Assembly: GCA_016806145.1 (NCBI GenBank)
Contig: CP063167.1
Location: 372,001-436,000, forward strand
Direction: 5' to 3'
Origin: Variovorax paradoxus
GTDB lineage: Bacteria > Pseudomonadota > Gammaproteobacteria > Burkholderiales > Burkholderiaceae_C
Length of the DNA stretch: 64,000 bases
The position numbers and the translations under genes are program-made. Shown here one piece after another: positions 1 to 64,000 of this stretch. Within the stretch, counting starts at the first letter, position 1. Each line of letters starts with the position of its first letter. Under the pieces are notes generated by a model. The model searched no databases. It was not told where the DNA came from and saw nothing but the letters and a program-made list of their open reading frames with translations.

Positions 1-482
1 GTCAGGTCGGCGAGATCCAGATCCGCGGCGTGCCCGTGATGCGCGGCTACTGGAACGATGCCGCGCAGACGCAAGCGACCCTGAAGGACGGATGGCTGGG
101 CTCGGGCGATGGCGGCTACCTCGACGACGAGGGCTTCCTGTTCGTGGTCGACCGCATCAAGGACATGATCATCAGCGGCGGCGAGAACATCTACTGCGCC
201 GAGGTCGAGAGCGCCATCGCCGGCCACCCCGCCGTGCGCGAATGCGCGGTGATCGGCCTGCCCGACGACCACTGGGGCGAACGCGTCCATGCGGTCGTCG
301 TGGCGCGAGCGGGCTTCGCGCTGGACCGCGAGTCGCTCGACGCCCACTGCCGCGCGCGGCTGGCCGGCTACAAGGTGCCGCGCAGCTACGACTTCGCCGA
401 ATCGCTGCCGCTGTCGGGGGTCGGCAAGGTGCAGAAGAAGGCGCTGCGCGAGGCGTATCTCCAGAGGAGCGCCGCGCGATGA
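1..482 (+). CDS. AMP-dependent acyl-CoA synthetase/ligase, C-terminal part (5' truncated by window edge)
   Basis: The visible 160 residues are the C-terminal part of an ANL-superfamily acid-CoA ligase, which activates a carboxylic acid to its acyl-CoA using ATP. The first complete codon is at position 3. Seen directly: the hinge motif DRIKDMIISGGENIY, then the C-terminal subdomain (PAVRECAVIGLPDDHWGE) and the catalytic-lysine motif near the end (SGVGKVQKKALRE). The N-terminal ATP-binding part lies outside the window. Its TGA overlaps the ATG of the following acyl-CoA dehydrogenase (ATGA), so it is probably the activating enzyme of the operon that follows. The substrate cannot be deduced from this fragment. 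Confidence 0.93.
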   Translation, partial: QVGEIQIRGVPVMRGYWNDAAQTQATLKDGWLGSGDGGYLDDEGFLFVVDRIKDMIISGGENIYCAEVESAIAGHPAVRECAVIGLPDDHWGERVHAVVVARAGFALDRESLDAHCRARLAGYKVPRSYDFAESLPLSGVGKVQKKALREAYLQRSAAR

Positions 483-1642
483 CTGAATTGCTGTTCCCAC
501 GCCACCTGTTCCAGCCCGAGCACGAGGACTTCCGCGCCCAGGTGCGGCGCTTCGTCGCCGAGCGCATCGTGCCGCACCACCGCGACTGGGAGCGCGCCGG
601 CCAGGTGCCGCGCGACATCTGGCGGCAGGCCGGCCAGCTCGGCATGCTGTGCTGCACCGTCGACAGCCGATGGGGCGGCGCGGGCGCCGACTATCTCTAC
701 ACCGTCGTCGCGCTCGAGGAGATGGCCTTCGCGCATGCGGCCGGGCCGGGCTTCGGCATCCATTCGGAAATGGCCGTGCCCTACCTCGCCCATTTCGGCA
801 GCGATGCGCAGCGCGAGCGCTGGCTGCCGCGGCTGGTGGCGGGCGATGCCATCGCCGCGGTCGCAATGACCGAGCCCGCCGCGGGCAGCGACCTGCGCGC
901 CATCCGCACCCGCGCCCGGCGCACGGACGGCGGCTGGCGCCTCTCGGGCCAGAAGGTGTTCATCTCCAACGGGCAGCTCGCCGACCTGTTCGTGGTCGCG
1001 GCCAAGACCGACGACGACGAACGGCTGTCGATCTTCCTGGTCGATGCCGGCCTGCCAGGCGTGCAGCGCGGCCGCAAGCTCGAGAAGCTCGGCCATCACG
1101 CGCAGGACACGTCCGAACTCTTCTTCGACGAAGTGCAACTCGATGGCGCGGACCTGCTCGGCGAGGCCGGCCAGGGCATGCGCTACCTGATGCACGGCCT
1201 GGCGCGCGAGCGGCTGACCATCTGCATCACCTGCCAGGCCCGGGCCGAGGCGGTGTTCCGCGACACCTGCGCCTACGTGGCCGAGCGCCGCGTGTTCGAC
1301 GCGCCGCTGTCGCAGATGCAGAACACGCGCTTCGCGCTCGCCACGGCGAAGGCCGACCTGCTCGCGGGCCGCGCGCTGGTCGACCGGCTGATCGCCGAGC
1401 ACATGGCCGGCACGCTGGACGCGACCACGGCCGCGGCGGGAAAGCTCTGGGTGACCGAGATGCTCGGGCGCTGCGTCGACGCCTGCCTGCAGCAGCACGG
1501 CGGCTGGGGCTACATGTCGGAGTACGAGGTGTCGCGCGCCTATGCGGATGCGCGCGTGGAGCGCATCGCCGGCGGCACCTCCGAAATCATGAAGGAAATC
1601 ATTGCGCGCGGCCTCTGGCCCCGCGCATCGGGCAGCAACTAG
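479..1642 (+). CDS. Acyl-CoA dehydrogenase
   Basis: A 387-residue FAD flavoenzyme that introduces the alpha,beta double bond into an acyl-CoA and passes electrons to ETF. The start is the ATG overlapping the ligase stop (MTELLFPRHLFQ). Seen: the family signature TEPAAGSDLRAIRTRA around residues 135-150, and the C-terminal signature with RAYADARVERIAGGTSEIM near residue 360. The length is normal for the family. It sits directly before a thiolase and a FadB-like enzyme, so a complete beta-oxidation round is encoded here. Chain length and branching preference are not visible in the sequence; the racemase-like gene downstream hints at methyl-branched substrates. Confidence 0.95.
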   Translation: MTELLFPRHLFQPEHEDFRAQVRRFVAERIVPHHRDWERAGQVPRDIWRQAGQLGMLCCTVDSRWGGAGADYLYTVVALEEMAFAHAAGPGFGIHSEMAVPYLAHFGSDAQRERWLPRLVAGDAIAAVAMTEPAAGSDLRAIRTRARRTDGGWRLSGQKVFISNGQLADLFVVAAKTDDDERLSIFLVDAGLPGVQRGRKLEKLGHHAQDTSELFFDEVQLDGADLLGEAGQGMRYLMHGLARERLTICITCQARAEAVFRDTCAYVAERRVFDAPLSQMQNTRFALATAKADLLAGRALVDRLIAEHMAGTLDATTAAAGKLWVTEMLGRCVDACLQQHGGWGYMSEYEVSRAYADARVERIAGGTSEIMKEIIARGLWPRASGSN

Positions 1643-1655
1643 AGAGGTACGGAAA

Positions 1656-2864
1656 TTGGAAGCATTGATCTACGACGCGGTGCGCACGCCGCGCGGCCGC
1701 GGCAAGGCACAGGGCGCACTGCACACGCTGTCGCCGCTCGAACTGTCGGCCACGGTGCTGCGGGCCCTGCCCGAGCGCAACGGCTTCGACCCCGCGGTGG
1801 TCGATGAAGTCATCCTGGGCTGCGTCGAGGCCGTCGGCGACCAGGGCGCGAACATCGCGCGCTCGGCCGTGATCGAGGCCGGCTACGGCGACACGGTGCC
1901 CGGCTTCATGGTGGCGCGCTTCTGCGGCTCGGGCCTGGACGCGGTCAACGCCGCGACCGCCAAGATCATGGCGGGCCAGGCCGACTGCGTGGTCGCGGGC
2001 GGCGTGGAAATGAACTCGCTGGTGCCGATGCTCTTCGGCACCGGCGGCCCTTCGGTCTCGGACGTCTACTTCAACGACCGCGTGCTGCAGACGCCCCAGG
2101 GCGTCGCGGCGGACCTGATCGCCACCCTCGAGGGCTTCTCGCGCACCGACGTCGATGCCTTCGCGGCACGCTCGCACCAGAACGCCGCTGCCGCGCAGCG
2201 CGCCGGCTGGTTCGACCGCTCGCTGGTGCCCGTGCACGACCGCAACGGCCGGCTGTGCCTGGCCACCGACGAGCTGGTGCGGCCCGAGACCACGGTCGAT
2301 TCGCTCGCGGCGCTCAAGGCCTCGTTCCTGAGCTCCGGCGAGAAGATGGGTTTCGACGCCACCGTGCGCTACCGCTACCCGCAGGTCGACAGAGTGAACC
2401 ACGTGCACCACGCCGGCAATTCATCCGGCATCTCGGACGGCGCGTCCGCGGTGCTGCTCGGCAGCCGCCGGCTCGGCGACCAACTGGGCCGCAAGCCGCG
2501 CGCGCGCGTGCTCGCCACCGCGAGCGCGGCCGCCGACCCCTGCGTCATGCTGACCGCTCCCACGCCGGCCACCGAGAAGGCGCTCGCGCGCGCCGGCCTG
2601 CGCATCCAGGACATCGACCTGTTCGAGGTCAACGAGGCCTTCGCCTCCGTGGTGCTCAAGTACATGTTGGACCTGGGGGTCGACCCCGAGCGCATGAACG
2701 TCGCCGGCGGCGCGATCGCGCTCGGCCATCCGGTCGGCGCGACCGGCGGGATGCTGATCGGGACGCTGGTCGACGAACTCGAGCGCCGCGGACTGCGCCG
2801 CGGGCTGGTCGCGATGTGCACCGGCCTGGGCATGGGCGTCGCAACGATTGTGGAACTGGTCTGA
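1656..2864 (+). CDS. Acetyl-CoA C-acyltransferase (thiolase)
   Basis: A 402-residue thiolase that cleaves 3-ketoacyl-CoA to acetyl- or propionyl-CoA and a shortened acyl-CoA. I chose the TTG at 1656 because it follows an AGAGAGG ribosome-binding site with good spacing and gives the usual thiolase N-terminus (MEALIYDAVRTPRGRG). Catalytic residues are in place: nucleophile Cys90 in RFCGSGLDAVN, His358 in ALGHPVGATGG and Cys388 in MCTGLGMG. It lies 13 bp after the acyl-CoA dehydrogenase and 13 bp before the FadB-like gene. Family knowledge suggests a FadI/FadA- or PcaF-like enzyme; the exact substrate is open. Confidence 0.95.
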   Translation: MEALIYDAVRTPRGRGKAQGALHTLSPLELSATVLRALPERNGFDPAVVDEVILGCVEAVGDQGANIARSAVIEAGYGDTVPGFMVARFCGSGLDAVNAATAKIMAGQADCVVAGGVEMNSLVPMLFGTGGPSVSDVYFNDRVLQTPQGVAADLIATLEGFSRTDVDAFAARSHQNAAAAQRAGWFDRSLVPVHDRNGRLCLATDELVRPETTVDSLAALKASFLSSGEKMGFDATVRYRYPQVDRVNHVHHAGNSSGISDGASAVLLGSRRLGDQLGRKPRARVLATASAAADPCVMLTAPTPATEKALARAGLRIQDIDLFEVNEAFASVVLKYMLDLGVDPERMNVAGGAIALGHPVGATGGMLIGTLVDELERRGLRRGLVAMCTGLGMGVATIVELV

Positions 2865-2877
2865 GGGAGCGCTGCAA

Positions 2878-5001
2878 ATGATCGACTACGAACAAGACGC
2901 CGACGGCGTCGCCCACATCGTCTGGAACAACCCGGACGGACCGGTCAACCTCAAGACCCACGCCTCGATCACGGCCTTCTCGGCGGCGGTCGACCGGGCC
3001 CTCGCCGACGACGCTGTGCGTGGCGTGCTGGTGCGCTCGGCCAAGCGCGACTTCGTCGCGGGCGGCGACCTGCTGGGCCTCTATGCCACGCAGACGGCCG
3101 AAGGCGCCATCGCCAAGGTCGCCACCATCGGCGCGACGCTGCGCCGCATGGAGCGCGCGGGCAAGCCCTTCGTGGCCGTGCTCGACGGCTCGGCACTGGG
3201 CGGCGGGCTCGAGATCGCGCTGGCCTGCCACCACCGGCTGGCGGCGGACGACGCGCGGCTCCGATTCGGCCTGCCCGAGGTCACGCTGGGACTGATCCCC
3301 GGCGCCGGCGGCACGCAGCGCCTGCCGCGGCTGATCGGCATCGCGCCCGCGACGCGGCTGCTGATGGAAGGCAAGCCGGTCGGCGCCGCCGAGGCGCTGG
3401 CGCTCGGGCTGGTGAACGAGGTGGTGGCGGCCGACCGCCTGCTCGAGACGGCACGCGCCTGGGTGCTCGCCCATCCGCAGGCGCAGCAGCCCTGGGACCG
3501 CAAGGGCTTCCGCTATCCGGGCTTCGAGCCGCAATCGCTGGAAGGCCGCGCCTTCTTCTTCAATGCCTGGCCGCAGCTGCGGCGCAAGTCGCCGACGGAG
3601 GACCGCGCGCCCGGCGTGCTGCTGCACGTGCTCGGCCAGGCGCTGCAGCGCGACATCGACGCGGGCCTCGCGATCGAGCAGCGCTACTTCGCACAGGTCG
3701 TGACCTCGCCTTCCGCCAAGAACCGCATCCGCACCCAGTTCATCGCGGCCAACGCGGCGCGCAAGCTCACGCGCCGCAGCCCCGACGTGCCGCGCTTCGA
3801 GCCGAAGCGCGTGGGCGTGATCGGCGCCGGCACCATGGGCGCGGGCATCGCCCTGGTCTGCGCCCGTGCCGGGATCGCCACCGTGCTGCTCGATCGCGAC
3901 GACGCCACCGCCGCGCGCGGCCGCGAGCGGATCGCGAAGACGCTCGACGGCTCGGTCGAACGCAAGCTCATGAGCATGCAGGAGCGCGATGCCATCCTCG
4001 GCCGGCTGCAGGCCGGGTCGGACTTCGAACTGCTGCAAGGCTGCGATCTCGTGGTCGAGGCCGTGATCGAGGTTGCAGAGGCCAAGCGCGAGGTGTTCGA
4101 GCGCGTGCTCGCGGCGGCCGGTCCCGACGTGCTGCTCGCCACCAACACCTCGACGCTGTCGATCTCCGGCCTCGCGAAGACGGTGGCGCATCCGCGCAAC
4201 TTCATCGGCTTGCACTTCTTCGCACCGGTGGACCGCATGGCGCTGGTGGAAGTCATCATGGGCGCGGACACCTCCGAGGCCACGCTCGCCCGCTCGCTGG
4301 ACTTCCTCAGGCTGCTCGGCAAGACACCGGTGGTGGTCAACGACGGCCCCGGCTTCTACACCTCGCGCGTGGTGGGTGCCTACACGCGCGAAGCGCTGCA
4401 CCTGCTCAACGAGGGCGTGTCACCGGCGCTGATCGACAACGCGGCCTTCATCGCGGGCCTGCCGATCGGGCCGCTCGCGATGGCCGACCTGACCTCCTAC
4501 GACCTGCTGGCCGACATCGTCGGCAGCCTGGCGCGCGAGGCCCGTGGCACCGCGATGCAGTCGCAGGGCGCGCAGCAGGCGATAGCGAAGCTGCTCGATG
4601 CCGGCCGCCTCGGCCGGAAGGCCGCGGGCGGCGTCTACGACTATCCGCCCGAGGGCAAGACCGTGTGGAGCGGGCTGGCCGAACTGTTCCCGCCGCGCTC
4701 GCCGCAGCCCTCGACGCAGGAGGTGGTCAACCGGCTGCTGCACATCCAGTCGCTGGAGACGGTGCATGCGATGGACGAAGGCATCGCCAGCGATCCGCTC
4801 GCGCTCGATGCCGCTGCCGTGCTGGGCTGGAGCTATCCGGCCTTCCGCGGCGGCGTGCTCGCGCACATCGACCAGGCGGGTGCCGACCGCTTCGTGGCCG
4901 AGTGCGATGCGCTGGCGCGCCAGCACGGCGCGCGCTTCGAGGCACCGGCATCGCTGCGCGCCATGGCGCGCGACGGCGGCCGCTTCCACGCACTGGGCTA
5001 G
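2878..5001 (+). CDS. Bifunctional enoyl-CoA hydratase / 3-hydroxyacyl-CoA dehydrogenase (FadB/FadJ-like)
   Basis: A 707-residue two-domain beta-oxidation enzyme. Residues about 1-200 are a crotonase domain, with the oxyanion-hole region GSALGGGLEIALACHH and LGLIPGAGGTQRLPRL. From residue 312 there is a Rossmann NAD-binding domain (VGVIGAGTMGAGIA) followed by the HAD catalytic part (FIGLHFFAPVDRMALVEVI) and its C-terminal helical repeats. It hydrates the enoyl-CoA and oxidises the 3-hydroxyacyl-CoA to the ketoacyl-CoA that the upstream thiolase cleaves. The ATG at 2878 has a GGGAG ribosome-binding site. The fadB symbol is withheld because FadB, FadJ and degradation-specific paralogues cannot be told apart by eye. 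Confidence 0.95.
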   Translation: MIDYEQDADGVAHIVWNNPDGPVNLKTHASITAFSAAVDRALADDAVRGVLVRSAKRDFVAGGDLLGLYATQTAEGAIAKVATIGATLRRMERAGKPFVAVLDGSALGGGLEIALACHHRLAADDARLRFGLPEVTLGLIPGAGGTQRLPRLIGIAPATRLLMEGKPVGAAEALALGLVNEVVAADRLLETARAWVLAHPQAQQPWDRKGFRYPGFEPQSLEGRAFFFNAWPQLRRKSPTEDRAPGVLLHVLGQALQRDIDAGLAIEQRYFAQVVTSPSAKNRIRTQFIAANAARKLTRRSPDVPRFEPKRVGVIGAGTMGAGIALVCARAGIATVLLDRDDATAARGRERIAKTLDGSVERKLMSMQERDAILGRLQAGSDFELLQGCDLVVEAVIEVAEAKREVFERVLAAAGPDVLLATNTSTLSISGLAKTVAHPRNFIGLHFFAPVDRMALVEVIMGADTSEATLARSLDFLRLLGKTPVVVNDGPGFYTSRVVGAYTREALHLLNEGVSPALIDNAAFIAGLPIGPLAMADLTSYDLLADIVGSLAREARGTAMQSQGAQQAIAKLLDAGRLGRKAAGGVYDYPPEGKTVWSGLAELFPPRSPQPSTQEVVNRLLHIQSLETVHAMDEGIASDPLALDAAAVLGWSYPAFRGGVLAHIDQAGADRFVAECDALARQHGARFEAPASLRAMARDGGRFHALG

Positions 5002-5010
5002 GAGCGCGCG

Positions 5011-5427
5011 ATGGCCACATTCGACCTGCAATCCGCGCCCGCGATCCTCGCGGAGGTCTTTCCGCCCTGGGTGTTGTCGCTGCGCCCCGAGATCGTCCAC
5101 ATCGGCGATGGCCAGACGGTGCTCGCCATGCCCTTGTCGCCGGTCGCCTGCCGCGAAGGCGGGACCGTGTCGGGCCAGGCGATCGCGGCGCTGGCCGACA
5201 CCGCGATGGTGTGCGCGCTGTGGGCCGCGCTGGGCGAACAGCGCCCGGTCGCGACCGTCGACCTGCACGTCACCTACCTGCGCGCCGCGAAGGACGGCCT
5301 GCGCGCCACGGCCGAGGTCGTGAAGCAGGGACGCAGCCTGTCGTTCGCGCGCGTGAGCATCGCGAGCGACAGCGAACCCGATCGCCCGGTGGCCACGGCC
5401 GTCGGCACCTTCGCGACCGGCGCATGA
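5011..5427 (+). CDS. PaaI-type hotdog-fold acyl-CoA thioesterase
   Basis: A 138-residue hotdog-fold protein. Family members hydrolyse acyl-CoA intermediates, often to free stalled CoA during aromatic or branched-acid degradation. Seen: the pattern around GGTVSGQAIAALADTAMVCAL (the hotdog helix with its acidic residue) and ATVDLHVTYLRAAKDG, typical of the PaaI subgroup. It begins 9 bp after the FadB-like gene, and its TGA overlaps the ATG of the flavin monooxygenase gene. It probably acts as a housekeeping thioesterase for this operon. The actual substrate is unknown. Confidence 0.88.
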   Translation: MATFDLQSAPAILAEVFPPWVLSLRPEIVHIGDGQTVLAMPLSPVACREGGTVSGQAIAALADTAMVCALWAALGEQRPVATVDLHVTYLRAAKDGLRATAEVVKQGRSLSFARVSIASDSEPDRPVATAVGTFATGA

Positions 5428-6665
5428 ATGGCCCGCAAATCCCGGCGCTGCCGCGCATTTTGGTCGCCGGCGCGGGCATCGGCGGCCTGGCACTGGCCGC
5501 GCTGCTGCATCGACGCGGCTTCGCGGTCGAGGTGTACGAGCAGGCCAGCCAGCTGCAGGAAGTCGGCGCGGGCGTGCAGCTGAGCGCGAACGCAGTCAAA
5601 GTGCTGCGCGCGCTCGAGATCGACGAGCAGGTCGTGTCCCGAGGCTTCCTGCCGCGCCACTTCATCGGCTGGAGCTGGCGCTCCGGCCGCATGCTCTACA
5701 AGACCCCGCTGCATCCCTCGCACCAGGCCCGCTACGGCGCGCCCTACGTGCACGTGCATCGCGCCGACCTGCATGCGCTGCTGCGTTCGGCACTGCCGGC
5801 CGGCATGGTCCGGATCGCGCACAAGGTGTCGGCGGTGACCCAGGAGTCCGACCGGGTACGCGTCGACTTCGAGAACGGCCATGTGGCGTTCGCGGACGTC
5901 GTCGTCGGCGCCGATGGTATCCATTCGGCGGTGCGGCGCTCGCTGTTCGGCGACGAGGCGCCGCGCTTCACCGGCAACATCTGCTGGCGCGGCATCATCC
6001 CCGCGGAGCTGCTGCCTCCGGGCCAGGTGCTGCCCGCCTCGTCGAACTGGATGGGGCCCGACGGCCATGTCGTGACCTACTACCTGCGCGGCGGCGCGCT
6101 CGTCAACTTCGTGGCGATCCGCGAGACCGAGGCCTGGACCGGCGAGTCGTGGACCACGCCCAGTTCGAAGGACGAACTGCTGCGGGCCTTCGAGGGCTGG
6201 AACCCGCGGCTGCTCGCGCTCTTCGAGCGCGCCGAGGGCCTGTACAAGTGGGGCCTGTTCGATCGCGATCCACTCGCGCAATGGAGCGTGGGCCGGGTCA
6301 CGCTGATCGGCGATGCCGCGCATCCCATGCTGCCCTTTCTCGCGCAGGGCGCCGCGCAGGCGCTCGAGGACAGCTATGCGCTGGCCGACTGGCTGACGCG
6401 CTTTCCGCACGCGCCGGTCGAGGCGCTCGCGGCCTACGAGGCGGAACGCAAGCCGCGCACCAGCCGCATCCAGCTCGGCGCGCGCGAACGCGGCCGCACC
6501 GCGCACCTGCGCTCGCCGTGGGCGCGGCTGAAGCGCGACCTCGGCTTCTTCTGGCAGAACCTCACGGCACCCGGCAAGACCTCGCACCGCGCCGAATGGA
6601 TCTTCCAGCACGACGTGACGCAGGCGCCGCGAACGCTCGAGGCCCGCGAGACGGCACGGGCATGA
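5424..6665 (+). CDS. FAD-dependent monooxygenase (salicylate / 3-hydroxybenzoate hydroxylase-like, group A)
   Basis: A 413-residue class A flavoprotein monooxygenase. Seen in order: the FAD-binding GAGIGG at residues 16-21 (VAGAGIGGLALAALL), the DG motif GADGIHSAVRR near residue 165, and the GD motif GDAAHPMLPFLAQGA near residue 295. Such enzymes hydroxylate aromatic or related rings with NAD(P)H and O2. The start at 5424 overlaps the thioesterase stop (ATGA). A clear paralogue with the same motifs lies at 10263-11489 on the other strand, also next to a racemase-like gene. The ring substrate is not predictable here. Confidence 0.9.
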   Translation: MNGPQIPALPRILVAGAGIGGLALAALLHRRGFAVEVYEQASQLQEVGAGVQLSANAVKVLRALEIDEQVVSRGFLPRHFIGWSWRSGRMLYKTPLHPSHQARYGAPYVHVHRADLHALLRSALPAGMVRIAHKVSAVTQESDRVRVDFENGHVAFADVVVGADGIHSAVRRSLFGDEAPRFTGNICWRGIIPAELLPPGQVLPASSNWMGPDGHVVTYYLRGGALVNFVAIRETEAWTGESWTTPSSKDELLRAFEGWNPRLLALFERAEGLYKWGLFDRDPLAQWSVGRVTLIGDAAHPMLPFLAQGAAQALEDSYALADWLTRFPHAPVEALAAYEAERKPRTSRIQLGARERGRTAHLRSPWARLKRDLGFFWQNLTAPGKTSHRAEWIFQHDVTQAPRTLEARETARA

Positions 6666-7819
6666 CGCCGGCGCCACATGGGCCCTTGAGGGGCCTCAAG
6701 GTGGTGGAGATGCCCGCGATCGGCCCCGTGCCCTTCTGCGGCATGCTGCTGGCCGACCTCGGCGCCGACGTGCTTCGGCTGGACCGCCCGCACACGGCCG
6801 GCCTTGGCGAGCCGCTGGACACGGCCTGCGACGACCTGGGCCGCGGCAAGCGGTCGCTGGTCGTGGACCTGAAGGCGCCGAGCTCGCGGGAGCGGGTGCT
6901 GGCCATCCTCGAGAAGGCCGACGTCGTCATCGAGGGCTTCAGGCCCGGCGTGATGGAGCGGCTCGGCCTCGGGCCGGAGGTGGCGCTGCGGCGCAACCCG
7001 CGCCTCGTCTACGGCCGCATGACCGGCTGGGGACAGCACGGGCCGCTCGCGGCATCGGCCGGGCACGACATCAACTATCTCGCGCTCACGGGCGCGCTGC
7101 ATGCCATCGGTCGAAGCGGCGAGGCACCGGTGCCGCCGCTCAACCTGGTCGCTGATTTCGGCGGCGGCTCGCTGTACCTGGCGCTGGGCATTCTGTCGGC
7201 GCTGCACGAGCGCCAGTCGTCGGGCGCGGGCCAGGTGATCGATGCCGCGATCGTCGACGGCGCGTCGTCGCTCATGACCCTCGCCTATGCGTTGCGGCGC
7301 CAGGGCCTGTGGCGCGACGAGCGCGGGGCGAACTCGCTCGACGGCGGCGCGCCCTGGTACGACAGCTATCGCTGCCTCGATGGCGAGTACGTCTGCGTCG
7401 GCGCGCTCGAGCGGAAATTCTTCGTCGAGCTGATGGGCCTCATCGGCCTCGACGCCGACGATTTCCCTGATCACATGGACCGGGCATGCTGGCCCGCGCT
7501 TCGCTCCGTGCTGGGCCGCACCTTCGCGCAGCGCAGCCGCGATGCATGGTGCGCGCTGCTCGAGGGCACGGACTGCTGCTTCGCGCCGGTCTTGTCGATG
7601 GCGCAGGCTGCCGAGCATCCGCACCTGAAGGCGCGCGGGACCTTCGCGGACCCCGGTACGGGGATGCAGCCGGCCGCCGCGCCGAGGTTCTCGCGCACCC
7701 CGGGGCGGGCCGGGCACGCGGCGCCGGCGCCGGGATGCGGTGGCGAACAAGCATTGCGCGACTGGGGCGTGGAAGGTCATCCGCCGACTGGCGCGGCGGA
7801 AGCCCGCTCGGATCGCTAG
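6662..7819 (+). CDS. CaiB/BaiF family III CoA-transferase fold protein, alpha-methylacyl-CoA racemase-like
   Basis: A 385-residue family III CoA-transferase-fold protein. Instead of a plain transferase motif it has SAGHDINYL with His135, and PLNLVADFGGGS with Asp165. As I recall, this is the His/Asp acid-base pair (30 residues apart) of alpha-methylacyl-CoA racemase, which epimerises 2-methylacyl-CoAs so that beta-oxidation can proceed. It overlaps the monooxygenase stop (ATGA) and ends the operon, overlapping the convergent DUF2889 gene by 4 bp. Two further proteins of the same type occur at 9127-10266 and 49625-50746. Racemase function is inferred; a CoA-transferase remains possible. Confidence 0.85.
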   Translation: MTPAPHGPLRGLKVVEMPAIGPVPFCGMLLADLGADVLRLDRPHTAGLGEPLDTACDDLGRGKRSLVVDLKAPSSRERVLAILEKADVVIEGFRPGVMERLGLGPEVALRRNPRLVYGRMTGWGQHGPLAASAGHDINYLALTGALHAIGRSGEAPVPPLNLVADFGGGSLYLALGILSALHERQSSGAGQVIDAAIVDGASSLMTLAYALRRQGLWRDERGANSLDGGAPWYDSYRCLDGEYVCVGALERKFFVELMGLIGLDADDFPDHMDRACWPALRSVLGRTFAQRSRDAWCALLEGTDCCFAPVLSMAQAAEHPHLKARGTFADPGTGMQPAAAPRFSRTPGRAGHAAPAPGCGGEQALRDWGVEGHPPTGAAEARSDR

Positions 7820-8388
7820 GAACCCGGGCCCGCGGTACGCGCGTGCTTCGGGTAGTAGCGCAGCACGGCCGGGCCGGTGGCATCCCAGCCCAGGCAGGTG
7901 TTCAGGTGCGCGGGCGCCCTCGAATCGCCCGGCACTTCGATGCCGCTTGCTGCCCGCCGCCGCGCCAGCACCGGCGGAATGGTCTGGATCGCCGCGGTGG
8001 CGACGCCGAACAGCAGCTCGCGCAGATGCGTGCAGCCCTCGATGCCGCCGATGCGTGCCTGGATGGCATCGCGCCAGCCGCGGCCCAGCCTGGCGCCGAC
8101 CAGCGCCTGCATCTTCGCCTGCACGCGCCGGCATTCAGCGAAGGGCGCGCTGTCCATCGCGACTTCGATCGCCACGATCTCGAGGCCGTCGTCGAGCGTC
8201 ACGCGAAGGCCCATGTCGTGGACCGGCGTGCCGGCGCTCAACAGCCGCCCGTCTACCTCGCGGTCGTAGGCCTTGACGTCGCGCAGCCACGCATCGATAT
8301 CCCAGCGGCCGTCGGCGCGCAGGTAGCCGCGGTAGCTGATGCTGCGTTCATGCAAAGGCTCCCGGTCCGTGGCCTGCGGGAGAGGCAT
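7816..8388 (-). CDS. DUF2889 family protein
   Basis: A 190-residue protein that I recognise as the DUF2889 type from its overall pattern: YRGYLRADGRWDIDAWLRDVK near the N-terminus, a central GGIEGCTHLRELL motif and a C-terminal NTCLGWDATGPAV. No biochemical function is established as far as I know. The conserved Cys-Thr-His and Asp residues would suit a small enzyme. The ATG at 8388 is 14 bp after the nitroreductase stop, and the gene is the last of the minus-strand operon. Its placement among CoA ligase, racemase-like and monooxygenase genes suggests a role in a CoA-dependent degradation pathway. Confidence 0.85.
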   Translation of the reverse strand: MPLPQATDREPLHERSISYRGYLRADGRWDIDAWLRDVKAYDREVDGRLLSAGTPVHDMGLRVTLDDGLEIVAIEVAMDSAPFAECRRVQAKMQALVGARLGRGWRDAIQARIGGIEGCTHLRELLFGVATAAIQTIPPVLARRRAASGIEVPGDSRAPAHLNTCLGWDATGPAVLRYYPKHARTAGPGS

Positions 8389-8402
8389 GGCTTCTTCCCC
8401 GC

Positions 8403-9092
8403 TCAGTCGCGCCAGTCGACGACCTGCTCGATCGGCGCGCGGGTCGTGCGGAAGCTGTTGGCCGCATGGGCCTCGTCCTCGTAGCCGAAGGACATGCCGC
8501 AGACCACGAGCCGCTCCTCGGGAATGCCGAGCTGCTTCTTCACCAGCGGGCTGTAGACCGCCAGCGCGCCCTGCGCAATGGCCGCGAGGCCGTGCGCCTG
8601 CATGGCCAGCAACACCAGCTGCACATAGCCGCCGACGTCGATGGCGCCGTAGGTACCGAGCCCGGGGTCGGAGCTGAAGATGGCCGCATGGGGCGCGCCG
8701 AAGAAGCGGAAGTTCTCCTTCATCTGCCGGGCCGTCCCCTCCTTGTCGCCCTTGGCGATCGCCAGCGCGTCGTAGAGCTGGAAGCCGCATTCGCGGCGCC
8801 GGTCCTGGTAGACACCGGTGTAGGCATGCGGCAGCGGGAGGTCGCTCGAGCGGTCGTCCGGCCCGGCCGCCAGCAGCGCGGCGCTCAGCGCGTCGCGTGC
8901 GCCGCCCGACACCACGCTGACCTGCCAGGCCTGCACGTTGGACCAGGAAGCCGCGCGCTGGGCGCTGCGGAAGACCTGCTCGATCAGCGAACGCGGCACC
9001 GCGCGCGGCTGGAAGGCCCGGCAGCTGTGGCGTTCCGAGAGAAGCCGGTCCAGTGTCTGCGCCGCGGCGGGCGACTCGAGGGTGTCTTGCAT
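8403..9092 (-). CDS. Nitroreductase family FMN oxidoreductase
   Basis: A 229-residue nitroreductase-fold protein that would use FMN and NAD(P)H to reduce quinones, nitro groups or enones. Seen: the N-terminal FMN-phosphate motif ERHSCRAFQPRAVP, the segment SWSNVQAWQV, and GMSFGYEDEAHAANSFRTTR at the C-terminus. The start MQDTLESPAAAQ is the ATG at 9092. It lies between the racemase-like gene (34 bp upstream) and the DUF2889 gene. In this context it could reduce a double bond or quinone intermediate, but that is only inferred from position. Confidence 0.9.
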   Translation of the reverse strand: MQDTLESPAAAQTLDRLLSERHSCRAFQPRAVPRSLIEQVFRSAQRAASWSNVQAWQVSVVSGGARDALSAALLAAGPDDRSSDLPLPHAYTGVYQDRRRECGFQLYDALAIAKGDKEGTARQMKENFRFFGAPHAAIFSSDPGLGTYGAIDVGGYVQLVLLAMQAHGLAAIAQGALAVYSPLVKKQLGIPEERLVVCGMSFGYEDEAHAANSFRTTRAPIEQVVDWRD

Positions 9093-9126
9093 GTGGAATC
9101 GATCCTTGTGATGTGTGGTGGTGCGG

Positions 9127-10266
9127 TCAGGCGACGGCCCGAGCGTCGAGCAGCGCGCGTATCTGCTCGGGCCCGTAGCCGAGTTCGTCGAGGATGCGCC
9201 GCGTGACGTCTTCGCCCTGCATGACCGGCGCGCCCTTCGATGCAGGCGTGCGCGACAGGCGGGGCGCGGGCGCCGGCTGCGGCAGCGGGCCCTCGCGGTC
9301 GAAGGCCCGGCGCTGCGCCAGCGCCGGGTCGGCTTGCGCTTCGTCGAGGCTCGCGACCGCGGTGACACAGGCCTCCTTGCCGTCGAACAGCTGCATCCAT
9401 TCGGCGAGCGGCCTGCGCGCGACCACAGCCGCGATCTCGGCCTTCAGCCCGGCCCAGGCCGCGGGCTGCTCGCACAGCGCGGCACGGTCCGCGGGCAGGC
9501 CCAGCACCGCCATCAGCGTGGCGCGAAACGGCGCCTCCATGGCGCCGACCGCGAGGTGCCTGCCTTCCGCCGTTCGGTAGACCGCGTAATGCGGCGCGCC
9601 GCCATCGAGGAAATTGCCGCCGCGCCCGCCCGCCCAGTCGCCGCGCGCGCGGATCGCCCACAGCGAGGTCATCAGCGAGAGCACGCCGTCGGTCATGGCG
9701 ATGTCGAGCACCTGGCCCTGGCCGGAGCGATGGCGCTCGAGCAGCGCCGCGCAGATGCCGAAGGCGGCATGCATCGAACCACCGGCGAAATCCGCGATCA
9801 GGTTCAGCGGGATCGCGGGCCCGCCCTCGGCCGTGCCGATGCTGTCGAGTGCGCCGGTGGCCGCGAGAAAGTTGATGTCGTGTCCGGCCGAGCGGGCCAG
9901 CGGCCCTTCCTGGCCCCAGCCGGTGATGCGCGCATAGACCAGCGCCGCGTTCGCGGCCTGGCACGGCGCCGGCCCCAGGCCCAGCCGTTCCATCACGCCG
10001 GGCCTGAAGCCCTCGACCAGCACGTCGGCCCTGTCGATCAGCCGCCGCACGGCCGCCAACCCTTCGGGCTGCTTGAGATCGACGCGCATCTCGCGCTTGC
10101 CGCGGTCGGTAAAGCGCAGCGCGGGATCGTGGCGCCGTGGCTCGTCGAAGCGCGCGACCTGAATCACCTCGGCGCCCATGTCCGCGAGCATCATCGTGCA
10201 CAGCGGCACCGGCCCCTTGGCCATGAACTCGACCACGCGGATGCCCGCCAGCGCGCGCGCGCTCAT
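9127..10266 (-). CDS. CaiB/BaiF family III CoA-transferase fold protein, alpha-methylacyl-CoA racemase-like
   Basis: A 379-residue paralogue of the protein at 6662-7819. The racemase-type pair is present: His129 in SAGHDINFL and Asp159 in IPLNLIADFAGGS, 30 residues apart. The family fold begins with LAGIRVVEFMAKGPVPLCT, and the CoA-binding region contains EGFRPGVMERLGLGP. It starts in an ATGA overlap with the monooxygenase upstream and precedes the nitroreductase. It probably epimerises a 2-methylacyl-CoA or a similar alpha-branched thioester. CoA transfer cannot be excluded. Confidence 0.85.
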   Translation of the reverse strand: MSARALAGIRVVEFMAKGPVPLCTMMLADMGAEVIQVARFDEPRRHDPALRFTDRGKREMRVDLKQPEGLAAVRRLIDRADVLVEGFRPGVMERLGLGPAPCQAANAALVYARITGWGQEGPLARSAGHDINFLAATGALDSIGTAEGGPAIPLNLIADFAGGSMHAAFGICAALLERHRSGQGQVLDIAMTDGVLSLMTSLWAIRARGDWAGGRGGNFLDGGAPHYAVYRTAEGRHLAVGAMEAPFRATLMAVLGLPADRAALCEQPAAWAGLKAEIAAVVARRPLAEWMQLFDGKEACVTAVASLDEAQADPALAQRRAFDREGPLPQPAPAPRLSRTPASKGAPVMQGEDVTRRILDELGYGPEQIRALLDARAVA

Positions 10267-11489
10267 GGCCGGCTCCCGGCCGCCTTCGAGGCCATCTTCG
10301 CCACGTCGTAGCCGTACAGCGACTGGCCGCGCTCGATCTGCTCGTCGCGCTTCATCCGGCTGTTGAAGAACAGCGTGGCATTGCGGCGCAGCGATTCGCG
10401 CGCGCTGCCCACGTGCATCGCGTGGCCGCGTGCGCGCGCGGCCAGCTGGATGCGGCCGGTGCGCTGGATGCGCGCACCCTCGTAGGTGCGCAGTGCCTGC
10501 GCGGCATCGGATCCCGCGGCCAGGCTCTCGGCCAGCAGGAAGGCGTCTTCCATCGCCATGACGGCGCCCTGCGCGAGGAATGGCAGCATGGGATGCGCGG
10601 CATCGCCCAGCAGGGTGGCGCGCCCGCGCCCCCAGGCCGGCAGCGGATCGCGGTCGTAGAGCGCCCAGCGGTTGCACTGCTCGGCGCGCTCGAGGATGCG
10701 CAGCAGCCCCTTGTTCCATCCGGCGAAGGCCTGCAGCAGGTCGCCGCGCTCCGCCTCCTGGGTCCACGACTCGTCGGCCCAGCGCGTGGTCTCCTGGACC
10801 GCGACGATGTTGAGCAGGCTGCCGCCGCGCACGTAGTAATGGACCACGTGGCCGCCGGGGCCGACCCAGATCGTGGAGTCGCGCGCCACCTCGCGGCGCA
10901 GCGCGTCGTCGACCGGGACCGTGGCGCGGAAGGCCACGTTGCCGGTGAAGCGCGGCGACTCGTCGCCGTGCAGGAAGCGCCGCACCGCCGAGTGGATGCC
11001 GTCGGCGCCGATCACGGCGTCGAAGCGCGCGCGGTCCTCGCCGAAGCCGAGCGTGATATCGCCATCGCCATCGTCCATGTCCATCGACGTGAGCCGGCGG
11101 CCGACCTGGAGCGCCGATGGCGCCACGGCGCCGAGCAGCATCTGGTGCAGGTCCGCGCGGTGCACGTGGTAGTACGGCGCGCCGTAGGCACGGTCGAAGT
11201 CGCCCTGGATGCCGGTGCGCGAGATCGCGATGCCGGTCTTCCAGCCGCGGATCACCAGGTTCTGCGGCCGCACGCCCAGGGCGTCGAGCGCATCGCCCAG
11301 GCCCAGGCTGCGCAGCACCTTGACGCCGTTGGGACTGACCTGCAGGCCCGCGCCGACCTCGCGGAAGGCCGGCGCCTGCTCGAACACGACGGCCTCGATG
11401 CCGCGCTGCCGCAGCAGCGCCGCGGCGCACAGGCCGCCGATGCCGCCGCCCACGATCGCGACGCGGCCCGGTCCGGATGCGGCGCTCAT
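10263..11489 (-). CDS. FAD-dependent monooxygenase (group A, hydroxybenzoate-hydroxylase-like)
   Basis: A 408-residue flavoprotein monooxygenase, paralogous to 5424-6665. Seen: GGGIGG in VAIVGGGIGGLCAAALL near residue 12, GADGIHSAVRRFL in the middle, and GDAAHPMLPFLAQGAVMAMED near residue 290. NAD(P)H- and O2-dependent hydroxylation or epoxidation of a cyclic substrate is expected from the family. It starts in an ATGA overlap with the Bug receptor gene and ends in an ATGA overlap with the racemase-like gene. The pair of monooxygenase plus racemase-like gene is thus present twice, on opposite strands of the same region. Confidence 0.9.
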   Translation of the reverse strand: MSAASGPGRVAIVGGGIGGLCAAALLRQRGIEAVVFEQAPAFREVGAGLQVSPNGVKVLRSLGLGDALDALGVRPQNLVIRGWKTGIAISRTGIQGDFDRAYGAPYYHVHRADLHQMLLGAVAPSALQVGRRLTSMDMDDGDGDITLGFGEDRARFDAVIGADGIHSAVRRFLHGDESPRFTGNVAFRATVPVDDALRREVARDSTIWVGPGGHVVHYYVRGGSLLNIVAVQETTRWADESWTQEAERGDLLQAFAGWNKGLLRILERAEQCNRWALYDRDPLPAWGRGRATLLGDAAHPMLPFLAQGAVMAMEDAFLLAESLAAGSDAAQALRTYEGARIQRTGRIQLAARARGHAMHVGSARESLRRNATLFFNSRMKRDEQIERGQSLYGYDVAKMASKAAGSRP

Positions 11490-12481
11490 CGCTTGGCGAA
11501 CCCGTACTTGGTGAGCAGGGCGCGCTCGTCGACCGTGGCCTTCACCGCGAAGCGCGTGAACTCGGCCGTGTCCTTGAAGCGCGGGCCCTGGCCGTAGCGC
11601 AGCATCGCGGCCTTCACGTCGGGCGCCTCGAGGCTGCGCCGGAAGGCTTCCTGCAGCGTGCGCACCACCGCCGGGCTCATGTTCTTCGGACCCACCAGCC
11701 CCCAGGGCGAATCGATGCTCGCGCGGTAGCCGAGCTCGCGCGTGGTCGGCACCGTCGTCCACTTCGGCGAACGCTCGTCGCTCGCCACGGCCAGCAGCCG
11801 CGCCTTGCCCGAATCGACCAGCGAACCGTAGCCGCCGGAGCCGTCGACCACGAACTGGACGTCGCCCGCCAGCAGCGCCACCGAGACGTCGGCGCTGCCC
11901 TTGTAGGGAATGGGATTCCACTTCACCTTCTCCTGCGCGGTCATCTCCTCCATCAGCAGGTGGCCGCTGTTCCCGAGGCCCGCGGGCACGCCGTAGTTCA
12001 TGCGCTCCGGGTTCGCCCTGCCGAAGGCGACGAGGTCGGCCCAGGTCTTGAACGGCGAATCGGCGCGCACCACGATCGCGAACGGCACATGGGTCAGGCA
12101 CACGACGTAGGTCAGGTCGGCGATGGGGTCGTAGCCCACGTCCTCCGTCACCGGCGCACGGTACACCGCCATGGTCGCGAGCCCCAGCGTGTAGCCGTCG
12201 GGCGGCGCGTTCCTGGTCTGCAGGATGCTGATGGTGCCGCCGGCGCCGGGCCGGTTGTCCACCACGATGGGCTGGCCGAGGATGCCCTCGGCGGCGCGCG
12301 CCATGACGCGAAACACCGCGTCGGTCGAGCCGCCGGGCGGAAAGCCGACCAGCACGCGGATCGGTTTCGACGGAAAGCCCGCGGGCTCGGCCGCGAAGGC
12401 CGAAGGCAGGGTGGCAACGGCCGGGGCCAGGAGCGCGGCCCGCAGCAGGGCGCGCCGCGTCGGCGTGGTGATGGATGGCAT
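11486..12481 (-). CDS. Bug/TctC-type periplasmic solute-binding receptor
   Basis: A 331-residue member of the Bug (Bordetella uptake gene) / TctC receptor family. It has a twin-arginine-like export signal (TPTRRALLRAALLAPAVATLPSAFA). The mature protein begins with the family hallmark KPIRVLVGFPPGGSTDAVFR and contains VVDNRPGAGGTISI, the loop that grips carboxylates through backbone contacts. I chose MPSITT at 12481 because it places the signal peptide at the very N-terminus. No TctA/TctB membrane partner is present in the window, so it is an orphan receptor, as is common in Burkholderiales. Its ligand is probably the acid activated by the CoA ligase 40 bp upstream. Confidence 0.92.
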   Translation of the reverse strand: MPSITTPTRRALLRAALLAPAVATLPSAFAAEPAGFPSKPIRVLVGFPPGGSTDAVFRVMARAAEGILGQPIVVDNRPGAGGTISILQTRNAPPDGYTLGLATMAVYRAPVTEDVGYDPIADLTYVVCLTHVPFAIVVRADSPFKTWADLVAFGRANPERMNYGVPAGLGNSGHLLMEEMTAQEKVKWNPIPYKGSADVSVALLAGDVQFVVDGSGGYGSLVDSGKARLLAVASDERSPKWTTVPTTRELGYRASIDSPWGLVGPKNMSPAVVRTLQEAFRRSLEAPDVKAAMLRYGQGPRFKDTAEFTRFAVKATVDERALLTKYGFAKR

Positions 12482-12521
12482 GGCTTGTCTCTGTGGTTCG
12501 AAGGGAAGCGGGCGGCGTGGC

Positions 12522-14078
12522 TCAGATGCGGCGGCCATGGCCTGCCCAGTAGGGCTCGGAGAGGCGGCGCTTGTAGATCTTTCCGTTGTCCTGCCGCGGC
12601 ATCTGGGTCTCGAAGCGAATCACCGACGGCACCTTGAACTTGGTGAGCCGCGCCAGCAGCGTGGCGCTGATCTCCTCGGCCGTGAGCGCCGCGCCCGGCG
12701 CCAGCTGCACATGCGCCGCCAGGGCCTCGCCGTACTCCTCGTGCGGAATGCCGAACACGGCGCAGTCCTGGATGCCGGCGATGTCGATCAGCGCGGCCTC
12801 GATCTCGGCCGGATAGATGTTGACGCCGCCCGAGATCACCATGTCCTTCACGCGATCGCAGACGAAAAGGTAGCCGCCCTCGTCGAGGTAGCCCATGTCG
12901 CCGGTCGCGACCAGGCCGTGCCGGTCGAGCGCGGCGCGGTCCGCGTGGCGGTTGCGGTAGGTGAAGTCCGGGTAGGTGTCGTTGCGGCAGCAGATCTCGC
13001 CGATCTCGCCCGCGGGCAGCACGAGGCCGTCGGCATCGAGGATCTGCATGCGCACCGTCGACTGCGGATGGCCCACGGTGCCGGGGCGCTCCCTGGCGTC
13101 CTGCGGCGTGGCCACCGTCACCGGCCCGGTTTCGGACGCGCCGTAGAACTCGTAGATCACGTCGCCCATCCACTCGCACATGGCGGCCTTCACGGCCACG
13201 GGACAGGGCGCCGCCGTATGGATGATGTGCCGCACGCTGCTGACGTCGTAGCGCGCGCGGACCTCGGGCGGCAGCTTCAGCAGCCGGATGAACATGGTGG
13301 GCACCATGAACAGGTGCGAGATGTGGTAGTCCTGGATCAGCTGCAGCAGCTCGATCGGATCGAACTTCGAGCGCACCACCACCATGCCTTCCTTCGCGGT
13401 GGCCGCGTAGCAGGCGCGCCAGTAGGCCGTGGGACCGCCGTGATAGAGCGGCCCGAGGATCGCGGCATGCATGCCGGGCTGCGTGCCGAAGGCATGGTGC
13501 AGCGTGCCGAGGTTCTGGCGGAACGCCGCCAGGTCGGCATAGGGCTCGCGCTGCACGCCCTTGGGCTTTCCGGTCGTGCCCGAGGTGTACATGATCACGC
13601 CGCGCGGCTTGGTGGTCGGCCGGGCCGCATCCTGCTGCGCATCGAGCCAGGACTGCCAACCGATATGGCCGGCCGCGAGCGCATCCGCCGCGGCAGGCTC
13701 GACGCCATGGCGCACCGCGATCTCCTTCGGCGTCGGCACCGCGATGACCTGGAGCTTGTCGAGCAGGTCCGCATCGACCAGCGCCAGCAGGTCGTCGTGC
13801 GCGATGAGCACGCGCGCACCGCAGTCCTGCAGCACGTAGCCAATCTCCTCGCTCTTGCCATGCCAGTTGAGCGGCACGGCATAGATGCCCGCCAGGTCGG
13901 CCGCGGCCATCGCCTGCGCCATCGGCGCGTCGTTGCGCATCAGCAGCGCCACGGTGTCGCCTTCGACGAGTCCGAGCGTCTGCAGGCCGGAAGCGATCCG
14001 CGCGACCGCGCGGTCGAAGGCGGACCGGCTCTGAGAACCGCTTTCGCAGTTGAAGAAGATGGGGGCGATCTCTGTCAT
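12522..14078 (-). CDS. AMP-dependent acyl-CoA synthetase/ligase
   Basis: A 518-residue ANL-family acid-CoA ligase. Seen: the P-loop-like motif YTSGTTGKPKGVQ near residue 168, the adenylate-binding YEFYGASETGPV near residue 310, the hinge DRVKDMVISGGVNIYPAEIE near residue 410, and the catalytic lysine region PRQDNGKIYKRRL near residue 500. It is the first gene of the minus-strand operon that continues with the Bug receptor, monooxygenase, racemase-like protein, nitroreductase and DUF2889 protein. Expression is probably controlled by the divergent TetR gene at 14381 through the inverted repeat at 14163-14195. Confidence 0.94.
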   Translation of the reverse strand: MTEIAPIFFNCESGSQSRSAFDRAVARIASGLQTLGLVEGDTVALLMRNDAPMAQAMAAADLAGIYAVPLNWHGKSEEIGYVLQDCGARVLIAHDDLLALVDADLLDKLQVIAVPTPKEIAVRHGVEPAAADALAAGHIGWQSWLDAQQDAARPTTKPRGVIMYTSGTTGKPKGVQREPYADLAAFRQNLGTLHHAFGTQPGMHAAILGPLYHGGPTAYWRACYAATAKEGMVVVRSKFDPIELLQLIQDYHISHLFMVPTMFIRLLKLPPEVRARYDVSSVRHIIHTAAPCPVAVKAAMCEWMGDVIYEFYGASETGPVTVATPQDARERPGTVGHPQSTVRMQILDADGLVLPAGEIGEICCRNDTYPDFTYRNRHADRAALDRHGLVATGDMGYLDEGGYLFVCDRVKDMVISGGVNIYPAEIEAALIDIAGIQDCAVFGIPHEEYGEALAAHVQLAPGAALTAEEISATLLARLTKFKVPSVIRFETQMPRQDNGKIYKRRLSEPYWAGHGRRI

Positions 14079-14162
14079 GCCTGTCTCTGTTCTGAGTGAG
14101 GAGGAAACACCGGCTGGGTGGCCACCGAGGCGGCGACTGGGTCCAGCCCCTGAGAAAAATTA

Positions 14163-14195
14163 AATCACCGTTCACTTTAAAAGTAAACCGTGATT
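14163..14195. promoter_or_regulatory. 33-bp inverted repeat, candidate TetR operator
   Basis: Two 16-bp arms, AATCACCGTTCACTTT and AAAGTAAACCGTGATT, flank a single central base. They are complementary at 14 of 16 positions. The site is 85 bp upstream of the CoA ligase start. Its core resembles the GTTCATTTA motif near the two other TetR genes of the window. Binding by the adjacent TetR protein is inferred. Confidence 0.65.
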
Positions 14196-14288
14196 CAGTA
14201 TTTCAAACCTTAGGGAAAACCCAGGCTTCATCCCATGAGACATGGCGATCTCAGAGCTAAAGCCGGGCGAAAAAATCTGGTAAATGAT

Positions 14289-14316
14289 GATTCACATAAA
14301 AGGGCCGATATGAACC
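14289..14316. promoter_or_regulatory. Imperfect inverted repeat GATTCACAT-N10-ATATGAACC
   Basis: Two 9-bp arms with 7 of 9 complementary positions, separated by 10 bp, lie 65 bp upstream of the TetR start codon. The half-site is similar to that of the larger repeat at 14163-14195. It may be a second, weaker operator for autoregulation. Confidence 0.35.
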
Positions 14317-14366
14317 GAACGCGGCACGAGGAAGCAACGCCTCAAATAGGGATCGATCGTTTCCCA

Positions 14367-14372
14367 TATACT
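14367..14372 (+). promoter_or_regulatory. Possible -10 element (TATACT) very close to the TetR start codon
   Basis: TATACT ends 8 bp before the ATG at 14381, and no Shine-Dalgarno sequence precedes that ATG. If this is the -10 element, the transcript would begin at or next to the start codon and be leaderless. No convincing -35 element is visible at the usual distance, so the call is weak. Confidence 0.3.
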
Positions 14373-14380
14373 CGCCACCC

Positions 14381-15004
14381 ATGTCCCCCTCCCCTTCGAT
14401 CCAGGCCAGCCCCACGCGGGGCCGCGGCCGCCCGCGCGAGTTCGATATGGACGAGGCGCTCGACAAGGCCGTGCTGGTCTTCCGCGAACGCGGCTACCAC
14501 GGCACCTCGATCACCGACCTGACGGCCGCGATGGCGCTGACCTCGGGCAGCGTCTACAAGGCCTTCAAGGACAAGCGCGGCATCTTTCTCGCGGCCCTCG
14601 ACCGCTACAAGGAAAGGCGCGATCCGCTGATCCGGGCCGAGGTCGAGCGCGGCGCCACCGGCCGCGAGCGGCTGTTCAACGTGCTGAGCTTCTTCGCGGG
14701 CTCCGCGCACGGCGTCGAGGGCGAGCGCGGCTGCCTGGTGGTCGGCACGGCCACCGAACTGGCCACGCTCGACGACGAGGTCGCGCAACGCATCAAGCGC
14801 TCACTCGACCGGAACGAGGCCCTGCTCGAGGAACTGATCCGCCAGGGCAAGGCCGACGGCTCGCTCGCCACCGCGCTCGACGACAGGACCGCCGCGCGGC
14901 TCGTGCTGTGCGTGCTGCAAGGGATGCGCGTGGTCGGCACCACCGGGCGCGGCAAGAAGGAGATGCAGGCGGTCGCGGAGGCCGCGATGCACATCTTCAA
15001 CTGA
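14381..15004 (+). CDS. TetR/AcrR family transcriptional regulator
   Basis: A 207-residue TetR-family repressor. The N-terminal DNA-binding domain contains GRGRPREFDMDEALDKAVLVF and a helix-turn-helix ending in SGSVYKAFKDKRGIF (residues about 45-65). A ligand-binding domain follows, with the motif GERGCLVVGTATEL that is common in the AcrR-like subgroup. It is divergent from the CoA-ligase operon and 76 bp upstream of an MFS exporter gene read in the same direction. It may therefore control the catabolic operon, the exporter, or both. Its helix-turn-helix differs from that of the two TetR proteins at 43760 and 45126. Confidence 0.93.
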   Translation: MSPSPSIQASPTRGRGRPREFDMDEALDKAVLVFRERGYHGTSITDLTAAMALTSGSVYKAFKDKRGIFLAALDRYKERRDPLIRAEVERGATGRERLFNVLSFFAGSAHGVEGERGCLVVGTATELATLDDEVAQRIKRSLDRNEALLEELIRQGKADGSLATALDDRTAARLVLCVLQGMRVVGTTGRGKKEMQAVAEAAMHIFN

Positions 15005-15080
15005 TCCTTTTTTTGCCAATTTTGGATATGAACATTTCCTTATTTGGCGCCTTCATTTGTTCCACGCTCCCACGCTCCCC

Positions 15081-16280
15081 ATGACGATCTCCACGAACAC
15101 GGCAACGCCGCACGCCACCGCTGCGCAACCCCACGCCTGGCTGGTGCTGCTGGTGGCCACGGCCTGCGGCCTGGCTGCGGCCAACCTCTACTACGCGCAG
15201 CCGCTGGCCGGGCTGATCGGCGCCTCGCTCGCGCTGTCGCCCGCCGCCACCGGCCTCATCGTCACGCTGACGCAGATCGGCTACGGCCTGGGCCTGCTGT
15301 TCATCGTGCCGCTCGGCGACCTGGTCGAGAACCGGCTGCTGGTGCTGGTCCTGCTGTGCGCCGACGCGCTGTCGCTGCTGGCCGCGGGCCTGTCCACCCA
15401 TCCGCTGCCCTTCCTGGCGGCGGCGCTGTGCATCGGGCTCGGCACCGTGGCGGTCCAGGTGCTGGTGCCCTACGTCACCCACCTGGTGCCCGAAGCCCGG
15501 CGCGGGCGCGCCGTCGGCAGCGTGATGAGCGGCCTGATGCTGGGGATCATGCTGGCGCGGCCGGTGGCGAGCTTCGTCGCGCAGCTGTCGTCGTGGCACG
15601 TGGTGTTCGTGCTTTCGTCGGCCCTGATGCTGGTGCTGGCCCTGGTCCTCGCGCTGGCGCTGCCGCCGCGCACGCCATCGCACGGCATGCGCTACGGCGA
15701 GTTGCTCGCATCGATGGTGCGGCTCGCGCGCACGACACGGGTCCTGCAGCGGCGCGCGCTCTATCACGCCTTCCTGTTCGCATCGTTCAGCCTGTTCTGG
15801 ACCGTCACGCCGCTGCTGCTCGCGAGCAGCGAATACGGGCTGTCGCAGGCGGAGATCGCCCTCTTTGCGCTGGTGGGCGTGGCGGGCGCCGTGGCCGCTC
15901 CCCTGGTCGGCCGTGCCGCCGACCGCGGCTGGAGCCGCGGCGCGACCATCGGCGCCATGCTCGCGGTGGCGGGCAGCTTCCTGCTGGCCCATTTCAGCCA
16001 TGGCGGATCGCCGCTGTCGCTGGGCCTGCTGGTGGTCGCGGCGGTGGTGCTGGACTTCGGCGTGGCGGCCAACATGACCCTGGGGCAGCGCGCGATCTTC
16101 GGCCTCGGTGCCGAACTGCGCTCGCGGCTCAACGGGCTCTACATGGCCACCTTCTTCCTCGGCGGCGCGGCGGGGTCGGCACTCGGTGCCTGGGCCTATG
16201 CGAAGGGCGGATGGCCGCTGGCGTCGTGGATCGGGTTCGCGTTGCCGGCGGTGGCGCTGGCGTGGTTCGCGACGGAGTGA
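15081..16280 (+). CDS. Major facilitator superfamily (MFS) transporter
   Basis: A 399-residue, very hydrophobic protein with about 12 predicted membrane spans. It carries the MFS loop features GLLFIVPLGDLVENR (the position of motif A) and, in the second half, PLVGRAADRGWSRG. It resembles small inner-membrane drug or metabolite exporters of the DHA1 type. I preferred the ATG at 15081 to a TTG at 15057 because it gives a standard short cytoplasmic N-terminus. It follows the TetR gene by 76 bp and may be regulated by it. The substrate is unknown. The gene converges on the WG/Bug gene at 16325. Confidence 0.9.
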   Translation: MTISTNTATPHATAAQPHAWLVLLVATACGLAAANLYYAQPLAGLIGASLALSPAATGLIVTLTQIGYGLGLLFIVPLGDLVENRLLVLVLLCADALSLLAAGLSTHPLPFLAAALCIGLGTVAVQVLVPYVTHLVPEARRGRAVGSVMSGLMLGIMLARPVASFVAQLSSWHVVFVLSSALMLVLALVLALALPPRTPSHGMRYGELLASMVRLARTTRVLQRRALYHAFLFASFSLFWTVTPLLLASSEYGLSQAEIALFALVGVAGAVAAPLVGRAADRGWSRGATIGAMLAVAGSFLLAHFSHGGSPLSLGLLVVAAVVLDFGVAANMTLGQRAIFGLGAELRSRLNGLYMATFFLGGAAGSALGAWAYAKGGWPLASWIGFALPAVALAWFATE

Positions 16281-16324
16281 GCGCGACGGTCGAGGCCGTC
16301 ACGCCTGAAGACCCGGCAGCGCCC

Positions 16325-18457
16325 TCAACGCGCCGACGAGGACAGCGCGCGCAGCCAGCGTTCGCGCTCTTCGTCCTCCAGCGCCAGCAAGCTCTCGGGT
16401 GAACCGCCTCCGCCGACGACCTGAAGGTCCTGCAGCTGCCTGCGCACCTCGGGCCTGGCGAGCACCTGGGCCACGGCTTCCTGCACGGTGCGATTGGACG
16501 CGGCATCCGAGTTCGCCGGTGCCCAGAGGCTGAAGTGGTCGTACGTCGCGTAGCCGCTCAAGGGCGCGCTAGCGGCCAGCGTCGGCCACGGCACGCCCTC
16601 GAAGCTTTGCGGGCGCGCCGGATCGGCGGTGGTGCCGAGCACGCGCAACTGGCCGCGCCGTACGGCGACCGCCACGCCGTTCACGGGCGCGAACAGCAGG
16701 TCCACCGCATGCTCCTTCGTGATGACGTCCGAGTCGGGGTACATGCCCTTGAAGACCACGCGTTGCACGTCGACACCGCTCAGCGCGCGGAACTGGCCGA
16801 AGGCGAGATGGCCGGTCCAGCCGTCTTCGCCCGTGCCGATGCGCAGGCTGCCGGGATGGGCCCGCGCGTGGGCGAGCAGGTCATCGGTGCTGTGAATGCC
16901 CAGCGTGTCGGCCCTCGTGCTGTCGATGGCCAGCACCAGAGGCTGCGACGCCAGCAGCGTGACGGGGCGAAGGGCCTGCATCAGCGCATCGATCGGCGGG
17001 CCCTGGTGCACGCCCTCGATGCCTCCGCGCGGCAACCTCAGCGCCGCGAGCAGGACCTTCTCGTTGCCGCCTTCCGTCATCAGCCGGCGGTAGTCGGCCT
17101 CGGTGGCTTGGGGCACGTGATCGACCTGCACATTGCGTCCCAACAGCCTGGGCAGGTGGCTCGCCAGCATCCCGGCATAGTGGCTGCTGCGGCCACCGGG
17201 CGGAAACAGCACGGCCACGTGCAGCGTGGGCTGCGGCGCGGCGGCCAGCCATTGCCCCGCATCGTCGAGCAGGCCGTAGCGAATTTCCCATGCGCCAGCG
17301 GTGGACGCGTTGCGCACCAGGGCTTCGGCCACCCAGTGGCGGCCCATGCGATGGAATTGCCGAATGATCGGCCGTTCGTCCTGCCAACCGGGCGGCCGCC
17401 AGTCCTGGGGAAATGCGCCTACGACGACGGCGTAGCCATGGCGGAACGGACGCGCCTCCCGGAACTGCGGCGCGATCGCCCATTGACCCTGCGCGTTCCG
17501 GTATCCCCATCGGCCGGTGTCCGCGTCCTTGGCCGGCCGCAGCGCGGCGCCGGCATCGCTGCCATGCAGCCGTTGCCAGCGGCACGCGCGCGGCGTGCTG
17601 GCATTGCGCTGGCGATCGAGTCCGACGGCGGTGCACAGCCGGATGCGCCGCTGGGCTGTCGCGTCGGACAGCCCACCGAAGATGAACGGGATCACCATCC
17701 TCCCTCGCGCATCGATGAGGCCCGAGCCGGTGGAGCCCGGTGCCGCCATCTGCCGCTGGTAGTCCATCCATTGGGCCGTAGTGATATCCCGCGGCGGCGG
17801 CGGCGTGCGCCACTGCCCCGCGGCATCGCGCAGGCCGGGCTGTGCGTAGACCGTGTCCACCTGCAGATCGGAAGCCGCCTGCCTGGATTCGTCGGGCATC
17901 AGGTAGGAAAGAGCGGCGGGAGAGTCGATGGATGTCGTGTCCTTGCCATCGCAACTCACTGGCGGCACGGCCCACTGCCCTCGCGCATCGATGCGCCCGA
18001 TACCCACCGTGGTCCGTTGTCCGCCGCCGGGCTTTTGCTCGACCAGCCACGCCTTGAGCGTCGGCTGGAGTGCGCCGTCGATGCCGATGATGCCGATGCG
18101 CTCCAGCCACGCGACCTGCCAGCGGCCATCGCAGAAGCTGCGCGCCGTCGGTGACAGGAAAAGCACTCGCCCGTCGAGGGCGTCGACCAGCGCAGGCGCG
18201 CGCTCGCTGTTCCTGCCCGGATTCAGGCTCAGCCAACGCGCCTTTTCGATCAGGTCCGGCGCGATGCCGATGGTGAAAGTGAAGATGTCTTCCCAGGGCG
18301 GCGCTGATGCATCCACCGGCCGCAATTGCCAGGCCGGCTGCATCGGCACAGTGCCCGGGTCAGCCTGCAGATCCTGGTAGGTCGGCGGCGCCGCGTTGGC
18401 CGAGCCTAGGGCGATGCAAAGCCACAGCAGGATTGCGAAGAGAGGCAGGCGCTTCAT
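16325..18457 (-). CDS. Secreted WG-repeat / Bug-type receptor fusion protein
   Basis: A 710-residue exported protein with an unusual architecture. Residues 1-22 form a signal peptide (cleavage expected after SANA). Residues about 150-407 contain several WG-repeat-like units of the pattern G-hydrophobic-D-xx-G-xW: near residues 152 (GRIDARGQWAVPP), 208 (GLRDAAGQWRTPP), 246 (GLIDARGRMVIPF), 318 (GYRNAQGQWAIAPQF) and 395 (GLLDDAGQW). From residue 411 to the end the sequence follows the Bug/TctC receptor plan: LHVAVLFPPGGRSSHYAGML, then a Rossmann-like core with APVNGVAVAVRRGQLRVLG. The gene is monocistronic. A periplasmic binding or sensing role is inferred; the substrate is unknown. Confidence 0.82.
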   Translation of the reverse strand: MKRLPLFAILLWLCIALGSANAAPPTYQDLQADPGTVPMQPAWQLRPVDASAPPWEDIFTFTIGIAPDLIEKARWLSLNPGRNSERAPALVDALDGRVLFLSPTARSFCDGRWQVAWLERIGIIGIDGALQPTLKAWLVEQKPGGGQRTTVGIGRIDARGQWAVPPVSCDGKDTTSIDSPAALSYLMPDESRQAASDLQVDTVYAQPGLRDAAGQWRTPPPPRDITTAQWMDYQRQMAAPGSTGSGLIDARGRMVIPFIFGGLSDATAQRRIRLCTAVGLDRQRNASTPRACRWQRLHGSDAGAALRPAKDADTGRWGYRNAQGQWAIAPQFREARPFRHGYAVVVGAFPQDWRPPGWQDERPIIRQFHRMGRHWVAEALVRNASTAGAWEIRYGLLDDAGQWLAAAPQPTLHVAVLFPPGGRSSHYAGMLASHLPRLLGRNVQVDHVPQATEADYRRLMTEGGNEKVLLAALRLPRGGIEGVHQGPPIDALMQALRPVTLLASQPLVLAIDSTRADTLGIHSTDDLLAHARAHPGSLRIGTGEDGWTGHLAFGQFRALSGVDVQRVVFKGMYPDSDVITKEHAVDLLFAPVNGVAVAVRRGQLRVLGTTADPARPQSFEGVPWPTLAASAPLSGYATYDHFSLWAPANSDAASNRTVQEAVAQVLARPEVRRQLQDLQVVGGGGSPESLLALEDEERERWLRALSSSAR

Positions 18458-18559
18458 GAAGCTCGCCTGGTCGTGGCAGACAGGGGGATCGGTCTTTCGC
18501 TCATGGCTTCCGGTTCTTTTGCCGGTTGATTCTGCTTAAAAAACCAATGTATTCAACGC

Positions 18560-18588
18560 TTTATATGAAGTCCTTGCGTCATTCAGAA
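18560..18588 (-). promoter_or_regulatory. Candidate sigma-70-like promoter for the WG/Bug gene
   Basis: On the minus strand, TTCTGA (18583-18588) and TATAAA (18560-18565) are separated by 17 bp. They lie about 100 bp upstream of the WG/Bug start codon, in an AT-rich pocket of an otherwise GC-rich region. The -10 matches consensus at 5 of 6 positions and the -35 at only 3 of 6. Confidence 0.35.
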
Positions 18589-18596
18589 GGCTGAAT
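18581..18596. repeat. Perfect small palindrome ATTCAG-AAGG-CTGAAT
   Basis: Two 6-bp arms around a 4-bp loop, followed on the plus strand by TTTT. No plus-strand gene ends here, so a terminator role is doubtful. It overlaps the candidate -35 element of the WG/Bug gene and might instead be a protein-binding site. Confidence 0.3.
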
Positions 18597-18647
18597 TTTC
18601 CGGTTCGTTTTCCTGTTCGGTTGCCCCTGCTCGCCGCACGCGTCCCC

Positions 18648-19394
18648 TCACCCATGCGTCCACCGCGCATGCAACCACCGCGCCAACCCATCGAGCAGAT
18701 ACCCCAGCGCCCCGATCAGCACGATCACCGCCATCAGCTCCGAATAGGCGAGCCGGTCGCGCGTATCGAGGATGAAGTAGCCGAGCCCGGCCGACACGCC
18801 CAGCATCTCGGCCGGCACCAGCACGATCCAGATGATGCCGATGGCCAGCCGCACGCCCGTGAGCAGGTGCGCAGTGATGCCCGGCAGGATCACGCGCAGC
18901 ACGGTCTCGCGGCGCGTGGCCGACAGGCTGCGCGCGAGCGTGAGCCAGTGCGGATCGAGTTGCGCGACGCCGGCCGCGGTGTTGAGCAGGATCGGCCACA
19001 CGGCCGCGAAGGCCAGCAGGAAATACACCGGCAGGTCGCCCACGCCGAGCACCATCACGGCGATCGGCATCCACGACAGCGGCGAGATCATGCGCAGGAA
19101 CTGGAACACCGGCGTGCTGGCCTGCGCGAAGCCGCGCCACAGCCCGGTGAGCACGCCCAGCGGCACGCCGAACACGATCGCCAGTGCGAGGCCAATGGCC
19201 ACGCGCTGCAGGCTCAGCAGCGCGTGCTGCCAGATGTCGGGGCCGGCGACGAGACGCACGAGCGCCAGCGCCGACGGCCCGGGCGCGAAGGCCGCGGCGA
19301 TCGGCGTGCGCTGCGCGAGCCAGGCGCTGCCGGCCCACCACAGCACGAGCGCGAGCGCGAGGCCGGCCAGCGGCAGTCCGAGGCGGCGGCCCAC
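18648..19394 (-). CDS. ABC transporter permease (nitrate/sulfonate/taurine type)
   Basis: A 248-residue inner-membrane permease with about six spans and the EAA-type coupling loop DPHWLTLARSLSATRRETVLRVILPG around residues 145-170. I chose the GTG at 19394 because it lies one base after the stop of the binding-protein gene and gives MGRRLGLPLAGLALALVLWW, a normal N-terminus for SsuC/TauC/NrtB-like permeases. Longer upstream reading would place arginine-rich nonsense in front. It forms an importer with the ATPase at 20655 and the receptor at 19396. It is the last gene of the operon. Confidence 0.9.
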   Translation of the reverse strand: MGRRLGLPLAGLALALVLWWAGSAWLAQRTPIAAAFAPGPSALALVRLVAGPDIWQHALLSLQRVAIGLALAIVFGVPLGVLTGLWRGFAQASTPVFQFLRMISPLSWMPIAVMVLGVGDLPVYFLLAFAAVWPILLNTAAGVAQLDPHWLTLARSLSATRRETVLRVILPGITAHLLTGVRLAIGIIWIVLVPAEMLGVSAGLGYFILDTRDRLAYSELMAVIVLIGALGYLLDGLARWLHARWTHG

Positions 19395-19395
19395 G

Positions 19396-20658
19396 TCAGA
19401 CCGCGATGGTCTCGCGCCGCTGGTAGTCCGGCGCCACGCCGAACACCTGCGGCCCGCCCACGGCCTCGATCGCCTTGCGCACGAAGCGGTCATCGACCAG
19501 GTCGCGCGCCACGAACTTCGGATCGAGCGCACGCAGGAAGGCGTTCTCGCCCTCGACCCGGGTGCCCTGCACCGCGCGCACCAGCTGCTCGGTGTAGGAA
19601 GCGAAGGGATAGGGCTGGAAATCGATGCGCCGCTGGCTCCAGCCCTTGTGACGCACCACGCCGCTGGCCTCGTAGCTCGCGTAGTCGGTGGCGGCCAGCA
19701 CCTTGGCCAGGGTCTGCGGCGGATGCGGCGTGTAGCGCCGCTCGCCGGCGTTCGACAGCAGCCGCGCCGCGTCGAGCCGGTTGTCGCGCGTCCACAGCTG
19801 CGCCTTGACGATCGCGTGGGTCACGCGCTGCGCCCATTCGGGCTTCTCGACGATGTCGCGCTCGGCCAGGAAGGTGACGCAGCAGGCATGGTCCTTCCAC
19901 ACGTCGCCCGAGAAGCGCAGCACCTTGCCCACGCCCGCGATCTCGGCCGCCGCGTTGAAGGGCTCGGCCACGATGAAGCCCGCGATCGAGCGCGCGGCCA
20001 GCGCCGACACCATCTCGGCCGGCGCCAGGACCACGAGGTTGACCTCCTTCGGACCCACGCCGCCGCCGGCACCCGCGCCCTTGGTGACGGCGCTGAGGCC
20101 CTCGGCGCGCAGCATGTCCTGCAGCAGCACGTTATGGATCGAATACCAGAACGGCACCGCCACGGTCTTGCCGCCGAGGTCGGAGAGCTTGCCGATCTCG
20201 GGCAGCACGGTGAGCGCCGAGCCGTTGATGTGGTTCCAGGCCGCGATCTTGGCCGGGAACTTCGAGCCGTAGCGCACCCACAGCGTGGCCGGCGTGAGCA
20301 GGTGGATCACGTTGACCTGGCCCGCGACGAAGGCCTCGACGATCTGCGCCCACGAACGGAACATGCGCGGCGCCTCGGCGCGCAACCCTTCCTTGTCGAA
20401 CAGCCCGCGCGCATGCGCAATCAGGAGCGGCGTGGCATCGGTGATCGGCAGATAGCCGATCTTCACGGGCTGGTCGTCGCCCTTGAAGCCTTGCGCCATC
20501 GCATCGCCGGCCGAGAGAAAGGGCGCCGCCACCGCCGCGCCGGCCAGCGCCGACAGCCGCAGCATGTCGCGCCGCGTGAGGCCGCAGTCGCAGGCGGACG
20601 AGGCGCAGACATGGGTGGCGCGCAGCGCGGCGCCATGGGCGGGATTCGGGTCGGTCAT
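19396..20658 (-). CDS. Twin-arginine-exported ABC substrate-binding protein (NrtA/SsuA-like)
   Basis: A 420-residue periplasmic receptor of the nitrate/sulfonate class. The N-terminus carries a twin-arginine signal (LTRRDMLRLSALAGAAVAAP). It is preceded by an odd cysteine-rich stretch (CASSACDCG) that would be removed with the signal. The mature part starts QPVKIGYLPITDATPLLIAH, the usual first strand of this family. Later motifs include VAVPFWYSIHNVLLQDML and FIVAEPFNAAAE. It sits between its ATPase (4-bp overlap upstream) and its permease (1 bp downstream). The ligand is unknown; the neighbouring flavoenzyme suggests an organosulfur or similar small organic compound. Confidence 0.9.
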   Translation of the reverse strand: MTDPNPAHGAALRATHVCASSACDCGLTRRDMLRLSALAGAAVAAPFLSAGDAMAQGFKGDDQPVKIGYLPITDATPLLIAHARGLFDKEGLRAEAPRMFRSWAQIVEAFVAGQVNVIHLLTPATLWVRYGSKFPAKIAAWNHINGSALTVLPEIGKLSDLGGKTVAVPFWYSIHNVLLQDMLRAEGLSAVTKGAGAGGGVGPKEVNLVVLAPAEMVSALAARSIAGFIVAEPFNAAAEIAGVGKVLRFSGDVWKDHACCVTFLAERDIVEKPEWAQRVTHAIVKAQLWTRDNRLDAARLLSNAGERRYTPHPPQTLAKVLAATDYASYEASGVVRHKGWSQRRIDFQPYPFASYTEQLVRAVQGTRVEGENAFLRALDPKFVARDLVDDRFVRKAIEAVGGPQVFGVAPDYQRRETIAV

Positions 20659-21518
20659 TCGACGGGCTTTCTTTCTGGCATGCCGGGTGGCGATTCGATG
20701 GAGCAATGACGGCGCGTGGCCTGCAGCGCGGCGAGGATGTCGAGGCGAAGCGCGGTGAAGGCGGCGCCATCGCTGCGCGGGCGCGGCATGTCGACGCGCC
20801 ATTCGCGCACGATGCGGCCCGGCCGCTCGCCCATCAGCAGGATGCGGTCGCCGACGAGGATCGCTTCATCGATGTCGTGCGTGACCAGCAGTGCGGCGGT
20901 GCGCCAGCGGTGCACCAGGTCGACCAGCAGTTCCTGCATCTCGGTGCGGGTGATGGCATCGAGCGCCGAGAAGGGTTCGTCGGCCAGCAGCAGCACCGGT
21001 TCGCGCGCGAGCGCGCGGGCCAGCGCCACGCGCTGCGCCATGCCGCCCGACAGCTGCGACGGATAGAGCCCGCCCTGCCCCGCGAGCCCCACGGCCGCGA
21101 GTGCGTCCTGCACGCGGCGCGTGCGCAGCTCGCGCTCGAGCTTCGGCTGGCGCGCGAAGTCGAGGCCGAAGCCCACGTTGCGCGCCGCATTGAGCCAGGG
21201 CAGCAGACCGGGCTGCTGGAACACCAGCGCCGCGCGCGGATGCGGCGAGCTCAAGGCCTCGCCCAGAAAACGGATCTCGCCCTGGGCATGCCCGACGCCG
21301 GGCACCTCGAGCCGCGCGAGCTGCCTCAGCAAGGTGGACTTGCCGCAGCCGCTGCCGCCGAGCAGGCAGACGATCTCGCGCGGCGCCACCGCGAGCGACA
21401 CGCCGCTGAACACCGGCCTTGCCGCATCGAAGCCGAAGGCGAGATCGCGCGCCTCGAGCACCGGGTGCGGCGCATTCGCGGCCTCGTCGAGGCCGATCTC
21501 GGCAGCCAATACGCTCAC
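20655..21518 (-). CDS. ABC transporter ATP-binding protein (nitrate/sulfonate/taurine type)
   Basis: A 287-residue ATPase that drives the importer encoded downstream. Seen: Walker A GGSGCGKSTLL near residue 53, Q-loop VFQQPGLLPWL, signature LSGGMAQRVALARAL, Walker B VLLLADEPFSALD and the switch histidine in LLVTHDIDEAI. I chose the GTG at 21518 because it overlaps the stop of the upstream acyl-CoA-dehydrogenase-like gene (GTGA). Its own stop overlaps the start of the receptor gene, so the three importer genes are translationally linked. Confidence 0.93.
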   Translation of the reverse strand: MSVLAAEIGLDEAANAPHPVLEARDLAFGFDAARPVFSGVSLAVAPREIVCLLGGSGCGKSTLLRQLARLEVPGVGHAQGEIRFLGEALSSPHPRAALVFQQPGLLPWLNAARNVGFGLDFARQPKLERELRTRRVQDALAAVGLAGQGGLYPSQLSGGMAQRVALARALAREPVLLLADEPFSALDAITRTEMQELLVDLVHRWRTAALLVTHDIDEAILVGDRILLMGERPGRIVREWRVDMPRPRSDGAAFTALRLDILAALQATRRHCSIESPPGMPERKPVE

Positions 21519-22591
21519 GATGCGGACTGCGCCGCGCGGCGCGCGAGTTCGCCACGCAGTTGCACCACGCTCGGCGTCACGATCGGAACGAACGCCACCT
21601 CGCGCCAGTGCCGTGCCAGGCTCAGCGGCTGGTCGCGGTGGTAGCCGCGGCCACCGCTGGCCTGCAGCTCGAGCTGCACCGCGGCCAGCGCGATGTCGGC
21701 CAGCGCGAGCCGGGCGCGGAACAGCGCCTCGGGCTGGGTGCGGAAGCGGCCATCGGCGATGCCCGCGTAGAGCGCATCGACCGTGGCATCGAGCGCCTGC
21801 CGCTGTTCGACGAGCGATGCGTCGAGCACCGCGCGCCCGGCGCCGCCGACCTGCGCCGCGGTCGCGAGTGCGGCGCGCGCCAGCCCGATCGACAGCCCGC
21901 ACTGCAGGCCGAGGAACTCGGGCCGCGCCGTGGGCAGGAAGCGGTTGGCCTCGTCGTGGATCAGTTCGTCGGCCGCGAGCCGCGCGCCTTCGATGCGCAG
22001 CGACGCGGTGTTGCTGCCGCGCAGCGCGATCAGGTCGAGGTCGGCGCTGCGCTCCACGCCCGCCTGTCCACTCTGCAGCGCGGCCACGAGCGGCGCGCCG
22101 CCATCGGCACGCTGCACCACCACCGCGGCCACGAAGCCCTGGGGCCGCAGGTTGGTACACCACGGCACGCTGCCGTCGAGCCGCCAACCGGGCGTGCCCT
22201 CCTGCCGCGTGGCCGTGATCTGCAGCGCCTCGATGCCGCCGAGGAACTTCATCGCGTTCGACAGCCCCGAGGCACCGGCCAGGGAGCCGTCGAGCAGCGC
22301 GGGCAGCCAGCGCTCGCGCAGCGCCTGGTTGGGCGACTGCAGCAGGTATTCGATGAAGACGCGCTGGCCCCAGAAGGTGAAGGCCGCCGCCAGCGAATGG
22401 CCGGCCACGGCGGCGATGGCCTCGATGGCATCGCGCGTGTCGCCGCCCTGCCCGCCGATCGTGCGCGGCACGCCCAGGCCGAACAGCTGCGCGCCCGCGA
22501 GCCGCGGCAGCACCGCGTGCGCCTGCGCGTTGTCGCTGTCGAGCGCCTCGGCCTGCGTGTCGAGCCAGTGCCGGTCGGCCTCAGCCAGCAT
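21515..22591 (-). CDS. Acyl-CoA dehydrogenase-like flavoenzyme
   Basis: A 358-residue member of the acyl-CoA dehydrogenase superfamily. It is compact and lacks the usual C-terminal GGTSEI signature; instead it ends with GGRGYHRDQPLSLARHWREVAF. This pattern is seen in flavin-dependent monooxygenase or desulfurisation relatives (SfnB/DszC-like) as well as in true dehydrogenases. Seen: GLSNAMKFLGGIEAL in the middle domain and LRGSNTASLRIEGARL before the C-terminal helices. The gene overlaps the AhpD-like gene upstream and the ABC ATPase downstream. It may process the imported compound. The choice between dehydrogenase and monooxygenase is open. Confidence 0.8.
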   Translation of the reverse strand: MLAEADRHWLDTQAEALDSDNAQAHAVLPRLAGAQLFGLGVPRTIGGQGGDTRDAIEAIAAVAGHSLAAAFTFWGQRVFIEYLLQSPNQALRERWLPALLDGSLAGASGLSNAMKFLGGIEALQITATRQEGTPGWRLDGSVPWCTNLRPQGFVAAVVVQRADGGAPLVAALQSGQAGVERSADLDLIALRGSNTASLRIEGARLAADELIHDEANRFLPTARPEFLGLQCGLSIGLARAALATAAQVGGAGRAVLDASLVEQRQALDATVDALYAGIADGRFRTQPEALFRARLALADIALAAVQLELQASGGRGYHRDQPLSLARHWREVAFVPIVTPSVVQLRGELARRAAQSAS

Positions 22592-23165
22592 GGGCGGGCG
22601 CTGCGTCGGCGCGCAGGTTCTCGGGCAGGTAGGGCTGCAGTTGCGGATTGACCGCGCTGCCGGCCAGGCTGTTGGCGAAGTTGCACAGCGTGGCCAGGCT
22701 CACGCCCAGCACCACCTCGAGCACCTGGCGCTCGGAGAAGCCCGCGCCGCGGAAGGCCGCGAGCGCCTCGTCGCTGACCTTGCCGCGGCTCGCGATCACG
22801 GCCTCGGTGAAGGCGCGCACCGCATCGAGCCGCGCCTCTCCCGTGGCCTCGCCGCGCTGCAGCGCCACCACGGCCGAGGCCGGCAGCTTGGCCTGCTTGA
22901 GCGCCGCGGCCGAATGGCCGGCCACGCAGAAGTCGCAGCCGTGGATGCGCGCGGCCGTGATCTGCAGCACCTCGCGCTCGGCCAGCGTGAGTTCGCCGCG
23001 CGCGGTGGTCTGGGCCACGCCGAGGTAGGTCTCGAGCGCCTGCGGCGAATTGGCGAGGATGCCGATCAGGTTCGGCAGAAAGCCGTTGTTGGCGGCGGCG
23101 CGCGCCACCAGCGCACGGCTGGCTTCGGGCGCGGAGGTCTCGGTGTGCAGGGTCAGGCGTGTCAT
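22581..23165 (-). CDS. AhpD / carboxymuconolactone decarboxylase family protein (peroxidase-related)
   Basis: A 194-residue AhpD-like helical protein. It carries the redox motif HGCDFCVAGHS with Cys77 and Cys80 and the following histidine, the active site of alkylhydroperoxidase D-type enzymes. A second conserved block is ERQVLEVVLGVSLATLCNFAN. It is the first gene of the operon that includes the flavoenzyme and the ABC importer. It starts 61 bp from the stop of the co-oriented AraC regulator gene upstream. It may remove peroxides made by the flavoenzyme; this is inferred from context. Confidence 0.88.
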   Translation of the reverse strand: MTRLTLHTETSAPEASRALVARAAANNGFLPNLIGILANSPQALETYLGVAQTTARGELTLAEREVLQITAARIHGCDFCVAGHSAAALKQAKLPASAVVALQRGEATGEARLDAVRAFTEAVIASRGKVSDEALAAFRGAGFSERQVLEVVLGVSLATLCNFANSLAGSAVNPQLQPYLPENLRADAAPAHAG

Positions 23166-23226
23166 GTCGGTGCGGCTCGTGGGGTGCGGAAACTGGCACC
23201 GATTCTTCGCGGCCCGCCCGCGGGCA

Positions 23227-24255
23227 TCAATGACCGGGCGTCTCGGATCTGTGCCGGTTCGTCTCGCTGGCGGTCACGCCGGCGGCCTCGCTGCGGTCGA
23301 GCCGCCGCGCGCGCTGCCAGGCGCCCGGCTGTTCGCCGATCACGCGCTTGAAGGTGCGCGAGAACGCGGCATAGGAGTCGTAGCCCACGGCCTCGGCGGC
23401 CTGCGCGATCGACTCGCCCTGCGTCAGCTTGCGCGCCGCGATCTGCATGCGCAGCAGTTGCAGGAACTGCAGCGGCGACTGGCCGCAGGCCTCGCCGAAC
23501 TGGCGGAAGAAGGCCGCGCGCGAGAGATGCACGCGCTGCGCCATGTCGGCCACGCTCCAGGGCCGCTCGGGCGATTGCAGCAGCGCCGCCAGCAAGGGCG
23601 CGAAGCCGCGCCGGCGCAGCAGGCCCCAGAAGCCGCGCGCGTTCGCGTCGCTGCGCGCCACGTGGCGCAGGCCATAGAAGAACAGCAGGCCGGCGAGCCG
23701 GTCCATCAGCACCGAGGGTTCGGTGCCGGCGCGCAGCGCCTCGCTGCGCATCAGGTCGAACAGGGTGGCGGCCGAGGCCATCGCGAGGTCGTCGGCGCGC
23801 AGCACCAGGCAGTCGGGAAAGGACTGCGCGACCAGGTCGCGCAGCGGCCCGTCGAACGAGAAGAAGCCGCAGGCCAGCGCGGTTTCTCCCAGCGCGGGGC
23901 TGGCCGACAGCGGCTGCATCGCGCGCGGCGCGCAGTCGATGCCGGGGTCGGCATAGGGCGACAGGAAATGCGGCACGTCGCGCATCAGGAACACGCCGTC
24001 GCGCGGCGACAGCGCCACCGATTCGAGCCCCGGCCGGTGCAGCCAGCAGCGGCCCTCGAGGATCAGGTGGAAGCTCGCGCGAGCACGGCCCGCCGTGGAG
24101 GCGCGCCAGCGGCCGCAGTACTGGCCCACATGGAACAGCGTGGCGTTCCATTCGAGGCTGCCGAGCAGCCAGTCGGCCACCCGGTCGGCCTGGGCGTCGA
24201 ACCCGGCATCGGCCGACGGGCTGGCTGCGTCGGGAATGACGGTGAGGGAAGGCAT
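23227..24255 (-). CDS. AraC family transcriptional regulator (cupin N-domain)
   Basis: A 342-residue AraC regulator. The N-terminal half is a cupin-like sensor (FHLILEGRCWLHRPGLESVAL, then FLMRDVPHFLSPYADPG), a type common in regulators of redox-active or xenobiotic genes. The C-terminal half has two helix-turn-helix units: WSVADMAQRVHLSRAAFFRQF and IAQAAEAVGYDSYAAFSRTFK. It lies immediately upstream of, and in the same direction as, the AhpD-flavoenzyme-ABC operon and probably activates it. The start is the ATG at 24255. Confidence 0.92.
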   Translation of the reverse strand: MPSLTVIPDAASPSADAGFDAQADRVADWLLGSLEWNATLFHVGQYCGRWRASTAGRARASFHLILEGRCWLHRPGLESVALSPRDGVFLMRDVPHFLSPYADPGIDCAPRAMQPLSASPALGETALACGFFSFDGPLRDLVAQSFPDCLVLRADDLAMASAATLFDLMRSEALRAGTEPSVLMDRLAGLLFFYGLRHVARSDANARGFWGLLRRRGFAPLLAALLQSPERPWSVADMAQRVHLSRAAFFRQFGEACGQSPLQFLQLLRMQIAARKLTQGESIAQAAEAVGYDSYAAFSRTFKRVIGEQPGAWQRARRLDRSEAAGVTASETNRHRSETPGH

Positions 24256-24312
24256 GGGCCCGCCAGTGTGGCCGAGGCCGCGCGCGGCGCCAAAGAACGA
24301 ATCGCTGTGAGC

Positions 24313-26028
24313 TTATGACCCGGAAACGACCCGTTCGCGCTCGCCCGCGGCCCGCGCCGTCGTCCGCGCGCGGCCGAGCTCCGCACTCACCGCGCCGCTG
24401 AGCGTCTCGAGATCGAAGGGCTTGCGCAGCACCGAGTGCGAACCGACCACCTTCTGCACCTCCGCCATGTCGGCATAGCCGGTCGCGACCAGCACCGGCA
24501 TCTGCGGATAGAGCCGGCGCGCGGCCGCCGCGAGCTCGGCGCCGTTCATGCCCGGCATCAGGTAGTCGACCATCAGCAGGTCGGGCCGGCGGCGCTTCAG
24601 CTCCTGCAGGCCGCTGTGGCCATCGCTGGCCTCGCGCACGGTGTACTGCAGCAGGCGCAGGCCTTCGGCGATGCCCTGGCGGACCTCGGCATCGTCCTCC
24701 ACCACCAGCACCTCGCTGCGCGGGTCCTGCCTGGCGGGCGCGGCACCCTCGCGCTCGCGCGGCGATGCGGCGTCATCCGCCTGCTCGGGCTGCGACAGCG
24801 GGAAGCGCAGGGTCACGGTCGCGCCCTCGCCCGGCGTGCTGCGGATCTCGGCCTGGCCGCCCGACTGGCTGGCGAAGCCGTAGACCTGGCTCAGCCCCAG
24901 GCCCGTGCCATGGCCATTGGGTTTGGTGGTGAAGAAGGGATCGAACACCTTGGAGAGCACCGCGCTCGGTATGCCGCTGCCGGTGTCCTGCACGCTCACC
25001 AGCACCTGCGGCGAACCGTCGGCGGCGCTCGCCAATGCCGTGCGGATGGTCAGTTGCCCGCCCTCGGGCATCGCGTCGCGCGAATTGACCGACATGTTCA
25101 GCAGCGCCATCTCGAGCTGCGCGCCATCGAGCATCACCCAGAGTTCATCCGCCCAGAGGTCGAACTCGACCCGCACCTTCGAGCCGACCGAGACCTCGAT
25201 CAGCTCGCGCAGATTGGTGACCAGCGCATTCACGCCATGCAGCCGCGGCACCAGGCTGCGCGCCCGCGCAAACGACAGCAGCTGCCCGGTCAGTCGCGAG
25301 CCGCGCGCCACCGACTCCTTCGCGCGGCGCGCATAGTCGGCCAGCTTGCCTTCGGGCGCCAGCCGCTTGATGAACTCCAGGTTGAGGTTGACCACGTGCA
25401 GCAGGTTGTTGAAGTCGTGCGCGATGCCGCCCGTGAGCCGGCCGATGGCCTCGAGCTTTTGGCCCTGCACCACGTTGGCCTGCAACCGTTCGCGCTCGGC
25501 GATCTCGCGCATCAGCCAGTCGTTGGCGCCCGCGAGTTCGGCCGTGCGGGTGGCGATGCGCCCTTCGAGCTCGGCATTGAGCCGCTCGACCGTGGCCTTG
25601 GCCGACTCGATGTCGTTCAGGTGGCGGCGCGTGGCGTACTGCCGCTGGCGCGCGCGCAGGGCAGAGCGCGCCGCGCTCGCGAGCGTCTCGGGGTTGAGCG
25701 GCCGCTCGAGCAGCACCGAGTTGCCGAGTTGCTGCAGCGAGGCCTGCGCGCTGGCCGAACGCCGACCCGACTGGCGCATCGCCAGCACCACGAAGGGCAG
25801 GTCGGACCAGGCCGGCTGCTTCGCCAGGCAGGCGCCCAGCGCGCTGTCGAAGCCGTCCGCCAGCGACTCCTCGGTCACGATCGCCGCCGCGGCCGCGATC
25901 TCGAGTTCCACCAGCAGCGATGCCGCGTCGGCGCAGACCAGGCAATCGATGCCCTGGCCCTCGAGCAAGGCCCGGATCACCTGCGCATCCCGGCCGCGCG
26001 GCGCGAGGATCAGGATGCGGTTTTCCAC
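24313..26028 (-). CDS. Hybrid sensor histidine kinase with degenerate N-terminal receiver and C-terminal receiver
   Basis: A 571-residue soluble hybrid kinase. Residues 1-125 look like a receiver fold without a clear phospho-acceptor aspartate. A coiled-coil linker (about 135-190) follows, then the phosphorylation site His204 in GRLTGGIAHDFNNLL. ATPase motifs are complete: NMSVNSRDAMP (N box), VQDTGSGIP (G1), KVFDPFFTTK (F) and GTGLGLSQVYG (G2). Residues about 440-555 are a normal receiver with Asp488 in LMVDYLMPGMNG. There is no transmembrane segment. It lies 10 bp downstream of the KaiC-like gene, so the two are almost certainly co-transcribed and may form one signalling unit. Confidence 0.93.
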   Translation of the reverse strand: MENRILILAPRGRDAQVIRALLEGQGIDCLVCADAASLLVELEIAAAAAIVTEESLADGFDSALGACLAKQPAWSDLPFVVLAMRQSGRRSASAQASLQQLGNSVLLERPLNPETLASAARSALRARQRQYATRRHLNDIESAKATVERLNAELEGRIATRTAELAGANDWLMREIAERERLQANVVQGQKLEAIGRLTGGIAHDFNNLLHVVNLNLEFIKRLAPEGKLADYARRAKESVARGSRLTGQLLSFARARSLVPRLHGVNALVTNLRELIEVSVGSKVRVEFDLWADELWVMLDGAQLEMALLNMSVNSRDAMPEGGQLTIRTALASAADGSPQVLVSVQDTGSGIPSAVLSKVFDPFFTTKPNGHGTGLGLSQVYGFASQSGGQAEIRSTPGEGATVTLRFPLSQPEQADDAASPREREGAAPARQDPRSEVLVVEDDAEVRQGIAEGLRLLQYTVREASDGHSGLQELKRRRPDLLMVDYLMPGMNGAELAAAARRLYPQMPVLVATGYADMAEVQKVVGSHSVLRKPFDLETLSGAVSAELGRARTTARAAGERERVVSGS

Positions 26029-26038
26029 GCCGGCCCTT

Positions 26039-27529
26039 TCATGCGGACGGCGTGGCGATATCGCTATCGCCCAGCAGTGGCTGCGTGCCCGTGTAGCGGG
26101 CCGCGCCCGACAACACGCCCTGGAAGTCGCTCAGCGCCTTGCCGACCTCGACCCCGTGCGGGCCCAGGCGGAACTCGCGGATCGATTGCTCGTGCGCGTT
26201 GGTGCGGCTCTTGATCACCGAGATCGCCTTCAGCAGGTTGCCGCGTGCCTCGAAGTACCTGAAGTTCAGCATCGCATCGCTCAGGTAGCTCAGGTCCACG
26301 TCGGCGCGCATCTCGCCCACGGTGCCATGCAGCGACAGGATCAGCAGCGTGGTGAGCCCGCGCAGGTTCAGGTAGGCCAGCAGCTCGTGCATCTGCAGTA
26401 TCAGGTACTTGCCGCCGGGCATGGCGTGCAGGTAGGCATTGAGGCTGTCGATCACCACCATCTGCACGCCGTCCTGCTCCACCGCCATGCGCACCGAGTG
26501 CGCGAACTGGCCCGGCGAGACCTCGGCCGGATCCAGCGTGCGGATCGTGATGTGGCCCGAGCTCATGTAGGGCTCGACGTCGAGCCCCAGCGCCCGCGAG
26601 CGCTGCCGCAGCGTGCCCAGGCCCTCGTCGAACAGGTAGTAGGCCACCTTCGAGCCGCGCCGCGCGGCGGCCACGGCGCAACTGATCGCAGTGGTGGTCT
26701 TGCCCACGCCCGCGGGTCCGGCCAGCAGCAGGCTGCTGCCCGGTGTCAGGCCGCCGCCCAGCAGGGTGTCGAGCGCCGCGGTGCCGGTCGAGACCAGGCG
26801 CTCGTCGATCCGCTGCTCGTGCTCGCTGGCCACCAGGCGCGGAAACACCTGCAGCCCGCCGCGGTCGAGGTTGAAGTCGTGCTCGCCGCTGCGGAACTTC
26901 ACGCCGCGCAGCTTCACCACGCGCAGCCGCCGCTTGTCGGCGCCATAGTCGTTGGTGTTCTGCTCCAGGTGCAGCACGCCGTGCGCGATGCTGTGCAGGT
27001 GCTGGTCGCCATCGCCGCCCGAGCGGTCGTCGAGCATCAGCACGGTGCAGCCGCGCTGCGCGAAGAAGCGCTTCAGCGCGAGGATCTGGCGCCGGTAGCG
27101 CAGCGCGCTCTGGGCCAGCAGCCGCATCTCCGACAGGCTGTCGAAGACCACGCGCTGCGGCTTCTGCTCGTTGACCAGGCGCATGACGTCGCGCGTAGTC
27201 TCCCCGAGCTCGAACTCCGAGGGATGCAACACCGTCTGCTCGGCCTCCTCGCTGAGCCCCTCGTCGCTCACCAGGTCGTAGACCTCGATGCCCTCGAGCG
27301 ACCAGCCGTGCGAGGCCGCGACCTCGGTCAGTTCCTCGGAGGTTTCGGACAGGGTGACGTAGAGCCCGCGCTCGCCGGCAGCGCGGCCGGCCTGCAGGAA
27401 CTGCAGCGCGAGGGTGGTCTTGCCGGTGCCCGGCGTGCCCTCGACCAGGTAGAGATGCTGGGCGGGCAACCCGCCGCCGAGGATGTCGTCGAGGCCCGGG
27501 ATGCCCGTGGAGGTGAGTGAGGATGGCAT
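26039..27529 (-). CDS. KaiC-like double-domain circadian-clock-type ATPase
   Basis: A 496-residue protein with two tandem RecA-like domains. Walker A motifs are at residues 31-39 (GTPGTGKTT) and 271-279 (GPAGVGKTT), with Walker B strands QRVVFDSLSEM and MVVIDSLNAYL. The region that holds the KaiC autophosphorylation pair (Ser-Thr) reads DLSYLSD here, so the first Ser appears kept (Ser414) and the Thr is a Tyr (415). No kaiA or kaiB is nearby; the partner gene is a hybrid histidine kinase. Such KaiC homologues in non-cyanobacteria are linked to stress or light signalling in some species; the role here is unknown. Confidence 0.9.
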   Translation of the reverse strand: MPSSLTSTGIPGLDDILGGGLPAQHLYLVEGTPGTGKTTLALQFLQAGRAAGERGLYVTLSETSEELTEVAASHGWSLEGIEVYDLVSDEGLSEEAEQTVLHPSEFELGETTRDVMRLVNEQKPQRVVFDSLSEMRLLAQSALRYRRQILALKRFFAQRGCTVLMLDDRSGGDGDQHLHSIAHGVLHLEQNTNDYGADKRRLRVVKLRGVKFRSGEHDFNLDRGGLQVFPRLVASEHEQRIDERLVSTGTAALDTLLGGGLTPGSSLLLAGPAGVGKTTTAISCAVAAARRGSKVAYYLFDEGLGTLRQRSRALGLDVEPYMSSGHITIRTLDPAEVSPGQFAHSVRMAVEQDGVQMVVIDSLNAYLHAMPGGKYLILQMHELLAYLNLRGLTTLLILSLHGTVGEMRADVDLSYLSDAMLNFRYFEARGNLLKAISVIKSRTNAHEQSIREFRLGPHGVEVGKALSDFQGVLSGAARYTGTQPLLGDSDIATPSA

Positions 27530-27763
27530 GACAGCAAAGCGTTTTTTTGGAGGAATACACGCCCGGGATGACCCAGGCCGCTCTGCATGCCACGTGGTGG
27601 TCCAGGAAGAGGGTCACTGCTTCATCGGCAGCGGCGGTGCAACTCATCAACCACAACAAATTCTGACTGGAATTCTCGCGCGCGGGATGCCCCGCGACAG
27701 GGGCGTTTCGGGCACTTCGCGTGTAAGCCATTGCCTCGTGCGGGCAAGGCAGGACGGTGCCAG

Positions 27764-27781
27764 GCCACCGCGACCGGTGGC
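27764..27781 (-). terminator. GC hairpin directly after the TauE gene
   Basis: A perfect 7-bp stem (GCCACCG / CGGTGGC) with a 4-base loop lies one base beyond the stop codon of the TauE-like gene. No U-tract follows, so at best it is a weak or mRNA-stabilising structure. A second GC hairpin (GCCCC / GGGGC) lies a little further downstream. Confidence 0.3.
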
Positions 27782-27782
27782 G

Positions 27783-28562
27783 TCAGCCGTGCGCGATCGC
27801 GGCCCAGGCCGCGGCGAACAGCGTCGAGCCCGCGGCGGCCAGCAGCCCGCCCACCAGCCATTTGAGCGTGCGCGGCTGCAGCCGGTTGGGCAGCCGGTGA
27901 TGCAACCGGGTGGCCGCATAGACCACCGGCATCGCACAGGCCGCGAGCAGCGCGGCACGCCACGAGAAGTGCCCGGTCGGCACCACGATCACGAGCCGCA
28001 CCAGCGAGTTGAACGCGAACATCAGCAGCAGCGCGCGCCTTACCAGCTCGCGGTCCAGCGGCTGCCGGTACATGTGGAACACGATCGGCGGCCCCGAGCT
28101 CGAGAACAGCCCGCCGAGCACGCCCGACAGGCAGCCGACGATGGCGAAGCTCCTGCGCCCCGAGATCGCCGGCAGCGGCTTCGCCTGCAACACCAGCAGC
28201 ACCGCGCAGCCGAGGATCGACACCCCCAGCAGCGCGCGCAGCCAGTCGACCGCGCTGCCGCTGAGCCAGGTCAGCAGCATCAGCCCGACGATCACGCCCA
28301 CCGTGCTGCCATTGAGCGCCGGCTTCATCAGCTGCCACGGCACCGGCCCGGGCCGCGCGCGGAAGTAGGTCCAGGCATTGATCAGGCTCAGCACCGTGGC
28401 CGCGTTGGCCGCGTCGCCGACGCTCGCGATGTGGAACACCGACACCAGGCCGAGCAGGATCAGGCTGAAGGCGAAGCCGGTGAGGTTCTGGGCGTAGGTG
28501 GCGAGGGCGACGCAGGCCATGAAGGCCAGCACCGGGCCGGCGCCGGAGAAGAGGTCTTGCAC
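27783..28562 (-). CDS. TauE/SafE family membrane exporter
   Basis: A 259-residue integral membrane protein with about eight predicted spans and the duplicated layout of the TauE/SafE (sulfite/anion exporter) family. The family-typical loop GVLGGLFSSSGPPIVFHMY is in the middle. The start is taken as the GTG at 28562 (MQDLFSGAGPVLAFMACVAL), because it gives the full first membrane span; the next ATG lies inside that span. It is separated from the KaiC gene by 253 bp that contain no recognisable gene. Family members export sulfite, sulfoacetate or related anions; the substrate here is not evident. Confidence 0.87.
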   Translation of the reverse strand: MQDLFSGAGPVLAFMACVALATYAQNLTGFAFSLILLGLVSVFHIASVGDAANAATVLSLINAWTYFRARPGPVPWQLMKPALNGSTVGVIVGLMLLTWLSGSAVDWLRALLGVSILGCAVLLVLQAKPLPAISGRRSFAIVGCLSGVLGGLFSSSGPPIVFHMYRQPLDRELVRRALLLMFAFNSLVRLVIVVPTGHFSWRAALLAACAMPVVYAATRLHHRLPNRLQPRTLKWLVGGLLAAAGSTLFAAAWAAIAHG

Positions 28563-28913
28563 GCGTCGGCCTTCAGCGGCGCGGGTCGGGCAGCACTTGC
28601 GCGCTGGCGACGGCGTTGCGAAGCCGCGGAGGCGAAAGACGAGACGTGGGAAGCGATCCGGCGGGATCGGGAACGAACGGGGGCACGGGCGCAGACATCG
28701 GGGGAAGCGGGGGGAAGGCGCGGTCGCGGGACGAGGCGCCTGCAGTCGAGAGTGATGCCGGGGGCCGGCATCGGGGGTGAATTATAGGTGGGCCCCCTGG
28801 GCGCACGCAGCACGCCGCACCGCCTCTCCAGCGCTGGCGGGTCTCCCGGTCCCGCTCCCCTGTCATGCGGCGTCGAAGTACCCCGGCTCCACGAGCAGCA
28901 GCGAGCCGTCGGC
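28563..28913. other. 351-bp non-coding region upstream of the TauE gene
   Basis: This region lies between the TauE-like gene and the end of the glycosyltransferase gene, both on the minus strand. A minus-strand TATAAT hexamer is at 28781-28786. The 220 bp between it and the TauE start are purine-rich on the plus strand (G/A runs) and contain no convincing reading frame. No RNA family was recognised. Confidence 0.5.
28781..28786 (-). promoter_or_regulatory. Consensus -10 hexamer (TATAAT) on the minus strand
   Basis: TATAAT reads leftward toward the TauE-like gene in an otherwise very GC-rich stretch. The matching -35 region is weak. If used, the mRNA would have a leader of about 210 nt. Confidence 0.35.
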
Positions 28914-30539
28914 TCAGCGCGCCGCGCTCGCGCGCGGATCGTGACCGCAGGCGATGCCCGGCGCGCCCCGTTCGTTCTCCGCCAGCACGATGCCCCAACG
29001 AAGCAGCACGCGGCGCTCGGGCCCCTCACCGGTCCAGGGCAGCTCCATGCTGCCGGCGCAATCCACGGTCTTCATCAAGGGCTCGAGCAATGGCCCCTCA
29101 GCCTGGAACGGCCGCGTGTCGAGCATCAGCACCATGCCACCCTCGCGCGCCAGCACGCCCGGTGCCAGCCAGGGCGAGGTTCGCTCGTCGCCGTCGATGA
29201 GCAGGCGCACGCCGGGATCCATCCGCAGCGCGACGGCGCCCGCGAACCAGGTGTCGCCGACCAGCAGCGTCAGCGGACGCTCGCCCATGCGATCGCGCCA
29301 TGTCGCCTCCACCGCCGCCGCGATCCGCTGCGATGGCAGGTTGGCGCGTGTCGCGCGGCCGGCCCGCGCGCTCCAGACGCCGTCGACCCCCGCATAGGCC
29401 CAGGCGGTGGCGATGTGCAGCACTCCCACCACCGCCAGCACCGCCTGCCAGCGGCGCCGGCTCCAGCGCTCCACGTCGAGCCACGGCAGCGAGGCAGCCG
29501 CCCATACGCCCAGCGGCAGGAAGAAGGTCGTGAGCCAGGCCGGAATCAGCCGCGAATGCAGCAAGGCCGAAGCGACCAGCACCAGCACGGTGGGACCGAG
29601 GGTCGCCCAGGCCAGGAAGCGCCGGTCGAATGCCGCGGGCAGCGGCGCCGGCTGCGTGGCCGCTTCGCGCCGCTGCGCGAACCAGGCCCAGCCGATGAAC
29701 AGCAGCATCGGCGACAGCCGCGCGAGCTGGACCAGCAGCACGAACACCGGCCGCGGCAGCAGGTGCCTGCCGGCTGCATGCACCGAATGGACCGAGTGGC
29801 GTGCATAGAGCACCGTGGTGTCGCCATGCTGCAGCACCCACCACAGGTGCGGCGCCAGCAGCACCAGCGCCAGCGCGCTGGCCAGCAGCAGGTCGCGCCG
29901 CACGCGCGCATCGCGCCACAGGCCCTGGCGGACCACGAAGCCCAGGCCCACGGCGAACTGCACCGCGGCGCTGTACTTGGTGAGCATCGACAGGGCCGCG
30001 AACAGCCCGAGCCAGACCCAGTCGGCGCGCCCGCTCCCGGCCGGCCGCAGCACGCGCCACAGCATCCACCAGTAGCCCGCGAGCGGCAGCAGCTGCACCG
30101 TGTTGTGGTTGTAGACCACCGCGCGCTGCACGTGGTAGGTGACCAGCGTGCCCAGCAGCAGCGCGAAGGCCGCGCGCGCCGGCGTCATCATCTCGCGCGA
30201 CCAGCGCCACAGCAGGTAGAGCGCGCCGACGCCGCAGCCCACGCCCCCCACGTAGGTCAGCCACGGCTGCCGGCCGAGCAGCGCCACCGGCAGGCTCAGC
30301 AGCCAGCTCGGCAGCGGCGGATGCTTGTAGTAGCCCCACTGCAGGCTGCCGCTCCAGAACAGCTCCTCCACGTTGTCCCAGGGCGGCGTGACATCGAGCG
30401 CCACCATCGGCCAGGCCCATGCCAGCACCAGCGCCACGAGCAGCGCGGGCACCCAGCGCTCCATCGGCGCGCCGCCCGTGGCGGTGGCATCGGCAGTGGG
30501 GAGAAAGCGGCCCGGCACGGGCGTCGATCCGGAAGTCAT
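28914..30539 (-). CDS. Dolichyl-phosphate-mannose/ArnT-type glycosyltransferase (GT39-like membrane protein)
   Basis: A 541-residue polytopic membrane protein of the PMT_2/ArnT class, which transfers a sugar from a polyprenyl-phosphate donor to an envelope acceptor. Seen: the first periplasmic loop after span 1 with TPPWDNVEELFWSGSLQWGYYKHPPL, which carries the acidic catalytic residues and the HPPL motif, then about ten more spans, and a soluble C-terminal domain of about 150 residues. It is divergent from a polyprenyl-phosphate glycosyltransferase (30757), which could make its lipid-linked donor. A later start at the second Met (residue 26) is possible. Confidence 0.88.
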   Translation of the reverse strand: MTSGSTPVPGRFLPTADATATGGAPMERWVPALLVALVLAWAWPMVALDVTPPWDNVEELFWSGSLQWGYYKHPPLPSWLLSLPVALLGRQPWLTYVGGVGCGVGALYLLWRWSREMMTPARAAFALLLGTLVTYHVQRAVVYNHNTVQLLPLAGYWWMLWRVLRPAGSGRADWVWLGLFAALSMLTKYSAAVQFAVGLGFVVRQGLWRDARVRRDLLLASALALVLLAPHLWWVLQHGDTTVLYARHSVHSVHAAGRHLLPRPVFVLLVQLARLSPMLLFIGWAWFAQRREAATQPAPLPAAFDRRFLAWATLGPTVLVLVASALLHSRLIPAWLTTFFLPLGVWAAASLPWLDVERWSRRRWQAVLAVVGVLHIATAWAYAGVDGVWSARAGRATRANLPSQRIAAAVEATWRDRMGERPLTLLVGDTWFAGAVALRMDPGVRLLIDGDERTSPWLAPGVLAREGGMVLMLDTRPFQAEGPLLEPLMKTVDCAGSMELPWTGEGPERRVLLRWGIVLAENERGAPGIACGHDPRASAAR

Positions 30540-30756
30540 GGGCGGGATTTATAGGGGCCGCACCTCACCGCCGCCTGACTTCGCGAACGATGGTTTCGAC
30601 GCGTCGCGATGCGCGTGGAGCCGGCCATGCTGACCCCGCACTGACCCGGCCGAATGGGGTGCATCGCGCACATGGAATTGAGTGCTTTCCCATGCACAAG
30701 CTCGTAATCTCCGGCCCATTCCCTGTCACGGTACGCGTCGTGCCGCCAGCCCCATC

Positions 30757-31755
30757 ATGAACGCACCCATCCCCGAGTTCTCCAGGCTGCAGAGGCCACG
30801 AGCGGTTGCGATACCGAGCATCTCGTGCGTCGTTCCCTGCTTCAACGAAGCACGCAACCTGGGCGCCCTGCTGCCCGAACTCGAGCGCATGCTTCGCGCC
30901 ACCCAGTTGCGTTGGGAAGTGATCGTGGTCAACGACGGCAGCACCGACGACACCGAGCTCGTCCTCGGCGCCTGGTGCGAGCGGCCGGGCATCCGCAGCC
31001 TCTCGCTGTCGCGCAACTTCGGCAAGGAAGCGGCCCTGACCGCCGGCCTGGGCGCGGCGCGCGGCGACGCGGTGGTGCTGCTCGACGGCGACATGCAGCA
31101 CACGCCCGCGCTGGTGCGCGCCATGATCGACCAGTGGCGCGCGGGCGCCGAGGTGGTCTATGCGGTGCGCGAGGACCGCCGCGACGAGGGGCCGCTCAAG
31201 ACGCTGAGCACGCGCCTGTTCTACCGGCTGCTCAACGCCTCCGACCGCTTCGCGGTGCCCGAGAACGCGGGCGACTTCCGGCTCATGGACCGCAAGGTGG
31301 TCGATGCGCTGCTGAAGCTGCCCGAGCGCAGCCGCTTCATGAAGGGCCTGTACGCCTGGGTCGGCTTTCGCGCCGTGGCGCTGCCCTACACGCCGGCGCC
31401 GCGCGCCGAGGGGCGCAGCCGCTTCAACGCGCGGCGCCTCGTCAAGCTGGCGCTCGACGGCCTCACCTCCTTCACCACCTGGCCGCTGCGCATGGTCAGC
31501 GTGGCCGGCCTGCTGCTCGCGGTTCCGGCCTTCGGCTACGGCAGCTACGTGGTGCTCGACTACATGTGCTTCGGCAACGAGGTGTCGGGCTGGTCGACCA
31601 TCGTCGTGAGCCTGATGTTCTTCATCGGCGTGCAGATGATCTCCACCGGCATCCTCGGCGAGTACGTCGCGCGCATCTTCGAGGAGGTCAAGGGCCGGCC
31701 CGTCTACGTGGTGCGCGAGCAGCGCGGCCACGGCCTGGAGACCGAGGAGCCATGA
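30757..31755 (+). CDS. Family 2 polyprenyl-phosphate glycosyltransferase (GtrB/ArnC/DPM-like)
   Basis: A 332-residue enzyme. The N-terminal GT2 domain contains SCVVPCFNEARNLGALL, the nucleotide-binding VIVVNDGSTDDTE, and the metal-binding DGDMQHTP. Two C-terminal membrane spans (TTWPLRMVSVAGLLLAVPAF and IVVSLMFFIGVQMISTGIL) anchor it, as in GtrB and ArnC, which load a sugar onto undecaprenyl phosphate at the cytoplasmic face. The ATG at 30757 is chosen because the longer frame lacks family similarity. Its stop overlaps the start of the ChbG/YdjC gene (ATGA). Together with the divergent GT39-like gene it suggests modification of a cell-surface glycan or lipid. Confidence 0.92.
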   Translation: MNAPIPEFSRLQRPRAVAIPSISCVVPCFNEARNLGALLPELERMLRATQLRWEVIVVNDGSTDDTELVLGAWCERPGIRSLSLSRNFGKEAALTAGLGAARGDAVVLLDGDMQHTPALVRAMIDQWRAGAEVVYAVREDRRDEGPLKTLSTRLFYRLLNASDRFAVPENAGDFRLMDRKVVDALLKLPERSRFMKGLYAWVGFRAVALPYTPAPRAEGRSRFNARRLVKLALDGLTSFTTWPLRMVSVAGLLLAVPAFGYGSYVVLDYMCFGNEVSGWSTIVVSLMFFIGVQMISTGILGEYVARIFEEVKGRPVYVVREQRGHGLETEEP

Positions 31756-32618
31756 CCTCGCACGTCGCCGCAACGCAACGGCTTTGCATCTGCGCCGACG
31801 ACTTCGGCATGAGCGCGGGCATCAACGCGGCGGTGCTCGACCTGATCGCGCGGCGCAATCTCTCGGCCACCGGCTGCCTGGTGCTGCGCGAGGCCTGGCC
31901 CCGGGGGCTGCCCGCGCTGCGGCGCGTCGATGCCGCGTGCGTCGACGTGGGCCTGCACCTGGACCTGACCCCGCCACGAACCGCGGGCGCCGAGGAGCCC
32001 GGCCTCGGTGCGCTGGTGCTGCGCTGCTACGCGCGGTCCATGCCGCGGGCACGCCTGCGGCAGACCATCGCCGGGCAGCTCGCGCGCTTCGAGGACGGCC
32101 TGGGCCGCGCGCCCGCCTTCGTCGACGGCCACCGGCACGTGCACCAGCTGCCGATGGTGCGCGAGCTGCTGCTCGAGGAGCTGTCGCGCCGCTACGCGGC
32201 CGCGCCGCCATGGCTGCGCAACACGCGGCCCGGCGCGGCCGCGTTCAAGCCCCGGGTCATCCATGCGCTGGGAGGCCGCGCGCTGGTGCGCGACGCCGCG
32301 CGGCGCTCGATCCCGACGAGCCGGGGCCTGCTGGGGGTCTACAACTTCGCGGGCGGGGTGGCGGGCTACCGGCAGCGCCTGCTCGCCTGGCTGTCCGCCG
32401 CGCGCAGCGGCGACGTGCTGATGTGCCATCCCTCGCTGGCCGAGGACGCCGGCACGCCGCACCACGAAGCCAGGGCCGCCGAGTACACGGTGCTGGCGGC
32501 CATGGAGTTCCCGTGGCGCGATCCCCGGGGCGGGCAGGTCGAGCTCATGGCCCTGTCGGGCGGGATGCATGGGTTGCGCACAATGTGCTGCCCGACCCAC
32601 GACACCGCGACCCGATGA
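31752..32618 (+). CDS. ChbG/YdjC (HpnK-like) carbohydrate deacetylase family protein
   Basis: A 288-residue TIM-barrel metal-dependent deacetylase. Seen: the N-terminal metal motif CADDFGMSAGINAAV, then VGLHLDLTPPR and FVDGHRHVHQLPMV, which together supply the Asp and His ligands, and a late MCHPSLAED. Family members remove acetyl groups from chito-oligosaccharides or from the N-acetylglucosamine of hopanoid or glycolipid intermediates. Here it is coupled by ATGA overlaps to the glycosyltransferase before it and to the SnoaL-like gene after it. A role in trimming a lipid-linked sugar is likely but unproven. Confidence 0.88.
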   Translation: MTSHVAATQRLCICADDFGMSAGINAAVLDLIARRNLSATGCLVLREAWPRGLPALRRVDAACVDVGLHLDLTPPRTAGAEEPGLGALVLRCYARSMPRARLRQTIAGQLARFEDGLGRAPAFVDGHRHVHQLPMVRELLLEELSRRYAAAPPWLRNTRPGAAAFKPRVIHALGGRALVRDAARRSIPTSRGLLGVYNFAGGVAGYRQRLLAWLSAARSGDVLMCHPSLAEDAGTPHHEARAAEYTVLAAMEFPWRDPRGGQVELMALSGGMHGLRTMCCPTHDTATR

Positions 32619-33037
32619 CCTCCGCAAGCCTCCCACTCGACCATGCCTACCGCGCCTACCTCGACTGCCTCAACGCGCGGGACTTCGGCGCGCTGGGCCG
32701 CCATGTGCACGAGGAGGTCAGCCACAACGGCGTCCACCTCGGCGTCGCGGGCTACCGCCGCATGCTCGAGAAGGACTTCGACGACATTCCCGACCTGCGC
32801 TTCGAGCTGGAGCTGCTGGTCGTGGACGCGCCGCGCGTCGCAAGCCGGCTGCGCTTCGACTGCACGCCGAAGGGACGCTTCCTGGACCTCGACGTCGACG
32901 GCCTGAAGGTGTCGTTCGCCGAGAACGTCTTCTACGAGTTCGTCGACGGACGGATCGCGCGCGTGTGGTCGGTCATCGACAAGGCGGCCATCGAACACCA
33001 GCTCGTGGCGTCGCGCGGCGCGCGGCAGCCCTACTGA
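32615..33037 (+). CDS. SnoaL-like (NTF2-fold) small protein
   Basis: A 140-residue NTF2/SnoaL-fold protein of the ester-cyclase-like type (HVHEEVSHNGVHLGVAGYRRMLEKDF, then VFYEFVDGRIARVWSVIDKAAIE). Such proteins range from cyclases and isomerases to non-enzymatic binding proteins; nothing in the sequence fixes a function. It starts in an ATGA overlap with the deacetylase gene. Its stop overlaps by 7 bp the end of the convergent LinD-like gene. Confidence 0.8.
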   Translation: MTSASLPLDHAYRAYLDCLNARDFGALGRHVHEEVSHNGVHLGVAGYRRMLEKDFDDIPDLRFELELLVVDAPRVASRLRFDCTPKGRFLDLDVDGLKVSFAENVFYEFVDGRIARVWSVIDKAAIEHQLVASRGARQPY

Positions 33038-34581
33038 GCGTCGAAGCTCAGCACGAATCGCCCCGCTTCCGCCAGGCCGCCGCATTCGAGCAGCAGGCCG
33101 CACTCGCTGGTTCGCAGCGCCGGAAAGGTGCTTCGGCTCACGGCACGGCCGCTGCCCGCGGCCACCTCGCGGCCATCGAGCGCGAGCGTCCAGCGCCCCT
33201 GTTCGGCCAGCCGGCCGATGACGACCTCGAGGCCGCCGCGCGCGCCGGCGCAGCGGCGCAGCGCGAACCGGAGCCGCCGCGACGCCGGATCGAAACGGGC
33301 CTGCAGCACGTCCACGGCATCGCCCACTTCCACCAGCGCGGGATGGCGGCGCTCCTCGGCGGCGATGGGTTCGTTGTAGAGCTTCCAGAGCCCGTCGGGC
33401 ACGTTGAGCGCCGCATAGCCCATCAGCACGTTGCCGCACATCGGCTCCATCAGCGTGCGATGGCCCTCGGCGTCCTGCGGCGCGTCGTTGCGCGGAAAGT
33501 AGAAGCCGCCATCGCGCCAGGTGGGCGCCATGTGGCGCTCGGCATGGCGCTCGAGGCCGGCCAGCGTCGCGGCATCGCCCATCTCCGAGGCCCAGGTCGC
33601 GGCCCAGCCGAAATCGGAATCGTCGTTGACCACCGCCTGGCCCATGATCAGCGGCCGCTCGGCCGAGCGCACCGACAGCGCGCCGTCGCGGCCCTCGACC
33701 AGCCAGTCGCGGATCTGCGCGGGATAGTGGCTGTGCACGAACTCGCGGTTCCACATGTTCATGAGCGTGCCGCACCAGGCGTCGGCCCAGGGCGAGGGGC
33801 CGGCGTTGTCGCGCACGACCTGCGTGTCCTGCGCCATCATCATGTTGTAGTGGCCGTTGGCGCCCAGCCGGCCGAACTGCGACCAGGCCTTCTGGTAGGC
33901 CTCGGTGACCTCGGCCGCCACCGAGCGGCCATTGACCAGGTCGTGCATACGAAAGCCGAGGATGGCCGGCTGGTTGCAGATCTGGAACACGCAGTTGGGC
34001 TCGCAGGCCACGCCCAGGTAGCCGCTCTCGACCATCTGCCAGTACACGGTCTCGTTGAGGCTGTTCTGGTCGTACTCGTAGCGCCGCTCCTTGCCGCCCC
34101 AGAAGAAGGACCAGTAGCTGAAGGTGAGCGCGCCGTGCGCGGCGTAGCGGTGATCGTCGAACAGGTAGTCGTAGAGCAGCGCCATCGACTGCACGTAGGC
34201 GCTGTACATGATGTTGTCGCGCGCGACCGGATCCCACTGCTCCTCGAGCCGGTCCGACAGGTGCAGGTTGAACACGCTGCCGCCGCGGCTGACGCGCGCC
34301 CAGTACATCCAGACCTCGGGCAGCAGCATCTTCTCGACCAGGCGCTCGAAGACCGGCTTGAACGCGCCCGGCGCGGCCGGCAGGCGATGGCGATGCGCCA
34401 GCGCCAGCGCATAGGCCATGTACGAGAGCTGGAAGCGGTAGCCGCCGAAGTCGTCCTGGCCCGCGCCGCGCCCCTGCATCAGCGACCAGTCGTTGGGCGG
34501 CTGGCGCGCGAGGTTGGCGAAGTGGCGCAGGTGCCCGGCCTGGCGGTCGGTGAGGGTGTCGTGGGCTTCGGCGGTGGTCAT
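33031..34581 (-). CDS. Linalool dehydratase/isomerase-like protein
   Basis: A 516-residue helical-barrel protein that I place in the linalool dehydratase/isomerase (LinD) family. The strongest match to remembered Castellaniella LinD is ACEPNCVFQICNQPA. Its Cys193 and Cys202 have the same 9-residue spacing as the two catalytic cysteines of LinD (within VCEPDNYFVQCNSVA). RDNIMYSAYVQSM aligns with the LinD segment ENIMYKGHLNLM, but the LinD histidine is Tyr129 here. DFGWAATWASEMGD matches a late helix. There is an extra C-terminal beta-rich part of about 110 residues and no visible signal peptide, whereas LinD is periplasmic. It overlaps the hydrolase gene (ATGA) and is last in the operon. Confidence 0.8.
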   Translation of the reverse strand: MTTAEAHDTLTDRQAGHLRHFANLARQPPNDWSLMQGRGAGQDDFGGYRFQLSYMAYALALAHRHRLPAAPGAFKPVFERLVEKMLLPEVWMYWARVSRGGSVFNLHLSDRLEEQWDPVARDNIMYSAYVQSMALLYDYLFDDHRYAAHGALTFSYWSFFWGGKERRYEYDQNSLNETVYWQMVESGYLGVACEPNCVFQICNQPAILGFRMHDLVNGRSVAAEVTEAYQKAWSQFGRLGANGHYNMMMAQDTQVVRDNAGPSPWADAWCGTLMNMWNREFVHSHYPAQIRDWLVEGRDGALSVRSAERPLIMGQAVVNDDSDFGWAATWASEMGDAATLAGLERHAERHMAPTWRDGGFYFPRNDAPQDAEGHRTLMEPMCGNVLMGYAALNVPDGLWKLYNEPIAAEERRHPALVEVGDAVDVLQARFDPASRRLRFALRRCAGARGGLEVVIGRLAEQGRWTLALDGREVAAGSGRAVSRSTFPALRTSECGLLLECGGLAEAGRFVLSFDAQ

Positions 34582-35609
34582 GCGGTCTTCTCCTCGGGTT
34601 CGATGCGCCGGGCGATCCAGGCCGCCAGGCAGGCGTTGACGCGTTCGGGCTGCTCCTGCTGCATCCAGTGGCCGCTGTCGACCACGGCCTCGCTGAGGTC
34701 GCCGCACATCGCGCGCATGGGCGCGGCCAGGCGCGAGTCGCGGGTCTCGCAGATCCAGTCGAAGGCGGCATGCAGGAACAGCACCGGCATCGCGAGCCGC
34801 CCCGCGGCGGGCGCGGTGGCCGCGAAGGCAGCGTTGCGCGCCATGTTCATGTACCAGGCGTCGGGACCGAAGAAGCCGTTGCGGCCCAGTCGCTCGGCAT
34901 ATTCGGCGAGCGCCTCCTCGGAGAGCACGGCGGCGTCGCGCGGCAGGTCGGGCGCGATGCCCGCGCCGCCGAACCAGCCGCCGTCGCGCCGCATCGTCGC
35001 GGTGCGGTAGGGCTTGCCGCGCCCCTCCGGATTGCCGCGTCGCATCAGCGCCTTGACGGTGCGCCGCGGATCGGCCTCGAGCGCGGCCCGCGCCGCCTCG
35101 AAGCTTTCCTGGTAGTGGCACTGGTAGTCCCACTGGCCCGCCGGATACAGGGCCTGCGGATACACGGCACGGTCGACCAGCGGCAGCAGGCTGTCGAGCG
35201 TGAAGCCGCTCGGCAGATAGGGAACGCACAGGCTCGCGACGCCCAGGCACTTGTCCGCATGATGGCTGGCCATGCTCCAGACCACCGGCGAGCCCCAGTC
35301 GTGGCCGACCCAGATCGCCCGGTCGCGCCCGAGGTGCGCGAGCAGCTCGACCATGTCCTGCACGATCTGTTCCATCGCGTAGTCCTCGCATGCCGGATGC
35401 ACGGTCGAGCCGCCGTAGCCGCGCATGTCGGGCGCCACCACGCGAAAACCGAGCGCCGCGAAGCACTCGATCTGGTGGCGCCAGCTCTCGGCCAGTTCGG
35501 GCCAGCCGTGCACGAACACGATCAGCGGCCCGTCGGCCAGGCCGGCCGCCAGGTAGCGGGTGGTGTGCCGCGGGGTCGCGCATTCGTGCGCAGTGATCTC
35601 GTGTCGCAT
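34578..35609 (-). CDS. Alpha/beta hydrolase, epoxide hydrolase-like
   Basis: A 343-residue alpha/beta hydrolase of the epoxide hydrolase/haloalkane dehalogenase branch. Seen: the oxyanion-hole motif VHGWPELAESW, the nucleophile Asp104 in VGHDWGSPVVW, a helical cap between about residues 130 and 250, and the catalytic His314 in DSGHWMQQEQPERV. The aspartate nucleophile with HGWPE favours an epoxide hydrolase. I chose ATG 35609 because an AGGGAG ribosome-binding site lies 6 bp upstream; GTG and ATG codons just before it overlap that site. It would open an epoxide to a diol, fitting terpenoid or alicyclic degradation with the LinD-like protein. Confidence 0.88.
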   Translation of the reverse strand: MRHEITAHECATPRHTTRYLAAGLADGPLIVFVHGWPELAESWRHQIECFAALGFRVVAPDMRGYGGSTVHPACEDYAMEQIVQDMVELLAHLGRDRAIWVGHDWGSPVVWSMASHHADKCLGVASLCVPYLPSGFTLDSLLPLVDRAVYPQALYPAGQWDYQCHYQESFEAARAALEADPRRTVKALMRRGNPEGRGKPYRTATMRRDGGWFGGAGIAPDLPRDAAVLSEEALAEYAERLGRNGFFGPDAWYMNMARNAAFAATAPAAGRLAMPVLFLHAAFDWICETRDSRLAAPMRAMCGDLSEAVVDSGHWMQQEQPERVNACLAAWIARRIEPEEKTA

Positions 35610-35615
35610 CTTCAT

Positions 35616-35621
35616 CTCCCT
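35616..35621 (-). promoter_or_regulatory. Ribosome-binding site deciding the hydrolase start
   Basis: AGGGAG lies 6 bp before the ATG at 35609 and overlaps the final base of the upstream livF-type gene. It argues against the in-frame GTG (35624) and ATG (35615), which would sit on or beside the site itself. Confidence 0.7.
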
Positions 35622-36334
35622 CACATGCCGAGGTAGGCGGCCTGCACCGCGGGGTCGGCGAGCAGCGCGCGGCCCGGGCCTTCGAGCGTGATGCGGCCGG
35701 TCTCGATCACGTAGCCGCGGTCGGCGATGGCCAGCGCGGCGCGCGCGTTCTGCTCCACCAGCAGGATGGTCTTGCCTTCGTCGCGCAGCCGGCCGATGAC
35801 GCCGAAGATCTCCTTCACGATCAGCGGCGCCAGCCCCATCGAGGGCTCGTCGAGCAGCAGTAGGCGTGGCCGGCCCATCAGCGCGCGCGCCATCGCCAGC
35901 ATCTGCTGCTGCCCGCCCGACAGCGTGCCGGCCGCCAGGCGCCGGAACTCGCCGAGGATGGGGAACAGCGCGTACATCGCCGCCAGGTCGCTCTCGACCT
36001 GCGCGGGATCGTTGCGCACGAAGGCGCCGAGCCGCAGGTTGTCCTCCACCGTCATCGGGCCGAACACCTGCCGGCCCTCGGGCACCTGGCAGATGCCGCG
36101 CTTGACGCGCACGGCGCAGGGCGCGCGCACGATCGGCTCGCCATCGAAGGCGATGGCGCCGGACGAGACCGGCTGCACGCCCGAGATGGCGCGCAGCAGC
36201 GTGGTCTTGCCCGCGCCGTTGGCACCCACCAGCGCCACCAGCTCGCCTTCGCGCACCGCGAGGTCGACGGCGTGCAGCGCCTGGATGCGGCCGTAGTGGC
36301 TGGTCAGGCCCCGCACCTCGAGCAGCGTCTTCAT
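35621..36334 (-). CDS. livF: Branched-chain amino acid-type ABC transporter ATPase LivF
   Basis: A 237-residue ATPase of the LivF type. Seen: Walker A GANGAGKTTLLRAISG, the LivF-typical CQVPEGRQVFGPMTVEDNL, signature LSGGQQQMLAMARAL and Walker B LLLLDEPSMGLAP. It starts at the ATG with a perfect AGGAGG 8 bp upstream; an earlier in-frame ATG (36370) overlaps the livG-type stop and would add 12 residues. With LivG, LivM, LivH and LivK it forms a complete importer. In this operon the substrate is more likely a hydrophobic or aromatic acid than an amino acid. Confidence 0.94.
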   Translation of the reverse strand: MKTLLEVRGLTSHYGRIQALHAVDLAVREGELVALVGANGAGKTTLLRAISGVQPVSSGAIAFDGEPIVRAPCAVRVKRGICQVPEGRQVFGPMTVEDNLRLGAFVRNDPAQVESDLAAMYALFPILGEFRRLAAGTLSGGQQQMLAMARALMGRPRLLLLDEPSMGLAPLIVKEIFGVIGRLRDEGKTILLVEQNARAALAIADRGYVIETGRITLEGPGRALLADPAVQAAYLGM

Positions 36335-36342
36335 CGAGCGGT

Positions 36343-36348
36343 CCTCCT
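36343..36348 (-). promoter_or_regulatory. Perfect AGGAGG ribosome-binding site of livF
   Basis: AGGAGG is placed 8 bp before the ATG at 36334. It supports that start over the ATG at 36370, which overlaps the upstream stop codon. Confidence 0.7.
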
Positions 36349-36366
36349 GCATCGCGGGTACGGCGT

Positions 36367-37148
<782 letters not shown>

Positions 37149-37152
<4 letters not shown>

Positions 37153-38087
37153 GAAGGCCTCCTGGCGAACAAGCCCTTCAGGGTCGGCACGATGCCCGCG
37201 CGCATGAAGATCATGGCGGCCGTGAGGATGATCCCGAGCAGCAAGGTCTCGAAGGACTCGAAGGCATGCAGCACCTGCGGCAGCAAGGTGATGATGGCCG
37301 CGCCGACGATCGATCCGAAGACCGAGGCGGTGCCGCCCAGCACCACCATCATCACGAACTCGACCGAGCGCGTGAGGCCCGCGGCCGCGGGCGTGAGGAA
37401 GCCGACGTAATGCGCCATCAGGCTGCCCATTACGCTGGCCATCACGGCCGACAGCACGAACACGCGCGTCTTGAAGCGGCCGGCCTCGATGCCCACGGTG
37501 CGCGCCGCGACTTCCGAGCCGCGGATGGCCTGCAGCGCGCGGCCGGCCGGCGAGTCGACCAGGTTCGACGCGGCCCAGGTCGCGAGCAGCAGCAGCGCCG
37601 CGGTGAACGCATACCAGGCTGGCTCGCCCGACAGCGACCACCCGAACACCGACAGCGCCGGCACCGTCATGCCGTCCGAGCCGCCGGTCCAGCGGGTCTC
37701 GTTGTTGAAGACGATGGTCGCGATCAACCCGAGCGACAGCGTGGCCATCGCCAGGTGATGACCGGCCAGCCGCAGGATCGGCCGCGCGACCACGAAGGCC
37801 AGCACGCCCGTCGCCGCCGCGCCGGCGGCCAGCGCGGCCAGCGGCGGCCAGCCGAAATGCGTGGTCAGGATCGCCGAGGCGTAGGCACCGAAGCCGAAGA
37901 AGGCCGCGTGCCCCAGGCTGATCTGCCCCGCGTAGCCGAACAGCAGGTTGAGGCCGATCACGACCACCGCGTTGATGGCGATGCGGATCGCGATGTCGTA
38001 GGCGAAGCCGCTCGGCCCGAGCACCGGGAACAGCAGCAGCAAGGCCGCGAGCAGCGCAAGGCCGGCATGGCGGGTGGGAAATCTCAT
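37149..38087 (-). CDS. livM: Branched-chain amino acid-type ABC transporter permease LivM
   Basis: A 312-residue inner-membrane permease with about eight or nine spans. The LivM hallmark GYAGQISLGHAAFFGFGAYA is near residue 50, and the coupling-loop region is ALQAIRGSEVAARTVGIEAGRFK near residue 185. It overlaps livH at its start and livG at its end by ATGA. It forms the translocation pore with LivH. Confidence 0.94.
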
Positions 38088-38959
38088 ACGCGCTCCGTCA
38101 CCCGCACGCCGAACAGGCCGCGTGGCAAGAACATCAACACCAGCAGGATCAGCACGAAGGCCACCGCATCCTTGTAGGCGGCGGAGACGTAGCCTGCGGC
38201 CAGCGCCTCCATCACGCCCAGCACCAGGCCGCCGACGATCGCGCCCGGCCCGCTGCCGATGCCGCCGAGCGCGGCGGCCGCGAAGCCCTTGAGGCCGAGC
38301 ACCACACCCGCGTCGTAGCTCGTGAAGGTGATCGGCGCGGTGATGACGCCGCCGATGGCGCCCAGCGCGCCCGACATCGCGAACGACACCAGCATCACGC
38401 GGTCGGTGCCGATGCCCACCAGCGCGGCGGCCAGCGGGTTGTGCGAGGTCGCGAGCATGCCCTTGCCCGAGAGCGTGCGGCCGAAGTACCAGGCCAGCAG
38501 CACCACCACCGCCAAGGTCACGCCCAGCACCCACAGGCTCTGCGGCACCAGCGTGGCGCCCGCGACGCGCAGCGGCGCATCGCCCGAGAACGCGGGCAGC
38601 GCATGGTTGCCCTTGCCGAGCACGACCTGCACCACGCCGCGGATCACGAGCGCGACGCCCAGCGTGATGATCAGCAGCGTGATCAGCGGCGCGCCGCGCG
38701 CGGGCCGCACCGCGAGCCGCTCCATGCAGGCGCCGGTGAGCACCGACGCGACGATGGCCACGGCGATCGCCAGCGGCAGGCCGCTGCCGGCCTCGACCAT
38801 GGCCGCCGCCGTCATGGCGCCGAGCATGATGAACTCGCCCTGCGCGAAGTTCACGATGTGGCTCGCGTTGTAGATCAGCGCATAGCCGAGCGCCGCGAGC
38901 GCGTACATCGCGCCGACCGTCAGGCCGGAGAAGAGGAACTGCAGCAGTTCAGAGAACAT
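38084..38959 (-). CDS. livH: Branched-chain amino acid-type ABC transporter permease LivH
   Basis: A 291-residue permease. I preferred the ATG at 38959 (MFSELLQFLFSGLTVGAMYA), which aligns with the usual LivH N-terminus; an ATG 12 bp upstream adds four residues. Family motifs seen are YALAALGYALIYNASHIVNFAQGE near the N-terminus, and AALGGIGSGPGAIVGGLVLG with a glycine-rich coupling segment near residue 225. It follows the receptor gene by 30 bp and overlaps livM. Confidence 0.93.
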   Translation of the reverse strand: MFSELLQFLFSGLTVGAMYALAALGYALIYNASHIVNFAQGEFIMLGAMTAAAMVEAGSGLPLAIAVAIVASVLTGACMERLAVRPARGAPLITLLIITLGVALVIRGVVQVVLGKGNHALPAFSGDAPLRVAGATLVPQSLWVLGVTLAVVVLLAWYFGRTLSGKGMLATSHNPLAAALVGIGTDRVMLVSFAMSGALGAIGGVITAPITFTSYDAGVVLGLKGFAAAALGGIGSGPGAIVGGLVLGVMEALAAGYVSAAYKDAVAFVLILLVLMFLPRGLFGVRVTERV

Positions 38960-38989
38960 GGTGGCCCCCATGCCGGCGCGGTAGCGTGC

Positions 38990-40141
38990 TCACTTGACGA
39001 GCTCGAAGCGGCCGTTGCGCACCTCGATGATGCGCAGCGAGTCGGTCGTCAGGCCGTTGTGGTTGGCCGGCGTCATGGTGAAGGTGCCGTTCAGTCCCAC
39101 GAGCCCCCTGGTCGATTCGATCGCGTCGCGCAGCTTCGCCTTGTCGGTGCCGTTGGCGCGCTTGATGCCGTCGACCGCGATGGCCAGCGCATCCGCCACG
39201 TTGCCGCCGAAGGGCGAGGCGTCGACCTTGTAGGCCTCCTTGAAGCTGCGGTAGTAGTCGAGCGAAGGCGCCTTCTGCGGATCGCCGTCCTTCAGCGCGT
39301 CGGGCACCACGAAGCCCGTGGTCGGCATGCGCACGCCTTCGGTGGGCGCGCCGCCGAGCTTGATGAACTCCTGGTTGACCGCGGCATGCGGCATGTAGAC
39401 CGGCAGCTTGAAGCCCATCTGCGCGTAGTTCTTGATCGCGACGGCCGGGCTGGTGCCCGCGCCGCAGAAGACCAGCATCGCCTGCAGGTCCTGCAGGTTG
39501 CGCAGGCGGGTGAACTGCGGCGTGATGTCGGTGTCCTTCGGGCCGTAGCTCTCCTCGCCCACGACCGTGATGCCGAAGCGGGCCGCCGCCGCCGTGACCT
39601 CCTTGCGGCCCGACTGGCCGAAGCCGCTGGTCTCCGACAGCAGCGCGATGCGCTTGATGCCGCGCTCCTGCATGTCCTGCAGGATGCGCTCGGCCACCAT
39701 GCGGTCGGAGTGCGGCGTCTTGAAGACCCACTTCTTCACCGGATCGACCAGCGCGAGCCCGCCGCCCGTGGAGACGAAGGGCACGCCGGCGCGCTCGGCA
39801 TAGGGCACGATCGCCATCGCGGTCGGCGTGACGGTGCCGCCCAGCAGCACGTCGACCTTGTCGGTGTCGACCAAGCGCTTGGCGAAGGTATTGGCGTTGT
39901 TCGGGTCGGACTGGTCGTCGTAGATCGTGAGCGCGATCTTGCGGCCCAGCACGCCGCCCTGCTCGTTCAGCCGCTTGACGTGCAGCTCCAGCGTCTTCTG
40001 CTGCGGGTCGCCGATGAACCCCACCGGGCCCGTCACCGACAGGATGGCGCCGATGCGGATCGGCTCGCCCTGGGCCTGCGCGGCGGCGCCGACGGCGAGC
40101 CCCGCGAAGGCGAGAAGGGCATGGCGAATGAAAGCTCTCAT
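38990..40141 (-). CDS. Periplasmic leucine-binding-protein-like ABC receptor (LivK type)
   Basis: A 383-residue type I periplasmic binding protein. A short signal peptide (residues 1-23, MRAFIRHALLAFAGLAVGAA then AQA) precedes the typical first strand PIRIGAILSVTGPVGFIGD. Other family elements are IALTIYDDQSDPNNANTFAKR and LLGGTVTPTAMAIVPYAE. The region that binds the amino group in true leucine-binding proteins is not obviously kept, so another ligand is likely. Homologues of this type import aromatic or alicyclic acids in related bacteria. It precedes livH by 30 bp and has a GGAG ribosome-binding site. Confidence 0.92.
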   Translation of the reverse strand: MRAFIRHALLAFAGLAVGAAAQAQGEPIRIGAILSVTGPVGFIGDPQQKTLELHVKRLNEQGGVLGRKIALTIYDDQSDPNNANTFAKRLVDTDKVDVLLGGTVTPTAMAIVPYAERAGVPFVSTGGGLALVDPVKKWVFKTPHSDRMVAERILQDMQERGIKRIALLSETSGFGQSGRKEVTAAAARFGITVVGEESYGPKDTDITPQFTRLRNLQDLQAMLVFCGAGTSPAVAIKNYAQMGFKLPVYMPHAAVNQEFIKLGGAPTEGVRMPTTGFVVPDALKDGDPQKAPSLDYYRSFKEAYKVDASPFGGNVADALAIAVDGIKRANGTDKAKLRDAIESTRGLVGLNGTFTMTPANHNGLTTDSLRIIEVRNGRFELVK

Positions 40142-40164
40142 GGTTTTCTCCGTCTAGTTGTGGG

Positions 40165-41118
40165 TCAGGCGCTCATGCGCATCTGCAGCTTGATCTGGCC
40201 GGGTGGCAGGCTGCCTTCGAGCAGCCGCGTGAACATCTGCTCGGCCTGCGCGAAGGGCACGGCATGCACCCAGCGCGTGTCGAGGTCGGGGAGCATCGCG
40301 ACGGCCTCGCGGAACTCGTAGGGCGTGTAGCCGAACGATCCCTTCACGGTGCGCTCGCCGCCGATCAGCGGCCCGGCCGGGAACGCCAGGTCGGCGCTGT
40401 GCAGGCCGACCAGCACCGCCACGCCGCCCGGGCGCACCTTGAGCGCGGCGTCGCGCCGCGTGGCGACCGCGCCCACCGAATCGAAGACCACGTCGAAGCT
40501 GCCCTCGATGGCCTCGGCCGTGCGGTCGGCACCGCCCGCGTCGGCGAAGGCGCGGCGCTCGGCCGACAGGTCGGTCACCGTCACGTCCTTCACGCCGAAG
40601 CGCTTGAGCACGAACAGCAGCGACAGCCCGATCGAGCCCGCGCCGAGGATCGCGACCGGCCCGCTGCCGATCGCGGCGGCGCCGAGTCGGTAGGCATGCA
40701 GCGCGGTGGCGATCGGGTCGGCCATCGCGGCCTGCGTGATCGTCGCGTGGCCCGCCGGCACGAGATTGCCCTCGGGCACCGCGACCGCCTCGGCGAAACC
40801 GCCGTCGCGGTGCACGCCGATCACCTGGCGGCGCTCGCACAGGTGGGCGCGGCCTTCGCCGCAGGCGCGGCAGCAGCCGCAGGCCAGCAGCGGATTGACG
40901 ATGACGCGCTCGCCGGTGTCCTCGCGCAGGCCGACGAACTCGTGGCCGAGCGTCATCGGCGCCTCGGCCTTGGGCCGCTCGTCGCGCACCACGCACATGT
41001 CGGTGCCGCAGACGCCCGCCTGCAGCACGCGGACCATGACTTCCCCGCTTCCGGGACGCGGCGCGGGAACCTCCAGTTGGCGGACCGTCGCGTCGCCCAC
41101 GTAGACCAGTGCTTTCAT
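40165..41118 (-). CDS. Zinc-dependent medium-chain alcohol dehydrogenase
   Basis: A 317-residue zinc-type MDR alcohol dehydrogenase. Seen: the catalytic zinc ligands in GVCGTDM (Cys37) and MTLGHEF (His59 with the following Glu), a structural zinc loop with four cysteines (LLACGCCRACGEGRAHLC) and the NAD-binding ILGAGSIGLSLLFV. It is somewhat shorter than the 340-370 residues usual for the family. It would oxidise an alcohol to an aldehyde or ketone with NAD(P)+. The operon position, between an SDR and a Liv importer, suggests it acts on the imported alicyclic or terpenoid compound. Confidence 0.92.
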   Translation of the reverse strand: MKALVYVGDATVRQLEVPAPRPGSGEVMVRVLQAGVCGTDMCVVRDERPKAEAPMTLGHEFVGLREDTGERVIVNPLLACGCCRACGEGRAHLCERRQVIGVHRDGGFAEAVAVPEGNLVPAGHATITQAAMADPIATALHAYRLGAAAIGSGPVAILGAGSIGLSLLFVLKRFGVKDVTVTDLSAERRAFADAGGADRTAEAIEGSFDVVFDSVGAVATRRDAALKVRPGGVAVLVGLHSADLAFPAGPLIGGERTVKGSFGYTPYEFREAVAMLPDLDTRWVHAVPFAQAEQMFTRLLEGSLPPGQIKLQMRMSA

Positions 41119-41138
41119 GCGTTTCTCCAGGGGCGGGC

Positions 41139-41942
41139 TCAGGCGGCCGGCGCCGACGGCTTGCGCGCGGCGAGGCTCGGGTAGCGCTGCATCGAGGCAC
41201 CGCCGTCCACGTAGAGGGTCTGGCCCGTCACGTAGGCCGCGTCGTCGCTCGCGAGGTAGGCGACCGCCGCCGCGATGTCCTCGGGCCGGGCCGGGCGCTG
41301 CAGCGGGATGTTGTCCAAGAAGGCCTCGCGCGCGACCGGGTCGGCAAGCAGGCGCGCCACCATCGGCGTGTCGGTGAGGCCCGGCCCCACCGACGCGACG
41401 CGGATGCCCTGCGCCGCAAGCTCGAGCGCCGCGACGCGCCCGAGCATCTCCATGCCGGCCTTGGCCGCGCAATAGGCCGCGAGCCCCTCGCCGGGCTGCC
41501 GCGCATTGGTCGAGGCGATGTTGACGATCACCGCCGGGCCGCCCTGCGCGAGCATCTGCCGCGCCTGCGCCTGCAGCGAGACGAAGACGCCCGTGAGGCA
41601 CACGTCGAGCACGCGCTGCCAGGTCTCGAGCGTGGTGTCGACCAGGCGCGCGCTGGCACCCACGCCGGCCGCGTTGACGGCGATGTCGAGCCGCTCGAAG
41701 GCGGCGGCCGTGGCCTCGACGGCGCGATGCATGTCGGCGGCGTTCGCCACGTCCGCGGCGATCGCCAGCGCGCCGCCGCCGATCGCATCGGCGGTGGCAC
41801 GCGCGGCGGCGGCATCGCGGTCGAGGCAGGCGAGGCGCGCGCCCTCCTCGGCCAGGCGCACGCAGATGGCGCGCCCGATGCCGGAGCCCGCGCCGGTGAC
41901 CAGGGCCACGCGGCCCTCGAGTCTCTTGCCTGGCAAGGTCAT
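41139..41942 (-). CDS. Short-chain dehydrogenase/reductase (SDR)
   Basis: A 267-residue classical SDR. Seen: the cofactor motif VTGAGSGIGRAI (residues about 15-26), NAAGVGA, the catalytic Ser in NIASTNARQPGE and the Tyr/Lys pair in AAYCAAKAGMEML, ending with GQTLYVDGGASMQ. The chosen start (MTLPGKRLEGRVALVTG) comes one base after the stop of the thiamine-diphosphate enzyme gene. The acidic residue after the second strand (CLDRD) suggests NAD rather than NADP. The substrate is unknown. Confidence 0.93.
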   Translation of the reverse strand: MTLPGKRLEGRVALVTGAGSGIGRAICVRLAEEGARLACLDRDAAAARATADAIGGGALAIAADVANAADMHRAVEATAAAFERLDIAVNAAGVGASARLVDTTLETWQRVLDVCLTGVFVSLQAQARQMLAQGGPAVIVNIASTNARQPGEGLAAYCAAKAGMEMLGRVAALELAAQGIRVASVGPGLTDTPMVARLLADPVAREAFLDNIPLQRPARPEDIAAAVAYLASDDAAYVTGQTLYVDGGASMQRYPSLAARKPSAPAA

Positions 41943-41943
41943 C

Positions 41944-43671
41944 TCAGGCCTCCAGGTCGTCGGCATAGGGAACGAAGTTGCGCTCGGCATCGCGCTCGGC
42001 CATGCGGCCGACGAAGCGCTGCGTGATCGGGTGCATCACGGCGGGGTCGGTCATCACGTTGACGCAGGCCGGCCGGTTCGATGCCAGCGCGCGCGCGAGC
42101 GCCGCGTCGAGCTGCGCCACGTCCTCGACGAACTCCGCGTGGCAGCCGAAGCCGGCCGCGGCCTGCTCGTAGCGCGTGCGGCCCAGGTCGCTGACCATGC
42201 GCCGGCCCTCGCCGTACATCAGGTCCTGCCCGTGCGCCGACATGCCCCACATCTGGTCGTTGTTGACCACCACGACTACCGGCAGCCCGTGCCGCACCAG
42301 GGTGTCGAACTCGGCGAAGTTGAAGCCGATCGAGCCGTCGCCGGTGAACAGCACGACGCGCCGCCCGGGGTTGGCCACCTGCGCGCCGACCGCCAGCGGC
42401 AGGCCCTCGCCCATGCAGCCCACGTAGCCGTGGCCGAGCCAGCGGCCGGGCGCGTCGCTGTGCGCCGTCATGTCGATCCACGAATGCGATTCGCCGCCGT
42501 CGAGGCAGACCACCGCATCGCGCGGCAGTGCCGCCGCCACCGCCACCGCGAGGCGATAGGGATGCACGGGGCCGCTCTCGGCCGCCGCCACCTGCGCGAA
42601 GTTCTGCTTCGACGCGGCACCGACGGCGCACAGGCGATGCGCCCATGCGCTGGTGTCGGGCAGCGGCTCGGACTCGGTGGCGCTCAGCAGCGCACGCAGG
42701 GTTTCGCCGCAGTCGGCCGTCACCGAGAGGTCGGGTTCGCGGATGCGCCCCATCTCGCCGGGCTCGATGTCGACCTGGACGATCTTCGCCTCGGCCGGCA
42801 GGAAGGACTTGCGGCGGCCGCCGGTATAGATGCCGAAGCGCGCGCCCAGCACCAGCAGCAGGTCGGGCACCAGGCCCTGGCCGCGCGCCGGTGCCAGCGT
42901 GGCATAGCCGCGGCCCCACAGCGCATGGTCGGTGGGCAGCACGCCGCGCGACTTGGCATTGGTGAGCACGGGAATACCGGAGCGCTCGGCGAAGGCGCGC
43001 AGCTCGGCGGCGCAGCCCGCATAGAGCGTGCCGCCACCGGCGAGGATCACCGGGCGCTGCGCGCCGCGCAGCAGCGCGACGATGCGCGCCACCGCGTCGG
43101 CCGTGGGCGCGGGGCGCGTCGGCGCGCCGGCCGGGTCGAGGTGCCGAACCTCCTCGGGCGCGATCAGGCCGAACATCACATCGATCGGGATCTCGACGTA
43201 GACCGGTCCGGGGCGGCCCGTGGTCGCCTTGCGGATCGCCTGGCCCACCAGATCGGCCAGGCGGTTGATGTGTGGCACCTGCACGGCCCACTTGGTGACC
43301 GAGCGCATCACCGCCATCTGGTCGACGCCGCCGTTGACCGGCAGCGCATCGAGGTCCTGCAGCGGCGCCGCGCCGCCGATGACCAGCATCGGCACGCAGT
43401 CGGCGAGCGCATTGGCCACCGGCGAGACCACGTTGGTGATGCCGCCGCCGGCCGTCACCAGCGCCACGCCGAGGCGGCCGGTGCTGCGCGCATAGGCCGA
43501 GGCGGCAAAGCCCGCCGCCTGCTCGTGGCGCGTGTCGACCACGCGCAGGCCGGCGTCGCGCGCGGCCTGGTAGGCCGAATCGAGGTGGCCGCCATGAAGG
43601 GTGAATGCGGTGTCGGCGCCAAAGCGCCGGAGGACGTCGATCAGGATCTGACCGCCATTGAGTTTCGCCAC
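41944..43671 (-). CDS. Thiamine-diphosphate-dependent enzyme (acetolactate synthase / 2-hydroxyacyl-CoA lyase superfamily)
   Basis: A 575-residue ThDP enzyme with the three classic domains. The catalytic Glu50 is in DTRHEQAAGFAA. The middle domain contains RPVILAGGGTLYAG. The ThDP-binding motif starts at TGDGSIGFNFAEFD and ends at VVNNDQMWG. The family includes acetolactate synthase, benzoylformate decarboxylase, oxalyl-CoA decarboxylase, 2-hydroxyacyl-CoA lyase and cyclohexane-1,2-dione hydrolase; I cannot choose by eye. It is the first gene of the ten-gene catabolic operon, so it probably makes or breaks a carbon-carbon bond next to a carbonyl in that pathway. Confidence 0.88.
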   Translation of the reverse strand: MAKLNGGQILIDVLRRFGADTAFTLHGGHLDSAYQAARDAGLRVVDTRHEQAAGFAASAYARSTGRLGVALVTAGGGITNVVSPVANALADCVPMLVIGGAAPLQDLDALPVNGGVDQMAVMRSVTKWAVQVPHINRLADLVGQAIRKATTGRPGPVYVEIPIDVMFGLIAPEEVRHLDPAGAPTRPAPTADAVARIVALLRGAQRPVILAGGGTLYAGCAAELRAFAERSGIPVLTNAKSRGVLPTDHALWGRGYATLAPARGQGLVPDLLLVLGARFGIYTGGRRKSFLPAEAKIVQVDIEPGEMGRIREPDLSVTADCGETLRALLSATESEPLPDTSAWAHRLCAVGAASKQNFAQVAAAESGPVHPYRLAVAVAAALPRDAVVCLDGGESHSWIDMTAHSDAPGRWLGHGYVGCMGEGLPLAVGAQVANPGRRVVLFTGDGSIGFNFAEFDTLVRHGLPVVVVVNNDQMWGMSAHGQDLMYGEGRRMVSDLGRTRYEQAAAGFGCHAEFVEDVAQLDAALARALASNRPACVNVMTDPAVMHPITQRFVGRMAERDAERNFVPYADDLEA

Positions 43672-43754
43672 GGATGCTCTCCAGAGTGCGCTTCGAGCGC
43701 GTTACCGAAAGGAGACGCGTGCGTTTCGAAAGCCGCGTCTCGTTGGTGGCGGAC

Positions 43755-43778
43755 TTTAATTAAACACGTTCATTTAAA
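43755..43778. promoter_or_regulatory. AT-rich imperfect palindrome containing GTTCATTTA, candidate operator
   Basis: A 24-bp quasi-palindrome, with most symmetric positions matching, overlaps the last codons of the TetR gene and lies 84 bp upstream of the ThDP enzyme gene. It contains GTTCATTTA, the same 9-mer found in the palindrome at 45031-45044. It is well placed to control the ten-gene operon. Confidence 0.5.
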
Positions 43779-44434
43779 GATCGGTGTTTTCCCTTGGCCG
43801 CCGTTTGGGCCTCGCGAATCCACTGCCCGATCAATGCGTTCACCACGGCCTCGACCATCGCTTCGGTCGCCGACCAGGGCATGCTCGGCGTGACACGCGG
43901 GAACGCGATCACGCCGTGCGTGGCCGCGATCAGCGCGTCCATGGCCAGCGTGGTGTCGACGGGCCGGCATGGCAGCGAGGCCAGAAAGCCGTCGACGACC
44001 TGCCGGTAGAGCGCGAGCGAACGCACGACGCTGGCCGAGCGCCCGAAGGGCAGCCCCTCGGGCGTGTGCAGCGCCACGCGCTCGCGCGAGCCGGCGAACA
44101 GCACGTCGAAGTGGTCGGGGTGCGCGAGCCAGTAGTGCGCCGCGGCGAGGAACACCGCGCGCACGCGTCGCGCCGGGTCGGCCGTGGCCCGCGCGCAGGC
44201 CTCCATGGCGTCGGTGGCCGCGTTCATGTCGAACTCGCGGATCGCCACCAGCAGCGCGCGCTGGTCGGGAAAGTACTGGTAGATCGCGCCCGGCGAGTAG
44301 CCGGCCCGGGCCGCGATGTGGCGCATCGACATCGCACCCGCGCCCTGCTCGACCAGGATGCGGCGGCCCGCGTCGATGAAGGCCTGGCGCACCCGCTGCC
44401 TGTCGACCGCGGAGTACGCCTTGCGCCCGGTCAC
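43760..44434 (-). CDS. TetR family transcriptional regulator (paralogue of 45126)
   Basis: A 224-residue TetR regulator. The start is the GTG at 44434, which overlaps the stop of the SCO1-like gene (GTGA). The helix-turn-helix reads SMRHIAARAGYSPGAIYQYF (about residues 37-56), almost identical to the second TetR protein at 45126. The ligand domains also align, with EGLPFGRSASVVRSLALY against the partner's AGVPFGRSPVVQDSLKLY. It lies directly upstream of the ten-gene catabolic operon and is likely its repressor. Co-translation with a SCO1-like protein is unusual. Confidence 0.92.
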   Translation of the reverse strand: MTGRKAYSAVDRQRVRQAFIDAGRRILVEQGAGAMSMRHIAARAGYSPGAIYQYFPDQRALLVAIREFDMNAATDAMEACARATADPARRVRAVFLAAAHYWLAHPDHFDVLFAGSRERVALHTPEGLPFGRSASVVRSLALYRQVVDGFLASLPCRPVDTTLAMDALIAATHGVIAFPRVTPSMPWSATEAMVEAVVNALIGQWIREAQTAAKGKHRSLNERV

Positions 44435-45009
44435 ACGATGTGCCGGCGCAGGCGTTCGACCACGGCGTCGATGTCGAGCGCGTCGGGCAGGTGGGCCTGG
44501 TAGCGGCCGCCGGGCGCCATCAGGTAGGCGAAGGCCGTGTGCGGCACCACGTAGCCGCCCGGTGCGCCGGCGTCCGGCACCGGTTCCGCGAACACGCGGA
44601 AGGCCTTCTTGGCGGCCTCGACCTGCGCGGGCGTCCCGGTGAGCCCGGTGAAGCCGCCGGGCTGGCGCGCGACATAGGCCTGCATGGTCTTCGGGTCGTC
44701 GCGCCGCGGATCGACCGTGACGTAGAGCGGCTGGATGCGATCGGCCAGCGGCCCGAGGCGCTCGAGCGCGGCGCCCAGCTTGCCGAGCTCGCGCGGACAG
44801 ACCACGGCGCAATGCGTGAAGCCGAAGAAGACCAGCAGATGGCGATCGCCGAAGCTGCGCTCGGTGACGGCGCGGCCATGGTGGTCGACCAGCTCGAAGC
44901 GGCCATCGATGGGCGCCGGGCGCGCCGTCGGCGCCTGGACGGGTTCGGCAGCCGTTGCGCCGCCGCAGCAGCAGGCGCGCACCGGCGCCGTGGAGGTCTC
45001 GTTCGTCAT
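44431..45009 (-). CDS. SCO1/SenC-like protein with N-terminal cysteine cluster
   Basis: A 192-residue thioredoxin-fold protein of the SCO1/SenC/PrrC family. The copper/redox motif is complete: Cys67 and Cys71 in GFTHCAVVCP and His157 in VVPHTAF. Family members deliver copper to cytochrome oxidase or act as thiol redox proteins outside the cytoplasm. Odd here: no signal peptide or membrane anchor is visible; the N-terminus instead has three consecutive cysteines (VRACCCGG, residues 13-15). A cytoplasmic redox or metal-sensing role in partnership with the overlapping TetR gene is possible. It is divergent from the second TetR gene. Confidence 0.88.
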   Translation of the reverse strand: MTNETSTAPVRACCCGGATAAEPVQAPTARPAPIDGRFELVDHHGRAVTERSFGDRHLLVFFGFTHCAVVCPRELGKLGAALERLGPLADRIQPLYVTVDPRRDDPKTMQAYVARQPGGFTGLTGTPAQVEAAKKAFRVFAEPVPDAGAPGGYVVPHTAFAYLMAPGGRYQAHLPDALDIDAVVERLRRHIV

Positions 45010-45030
45010 GGGCGGATATTAATTGCACAT

Positions 45031-45044
45031 GTTCATTTATGAAC
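45031..45044. promoter_or_regulatory. Perfect palindrome GTTCATTTATGAAC, candidate TetR operator
   Basis: A 14-bp perfect palindrome (6-bp arms plus central TT) lies in the 116-bp region between the SCO1-like gene and the divergent TetR gene. It shares GTTCATTTA with the site at 43755-43778. Both neighbouring TetR proteins have nearly identical recognition helices and could bind it. Confidence 0.6.
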
Positions 45045-45125
45045 CGGGTTTTCCCGTGCCCGGGCCTATACTTTTGCTCCACCGCCCCGCGCGGAAGAAC
45101 CCCAGCCCCAGAGCCAAGCCACCCC

Positions 45126-45791
45126 ATGTCATTCCGCCCGTCCAAACCCGAAGTCCTCAGCCGCGCGCGAACTCCCGAGGACAAGGCCAAGGTCCGGGAG
45201 GCCTTCATCGCCGCGGGTCGCAAGCTGTTCGCCGACGAGGAGCCGTCGACCGTCTCGCTGCGGCGCATCGCCGCGGCCGCCGGCTATGCGCCGGGCTCCA
45301 TCTATCAGTACTTCCACGACCAGCAGGACCTGTTCTTCCACATCCGCGCGCACGACATGCAGGCCTCGACCGAGCAGCTGCGCGAGCTGATCGCGCGCGT
45401 GCGCAGTCCGCAGCGGCGCGTGCTCAAGCTCTTCATCGGCACGGCCGACTACTGGCTCGAGCACATGGAGGAATTCCTGGTGATCTTTCCCGCGCCCAGC
45501 GTGGACCGGGCGCCGGCGGTCGGCAGCGCCGGCGTGCCCTTCGGCCGGTCGCCCGTGGTGCAGGACAGCCTCAAGCTCTACTACGACACGGTGGACGAGT
45601 TCTTCCGCACCCTGGCGCGCCCGCCCATGAACGCGCGCCTGGCCACCGACATCCTGATCGCGGCGGTGCACGGCACGATCGTGTTTCCATGCATGACGCG
45701 GACCATGGACTGGTCCGACACGCGCCTGATGGTCAAGCACCTGGTCACGAGCATGGTGGACGACTGGGGCAAGAGCGGCCCTGCCGCCTGA
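45126..45791 (+). CDS. TetR family transcriptional regulator (paralogue of 43760)
   Basis: A 221-residue TetR protein with helix-turn-helix SLRRIAAAAGYAPGSIYQYF near residues 44-63. It is clearly homologous over its whole length to the TetR protein at 43760-44434. It is divergent from the SCO1-like and TetR gene pair and is followed, after a 157-bp gap holding a short tandem repeat, by a CoA ligase and Bug receptor. It may regulate both sides through the 14-bp palindrome at 45031. Confidence 0.92.
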   Translation: MSFRPSKPEVLSRARTPEDKAKVREAFIAAGRKLFADEEPSTVSLRRIAAAAGYAPGSIYQYFHDQQDLFFHIRAHDMQASTEQLRELIARVRSPQRRVLKLFIGTADYWLEHMEEFLVIFPAPSVDRAPAVGSAGVPFGRSPVVQDSLKLYYDTVDEFFRTLARPPMNARLATDILIAAVHGTIVFPCMTRTMDWSDTRLMVKHLVTSMVDDWGKSGPAA

Positions 45792-45818
45792 TACGCCGCC
45801 TGATACGCCGCCTGACGC
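45783..45818. repeat. 12-bp tandem repeat, three units
   Basis: The unit GCCGCCTGATAC occurs twice exactly, with a third copy altered at two bases (GCCGCCTGACGC). It spans the stop codon of the TetR gene. No function is apparent; the copy number could vary between strains. Confidence 0.6.
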
Positions 45819-45948
45819 GCCGCCGCGCGTCATGCAGTTTGATCGGCCCGGTCATGCCGCGCGCCGACCCGGCTTCGTATCCTCGGACCATTGAACGAGA
45901 GACAAGGTCCGCGCCGCCGCAGGTGGCGAGGGCCACACGGAGACCGAC

Positions 45949-47514
45949 TTGCCATCGAACGAACCCGTCCTTGACGGCCTGGCGCGATTCGCCGCCGAGG
46001 CCCCCGCGCGACCGGCGGCCATCCTGGCCGAGACCGGCGAAACGCTGGACTACCGGCGCCTGCACGAACGCTCGGCGCGGCTCGCGTGCTTCCTCGCGGC
46101 CCGCCTCGAGGCCGGCGAAGTGGTGGCGATCCTGCTGGGCAACCGGCTCGAATACTTCGAGCTCACCTTCGCGGCACGCCGCGCCGGCCTCTACTACGTG
46201 CCGATCAGCACGCACCTCACGCCCGGCGAGATCGACTACATCCTGCGGGACTCGGGCGCGCGCATCCTGCTGACCGAGACGGCGCTGCGGCCCTGGGCCG
46301 AGCGCTCGGCCTGGCCGGCGCCGCTCGAGGAGGTGCTCTGCATCGACGCCGAAGACCCGGTCGAAGGCGCCGCGAGCTACCGCGCGCTCGTCGAGGCCGA
46401 CGGCCCGGTACCGCCGCTGCCGGACCGGCCCCTGGGCCTGGACTTCGCCTACTCCTCGGGCACCACCGGCCGGCCCAAGGGCATCAAGCACAAGCTCGAG
46501 GACCAGCAGCTGCGCAAGGCGCTCGCGGGCGACTGGCTCTCGTTCTTCGCCTTCGATCCCGCGAGCGTCTATCTCTCGCCCGCGCCGCTCTATCACGCGG
46601 CGCCGCTGCGCTTCAGCGTGCGTTGCGTGGCCTTCGGCGGCACGGTGGTCCTGATGCGCCGCTTCGATGCCGAAGGCGCGCTCGCGGCGATCGCGCGCTG
46701 GCGCGTCACCCATTCGCAATGGGTGCCGACGATGTTCATCCGCCTGCTCGCGCTGCCGGCCGAACGACGCGCGGCCCACGATCTCTCGAGCCACCGGCTG
46801 GCGCTGCATGCGGCGGCGCCCTGCCCTCTCGAGGTCAAGCGCCGCATGATCGACTGGTGGGGCCCGATCGTCTGGGAGTACTACACCGGCTCGGAGCGCG
46901 CCGGCGCCACCGCGATCTCGGCACCCGAATGGCTCGCGCACCCGGGCTCGGTGGGCCGCGCGAAGCAGGGCGTGCTGCACATCGTCGGCGACGACGGCGG
47001 TGAATGCGCGCCGATGGTCGACGGCCTGGTCTGCTTCGAGGGCGGCCCGAGCTTCGCGTACCACAACGATCCGGTGAAGACCGCCGAGACCCACACGCCG
47101 CAGGGCTGGGGCACCTTCGGCGACATCGGGCACGTGGATGCGGAGGGCTACCTCTACCTCACGGACCGGCGCGCCAACATGATCATCTCGGGCGGCGTGA
47201 ACATCTATCCGCAGGAGGCGGAGAACCTGCTGCAGGACCATCCGCTGGTGCACGAGGTGGCCGTCATCGGCGTGCCGCATGCGGAGTTCGGCGAGGAGGT
47301 GAAGGCCGTGGTCCAGCTCAAGGATCCCGCGCTCGCCGGTGCCTCGACCGCGCAGCAGCTCATCGACCACTGCCGCGCCCATCTCTCGGCCATCAAGTGC
47401 CCGCGCAGCGTGGACTTCGCGACCGACCTGCCGCGCACCGAGACCGGCAAGCTGCTCAAGCGCGTCGTGCGCGACCGCTACCGCGCGCTCGCCGCGCCCG
47501 CTTCCCAACCGTGA
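45949..47514 (+). CDS. AMP-dependent acyl-CoA synthetase/ligase
   Basis: A 521-residue ANL-family ligase. The start is the TTG at 45949, preceded by GGAG at 6 bp spacing, giving MPSNEPVLDGLARF. Seen: YSSGTTGRPKGIKHK near residue 170, the adenylate motif WEYYTGSERAGAT near residue 308, the hinge DRRANMIISGGVNIYPQEAE near residue 405 and the catalytic lysine in RTETGKLLKRVV near residue 500. It activates a carboxylic acid to its CoA ester. The next gene, 13 bp downstream, is a Bug receptor, so uptake and activation of the same acid is likely. Confidence 0.94.
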   Translation: MPSNEPVLDGLARFAAEAPARPAAILAETGETLDYRRLHERSARLACFLAARLEAGEVVAILLGNRLEYFELTFAARRAGLYYVPISTHLTPGEIDYILRDSGARILLTETALRPWAERSAWPAPLEEVLCIDAEDPVEGAASYRALVEADGPVPPLPDRPLGLDFAYSSGTTGRPKGIKHKLEDQQLRKALAGDWLSFFAFDPASVYLSPAPLYHAAPLRFSVRCVAFGGTVVLMRRFDAEGALAAIARWRVTHSQWVPTMFIRLLALPAERRAAHDLSSHRLALHAAAPCPLEVKRRMIDWWGPIVWEYYTGSERAGATAISAPEWLAHPGSVGRAKQGVLHIVGDDGGECAPMVDGLVCFEGGPSFAYHNDPVKTAETHTPQGWGTFGDIGHVDAEGYLYLTDRRANMIISGGVNIYPQEAENLLQDHPLVHEVAVIGVPHAEFGEEVKAVVQLKDPALAGASTAQQLIDHCRAHLSAIKCPRSVDFATDLPRTETGKLLKRVVRDRYRALAAPASQP

Positions 47515-47527
47515 CGGAGACCCGACC

Positions 47528-48508
47528 ATGACGATCGACATCGGACGCAGGCACTGGACGATGGCCCTGCTGGCATCGCTGGCCGGCCTGCCCGAGCTGG
47601 CCAGTGCGCAGCAGGACACCCGGCCGCTGACCTTGCTCGTGCCCTATGCCGCCGGCGGCGCGGCCGACCCGGTGGTGCGCCCGCTCGCGCAGCGCCTGCA
47701 GGAGGTGCTCGCGCGCACCGTGCTGGTCGACAACAAGGCCGGCGCCAACGGGCTCATCGGCACGCAATACCTGCTGCGCCAGCCGCCCGACGGCCTGACG
47801 GTGCTGTTCCACATCACCAGCCTGATCCAGAACATCGCGCTGTCGCGCGGCAAGCCGCCCTACGACTTCGCGAAGGACATCGAGCCGCTGGTGCTGCTGG
47901 GCCGGCAGGCGGTGGTGCTGGTGGTGCCCGCGTCGAGCCCCTACCAGAACCTGGCCGACCTCGCGCGCGCGGCCAAGGCCAACCCGGGCAACTTCTCCTT
48001 CGGCTCCTATGGCGCGGGCTCGACCTCGCACATCTACGGCGAGCAGCTGCGCGCGGCCTGGAACATCGAGATGCCGCACGTGGCCTTCCGCGGCACCAGC
48101 CCGCTGCTGCAGGACATGCTGGGCGGACGGGTGCCGATGGCCTTCGTCTCGGCCGCCACCGCGATCGAGCGCCAGGGCGACAAGGGACTGCGCTCGATCG
48201 CGGTGGCGCACAGCAAGCGGCTGACCGCGCTGCCGCAGGTGCCCACACTGCACGAGCTCGGCTACGCGGGCTTCGACTACACCGGCTGGTGGGGGCTGTT
48301 CCTGCGCGCGGGCACGCCGGCGCCGGTGGCCGAGCGCCTGCGCAACGCGATCCGCGCCATCCTGCAGGAGCCCGACATGGTCGGCCGGCTGCAGCTGGCC
48401 GGCCTGGAGCCCAGCAGCGAGACGCCCGAGCAGATCACGGCCGCGATGCAGAACGAGTACCGCCACTGGGAGGCGCTGAGCCGGCGCTTCAACATCACGG
48501 CCGATTGA
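47528..48508 (+). CDS. Bug/TctC-type periplasmic solute-binding receptor
   Basis: A 326-residue Bug receptor with a twin-arginine-like export signal (GRRHWTMALLASLAGLPELASA). The family loops are PLTLLVPYAAGGAADPVVRP and VDNKAGANGLIGTQYL. The C-terminal part LTALPQVPTLHELGYAGFDY is typical. It follows the CoA ligase by 13 bp. No TctA/TctB genes accompany it, so it depends on membrane partners elsewhere or serves as a sensor. The ligand is probably the carboxylate activated by the upstream ligase. Confidence 0.92.
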   Translation: MTIDIGRRHWTMALLASLAGLPELASAQQDTRPLTLLVPYAAGGAADPVVRPLAQRLQEVLARTVLVDNKAGANGLIGTQYLLRQPPDGLTVLFHITSLIQNIALSRGKPPYDFAKDIEPLVLLGRQAVVLVVPASSPYQNLADLARAAKANPGNFSFGSYGAGSTSHIYGEQLRAAWNIEMPHVAFRGTSPLLQDMLGGRVPMAFVSAATAIERQGDKGLRSIAVAHSKRLTALPQVPTLHELGYAGFDYTGWWGLFLRAGTPAPVAERLRNAIRAILQEPDMVGRLQLAGLEPSSETPEQITAAMQNEYRHWEALSRRFNITAD

Positions 48509-48579
48509 CGCTGTCGCTCGTGCGGGCGGCGCGACAATGCGCAGCGCATGCCCGCGCTTTCCCTGCACCCGCCCGCTTC

Positions 48580-49623
48580 ATGACCGCCGTCCCCGGCCCC
48601 TCGCCGAGCGCCACGCCGCCGCCGATCGCCGGCTGGTTCGTGCAGCTGTTCCTCCGCAGCGCGGACCTGCCGCCGGCGCAGGCCCAGGCGGTGCTGCGCC
48701 GTTCGGGCATCGATCCGCTGCAACTGGACGCGCGCGGGCTGCGCGTCACCGAGCAGGCCTTCACGCGCTTCCTGGTCCTGCTGGCGCGGCGCGCGCGCGA
48801 CGAGGCCTGGGGCATCGCCTCGCGGCCGATCCCGCCGGGCACCTTCCACACCCTGTGCCGGCTGATCGTCAATTGCCGCACGCTCGGCGAGGCGCTGGTC
48901 GTCATCGGCCGCTTCTATGCACTGGTGGTCGACGACTTCTCGATCAAGATCCGCCGCGAGGGCGGCGAGGCCATCGTCTGGCTCAAGCCGCTGCGCACGC
49001 TCTCGCCCGAGCGGCACGTGAGCCTGCATGGCGCGACCGTCTTCCTGCTCTACCAGTTCATGTGCTGGCTGGTCGACCGCCGCATTCCGCTGACCGCGGT
49101 CGAGTTCTCGTACCCGCGCCGGCCCACCAGCGCCGAGACGCTGCGCACCTACGACACGCGCGAGATCCGCTTCGAGCAGCCGTTCACCGCGCTGCGGCTC
49201 GAGAGCCACCTGGCCTCGCTGCCGATCATCGGCGGCGAGGAGCGCCTGAGCCGCTTCCTCTCGGAAGCGCCGCGCACGCTCATCACGCGCTACTACGACC
49301 ACAGCCGCGTCAGCGACCGCGTGAAGTCCATCCTGCGCGCGCAGGTGGGCACGCCGATGAGCCTGGATGACGTGGCGGCCCGCCTCCACATGACACCGGT
49401 GACCTTGCGGCGGCACCTGGCCGACGAGGGCTGCGGCTTCTCGGAGCTGCGCGACGACGTGCGCCGCCGCGCGGCGCTCGACATGGTGCGCCAGGGCCAT
49501 GTGAAGCTCGAGACCATCGCGCTGCGGCTGGGGTTCGCCGAGTACAGCACCTTCCACCGGGCCTTCCGGCGCTGGACCGGCACGGGGCCGACCGAGTACC
49601 GGGCGAACCCGCCGGCGTCCTGA
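48580..49623 (+). CDS. AraC family regulator (arabinose-binding-domain-like N-terminus)
   Basis: A 347-residue AraC regulator of the OruR/ArgR-like group. The long N-terminal ligand domain contains GTFHTLCRLIVNCRTLGEALVVI and RYYDHSRVSDRVKSILRAQV. The C-terminal double helix-turn-helix has MSLDDVAARLHMTPVTLRRHL and IALRLGFAEYSTFHRAFRRWTG. It lies 71 bp after the Bug receptor gene in the same direction and probably controls the ligase-Bug unit or the convergent racemase-like gene. Confidence 0.92.
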   Translation: MTAVPGPSPSATPPPIAGWFVQLFLRSADLPPAQAQAVLRRSGIDPLQLDARGLRVTEQAFTRFLVLLARRARDEAWGIASRPIPPGTFHTLCRLIVNCRTLGEALVVIGRFYALVVDDFSIKIRREGGEAIVWLKPLRTLSPERHVSLHGATVFLLYQFMCWLVDRRIPLTAVEFSYPRRPTSAETLRTYDTREIRFEQPFTALRLESHLASLPIIGGEERLSRFLSEAPRTLITRYYDHSRVSDRVKSILRAQVGTPMSLDDVAARLHMTPVTLRRHLADEGCGFSELRDDVRRRAALDMVRQGHVKLETIALRLGFAEYSTFHRAFRRWTGTGPTEYRANPPAS

Positions 49624-49624
49624 T

Positions 49625-50746
49625 TCAGGGTCCGGGGTTCGCGCGGCGCGCCCAGTCCGCCAGCCAGTGCGCATCGGCCACCACCGCCGTCGTGGGACGC
49701 GGCAGCGAAGGCGAATGACTGAAGCGCGGCGCCGGTGCGGGCTGCAGTTCGCCTTCGAGTTCGACGAAGGCCTGTCGTGCAACGAGGTGCGGGTCGCGCA
49801 TGCTGGCACCGAGACCGTTGACGGGCGCCACGCAGGCATCGCTGCCTTCGAACAACGCCTCCCAGTGCGCGCGCGGCTCGCGCGCGAACAGCGCCTCGAG
49901 CGCGCGCGCCTGTGCGGGCCAGCGGTCGCGATCGTGTTGCGCGAACTCCTGGCCGTCCAGGCCGAGGCGCGCGAGGAACTCGGCATGGAACTGCGGCTCG
50001 ATCGCGCCCACCGCCAGATGCAGGCCGTCCGCGCAGCGGTAGCTGCGGTAGTACGGCGCCGCGCCATCGAGCACGTTGGCCTGCCGCTCGTCGCGCCAGC
50101 GCGATGCGGCGCGCAGGCCATGGATCAGCGACAGCAGTGACACCGTGCCATCGCAGATCGCGGCATCGACCACCTGGCCGCGCCCGCTGCGCGCCGCATC
50201 GTGCAGCGCCGCGAGCACGCCCACGGCCAGGTAGAGCGCGCCGCCGCCATAGTCGCCGACGAGGTTGAGCGGCACGCTCGGGCCCTCGGCCGGACCGATG
50301 GGATGCAGCGCGCCCGCCACCGCGAGGTAGTCGATGTCATGGCCCGCCTGCTGGCTGCGCGGCCCCTCCTGCCCCCAGCCCGTCATGCGGCCGAACACCA
50401 GCGCGGGCCGCAACGCGAACAGCTCGGCAGGGCCGAGCCCCAGCCGCTCCATCACGCCGGGCCGGAAGCCTTCTATCGCCACGTCGGCATGGCGCAGCAG
50501 TTCGCGCGCCGTCGCGAGGCCTTCCGCCGAGCGCAGGTCGAGCGCGAGACGTTCGCGCCCGCGCATCGTCGCGCCGCGCTCCATCTGCACCGCGCCGGGC
50601 CGCTCGATGCGCACCACCCGCGCGCCCATGTCGGCGAGCAGCATCGCGGTGAAGGAAACCGGCCCCAGGCCCGCGAACTCGACGACCCGCAGGCCGCGCA
50701 ATGGACCGGCCGGCGATGGCGATGCGTTCTTCGTTTCGTCGTTCAT
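49625..50746 (-). CDS. CaiB/BaiF family III CoA-transferase fold protein, alpha-methylacyl-CoA racemase-like
   Basis: A 373-residue third paralogue of this type. The racemase-like pair is His136 in QAGHDIDYL and Asp165 in PLNLVGDYGGGA; the spacing is one residue shorter than in the other two copies. Other family elements are GPLRGLRVVEFAGLGPVSFT and EGFRPGVMERLGLGPAELF. It converges on the AraC gene with a 1-bp gap and is divergent from a quinone oxidoreductase (152 bp between the starts). Epimerisation of a 2-methylacyl-CoA is the preferred inference. Confidence 0.85.
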   Translation of the reverse strand: MNDETKNASPSPAGPLRGLRVVEFAGLGPVSFTAMLLADMGARVVRIERPGAVQMERGATMRGRERLALDLRSAEGLATARELLRHADVAIEGFRPGVMERLGLGPAELFALRPALVFGRMTGWGQEGPRSQQAGHDIDYLAVAGALHPIGPAEGPSVPLNLVGDYGGGALYLAVGVLAALHDAARSGRGQVVDAAICDGTVSLLSLIHGLRAASRWRDERQANVLDGAAPYYRSYRCADGLHLAVGAIEPQFHAEFLARLGLDGQEFAQHDRDRWPAQARALEALFAREPRAHWEALFEGSDACVAPVNGLGASMRDPHLVARQAFVELEGELQPAPAPRFSHSPSLPRPTTAVVADAHWLADWARRANPGP

Positions 50747-50898
50747 CGCTGCATGGTGCCGTCGGGCTCGCCCCGTCGCGATGACCGTCGCGCTCGTTCC
50801 CCATGACCCGCGCACGCCATGCCATGCGGGTTGCGCGCGGCGGTCATGGCGTGGGCCGGGCCGGCCTTTCATCATGGCGCCAACCAAAGGAGCCGAAC

Positions 50899-51894
50899 AT
50901 GAAAGCATGGGTGAGTCATCGCCCCGGGGGACCGGAGACGCTGGTGTGGCAGGAGCTGCCCGATCCGGTGCCCGCCGACGGCGAGGTGCTCGTGAAGATC
51001 GCCGCGGTGGGCGTCAACTATCCCGATGGGTTGCTGATCCGCGACCTCTACCAGGTCAGGCCCGAGCGGCCCTTCGTTCCGGGCAGCGAGTTCTGCGGGG
51101 TCGTGGAGCAGGCGGGCCCGGGCGTGTCGGGCCTGCGCGAGGGCGACCTCGTCATCGGCCGCTGCGGCTGGGGCGCCATGGCCGATCGCATCGCGGTGGC
51201 CGAACAGCGCTGCGTGCGCGTGCCGGCCGACACGCCGCGCACGCAGGCGGCCGCCTTCATGTTCGCCTATGCCACCGCCTACCACGCGCTGTGCGACGCC
51301 GCCCAGTTGCGCGCGCGGCAGACGGTGCTGGTGCTCGGCGCCGCGGGCGGCGTGGGTTCGGCCGCGGTCGAGGTCGCGCATGCGCTGGGCGCGCGCGTGG
51401 TGGCCGCCGTGTCCTCGCCTTCCAAGCTGGCCTTCGCGATGGCGCGCGGCGCGTCGGGCGGCCTGGTCTACGACCAGCAGGTCGAAGGCAGGGAGGCGCA
51501 GCAGGCGCTCGCGCGGCGCATCAAGGAGGCGGTGGGCGGCGACGGCTGCGACGTGGTGTTCGATCCGGTCGGCGGCGGCTACACCGAACCCGCCTTGCGC
51601 AGCCTGCGCCGCGGCGGCCGCCACCTGGTGGTGGGCTTCACCGCCGGCATCCCGAGCGTGCCGCTCAACCTGGCGCTGCTCAAGAGCCGCCACATCGTCG
51701 GCGTGGACTGGCGCAGCTTCGTGCAGGAAGACCCGAAGCTCAACGACCGCAACGTGCACTCGCTGCTCGCGATGTGGCGCGAGGGCCTGCTGCAGCCCGA
51801 AGTGACCGAGACCTTCGCGCTGGCCGATGCGCCTTCGGCCATCGCGCGGCTCGACGCGCGCGGCGCGCTCGGCAAGATCGTCGTGGTCGCGTGA
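50899..51894 (+). CDS. Quinone oxidoreductase-like medium-chain dehydrogenase/reductase
   Basis: A 331-residue zinc-free MDR enzyme of the NADPH:quinone oxidoreductase/enoyl reductase type. Seen: FVPGSEFCGVVEQAGPGV (the GHEFAG-like position without zinc ligands), the NADPH motif VLGAAGGVGSAAVEVA near residue 150 and FDPVGGGYTEPALR. An AAGGAG ribosome-binding site lies 6 bp before the ATG at 50899. Family members reduce quinones or enoyl-CoA double bonds. It converges on the acyl-CoA dehydrogenase gene at 51928. Confidence 0.92.
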   Translation: MKAWVSHRPGGPETLVWQELPDPVPADGEVLVKIAAVGVNYPDGLLIRDLYQVRPERPFVPGSEFCGVVEQAGPGVSGLREGDLVIGRCGWGAMADRIAVAEQRCVRVPADTPRTQAAAFMFAYATAYHALCDAAQLRARQTVLVLGAAGGVGSAAVEVAHALGARVVAAVSSPSKLAFAMARGASGGLVYDQQVEGREAQQALARRIKEAVGGDGCDVVFDPVGGGYTEPALRSLRRGGRHLVVGFTAGIPSVPLNLALLKSRHIVGVDWRSFVQEDPKLNDRNVHSLLAMWREGLLQPEVTETFALADAPSAIARLDARGALGKIVVVA

Positions 51895-51927
51895 AGGCGG
51901 CGGCCGCCCGGGCCGCCGTTTTCTTCC

Positions 51928-53088
51928 TCAGTTCAACTCGCCCGACAGGATCTCGCGCGCCATCACGATCTTCATGATCTCGGTCGAGCCTTCCATCTGC
52001 TTGCACATGCGCAGCAGGTTGTGGAAGTCGAAGAAGGGATAGTCCTCGATCGCGAGGCCGCGCCCGCCCAGCACCTGCATCGAGCGGTCGATCACGCGCA
52101 ACCCCGCATCCACGCAGTAGGCCTTCACCATGGCCGCCTGCATCCGCGAAGCCGAGTAGCCGCCGCGCGCGACCATCCAGGCCGCGTAGTAGGTGTTGAG
52201 GCGGATCGACTCGATGTCGTACTGGTTGTCGGTCAGCATCCACTGGATCGCCTGGTTGTCGCCGAGCGCCTTGCCGAACACCTTGCGCTCGCGCGCGTAT
52301 TCGACCGCCAGCTCCTGGCTGCGCTCGGCCATGCCGAGCGCGGTGCCGCCCAGGCGCAGGCGGAAGCGGTTGAACTGGTGCTGCGCGATGGAGAAGCCCT
52401 CGCCCTCCGCGCCCAGCAGGTTCTCGGCCGGCACGATCACGTTCTCGAGCCGCACCTCCTGCTCCGTGCCCCATTGCCGCGCGATCACCGGGATGTCGCG
52501 CGACTTCGTGAAGCCCGGCGTGTCGTTGTCGACCAGGAACACGCTGATGCCCTTCGGCCCCTTGCTTGGATCGGTAACCGCCGCGACCGCCGTGTACGAC
52601 GCGAAGTGATGGCCGGTGCGCCACATCTTCGTGCCGTTGAGCACCCAGTGGTCGCTCTTTCGCACCGCCGTCGTGCGGATGCCCGCGAGATCGGAGCCGG
52701 CCTCGGGTTCGGTGAAGCACATCGACCAGCCCGTCTTGCCCTCGAGCACCGGATAGAGGTACTTCTCGCGGATCTTCTCGGGTGCCTGGTAGAGCACCGG
52801 CCAGGGCGCGAACGGCCCGCCGGGCATGCGGCGCGGCGACTTCGAGAACTCGGCCAGCACGATCACGTCCTCCATCGGCCCCAGGCCCTGGCCGCCGAAT
52901 TCCTTGGGCACGATCAGCTTGGCCAGGCCGTACTCGGCCAGCTTGCCCTTGAGGTGGGCATTGAGCTCGGGGCTGTAGTCGCAGTTGGCGACCGGCCATT
53001 CGCGGTAATGCGGCAGGACGACCGTCTTGATGAAGCTGCGCGCGCGCTGCTGAAGATCGCGTTGCGCGGGGTCGAGTTCGAAATCCAT
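51928..53088 (-). CDS. Acyl-CoA dehydrogenase
   Basis: A 386-residue acyl-CoA dehydrogenase. Seen: MCFTEPEAGSDLAGIRTTAV near residue 125 and, at the end, DFHNLLRMCKQMEGSTEIMKIVMAREI in the C-terminal signature region. The ATG at 53088 follows AGAGG at 6 bp; an upstream ATG would add eight residues. It resembles dehydrogenases of the FadE/CaiA-like group that act on branched or CoA-linked cyclic acids. It is divergent from the cytochrome P460 gene and probably monocistronic. Confidence 0.93.
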   Translation of the reverse strand: MDFELDPAQRDLQQRARSFIKTVVLPHYREWPVANCDYSPELNAHLKGKLAEYGLAKLIVPKEFGGQGLGPMEDVIVLAEFSKSPRRMPGGPFAPWPVLYQAPEKIREKYLYPVLEGKTGWSMCFTEPEAGSDLAGIRTTAVRKSDHWVLNGTKMWRTGHHFASYTAVAAVTDPSKGPKGISVFLVDNDTPGFTKSRDIPVIARQWGTEQEVRLENVIVPAENLLGAEGEGFSIAQHQFNRFRLRLGGTALGMAERSQELAVEYARERKVFGKALGDNQAIQWMLTDNQYDIESIRLNTYYAAWMVARGGYSASRMQAAMVKAYCVDAGLRVIDRSMQVLGGRGLAIEDYPFFDFHNLLRMCKQMEGSTEIMKIVMAREILSGELN

Positions 53089-53324
53089 GGTGTGCCTCTT
53101 GTGTTCGGACATGCGCCCGATGACATGTCAACGCAATCGATTGGATCGGCGCGGGCGCGTGGCTTCCATGGCACCGTCGTTCAAACTGCATGACATCGCC
53201 GCAGTGCCCGGGCGAATCGCACTGTGTCGCGCGCACGGCGCGGATACACGGGCATACGAAGGACGCGCCTTCGCGCTTCGAGACACCGAAGAATCGCGGC
53301 GCCCCCACTTCAAGGAAGCCTTCG

Positions 53325-53855
53325 ATGAAAAACATCCGCATGGAAATCGCCGCCGTAGCGCTCGCGCTCGGTGCCTGCGTGTTCGCGGCCGTGTCGATCG
53401 CCGCGGACGGCAAGCCCGCCGCCTCGACGTCCACCTCCGCCGCGTCGCCGATCTATGGTGTGACGATCCCCAAGGGCTATCGCGAATGGCAGCTGATCGC
53501 GCCCGCGCTGGAGTCCGAGCCGCTCAACGAACTGCGCGTGGTGCTCGGCAACAAGACCGCCGTCGACGCTTACAAGAAGGGAGCGCTCCCCTTCCCCGAT
53601 GGCACGGTGCTGACCAAGCTCGCGTGGAAGCACGTGCAGTCGCCGGACTTCGAGCCCGCGCTGGTGCCGGGCATGGCGACCACGGTGCAGGTGATGGTGA
53701 AAGACTCGAAGAGATACGCCGCCACCGGCGGTTGGGGCTTCGGCCGCTTCGTCGACGGGAAGCCGGTGGACATCGCGCAGCACCAGACCTGCTTTGCCTG
53801 CCATGCGGCGCGGGTGAAGGACAGGGACTATGTGTTCACGCGGCTGGCGCCGTGA
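53325..53855 (+). CDS. Cytochrome P460 family c-type heme protein
   Basis: A 176-residue exported protein with an N-terminal signal peptide (MEIAAVALALGACVFAAVSI) and a single heme motif CFACH at residues 156-160 near the C-terminus. The central part (PKGYREWQLIAPALESEPLNELR, then GKTV-like segments ending in GGWGFGRF) follows the cytochrome P460 family. P460 proteins oxidise hydroxylamine or bind NO, using a heme cross-linked to lysine; which lysine would act here cannot be fixed by eye. An AAGGA ribosome-binding site precedes the ATG. No other nitrogen-oxide gene is nearby. Confidence 0.85.
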   Translation: MKNIRMEIAAVALALGACVFAAVSIAADGKPAASTSTSAASPIYGVTIPKGYREWQLIAPALESEPLNELRVVLGNKTAVDAYKKGALPFPDGTVLTKLAWKHVQSPDFEPALVPGMATTVQVMVKDSKRYAATGGWGFGRFVDGKPVDIAQHQTCFACHAARVKDRDYVFTRLAP

Positions 53856-53897
53856 GCCCCCTGCACCCCTCCCGCTGCCCGTGGTCGCCTTGCAGCC

Positions 53898-56177
53898 CTA
53901 ACGCATGACCTTCTCGGGCGTCATCGGCGTGCTGCGTATGCGCTTGCCGGTGGCATGGAAGATCGCGTTGCTCACCGCGGCCGCCACGCCCACGATGCCG
54001 ATCTCGCCCACGCCCTTGGCACCGAGCTCGCTCACCACCCGGTCATCCTCCTGCACGAAGATCACGTCGATGTCGTGGATGTCCGCGTTCACCGCCACGT
54101 GGTATTCGGCGAAGCTGTGGTTCATGAAGCGGCCCAGCCGGTGGTCCGAATGCGTCTCCTCGTGCAGCGCCTGGCTGATGCCCCAGACCACCGCGCCGGT
54201 GACCTGGCTGCGCGCGGTCTTGGCGCTCATGATGCGGCCCGCCGCAATGGCGCTCACCACGCGGGTCACGCGCACGGTGCCGAGCTCCTCGTCCACCTTG
54301 ACCTCGCAGAACACGGCCGAGTGCGTGGCGCGCACGTATTTACGCTGCTTGAGCACGCTGGGCAGCAGCAGGTATTTCTCCTCGACCGCGCGCCCGCCGT
54401 TGGCGGCAACCACCGCGGTCAGAGGCAGCGACACGTTCGCCGAGTCGCGCAGCCTGATCGCGCCGTCGGCGAACTCCACCTCGGAGAACCTCGCCTTCGC
54501 GAACGGCGAGCCCGAGATGCCGCGCGCCAGCCGGAACAGGCGGCGCTTGAGCTTGTCGCACGCACCCTGCACCGCCGAGCCCACGGTCGACACGTGCGAG
54601 GAGCCGCCTTCGATCGGCGCCACCGGCAGCGTCGAATCGCCGAGCTCGAAGCGCACCTGCTCGAGCGGCAGGCCCATCGCCGCCGCGGCGATCATCGACA
54701 TGACGGTGTAGGTGCCGGTGCCGATGTCGGTGGCGGCACTGCTCACGCGCAGATGGCCGTCGGCACCGAGCACCGCCTTCGCGCGCGCGAACATCTGCAG
54801 CGCGTCCCAGGTGCCGGTCGCCATGCCCCAGCCGACCCATTCGTGGCCCTCGCGCGTGGCGCGCGGCATGGGGGCGCGCCGCGACCAGCCGAAGCGCGCC
54901 GCGCCCTGCTCGTAGCAGGCGCGCAGCTCCTTCGTGGAGTACGGCATGTCGTCGATCGGGTTGCGCTCGGCATAGTTGCGCAGCCGCAGCGCGAGCGGGT
55001 CCATGCGCAGCGCATGCGCCAGTTCGTCCATCGCCACCTCGAGCGCATGCACGCCATGCGCGGCGCCGGGCGCGCGCATGTCGAGCGGGCTGTACTGGTC
55101 GAGCGCGACCAGCTTGTAGTCGAGCTTGATGTTGTCGCAGGCATAGAGCTGGCCCGACCAGTTCACGACGACCTCGACATAGTCCTCGAAGCGCGAGGTC
55201 TCGGCGATCGCCGTGTGCGCGATCGAGCGCAGGCGGCCGTCGCCGTCGGCCGCGAGCTGCACGCGCTGCACCGTCTCGGGCCGGTGGCCGAAGCTGAACA
55301 TCTGCTGGCGCGTGAGCACCACGCGCACCGAGCGCTTCAGATGGATCGCGCCCATCATCGCCAGCACCAGCTGGTACTGCGGCCGCAGGCCCGCGCCGAA
55401 GGCGCCGCCAACGTAGGGATTGCGCACCGTGACCTTCTTCTTCGGCAGGCCGAACACGTGCGACACGTACCAGCGGCTGTTCTGCGAGCTCTGCGTCTTG
55501 TCGTAGACCATGTAGCCGCCGTCCTCCCCGCGGATCACGGTGGTCGCGAACATCTCCATCGGGTTGTGGTGCTCGACGCCGCTGTAGTAGTCGGCACTGA
55601 TCTTCACCGGCGCGGCATCGAAGGCCGCCTGCGCATCGCCCTTCTCCTTGGGCGGCGGCGAATAGCCCGCCTTCAGCCGGCTCGGTGTCTTCGCGCGGTG
55701 CGTGTGCTCGAGCAGGTCGGTCTCGTGCGGCTCGCGCAGGTACGACACCTCCACCAGCCGCGCCGCATGCCGCGCGGCCTCGAAGCTGTCGGCGATCACC
55801 AGCGCCACCGGCTGGCCGCTGTAGCGCACCTGCGCATCGTGCAGCGGCTTGAACGGCGAACCGCCCGGCGCCGTCATGTCCTTGTAGAAGATGCCGAGCG
55901 AGCGCGAGCTGGGCCGCCGCTCGTGCGTGATCACGTCGAGCACGCCGGGAACGGCCAGCGCGCGCTCGAGGTCCATGCGCGCGATCCGGCCCTTGGCGAT
56001 GGTGCTGTTGACCACCACGCCGTACGCCAGTCCCTCGGCCGGATGCTCGGCCGCGTAGCGCGCCGCGCCCGTGACCTTCGCGCGGCCGTCGATGCGCGAG
56101 ACCGGATCGCCGATGCGAACGGGGCCGGTGCCGGGATCGGCCACCGGGACGGCCATGGCGGTTCGGGCGTGGGTCAT
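53898..56177 (-). CDS. Molybdenum hydroxylase large subunit (aldehyde/xanthine dehydrogenase type, PaoC-like)
   Basis: A 759-residue molybdopterin cytosine dinucleotide-binding subunit. Seen: IGDPVSRIDGRAKVTGAARYA at the N-terminus, the substrate-channel region YVGGAFGAGLRPQYQLVLAM, the Mo-cofactor-binding segment DIGTGTYTVMSMIAAAAMG and the catalytic Glu725 in GAKGVGEIGI near the C-terminus. It hydroxylates an aldehyde or aromatic heterocycle with water as oxygen donor. It overlaps the FAD subunit gene (ATGA) and completes a three-subunit enzyme most like E. coli PaoABC. Confidence 0.93.
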   Translation of the reverse strand: MTHARTAMAVPVADPGTGPVRIGDPVSRIDGRAKVTGAARYAAEHPAEGLAYGVVVNSTIAKGRIARMDLERALAVPGVLDVITHERRPSSRSLGIFYKDMTAPGGSPFKPLHDAQVRYSGQPVALVIADSFEAARHAARLVEVSYLREPHETDLLEHTHRAKTPSRLKAGYSPPPKEKGDAQAAFDAAPVKISADYYSGVEHHNPMEMFATTVIRGEDGGYMVYDKTQSSQNSRWYVSHVFGLPKKKVTVRNPYVGGAFGAGLRPQYQLVLAMMGAIHLKRSVRVVLTRQQMFSFGHRPETVQRVQLAADGDGRLRSIAHTAIAETSRFEDYVEVVVNWSGQLYACDNIKLDYKLVALDQYSPLDMRAPGAAHGVHALEVAMDELAHALRMDPLALRLRNYAERNPIDDMPYSTKELRACYEQGAARFGWSRRAPMPRATREGHEWVGWGMATGTWDALQMFARAKAVLGADGHLRVSSAATDIGTGTYTVMSMIAAAAMGLPLEQVRFELGDSTLPVAPIEGGSSHVSTVGSAVQGACDKLKRRLFRLARGISGSPFAKARFSEVEFADGAIRLRDSANVSLPLTAVVAANGGRAVEEKYLLLPSVLKQRKYVRATHSAVFCEVKVDEELGTVRVTRVVSAIAAGRIMSAKTARSQVTGAVVWGISQALHEETHSDHRLGRFMNHSFAEYHVAVNADIHDIDVIFVQEDDRVVSELGAKGVGEIGIVGVAAAVSNAIFHATGKRIRSTPMTPEKVMR

Positions 56178-57214
56178 GCGATGTCCTTGAGATCGGGACG
56201 GCCCGGGCCGTCGTTCGGGGCGGTGAGCGCGGTGCCGGCCGCGGCGGTCGCGAGCGCGCGGACGATCGCGCGATGCGCCATCGGAATCTTGAAGTCGTTC
56301 CGACCCTGCGATGTGGCGCCGCGCAGCAGCTGGTCGGCCACCAGCGCGAAGTTCTCGTGCGATGGCTGGCGCCCCGTCAGCAGGGCCTCGGCCTCGGTGC
56401 TTCGCCACGGCTTGTGGGCCACGCCGCCCAGGGCCACGCGCGCGGCGCGAATGCCGCCGGCCTCGTCGAATGCCAGCGCGGCCGCGACCGACACCAGCGC
56501 AAAGGCATAGGAGGCCCGGTCGCGTACCTTGAGGTAGGCGCTGTGCGCGGCGAACTCGCGCGCGGGCGGCAGCTCGATGTGCGTGATCAGTTCGCCCTCC
56601 CCGAGCGTCGAGTCGCGCTGCGGCTCGTCGCCGGGCAGGCGGTGGAAGTCGGCGAAGGCGATCGCGCGCGCCCCGCGCGCGGAGCGCACATGCACCACCG
56701 CACCGAGCGCCGCCAGTGCCACGCACATGTCCGATGGGTGGGTCGCGATGCAGTGATCGCTCGCGCCCAGCACCGCATGTTGCCGGCTCAGGCCACCGAT
56801 GGCGGGGCAGCCGCTGCCGGGCGCGCGCTTGTTGCAGGGCACGCCGATGTCGTAGAAGTAGACGCAGCGCGTGCGCTGCAGCATGTTGCCGCCGTTGGTC
56901 GCCATGTTGCGCAACTGCGGCGAGGCGCCCGCGAGGATCGCCGCCGCGAGCAGCGGGTAGCCCTCGCGCACCAGCGGATGCCAGGCCGTGTCGGCGTTGT
57001 GCGCCAGCGCACCGAGGTGCAAGCCACCACACTCGTCCGCTTCGATGCGGTCGAGGCCGAGCCGGGTGATGTCGATCAGCCGGGCCGGTCGCGCCACGCC
57101 TTCCTTCATCAGGTCGAGCACGTTGGTGCCGCCGGCGATCCATTGGCTGCCGGGCGTGAAGTCGCTCAACGCCTGCTCGAGGCTGGCGGATGCGACGAGG
57201 GTGAACGGGTTCAT
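56174..57214 (-). CDS. Molybdenum hydroxylase FAD-binding subunit with cysteine insert (PaoB-like)
   Basis: A 346-residue FAD subunit. The flavin-binding motifs are SQWIAGGTNVLDLMKEG and QLRNMATNGGNMLQRTRC. Between them and the rest lies an insert with cysteines (RTRCVYF, GVPCNKRAPGSGCPAIGG), as in E. coli PaoB, whose insert holds an extra [4Fe-4S] cluster. It passes electrons from the Fe-S subunit to the final acceptor. It overlaps both neighbours by ATGA, so the three subunits are translationally coupled. Confidence 0.92.
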   Translation of the reverse strand: MNPFTLVASASLEQALSDFTPGSQWIAGGTNVLDLMKEGVARPARLIDITRLGLDRIEADECGGLHLGALAHNADTAWHPLVREGYPLLAAAILAGASPQLRNMATNGGNMLQRTRCVYFYDIGVPCNKRAPGSGCPAIGGLSRQHAVLGASDHCIATHPSDMCVALAALGAVVHVRSARGARAIAFADFHRLPGDEPQRDSTLGEGELITHIELPPAREFAAHSAYLKVRDRASYAFALVSVAAALAFDEAGGIRAARVALGGVAHKPWRSTEAEALLTGRQPSHENFALVADQLLRGATSQGRNDFKIPMAHRAIVRALATAAAGTALTAPNDGPGRPDLKDIA

Positions 57215-57729
57215 CGCTCGCGCGCCTGCAACACGACCTCGGACACCGCGGCGGCGATCTGCGGATAGGCCCCGCAGCGGCACAGGTTGCCGCTCATCAG
57301 CTCGCGCACTTCGTCCAGCGTGGTGGCCTGGCCTTCGTTCTGCAGCCCGAGCGCGGAACAGATCTGGCCCGGCGTGCAGTAGCCGCACTGCAGCGCATCG
57401 TGCGCCACGAAGGCGCGCTGCAGCGGATGCAGTTCGTCGCCCCGCGCCAGGCCTTCGATGGTGGTGACCTCGGCGTCCTCGCACATCGCGGCCAGGCGCA
57501 GGCAGGCATTGATCCGGCGGCCGTCCACCAGCACCGTGCAGGCGCCGCACTGACCATGGTCGCAGCCCTTCTTGGTCCCGGTCAGGCCGAGCCGGTCGCG
57601 CAGCAGGTCGAGCAGGCTGACCCAGGCCTCGACCTCGAGCGCATGCGGCGTGCCGTTGATCCGCAAGCACAGCAGATGGCGCGAAGGCGCCCGCCGCGCG
57701 CAGGCGGCTTCGTTCATGGAATCGGTCAT
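57211..57729 (-). CDS. Molybdenum hydroxylase [2Fe-2S] subunit (PaoA-like)
   Basis: A 172-residue iron-sulfur subunit. The plant-ferredoxin-type cluster cysteines are Cys56, 61, 64 and 76 in [18 protein letters not shown] and INAC. The second cluster motif is [11 protein letters not shown] and, later, [11 protein letters not shown]. It starts at the ATG at 57729 with AAGGA upstream. Unlike E. coli PaoA it has no twin-arginine signal, so this enzyme is predicted to be cytoplasmic. It is the first gene of the operon. Confidence 0.93.
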
Positions 57730-57761
57730 CGTGGTCCTTGGCTGGAGGTACTCCGGCTCAC

Positions 57762-57780
57762 TTGCACAACTTTGCACAAC
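57762..57780. repeat. Direct repeat TTGCACAAC x2
   Basis: Two copies of TTGCACAAC separated by one base (10-bp period, one helical turn) lie 33-51 bp upstream of the molybdenum hydroxylase operon start. Tandem sites on one face of the helix would suit an activator. No regulator gene is adjacent, so the role is open. Confidence 0.35.
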
Positions 57781-57885
57781 CGCAGTGGGAGGCTGCCAAG
57801 CTATGGAAGCGGGAGGTACCAGCTCGTCGGACATGAGCCCGGCAACACGTGGGCTGTCGATCTGTCCTTGACAGGCCCCGCTCGT

Positions 57886-59391
57886 TCAGCGCTTCTGCGG
57901 CGGCAGGTCGGTGCAGGTCCCGTGCGCCACTTCCGCCGCCATGCCGATGCTCTCGCCCAGCGTCGGGTGCGGATGGATGGTCTTGCCGATGTCGATCTCG
58001 TCGGCGCCCATCTCGATGGCCAGCGCGATCTCGCCGATCATGTCGCCCGCATGGGTGCCGACGATGCCGCCACCGAGGATGCGGTGCGTCTCGGCATCGA
58101 ACAGCAGCTTGGTGAAGCCCTCGTCGCGGCCGTTGGCGATCGCGCGGCCCGAGGCGGTCCACGGGAAATGGCCCTTCTTGACCTTGATGCCCTCGGCCTT
58201 GGCCTGGTCCTCGGTCAGGCCCACCCACGCCACCTCGGGGTCGGTGTAGGCCACGCTCGGGATCACGCGGGCATTGAAGGCCGCGCTCGCCAGGTCCTTG
58301 TCGCCCTTGAGCTCGCCCGCGATCACCTCGGCCGCCACGTGCGCCTCGTGCACCGCCTTGTGGGCCAGCATCGGCTGGCCGACGATGTCGCCGATGGCGA
58401 AGATGTGCGGTACGTTGGTGCGCATCTGGATGTCGACCGGAATGAAGCCGCGCTCGCCAACGGCCACGCCGGCCTTCTCGGCGCCGATCTTCTTGCCGTT
58501 GGGGCTGCGGCCCACCGCCTGCAGCACCAGGTCGTAGACCTGCGGTTCCTTGGGCGCGTTCTCGCCCTCGAAGGTGACCTTGATGCCCTCCTTCGTGGCC
58601 TCGGCACCGACCGTCCTGGTCTTGAGCATGAGGTTGTCGAAGCGCGGCGCGTTCATCTTCTGCCAGACCTTCACCAGGTCGCGGTCGGCGCCCTGCATCA
58701 GGCCGTCGAGCATCTCGACCACGTCGAGGCGCGCGCCCAGCGAGGAATACACCGTGCCCATCTCGAGGCCGATGATGCCGCCGCCCAGGATCAGCATGCG
58801 CTTGGGATCGGTGCCGAGCTCGAGCGCGCCGGTGGAGTCGACCACGCGCGGGTCCTTCGGCATGAAGGGCAGGCTCACGGCCTGCGAGCCGGCGGCGATG
58901 ATGGCGCTGCGGAACTTCACGGTCTGCTTGCTGCCGGTGGTGTCCCAGCCGGTGCCCGAGGTCTCCTCGATCTCGAGGTGATGCGGGTCGACGAAGTTGC
59001 CCACGCCGCGCAGCACCGTGACCTTGCGCATCTTGGCCATGGCGGTGAGGCCGCTCGTGAGCTTGCCCACCACCTTGTTCTTGTGGCCCAGCAGCTTGGC
59101 GCGGTCAACCGTGGGCGCGGCGAAGCTCACGCCGAGGTCGGCGAAGTGCTTGACCTCGTCCATCACCGAGGCCACGTGCAGCAGCGCCTTCGAGGGGATG
59201 CACCCGACGTTGAGGCAGACGCCGCCGAGGGTGGCGTAGCGCTCGATCAGCACGACCTTCAGGCCGAGGTCGGCGGCGCGGAAGGCGGCCGAGTAGCCGC
59301 CGGGGCCGGCGCCCAGCACGATGACATCGCATTCGACGTCGACCTTGCCGGCATGGCTGGAGCCGGGCGCCTTGCCCTGTTGTTCGCTCAC
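57886..59391 (-). CDS. lpdA: Dihydrolipoyl dehydrogenase (E3 of pyruvate dehydrogenase)
   Basis: A 501-residue FAD disulfide oxidoreductase that reoxidises the lipoyl groups of the E2 subunit with NAD+. Seen: VIVLGAGPGGYSAAFRAADLG near residue 25, the redox-active disulfide in GGVCLNVGCIPSKALLHV, the NAD motif LILGGGIIGLEMGTVYSSLG, and the C-terminal HPHPTLGESIGMAAEVAHG with the catalytic His. I chose the GTG at 59391 because it overlaps the aceF stop (GTGA). A 20-residue linker precedes the FAD domain; there is no lipoyl domain, which E3 proteins of some betaproteobacteria do carry. Confidence 0.94.
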   Translation of the reverse strand: MSEQQGKAPGSSHAGKVDVECDVIVLGAGPGGYSAAFRAADLGLKVVLIERYATLGGVCLNVGCIPSKALLHVASVMDEVKHFADLGVSFAAPTVDRAKLLGHKNKVVGKLTSGLTAMAKMRKVTVLRGVGNFVDPHHLEIEETSGTGWDTTGSKQTVKFRSAIIAAGSQAVSLPFMPKDPRVVDSTGALELGTDPKRMLILGGGIIGLEMGTVYSSLGARLDVVEMLDGLMQGADRDLVKVWQKMNAPRFDNLMLKTRTVGAEATKEGIKVTFEGENAPKEPQVYDLVLQAVGRSPNGKKIGAEKAGVAVGERGFIPVDIQMRTNVPHIFAIGDIVGQPMLAHKAVHEAHVAAEVIAGELKGDKDLASAAFNARVIPSVAYTDPEVAWVGLTEDQAKAEGIKVKKGHFPWTASGRAIANGRDEGFTKLLFDAETHRILGGGIVGTHAGDMIGEIALAIEMGADEIDIGKTIHPHPTLGESIGMAAEVAHGTCTDLPPQKR

Positions 59392-60712
59392 AGCAGGATC
59401 CTCCGGTAGTCGGCCAGCAGCTGCGACAGGTACGCATTGAAGCGCCCTGCCGCCGCCCCGTCGATCACCCGGTGATCCCAGCTCAGACTCATGGGCAGGA
59501 TCAGGCGCGGCACGAACTGCCTGCCGTCCCACACCGGCTTCATCGCGCTCTTCGAGAGGCCGAGGATGGCCACTTCGGGAGCGTTGATGATCGGCGTGAA
59601 GTGCGTGCCGCCGATGCCGCCGAGCGAGCTGATCGAGAAGCAGCCGCCCTGCATGTCGGCCGCGCCAAGCTTGCCGTCGCGCGCCTTCCTGGCGAGCTCG
59701 CCCATCTCCTGGCTGATCTGCAGGATGCCCTTCTTGTCGGCATCGCGCAGCACCGGCACCACGAGGCCGTTGGGCGTGTCGGCCGCGAAGCCGATGTGGA
59801 AGTACTGCTTGTAGACCAGCACGGCCTGGTCACCCTGGCCGTCGAGGCTGGTGTTGAACTCGGGGAACTTCTTGAGCGCCGAGACCACCGCCTTGATCAC
59901 GAAGGCCAGCATCGTGACCTTCACGCCCGACTTCTCGTTCTCCTTGTTGGTGGCAACGCGGAAGGCTTCGAGCTCGGTGATGTCGGCATCGTCGTTGTTC
60001 GTGACGTGCGGGATCATCACCCAGTTGCGGTGCAGGTTCGCGCCGCTGATCTTCTTGATGCGCGACAGGTCCTTGCGCTCGACCGTGCCGAACTTCGTGA
60101 AGTCGACCTTCGGCCAGGGCAAGAGGCCCAGCGCGGCGCCGTCGGCACCGCCACCGCCCGCGGGCTTGGCCGCGGCGGAAGCCTTGGTGGTGGCCTGGCC
60201 GCTCATCACGGCCTTGGTGAAGCCCTGGACGTCTTCCTGCGTGATCCGAGCCTTGGGACCGGAACCCTTGACCTCCTCGAGCGGCACGCCGAGCTCGCGC
60301 GCGAACTTGCGCACCGAGGGCGAGGCGTGCGGCAGGCCGGCCGACGGGCTCCTGGTGGGATCGTGCGGCGCGGCGACGGCCGACGCGGGAGCGGCCGGAG
60401 CCAGTGCGGGCGCGGCGGCCACTGCAGCCGCGGGCGCCGGCGCCGGTGCGGGCGCGGCGCCTGCAGCGGGGGCGGCGCCTTCGATCACCGCGATCAGGTC
60501 GCCGATGTTGACGACGTCGCCGACCTTGACCTTGAGTTCCTTGAGCGTGCCGGCGGCCGACGACGGGATCTCCATCGAGGCCTTGTCCGATTCGACCGTG
60601 ATCAGCGACTGCTCGACCTCGATGGCGTCGCCGGGCTTGACCAGCACCTCTATCACCGCGACATCCTTGAAGTCGCCGATGTCGGGCACCTGGATATCGA
60701 TCATTTCGGCGC

Positions 60713-60716
<4 letters not shown>
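59388..60716 (-). CDS. aceF: Dihydrolipoyllysine acetyltransferase (E2 of pyruvate dehydrogenase)
   Basis: A 442-residue E2 core protein. Residues 1-80 form one lipoyl domain with the lipoylated Lys45 in VESDKASMEI. An Ala/Pro-rich swinging linker follows (about residues 83-120), then a peripheral subunit-binding domain (SPSVRKFARELGVPLEEVKGS) and the catalytic acyltransferase domain ending with SLSWDHRVIDGAAAGRF, which holds the catalytic His and Asp. It has one lipoyl domain, where E. coli AceF has three. It starts in an ATGA overlap with the aceE end and overlaps lpdA. Confidence 0.95.
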
Positions 60717-63414
<2,698 letters not shown>

Positions 63415-63572
63415 GAAATGGATGTCTCGATCTGGAAGGTGTCGATTCGCGCTGAATCTCGCGTCGACAACGCGTTCGCTTCGTCTGGCGTCGGGGAGAT
63501 GCGCGGCGCGAAGGAAGACCCGCGTGGAAGCTCCATCGGCCGAGCCGTTGCGGCCCGACCCCGGGAGTCCTG

Positions 63573-64000
63573 CTACACGGGCTTGTGCATGAAGAACTGC
63601 GCCACGACGGTGGCACCGAGAAAGGTGCCGGCGTTGGCCGCGAACGAGGTCACGACGATGCGCCAGCCGAGGCGGCGCAGGACGGGGACATCCTTGGCGA
63701 TCGAAAGACCCGCGAACGCCAGGATCGGCGTGGCGAGTGCGAGGAAATTGATCTTGCCGGTCATGTCGGCGACGACCGCGGCTCCCGGAAATGCGGGATA
63801 CGTCAACGTCATCCCCACGAGCGACACCCATACGACGGCGGGGACCTTGCGCCGGGTCAATCGGTACAGCATGTCGCCGACGATCACCACGGCGATCACG
63901 ATGCCCATGCCACCCAGCACCGACGGATCGGAGGCTGCGGCGTGATAGGTGATCCAGTTTCCTCCGAGCGCGAAGATCGCAACGGCAATCCAGGTGAACA
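63573..64000 (-). CDS. Integral membrane protein, C-terminal part (5' end beyond the window)
   Basis: The visible 141 residues form about five membrane spans: FTWIAVAIFALGGNW, GGMGIVIAVVIVGDMLY, VPAVVWVSLVGMTLTYPAF, INFLALATPILAFAGLSIA and IVVTSFAANAGTFLGATVVA. A short charged loop (KDVPVLRRLGWR) lies before the last span. I do not recognise the family with certainty; the layout would suit a small-molecule transporter. The reading frame continues past position 64000. It is 158 bp upstream of the aceE start, in the same direction; that gap shows no clear promoter or terminator. Confidence 0.75.
   Translation of the reverse strand, partial: FTWIAVAIFALGGNWITYHAAASDPSVLGGMGIVIAVVIVGDMLYRLTRRKVPAVVWVSLVGMTLTYPAFPGAAVVADMTGKINFLALATPILAFAGLSIAKDVPVLRRLGWRIVVTSFAANAGTFLGATVVAQFFMHKPV

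Follow-up and report, generated by a model that had tools for sequence, protein, structure and literature searches.

The LinD-like protein (Ldi) encoded in the window, that is, in the whole stretch of 64,000 nucleotides that was analysed, belongs to a subfamily whose genes, as read from sequence, usually adjoin a gene for a small, predicted redox or copper protein of the SCO type in unrelated bacteria. A total of 27 Ldi loci with SCO were found, the window included, and the pairing is conserved in Pseudomonadota and Actinomycetota. The pairing hints at a way in which enzymes of a family that is normally sensitive to air may stay active in aerobic cells. With confidence evenly balanced, the locus itself may be regarded as a 12-gene catabolic unit (SCO-TetR-ThDP lyase-SDR-ADH-LivKHMGF-epoxide hydrolase-Ldi) built around a two-gene core of SCO and Ldi, in which SCO would maintain Ldi and the block would import and cleave a substrate. 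The order of the 12 genes is observed directly, with the genes for import and cleavage sitting between SCO and Ldi.

Layout and conservation of the locus

The features of the locus are as follows.

33031..34581, minus strand: Ldi, 516 aa; LinD-fold barrel with an extra C-terminal beta-rich part; C193, C197, C202 (CEPNCVFQIC), Y129
34578..35624, minus strand: alpha/beta-hydrolase of the soluble epoxide hydrolase type, 348 aa; D109, Y167, Y258, D289, H319
35621..36370, minus strand: LivF-type ATP-binding protein; PF00005; best NCBIfam model LivF, below cut-off
36367..37152, minus strand: LivG-type ATP-binding protein; PF00005 and PF12399; best NCBIfam model LivG, below cut-off
37149..38087, minus strand: LivM-type permease; PF02653, 5.5e-37
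38084..38971, minus strand: LivH-type permease; PF02653, 3.4e-37
38990..40141, minus strand: LivK-type periplasmic binding protein; PF13458, 4e-60; hydrophobic N-terminus, mean 1.66
40165..41118, minus strand: zinc alcohol dehydrogenase (MDR; ADH), 317 aa; PF08240 and PF00107; zinc-ligand motifs; best PDB match 8wwd
41139..41990, minus strand: short-chain dehydrogenase (SDR); PF13561, 3.2e-60; TGAGSGIG, YCAAK; possible internal start at residue 17
41944..43671, minus strand: ThDP-dependent enzyme, benzaldehyde-lyase-like; match to benzaldehyde lyase, 5.2e-108; E50 and H29 present
43709..43744, no strand: inverted repeat upstream of the ThDP gene; 11-nt arms, 91% complementary
43760..44434, minus strand: TetR regulator 1; PF00440; overlaps SCO by 4 nt
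44431..45009, minus strand: SCO1/SenC, 192 aa; PF02630, 6.8e-41; C67-x3-C71, H157
45129..45791, plus strand: TetR regulator 2; PF00440; divergent from SCO

The ten genes between 33031 and 43671 all lie on the minus strand, and Pfam backs every family assignment. The ten-gene operon described in the first-pass annotation, with gaps of at most 32 bp, is confirmed, and the coordinates agree with that limit. Five consecutive 4-nt overlaps run from LivH to Ldi, and gaps of 20, 23, and 18 nt separate SDR from ADH, ADH from LivK, and LivK from LivH, respectively. The first ATG of the SDR gene yields a 47-nt overlap with the ThDP gene; the internal ATG, if it is the start, begins 1 nt past the ThDP end. 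The same-strand run extends upstream of the ThDP gene, over a spacing of 88 bp, to TetR 1 and then to SCO1/SenC, both absent from that annotation. SCO, which had gone unseen there, is the regular partner of Ldi. The inverted repeat is a candidate TetR operator, a match that could be due to chance. TetR 1 is related to TetR 2 (39-45% identity to TetR 2 orthologues), and orthologues of TetR 2 adjoin SCO in 4 of 8 Comamonadaceae loci (L003, L004, L005, and L008; 60-79% identity). A scan of the window for RNA families and tRNAs found none.

A search for the same gene order, which had been proposed alongside the operon, recovered the block in two other species: Xenophilus azovorans carries all ten genes (87-98% identity) and Variovorax sp. 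YR216 carries nine of the ten, the epoxide hydrolase gene being absent from its place between LivF and Ldi. The arrangement is therefore not a chance juxtaposition. About 0.7 kb past Ldi, on the opposite strand, YR216 does encode a distantly related alpha/beta-hydrolase with 30% identity. Among 26 relatives from genome records, only two (L002 and L004) have the block, and a search of 399 genomes of the family (E 1e-150, at most three candidates scored per genome) returned the strain's own genome alone. Because the block was found in so few genomes, a functional link between it and Ldi rests on few loci. The idea that Ldi generally forms part of a Liv pathway was rejected, as only those two of the 26 loci have the block.

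The SCO-Ldi pair

SCO is present at 23 of the 26 Ldi loci, in every case on the same strand as Ldi, and directly adjoins it at 20, with projected gaps of -114 to 94 nt. The pair was also found on an Allorhizobium plasmid and in two further genomes (G1029 and G1287). One SCO gene, the Ldi-linked copy, was detected in each of 10 actinobacterial genomes searched, a set that includes drafts, from which more SCO copies could be missing. Trees of Ldi and SCO from 23 pairs (leaving out L018, L044, L002, and L025 as near copies or matches that were too short) are correlated (Mantel r 0.65, p 0.0001), a value inflated by shared ancestry, and conflict at L004 and L007. Neighbors other than SCO differ between genomes; gene clustering revealed no third conserved neighbor, nor did inspection by eye among the 19 loci listed.

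The pairing tracks a cysteine motif. CEPNC is present in 119 of 120 Ldi homologs listed versus none of 19 other Ldi proteins, and no SCO was found in the fetched flanks of those 19. SCO was likewise not found for L051, L052, and L079, which have a Pfam Ldi match with no open-frame profile match and were left out of the 19; the weak matches L030 and L031 were set aside. Proteins with CEPNC seem to form a single lineage, such that the correlation between the cysteine motif and SCO does not represent many independent events. Fisher tests, which counted 26 linked loci rather than 27 and took relatives to be independent, carry no weight here. Five of 11 plasmid matches were examined. One CEPNC-type Ldi, on a Rhodococcus erythropolis plasmid (L040), had no SCO within the 17 kb fetched.

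SCO proteins are best known for delivering copper to cytochrome oxidase. The window SCO scores 139.8 bits against PF02630 (cut-off 22.8), with the CxxxCP and His ligands present; its best PDB match is Blr1131, presumably ScoI. Both CxxxC and His are retained in all 26 linked copies covering the respective site. An apparent loss of His in some copies came from a motif that was too narrow, requiring a preceding Pro, and was discarded after alignment. By a crude test for a membrane anchor or export signal, based on mean N-terminal hydrophobicity, none of the SCO copies compared has a strongly hydrophobic N-terminus (0.56 in the window and at most 1.11 in 10 linked copies, against the LivK yardstick of 1.66).

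The first-pass annotation held that a structure prediction without a LinD-type barrel would refute its interpretation; the barrel was found in Ldi, along with a PF18566 score above cut-off. Three conserved cysteines occur where LinD has two in its active site: C193 and C202 align to LinD C171 and C180, and both are also conserved across the distant set. The AlphaFold2 model is weak at residues 191-200 (mean pLDDT 59), the stretch that holds C193 and C197. The position of LinD His129, which we take to be catalytic, is occupied by Tyr, an equivalence drawn from a weak local alignment (7-8 bits, sharing NIMY); by the motif DN[IV]MYSAY, this Tyr is present in 117 of the 120 homologs listed. Because of this Tyr, weakly aligned as it is, and the extra Cys, the link to linalool chemistry made previously cannot be assumed. 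We infer that Ldi is probably a cytoplasmic, cysteine-dependent alcohol dehydratase/isomerase. A term search of PMC12455561 and PMC6600392 returned nothing on LinD residue roles.

Proposed mechanism and alternative readings

LDI is oxygen-sensitive and requires a mild reductant (PMC6013536), and Lis shows no activity until reduced under anoxic conditions (PMC4791888). A wider reading, with confidence somewhat short of even, is that a widespread LinD-fold clade in aerobes depends on a dedicated cytoplasmic SCO, which either supplies a Cys-x3-Cys site missing from LinD with copper or redox-charges it. With its thioredoxin fold, CxxxC, and His, SCO would keep or restore the CEPNC cysteines in a reduced or copper-loaded state in aerobic cells, playing in vivo the role of DTT or dithionite for linalool isomerase in vitro. 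The copper-ligand His of SCO would be needless in a pure thiol reductase and counts against a role in redox alone. As for the block, the Liv importer would take in a compound of the acid type, hydrophobic or aromatic; at loci with the hydrolase, an epoxide would be opened; SDR and ADH would yield an alpha-hydroxyketone by oxidizing an alcohol or diol; and the benzaldehyde-lyase-like ThDP enzyme would cut this ketone. If the wider reading is true, SCO would have a previously undescribed type of client, and the LinD family a novel type of active site, to the best of the authors' knowledge. A SCO-partnered Ldi would be a natural answer to the family's air sensitivity and a new role for SCO, and annotations of the form "LinD-like gene, role unknown" would become a testable two-protein system.

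Possible, if on the doubtful side, is an aromatic, lignin-type route in which Liv imports an aromatic acid or keto compound, the ThDP enzyme cleaves an aromatic acyloin, and Ldi introduces, shifts, or eliminates a hydroxyl. Benzaldehyde lyases are the top matches of the ThDP enzyme, and the best PDB chains for LivK are 3sg0 and 4dqd, probable aromatic-acid binders of Rhodopseudomonas; a literature search gave nothing usable on LivK ligands. All five Liv proteins fall below the NCBIfam Liv cut-offs. However, similarity does not fix substrates, and the ThDP enzyme, counted on the alignment, has Asn for Q113 and Met for A480 of benzaldehyde lyase, positions that, like the retained Glu50 and His29, we take to be functional. 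Because of these two changes the enzyme is termed benzaldehyde-lyase-like rather than benzaldehyde lyase.

Rather unlikely is that SCO serves as a copper chaperone for Ldi, loading the Cys-x3-Cys of CEPNC as the CuA site of cytochrome oxidase is loaded. The intact SCO ligands and the Cys-x3-Cys of Ldi itself favor this, as does a distant Ldi of Rhodococcus opacus followed by a Caa3_CtaG protein, presumably a copper-related oxidase assembly factor. CtaG was found at only 1 of 26 loci searched, a set separate from L002-L027, and was rejected as a general partner of Ldi. Copper-loaded cytoplasmic enzymes are, to our knowledge, rare, and C193 and C202 match active-site cysteines of LinD. Moreover, LinD is described as lacking a cofactor (PMC6013536) and UV-Vis spectra of Lis as free of cofactor signs (PMC4791888).

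Unlikely, too, is the pathway first proposed, in which import of a terpenoid or alicyclic epoxide is followed by hydrolysis, oxidation, and cleavage while Ldi acts on a terpene alcohol. Every enzyme is present and chemically compatible; a benzyl-alcohol-dehydrogenase-type ADH, which we take to be of the GeoA type, adjoins Ldi in Ensifer, and genes for an aldehyde dehydrogenase and an acyl-CoA ligase lie near Ldi in Rhodococcus koreensis. Against it are the otherwise similar YR216 operon that lacks the hydrolase, the 24 of 26 loci without the block, and the Tyr weakly aligned to LinD His129. Of its parts, the sequence of diol, oxidation, and C-C cleavage fits the nearest ThDP relative, an acyloin-cleaving lyase. 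The epoxide step agrees with five intact hydrolase residues and sits poorly with YR216, and the terpenoid or alicyclic substrate is neither supported nor contradicted, aromatic ones being at least as likely. Least probable is that neither SCO nor Ldi acts on the other: SCO would counter reactive by-products in a redox or stress role, and co-regulation alone would explain the linkage. In favor, certain SCO proteins have redox functions apart from the assembly of oxidases, a subject on which a literature search gave nothing usable, and non-SCO neighbors vary, but the tree correlation, the constant strand, and the lack of a second SCO among those found in all 10 actinobacterial genomes point to a specific partnership.

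Comparison with known systems

Among the block enzymes, the hydrolase has epoxide hydrolase 2 as its best PDB matches and shares five catalytic residues with the C-terminal domain of soluble epoxide hydrolase (EPHX2): the nucleophilic Asp, the pair of Tyr in the lid, a second Asp, and a His. Unlike EPHX2, it is encoded in an operon. Benzaldehyde lyase is the best PDB match of the ThDP enzyme over nearly its whole length, with E50 and H29 in common, whereas the latter is embedded in a transporter operon; a four-term literature search found no paper on benzaldehyde-lyase gene clusters. For SDR, PRK07231 was the sole subfamily above cut-off among the 25 NCBIfam matches listed.

LinD (Ldi) of Castellaniella defragrans is 18% identical to the window Ldi and has N175 at the position of the third Cys in the window protein. 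Unlike LinD, the window protein is about 100 residues longer at the C-terminus, lacks a hydrophobic N-terminus, and has a SCO partner. Lis of Thauera linaloolentis, which PMC6013536 names as a relative of LinD, likewise needs a reductant (PMC4791888), but is membrane-anchored and part of an anaerobic pathway. Finally, the window SCO and Bradyrhizobium Blr1131 have in common the Pfam family, CxxxC, and His, with CxxVCPR in the former versus CPDVCPT in the latter; unlike Blr1131, the window SCO has an N-terminus without strong hydrophobicity and is linked to Ldi.

Organization of the extended operon

All ten genes of the operon proposed in the first-pass annotation were confirmed in place on the minus strand; no gap exceeds 23 nt, five junctions overlap by 4 nt, and Pfam backs the family assignment of each. 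The gene unit is longer than that annotation reported, since a TetR gene (TetR 1) and a gene for a SCO1/SenC protein (SCO) lie upstream on the same strand.

Features of the locus (within-window coordinates; the ten operon genes assigned by Pfam)
33031-34581, minus, LinD-like protein (Ldi)
34578-35624, minus, epoxide-hydrolase-like
35621-36370, minus, LivF
36367-37152, minus, LivG
37149-38087, minus, LivM
38084-38971, minus, LivH
38990-40141, minus, LivK
40165-41118, minus, ADH
41139-41990, minus, SDR
41944-43671, minus, ThDP enzyme
43709-43744, inverted repeat between TetR 1 and the ThDP gene
43760-44434, minus, TetR 1, 4-nt overlap with SCO1/SenC
44431-45009, minus, SCO1/SenC protein (PF02630, 6.8e-41)
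within 45010-45128 (the TetR 2-SCO interval), near-palindromic AT-rich sequence around GTTCATTTATGAAC
45129-45791, opposite in strand to SCO and TetR 1, TetR 2

TetR 1 shares 39-45% identity with TetR 2 orthologues. The near-palindrome is a candidate TetR 2 operator, and TTGAAC or GTTCA arms are present also in two other Ldi loci (L005 and L008). An AMP-dependent ligase gene and a TctC-type binding protein gene (45949-48508) directly follow TetR 2 and perhaps belong to the same regulon. At the other end, a SnoaL-like protein (32636-33037) is encoded convergently with Ldi; no counterparts were found in other loci at E 1e-20. NCBIfam assigned no family to Ldi, and all five Liv proteins scored under its amino-acid-importer cut-offs. 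Rfam (gathering score) and tRNA searches of the window returned nothing.

Xenophilus azovorans (L002) carries all ten genes and a TetR 1 orthologue (89%), and the last part of a SCO gene is visible where the sequence stretch stops. Variovorax sp. YR216 (L004) encodes a divergent TetR 2, SCO, the ThDP enzyme, SDR, ADH, LivKHMGF, and Ldi, without TetR 1 and without an epoxide hydrolase between those genes; beyond Ldi, the opposite strand carries a distant alpha/beta-hydrolase (30%). Among 399 family genomes (own included), with at most three candidates scored per genome, a ThDP match at E 1e-150 occurred in the own genome only. The protein database contains five instances of a ThDP relative and an Ldi relative on contigs of equal length, in one of which both are named as Variovorax sp. 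PBS-H4; these are suggestive of more operon cases but do not prove adjacency.

Pairing of SCO with one Ldi subfamily

The partnership of SCO with Ldi is a stronger finding than the pathway proposed earlier. Scanning genome records for six peptide patterns taken from the window Ldi, a method that favours close relatives, yielded 26 Ldi loci, 23 of which include SCO, in every case on the same strand as Ldi. The two genes directly adjoin in 20 loci, counting L025 (both genes broken) and L018 (a near copy of L017), and the catabolic block (ThDP enzyme through the Liv genes, plus the hydrolase gene in L002) separates them in L002 and L004. In a Pseudonocardia MAG (L021, 8217-11497), SCO, a Liv-type periplasmic binding-protein gene (PF13458), and Ldi lie in a row, the second instance in which an import-type gene separates the two. 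The three loci without SCO comprise one with Ldi at a contig edge (L006) and two Ldi fragments (L026 and L027). Other searches added pairs in two further genomes (G1029 and G1287) and on Allorhizobium plasmid pAtS4e, the one examined of seven Agrobacterium plasmid matches.

A PF02630 profile search covered 19 genomes, including 10 from the 17 actinobacterial loci. Each of these 10 yields a single SCO match, whose coordinates identify it as the Ldi-linked copy in all 10; Pseudomonadota genomes have 2 to 5 matches each. Across 23 pairs the SCO and Ldi trees are correlated (Mantel r 0.646, p 0.0001) and share the groups L017+L020+L021, L010+L015, L005+L024, and window+L003+L008; their placements of L004 and L007 conflict, and the trees contain several weak branches.

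The subfamily concerned has a CEPNC motif (C193 and C197 in the window Ldi, with C202 further on). As a control, 19 Ldi proteins outside it with an open-frame match were taken from genomes of the family, class, phylum, and one actinobacterial order, and from plasmids. All 19 lack C197, and no SCO gene turned up in their fetched flanks, although some of these proteins are encoded near contig ends; three Pfam matches lacking an open-frame match were excluded and likewise lack SCO. The exception is a Rhodococcus erythropolis plasmid Ldi (L040), which combines CEPNC, its third Cys additional relative to LinD, with the His129 of LinD (Tyr in the window Ldi, by a weak alignment), and no SCO gene is present in its 17 kb of fetched sequence. 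Ldi genes of every type are rare, being found in 6 of 369 class genomes and 3 of 398 phylum genomes (own included in each), and in 11 of 397 genomes of an actinobacterial order centred on a known carrier.

Two loci carry other neighbours. On a Rhodococcus opacus plasmid (L041, 5173-8442), the gene for an Ldi-family protein of 734 aa precedes one for the oxidase assembly factor Caa3_CtaG; Ldi may thus have a second tie to such factors that arose independently. In Aureimonas AU20 (L043, 4637-7786), an Ldi-family gene lies between an annotated polyprenyl diphosphate synthase (uppS) and a diacylglycerol kinase, which hints that this other Ldi type may act on polyprenyl lipids.

The catabolic block

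The ThDP enzyme most closely matches benzaldehyde lyase (5.2e-108), retaining E50 and H29 but differing at Q113 and A480. SDR and ADH motifs are retained, as is the epoxide-hydrolase pentad of the hydrolase, by the numbering of the human enzyme. The nearest structures to LivK are 3sg0 and 4dqd, which we take to be aromatic-acid binders; a literature search for such ligands gave no confirmation. The block could support import, then oxidation to an alpha-hydroxyketone, then ThDP cleavage, a route that we infer to be coherent. The earlier proposal of terpenoid or alicyclic degradation is plausible in part; the epoxide step looks optional.

Genes near Ldi elsewhere vary between loci. In Ensifer one of them encodes an ADH with 5tnx and the benzyl alcohol dehydrogenase 1f8f as its best PDB matches; in Rhodococcus koreensis and on the R. 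erythropolis plasmid they encode aldehyde dehydrogenase and acyl-CoA ligase. Such neighbours would fit an Ldi that makes an allylic or benzylic primary alcohol. On that plasmid, aldehyde dehydrogenase, alcohol dehydrogenase, AMP-binding protein, and Ldi genes lie in a row (L040, 2974-9548).

Possible action of SCO on Ldi

Cys-x3-Cys (CxxVCPR) and the His are each kept in 26 of 26 linked SCO copies covering them. In the 11 copies tested, no N-terminus is strongly hydrophobic; by this crude measure SCO is probably cytoplasmic, as Ldi probably is. A private SCO may reduce the active-site cysteines of Ldi, which, if true, would explain how a LinD-type enzyme functions in aerobes. The main rival is that SCO transfers copper to Ldi, which the intact His favours. 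A search of open-licence papers, where absence is weak evidence, found nothing relevant pairing linalool dehydratase with SCO1 or linalool with SenC. In the same collection, linalool dehydratase co-occurs with benzaldehyde lyase in one review and with Variovorax in one survey on myrcene.

The proposed reduction of Ldi cysteines by SCO can be set beside known systems. Linalool isomerase (Lis) of Thauera linaloolentis is described as inactive until reductant is added under anoxic conditions (PMC4791888), and LDI as oxygen-sensitive, requiring a mild reductant and no cofactor (PMC6013536). The ldi gene is placed in a terpene island that also carries geoA and geoB (PMC4109377). With its SCO partner, this Ldi subfamily is a new type within the LinD family, and the proposed mechanism can be tested.
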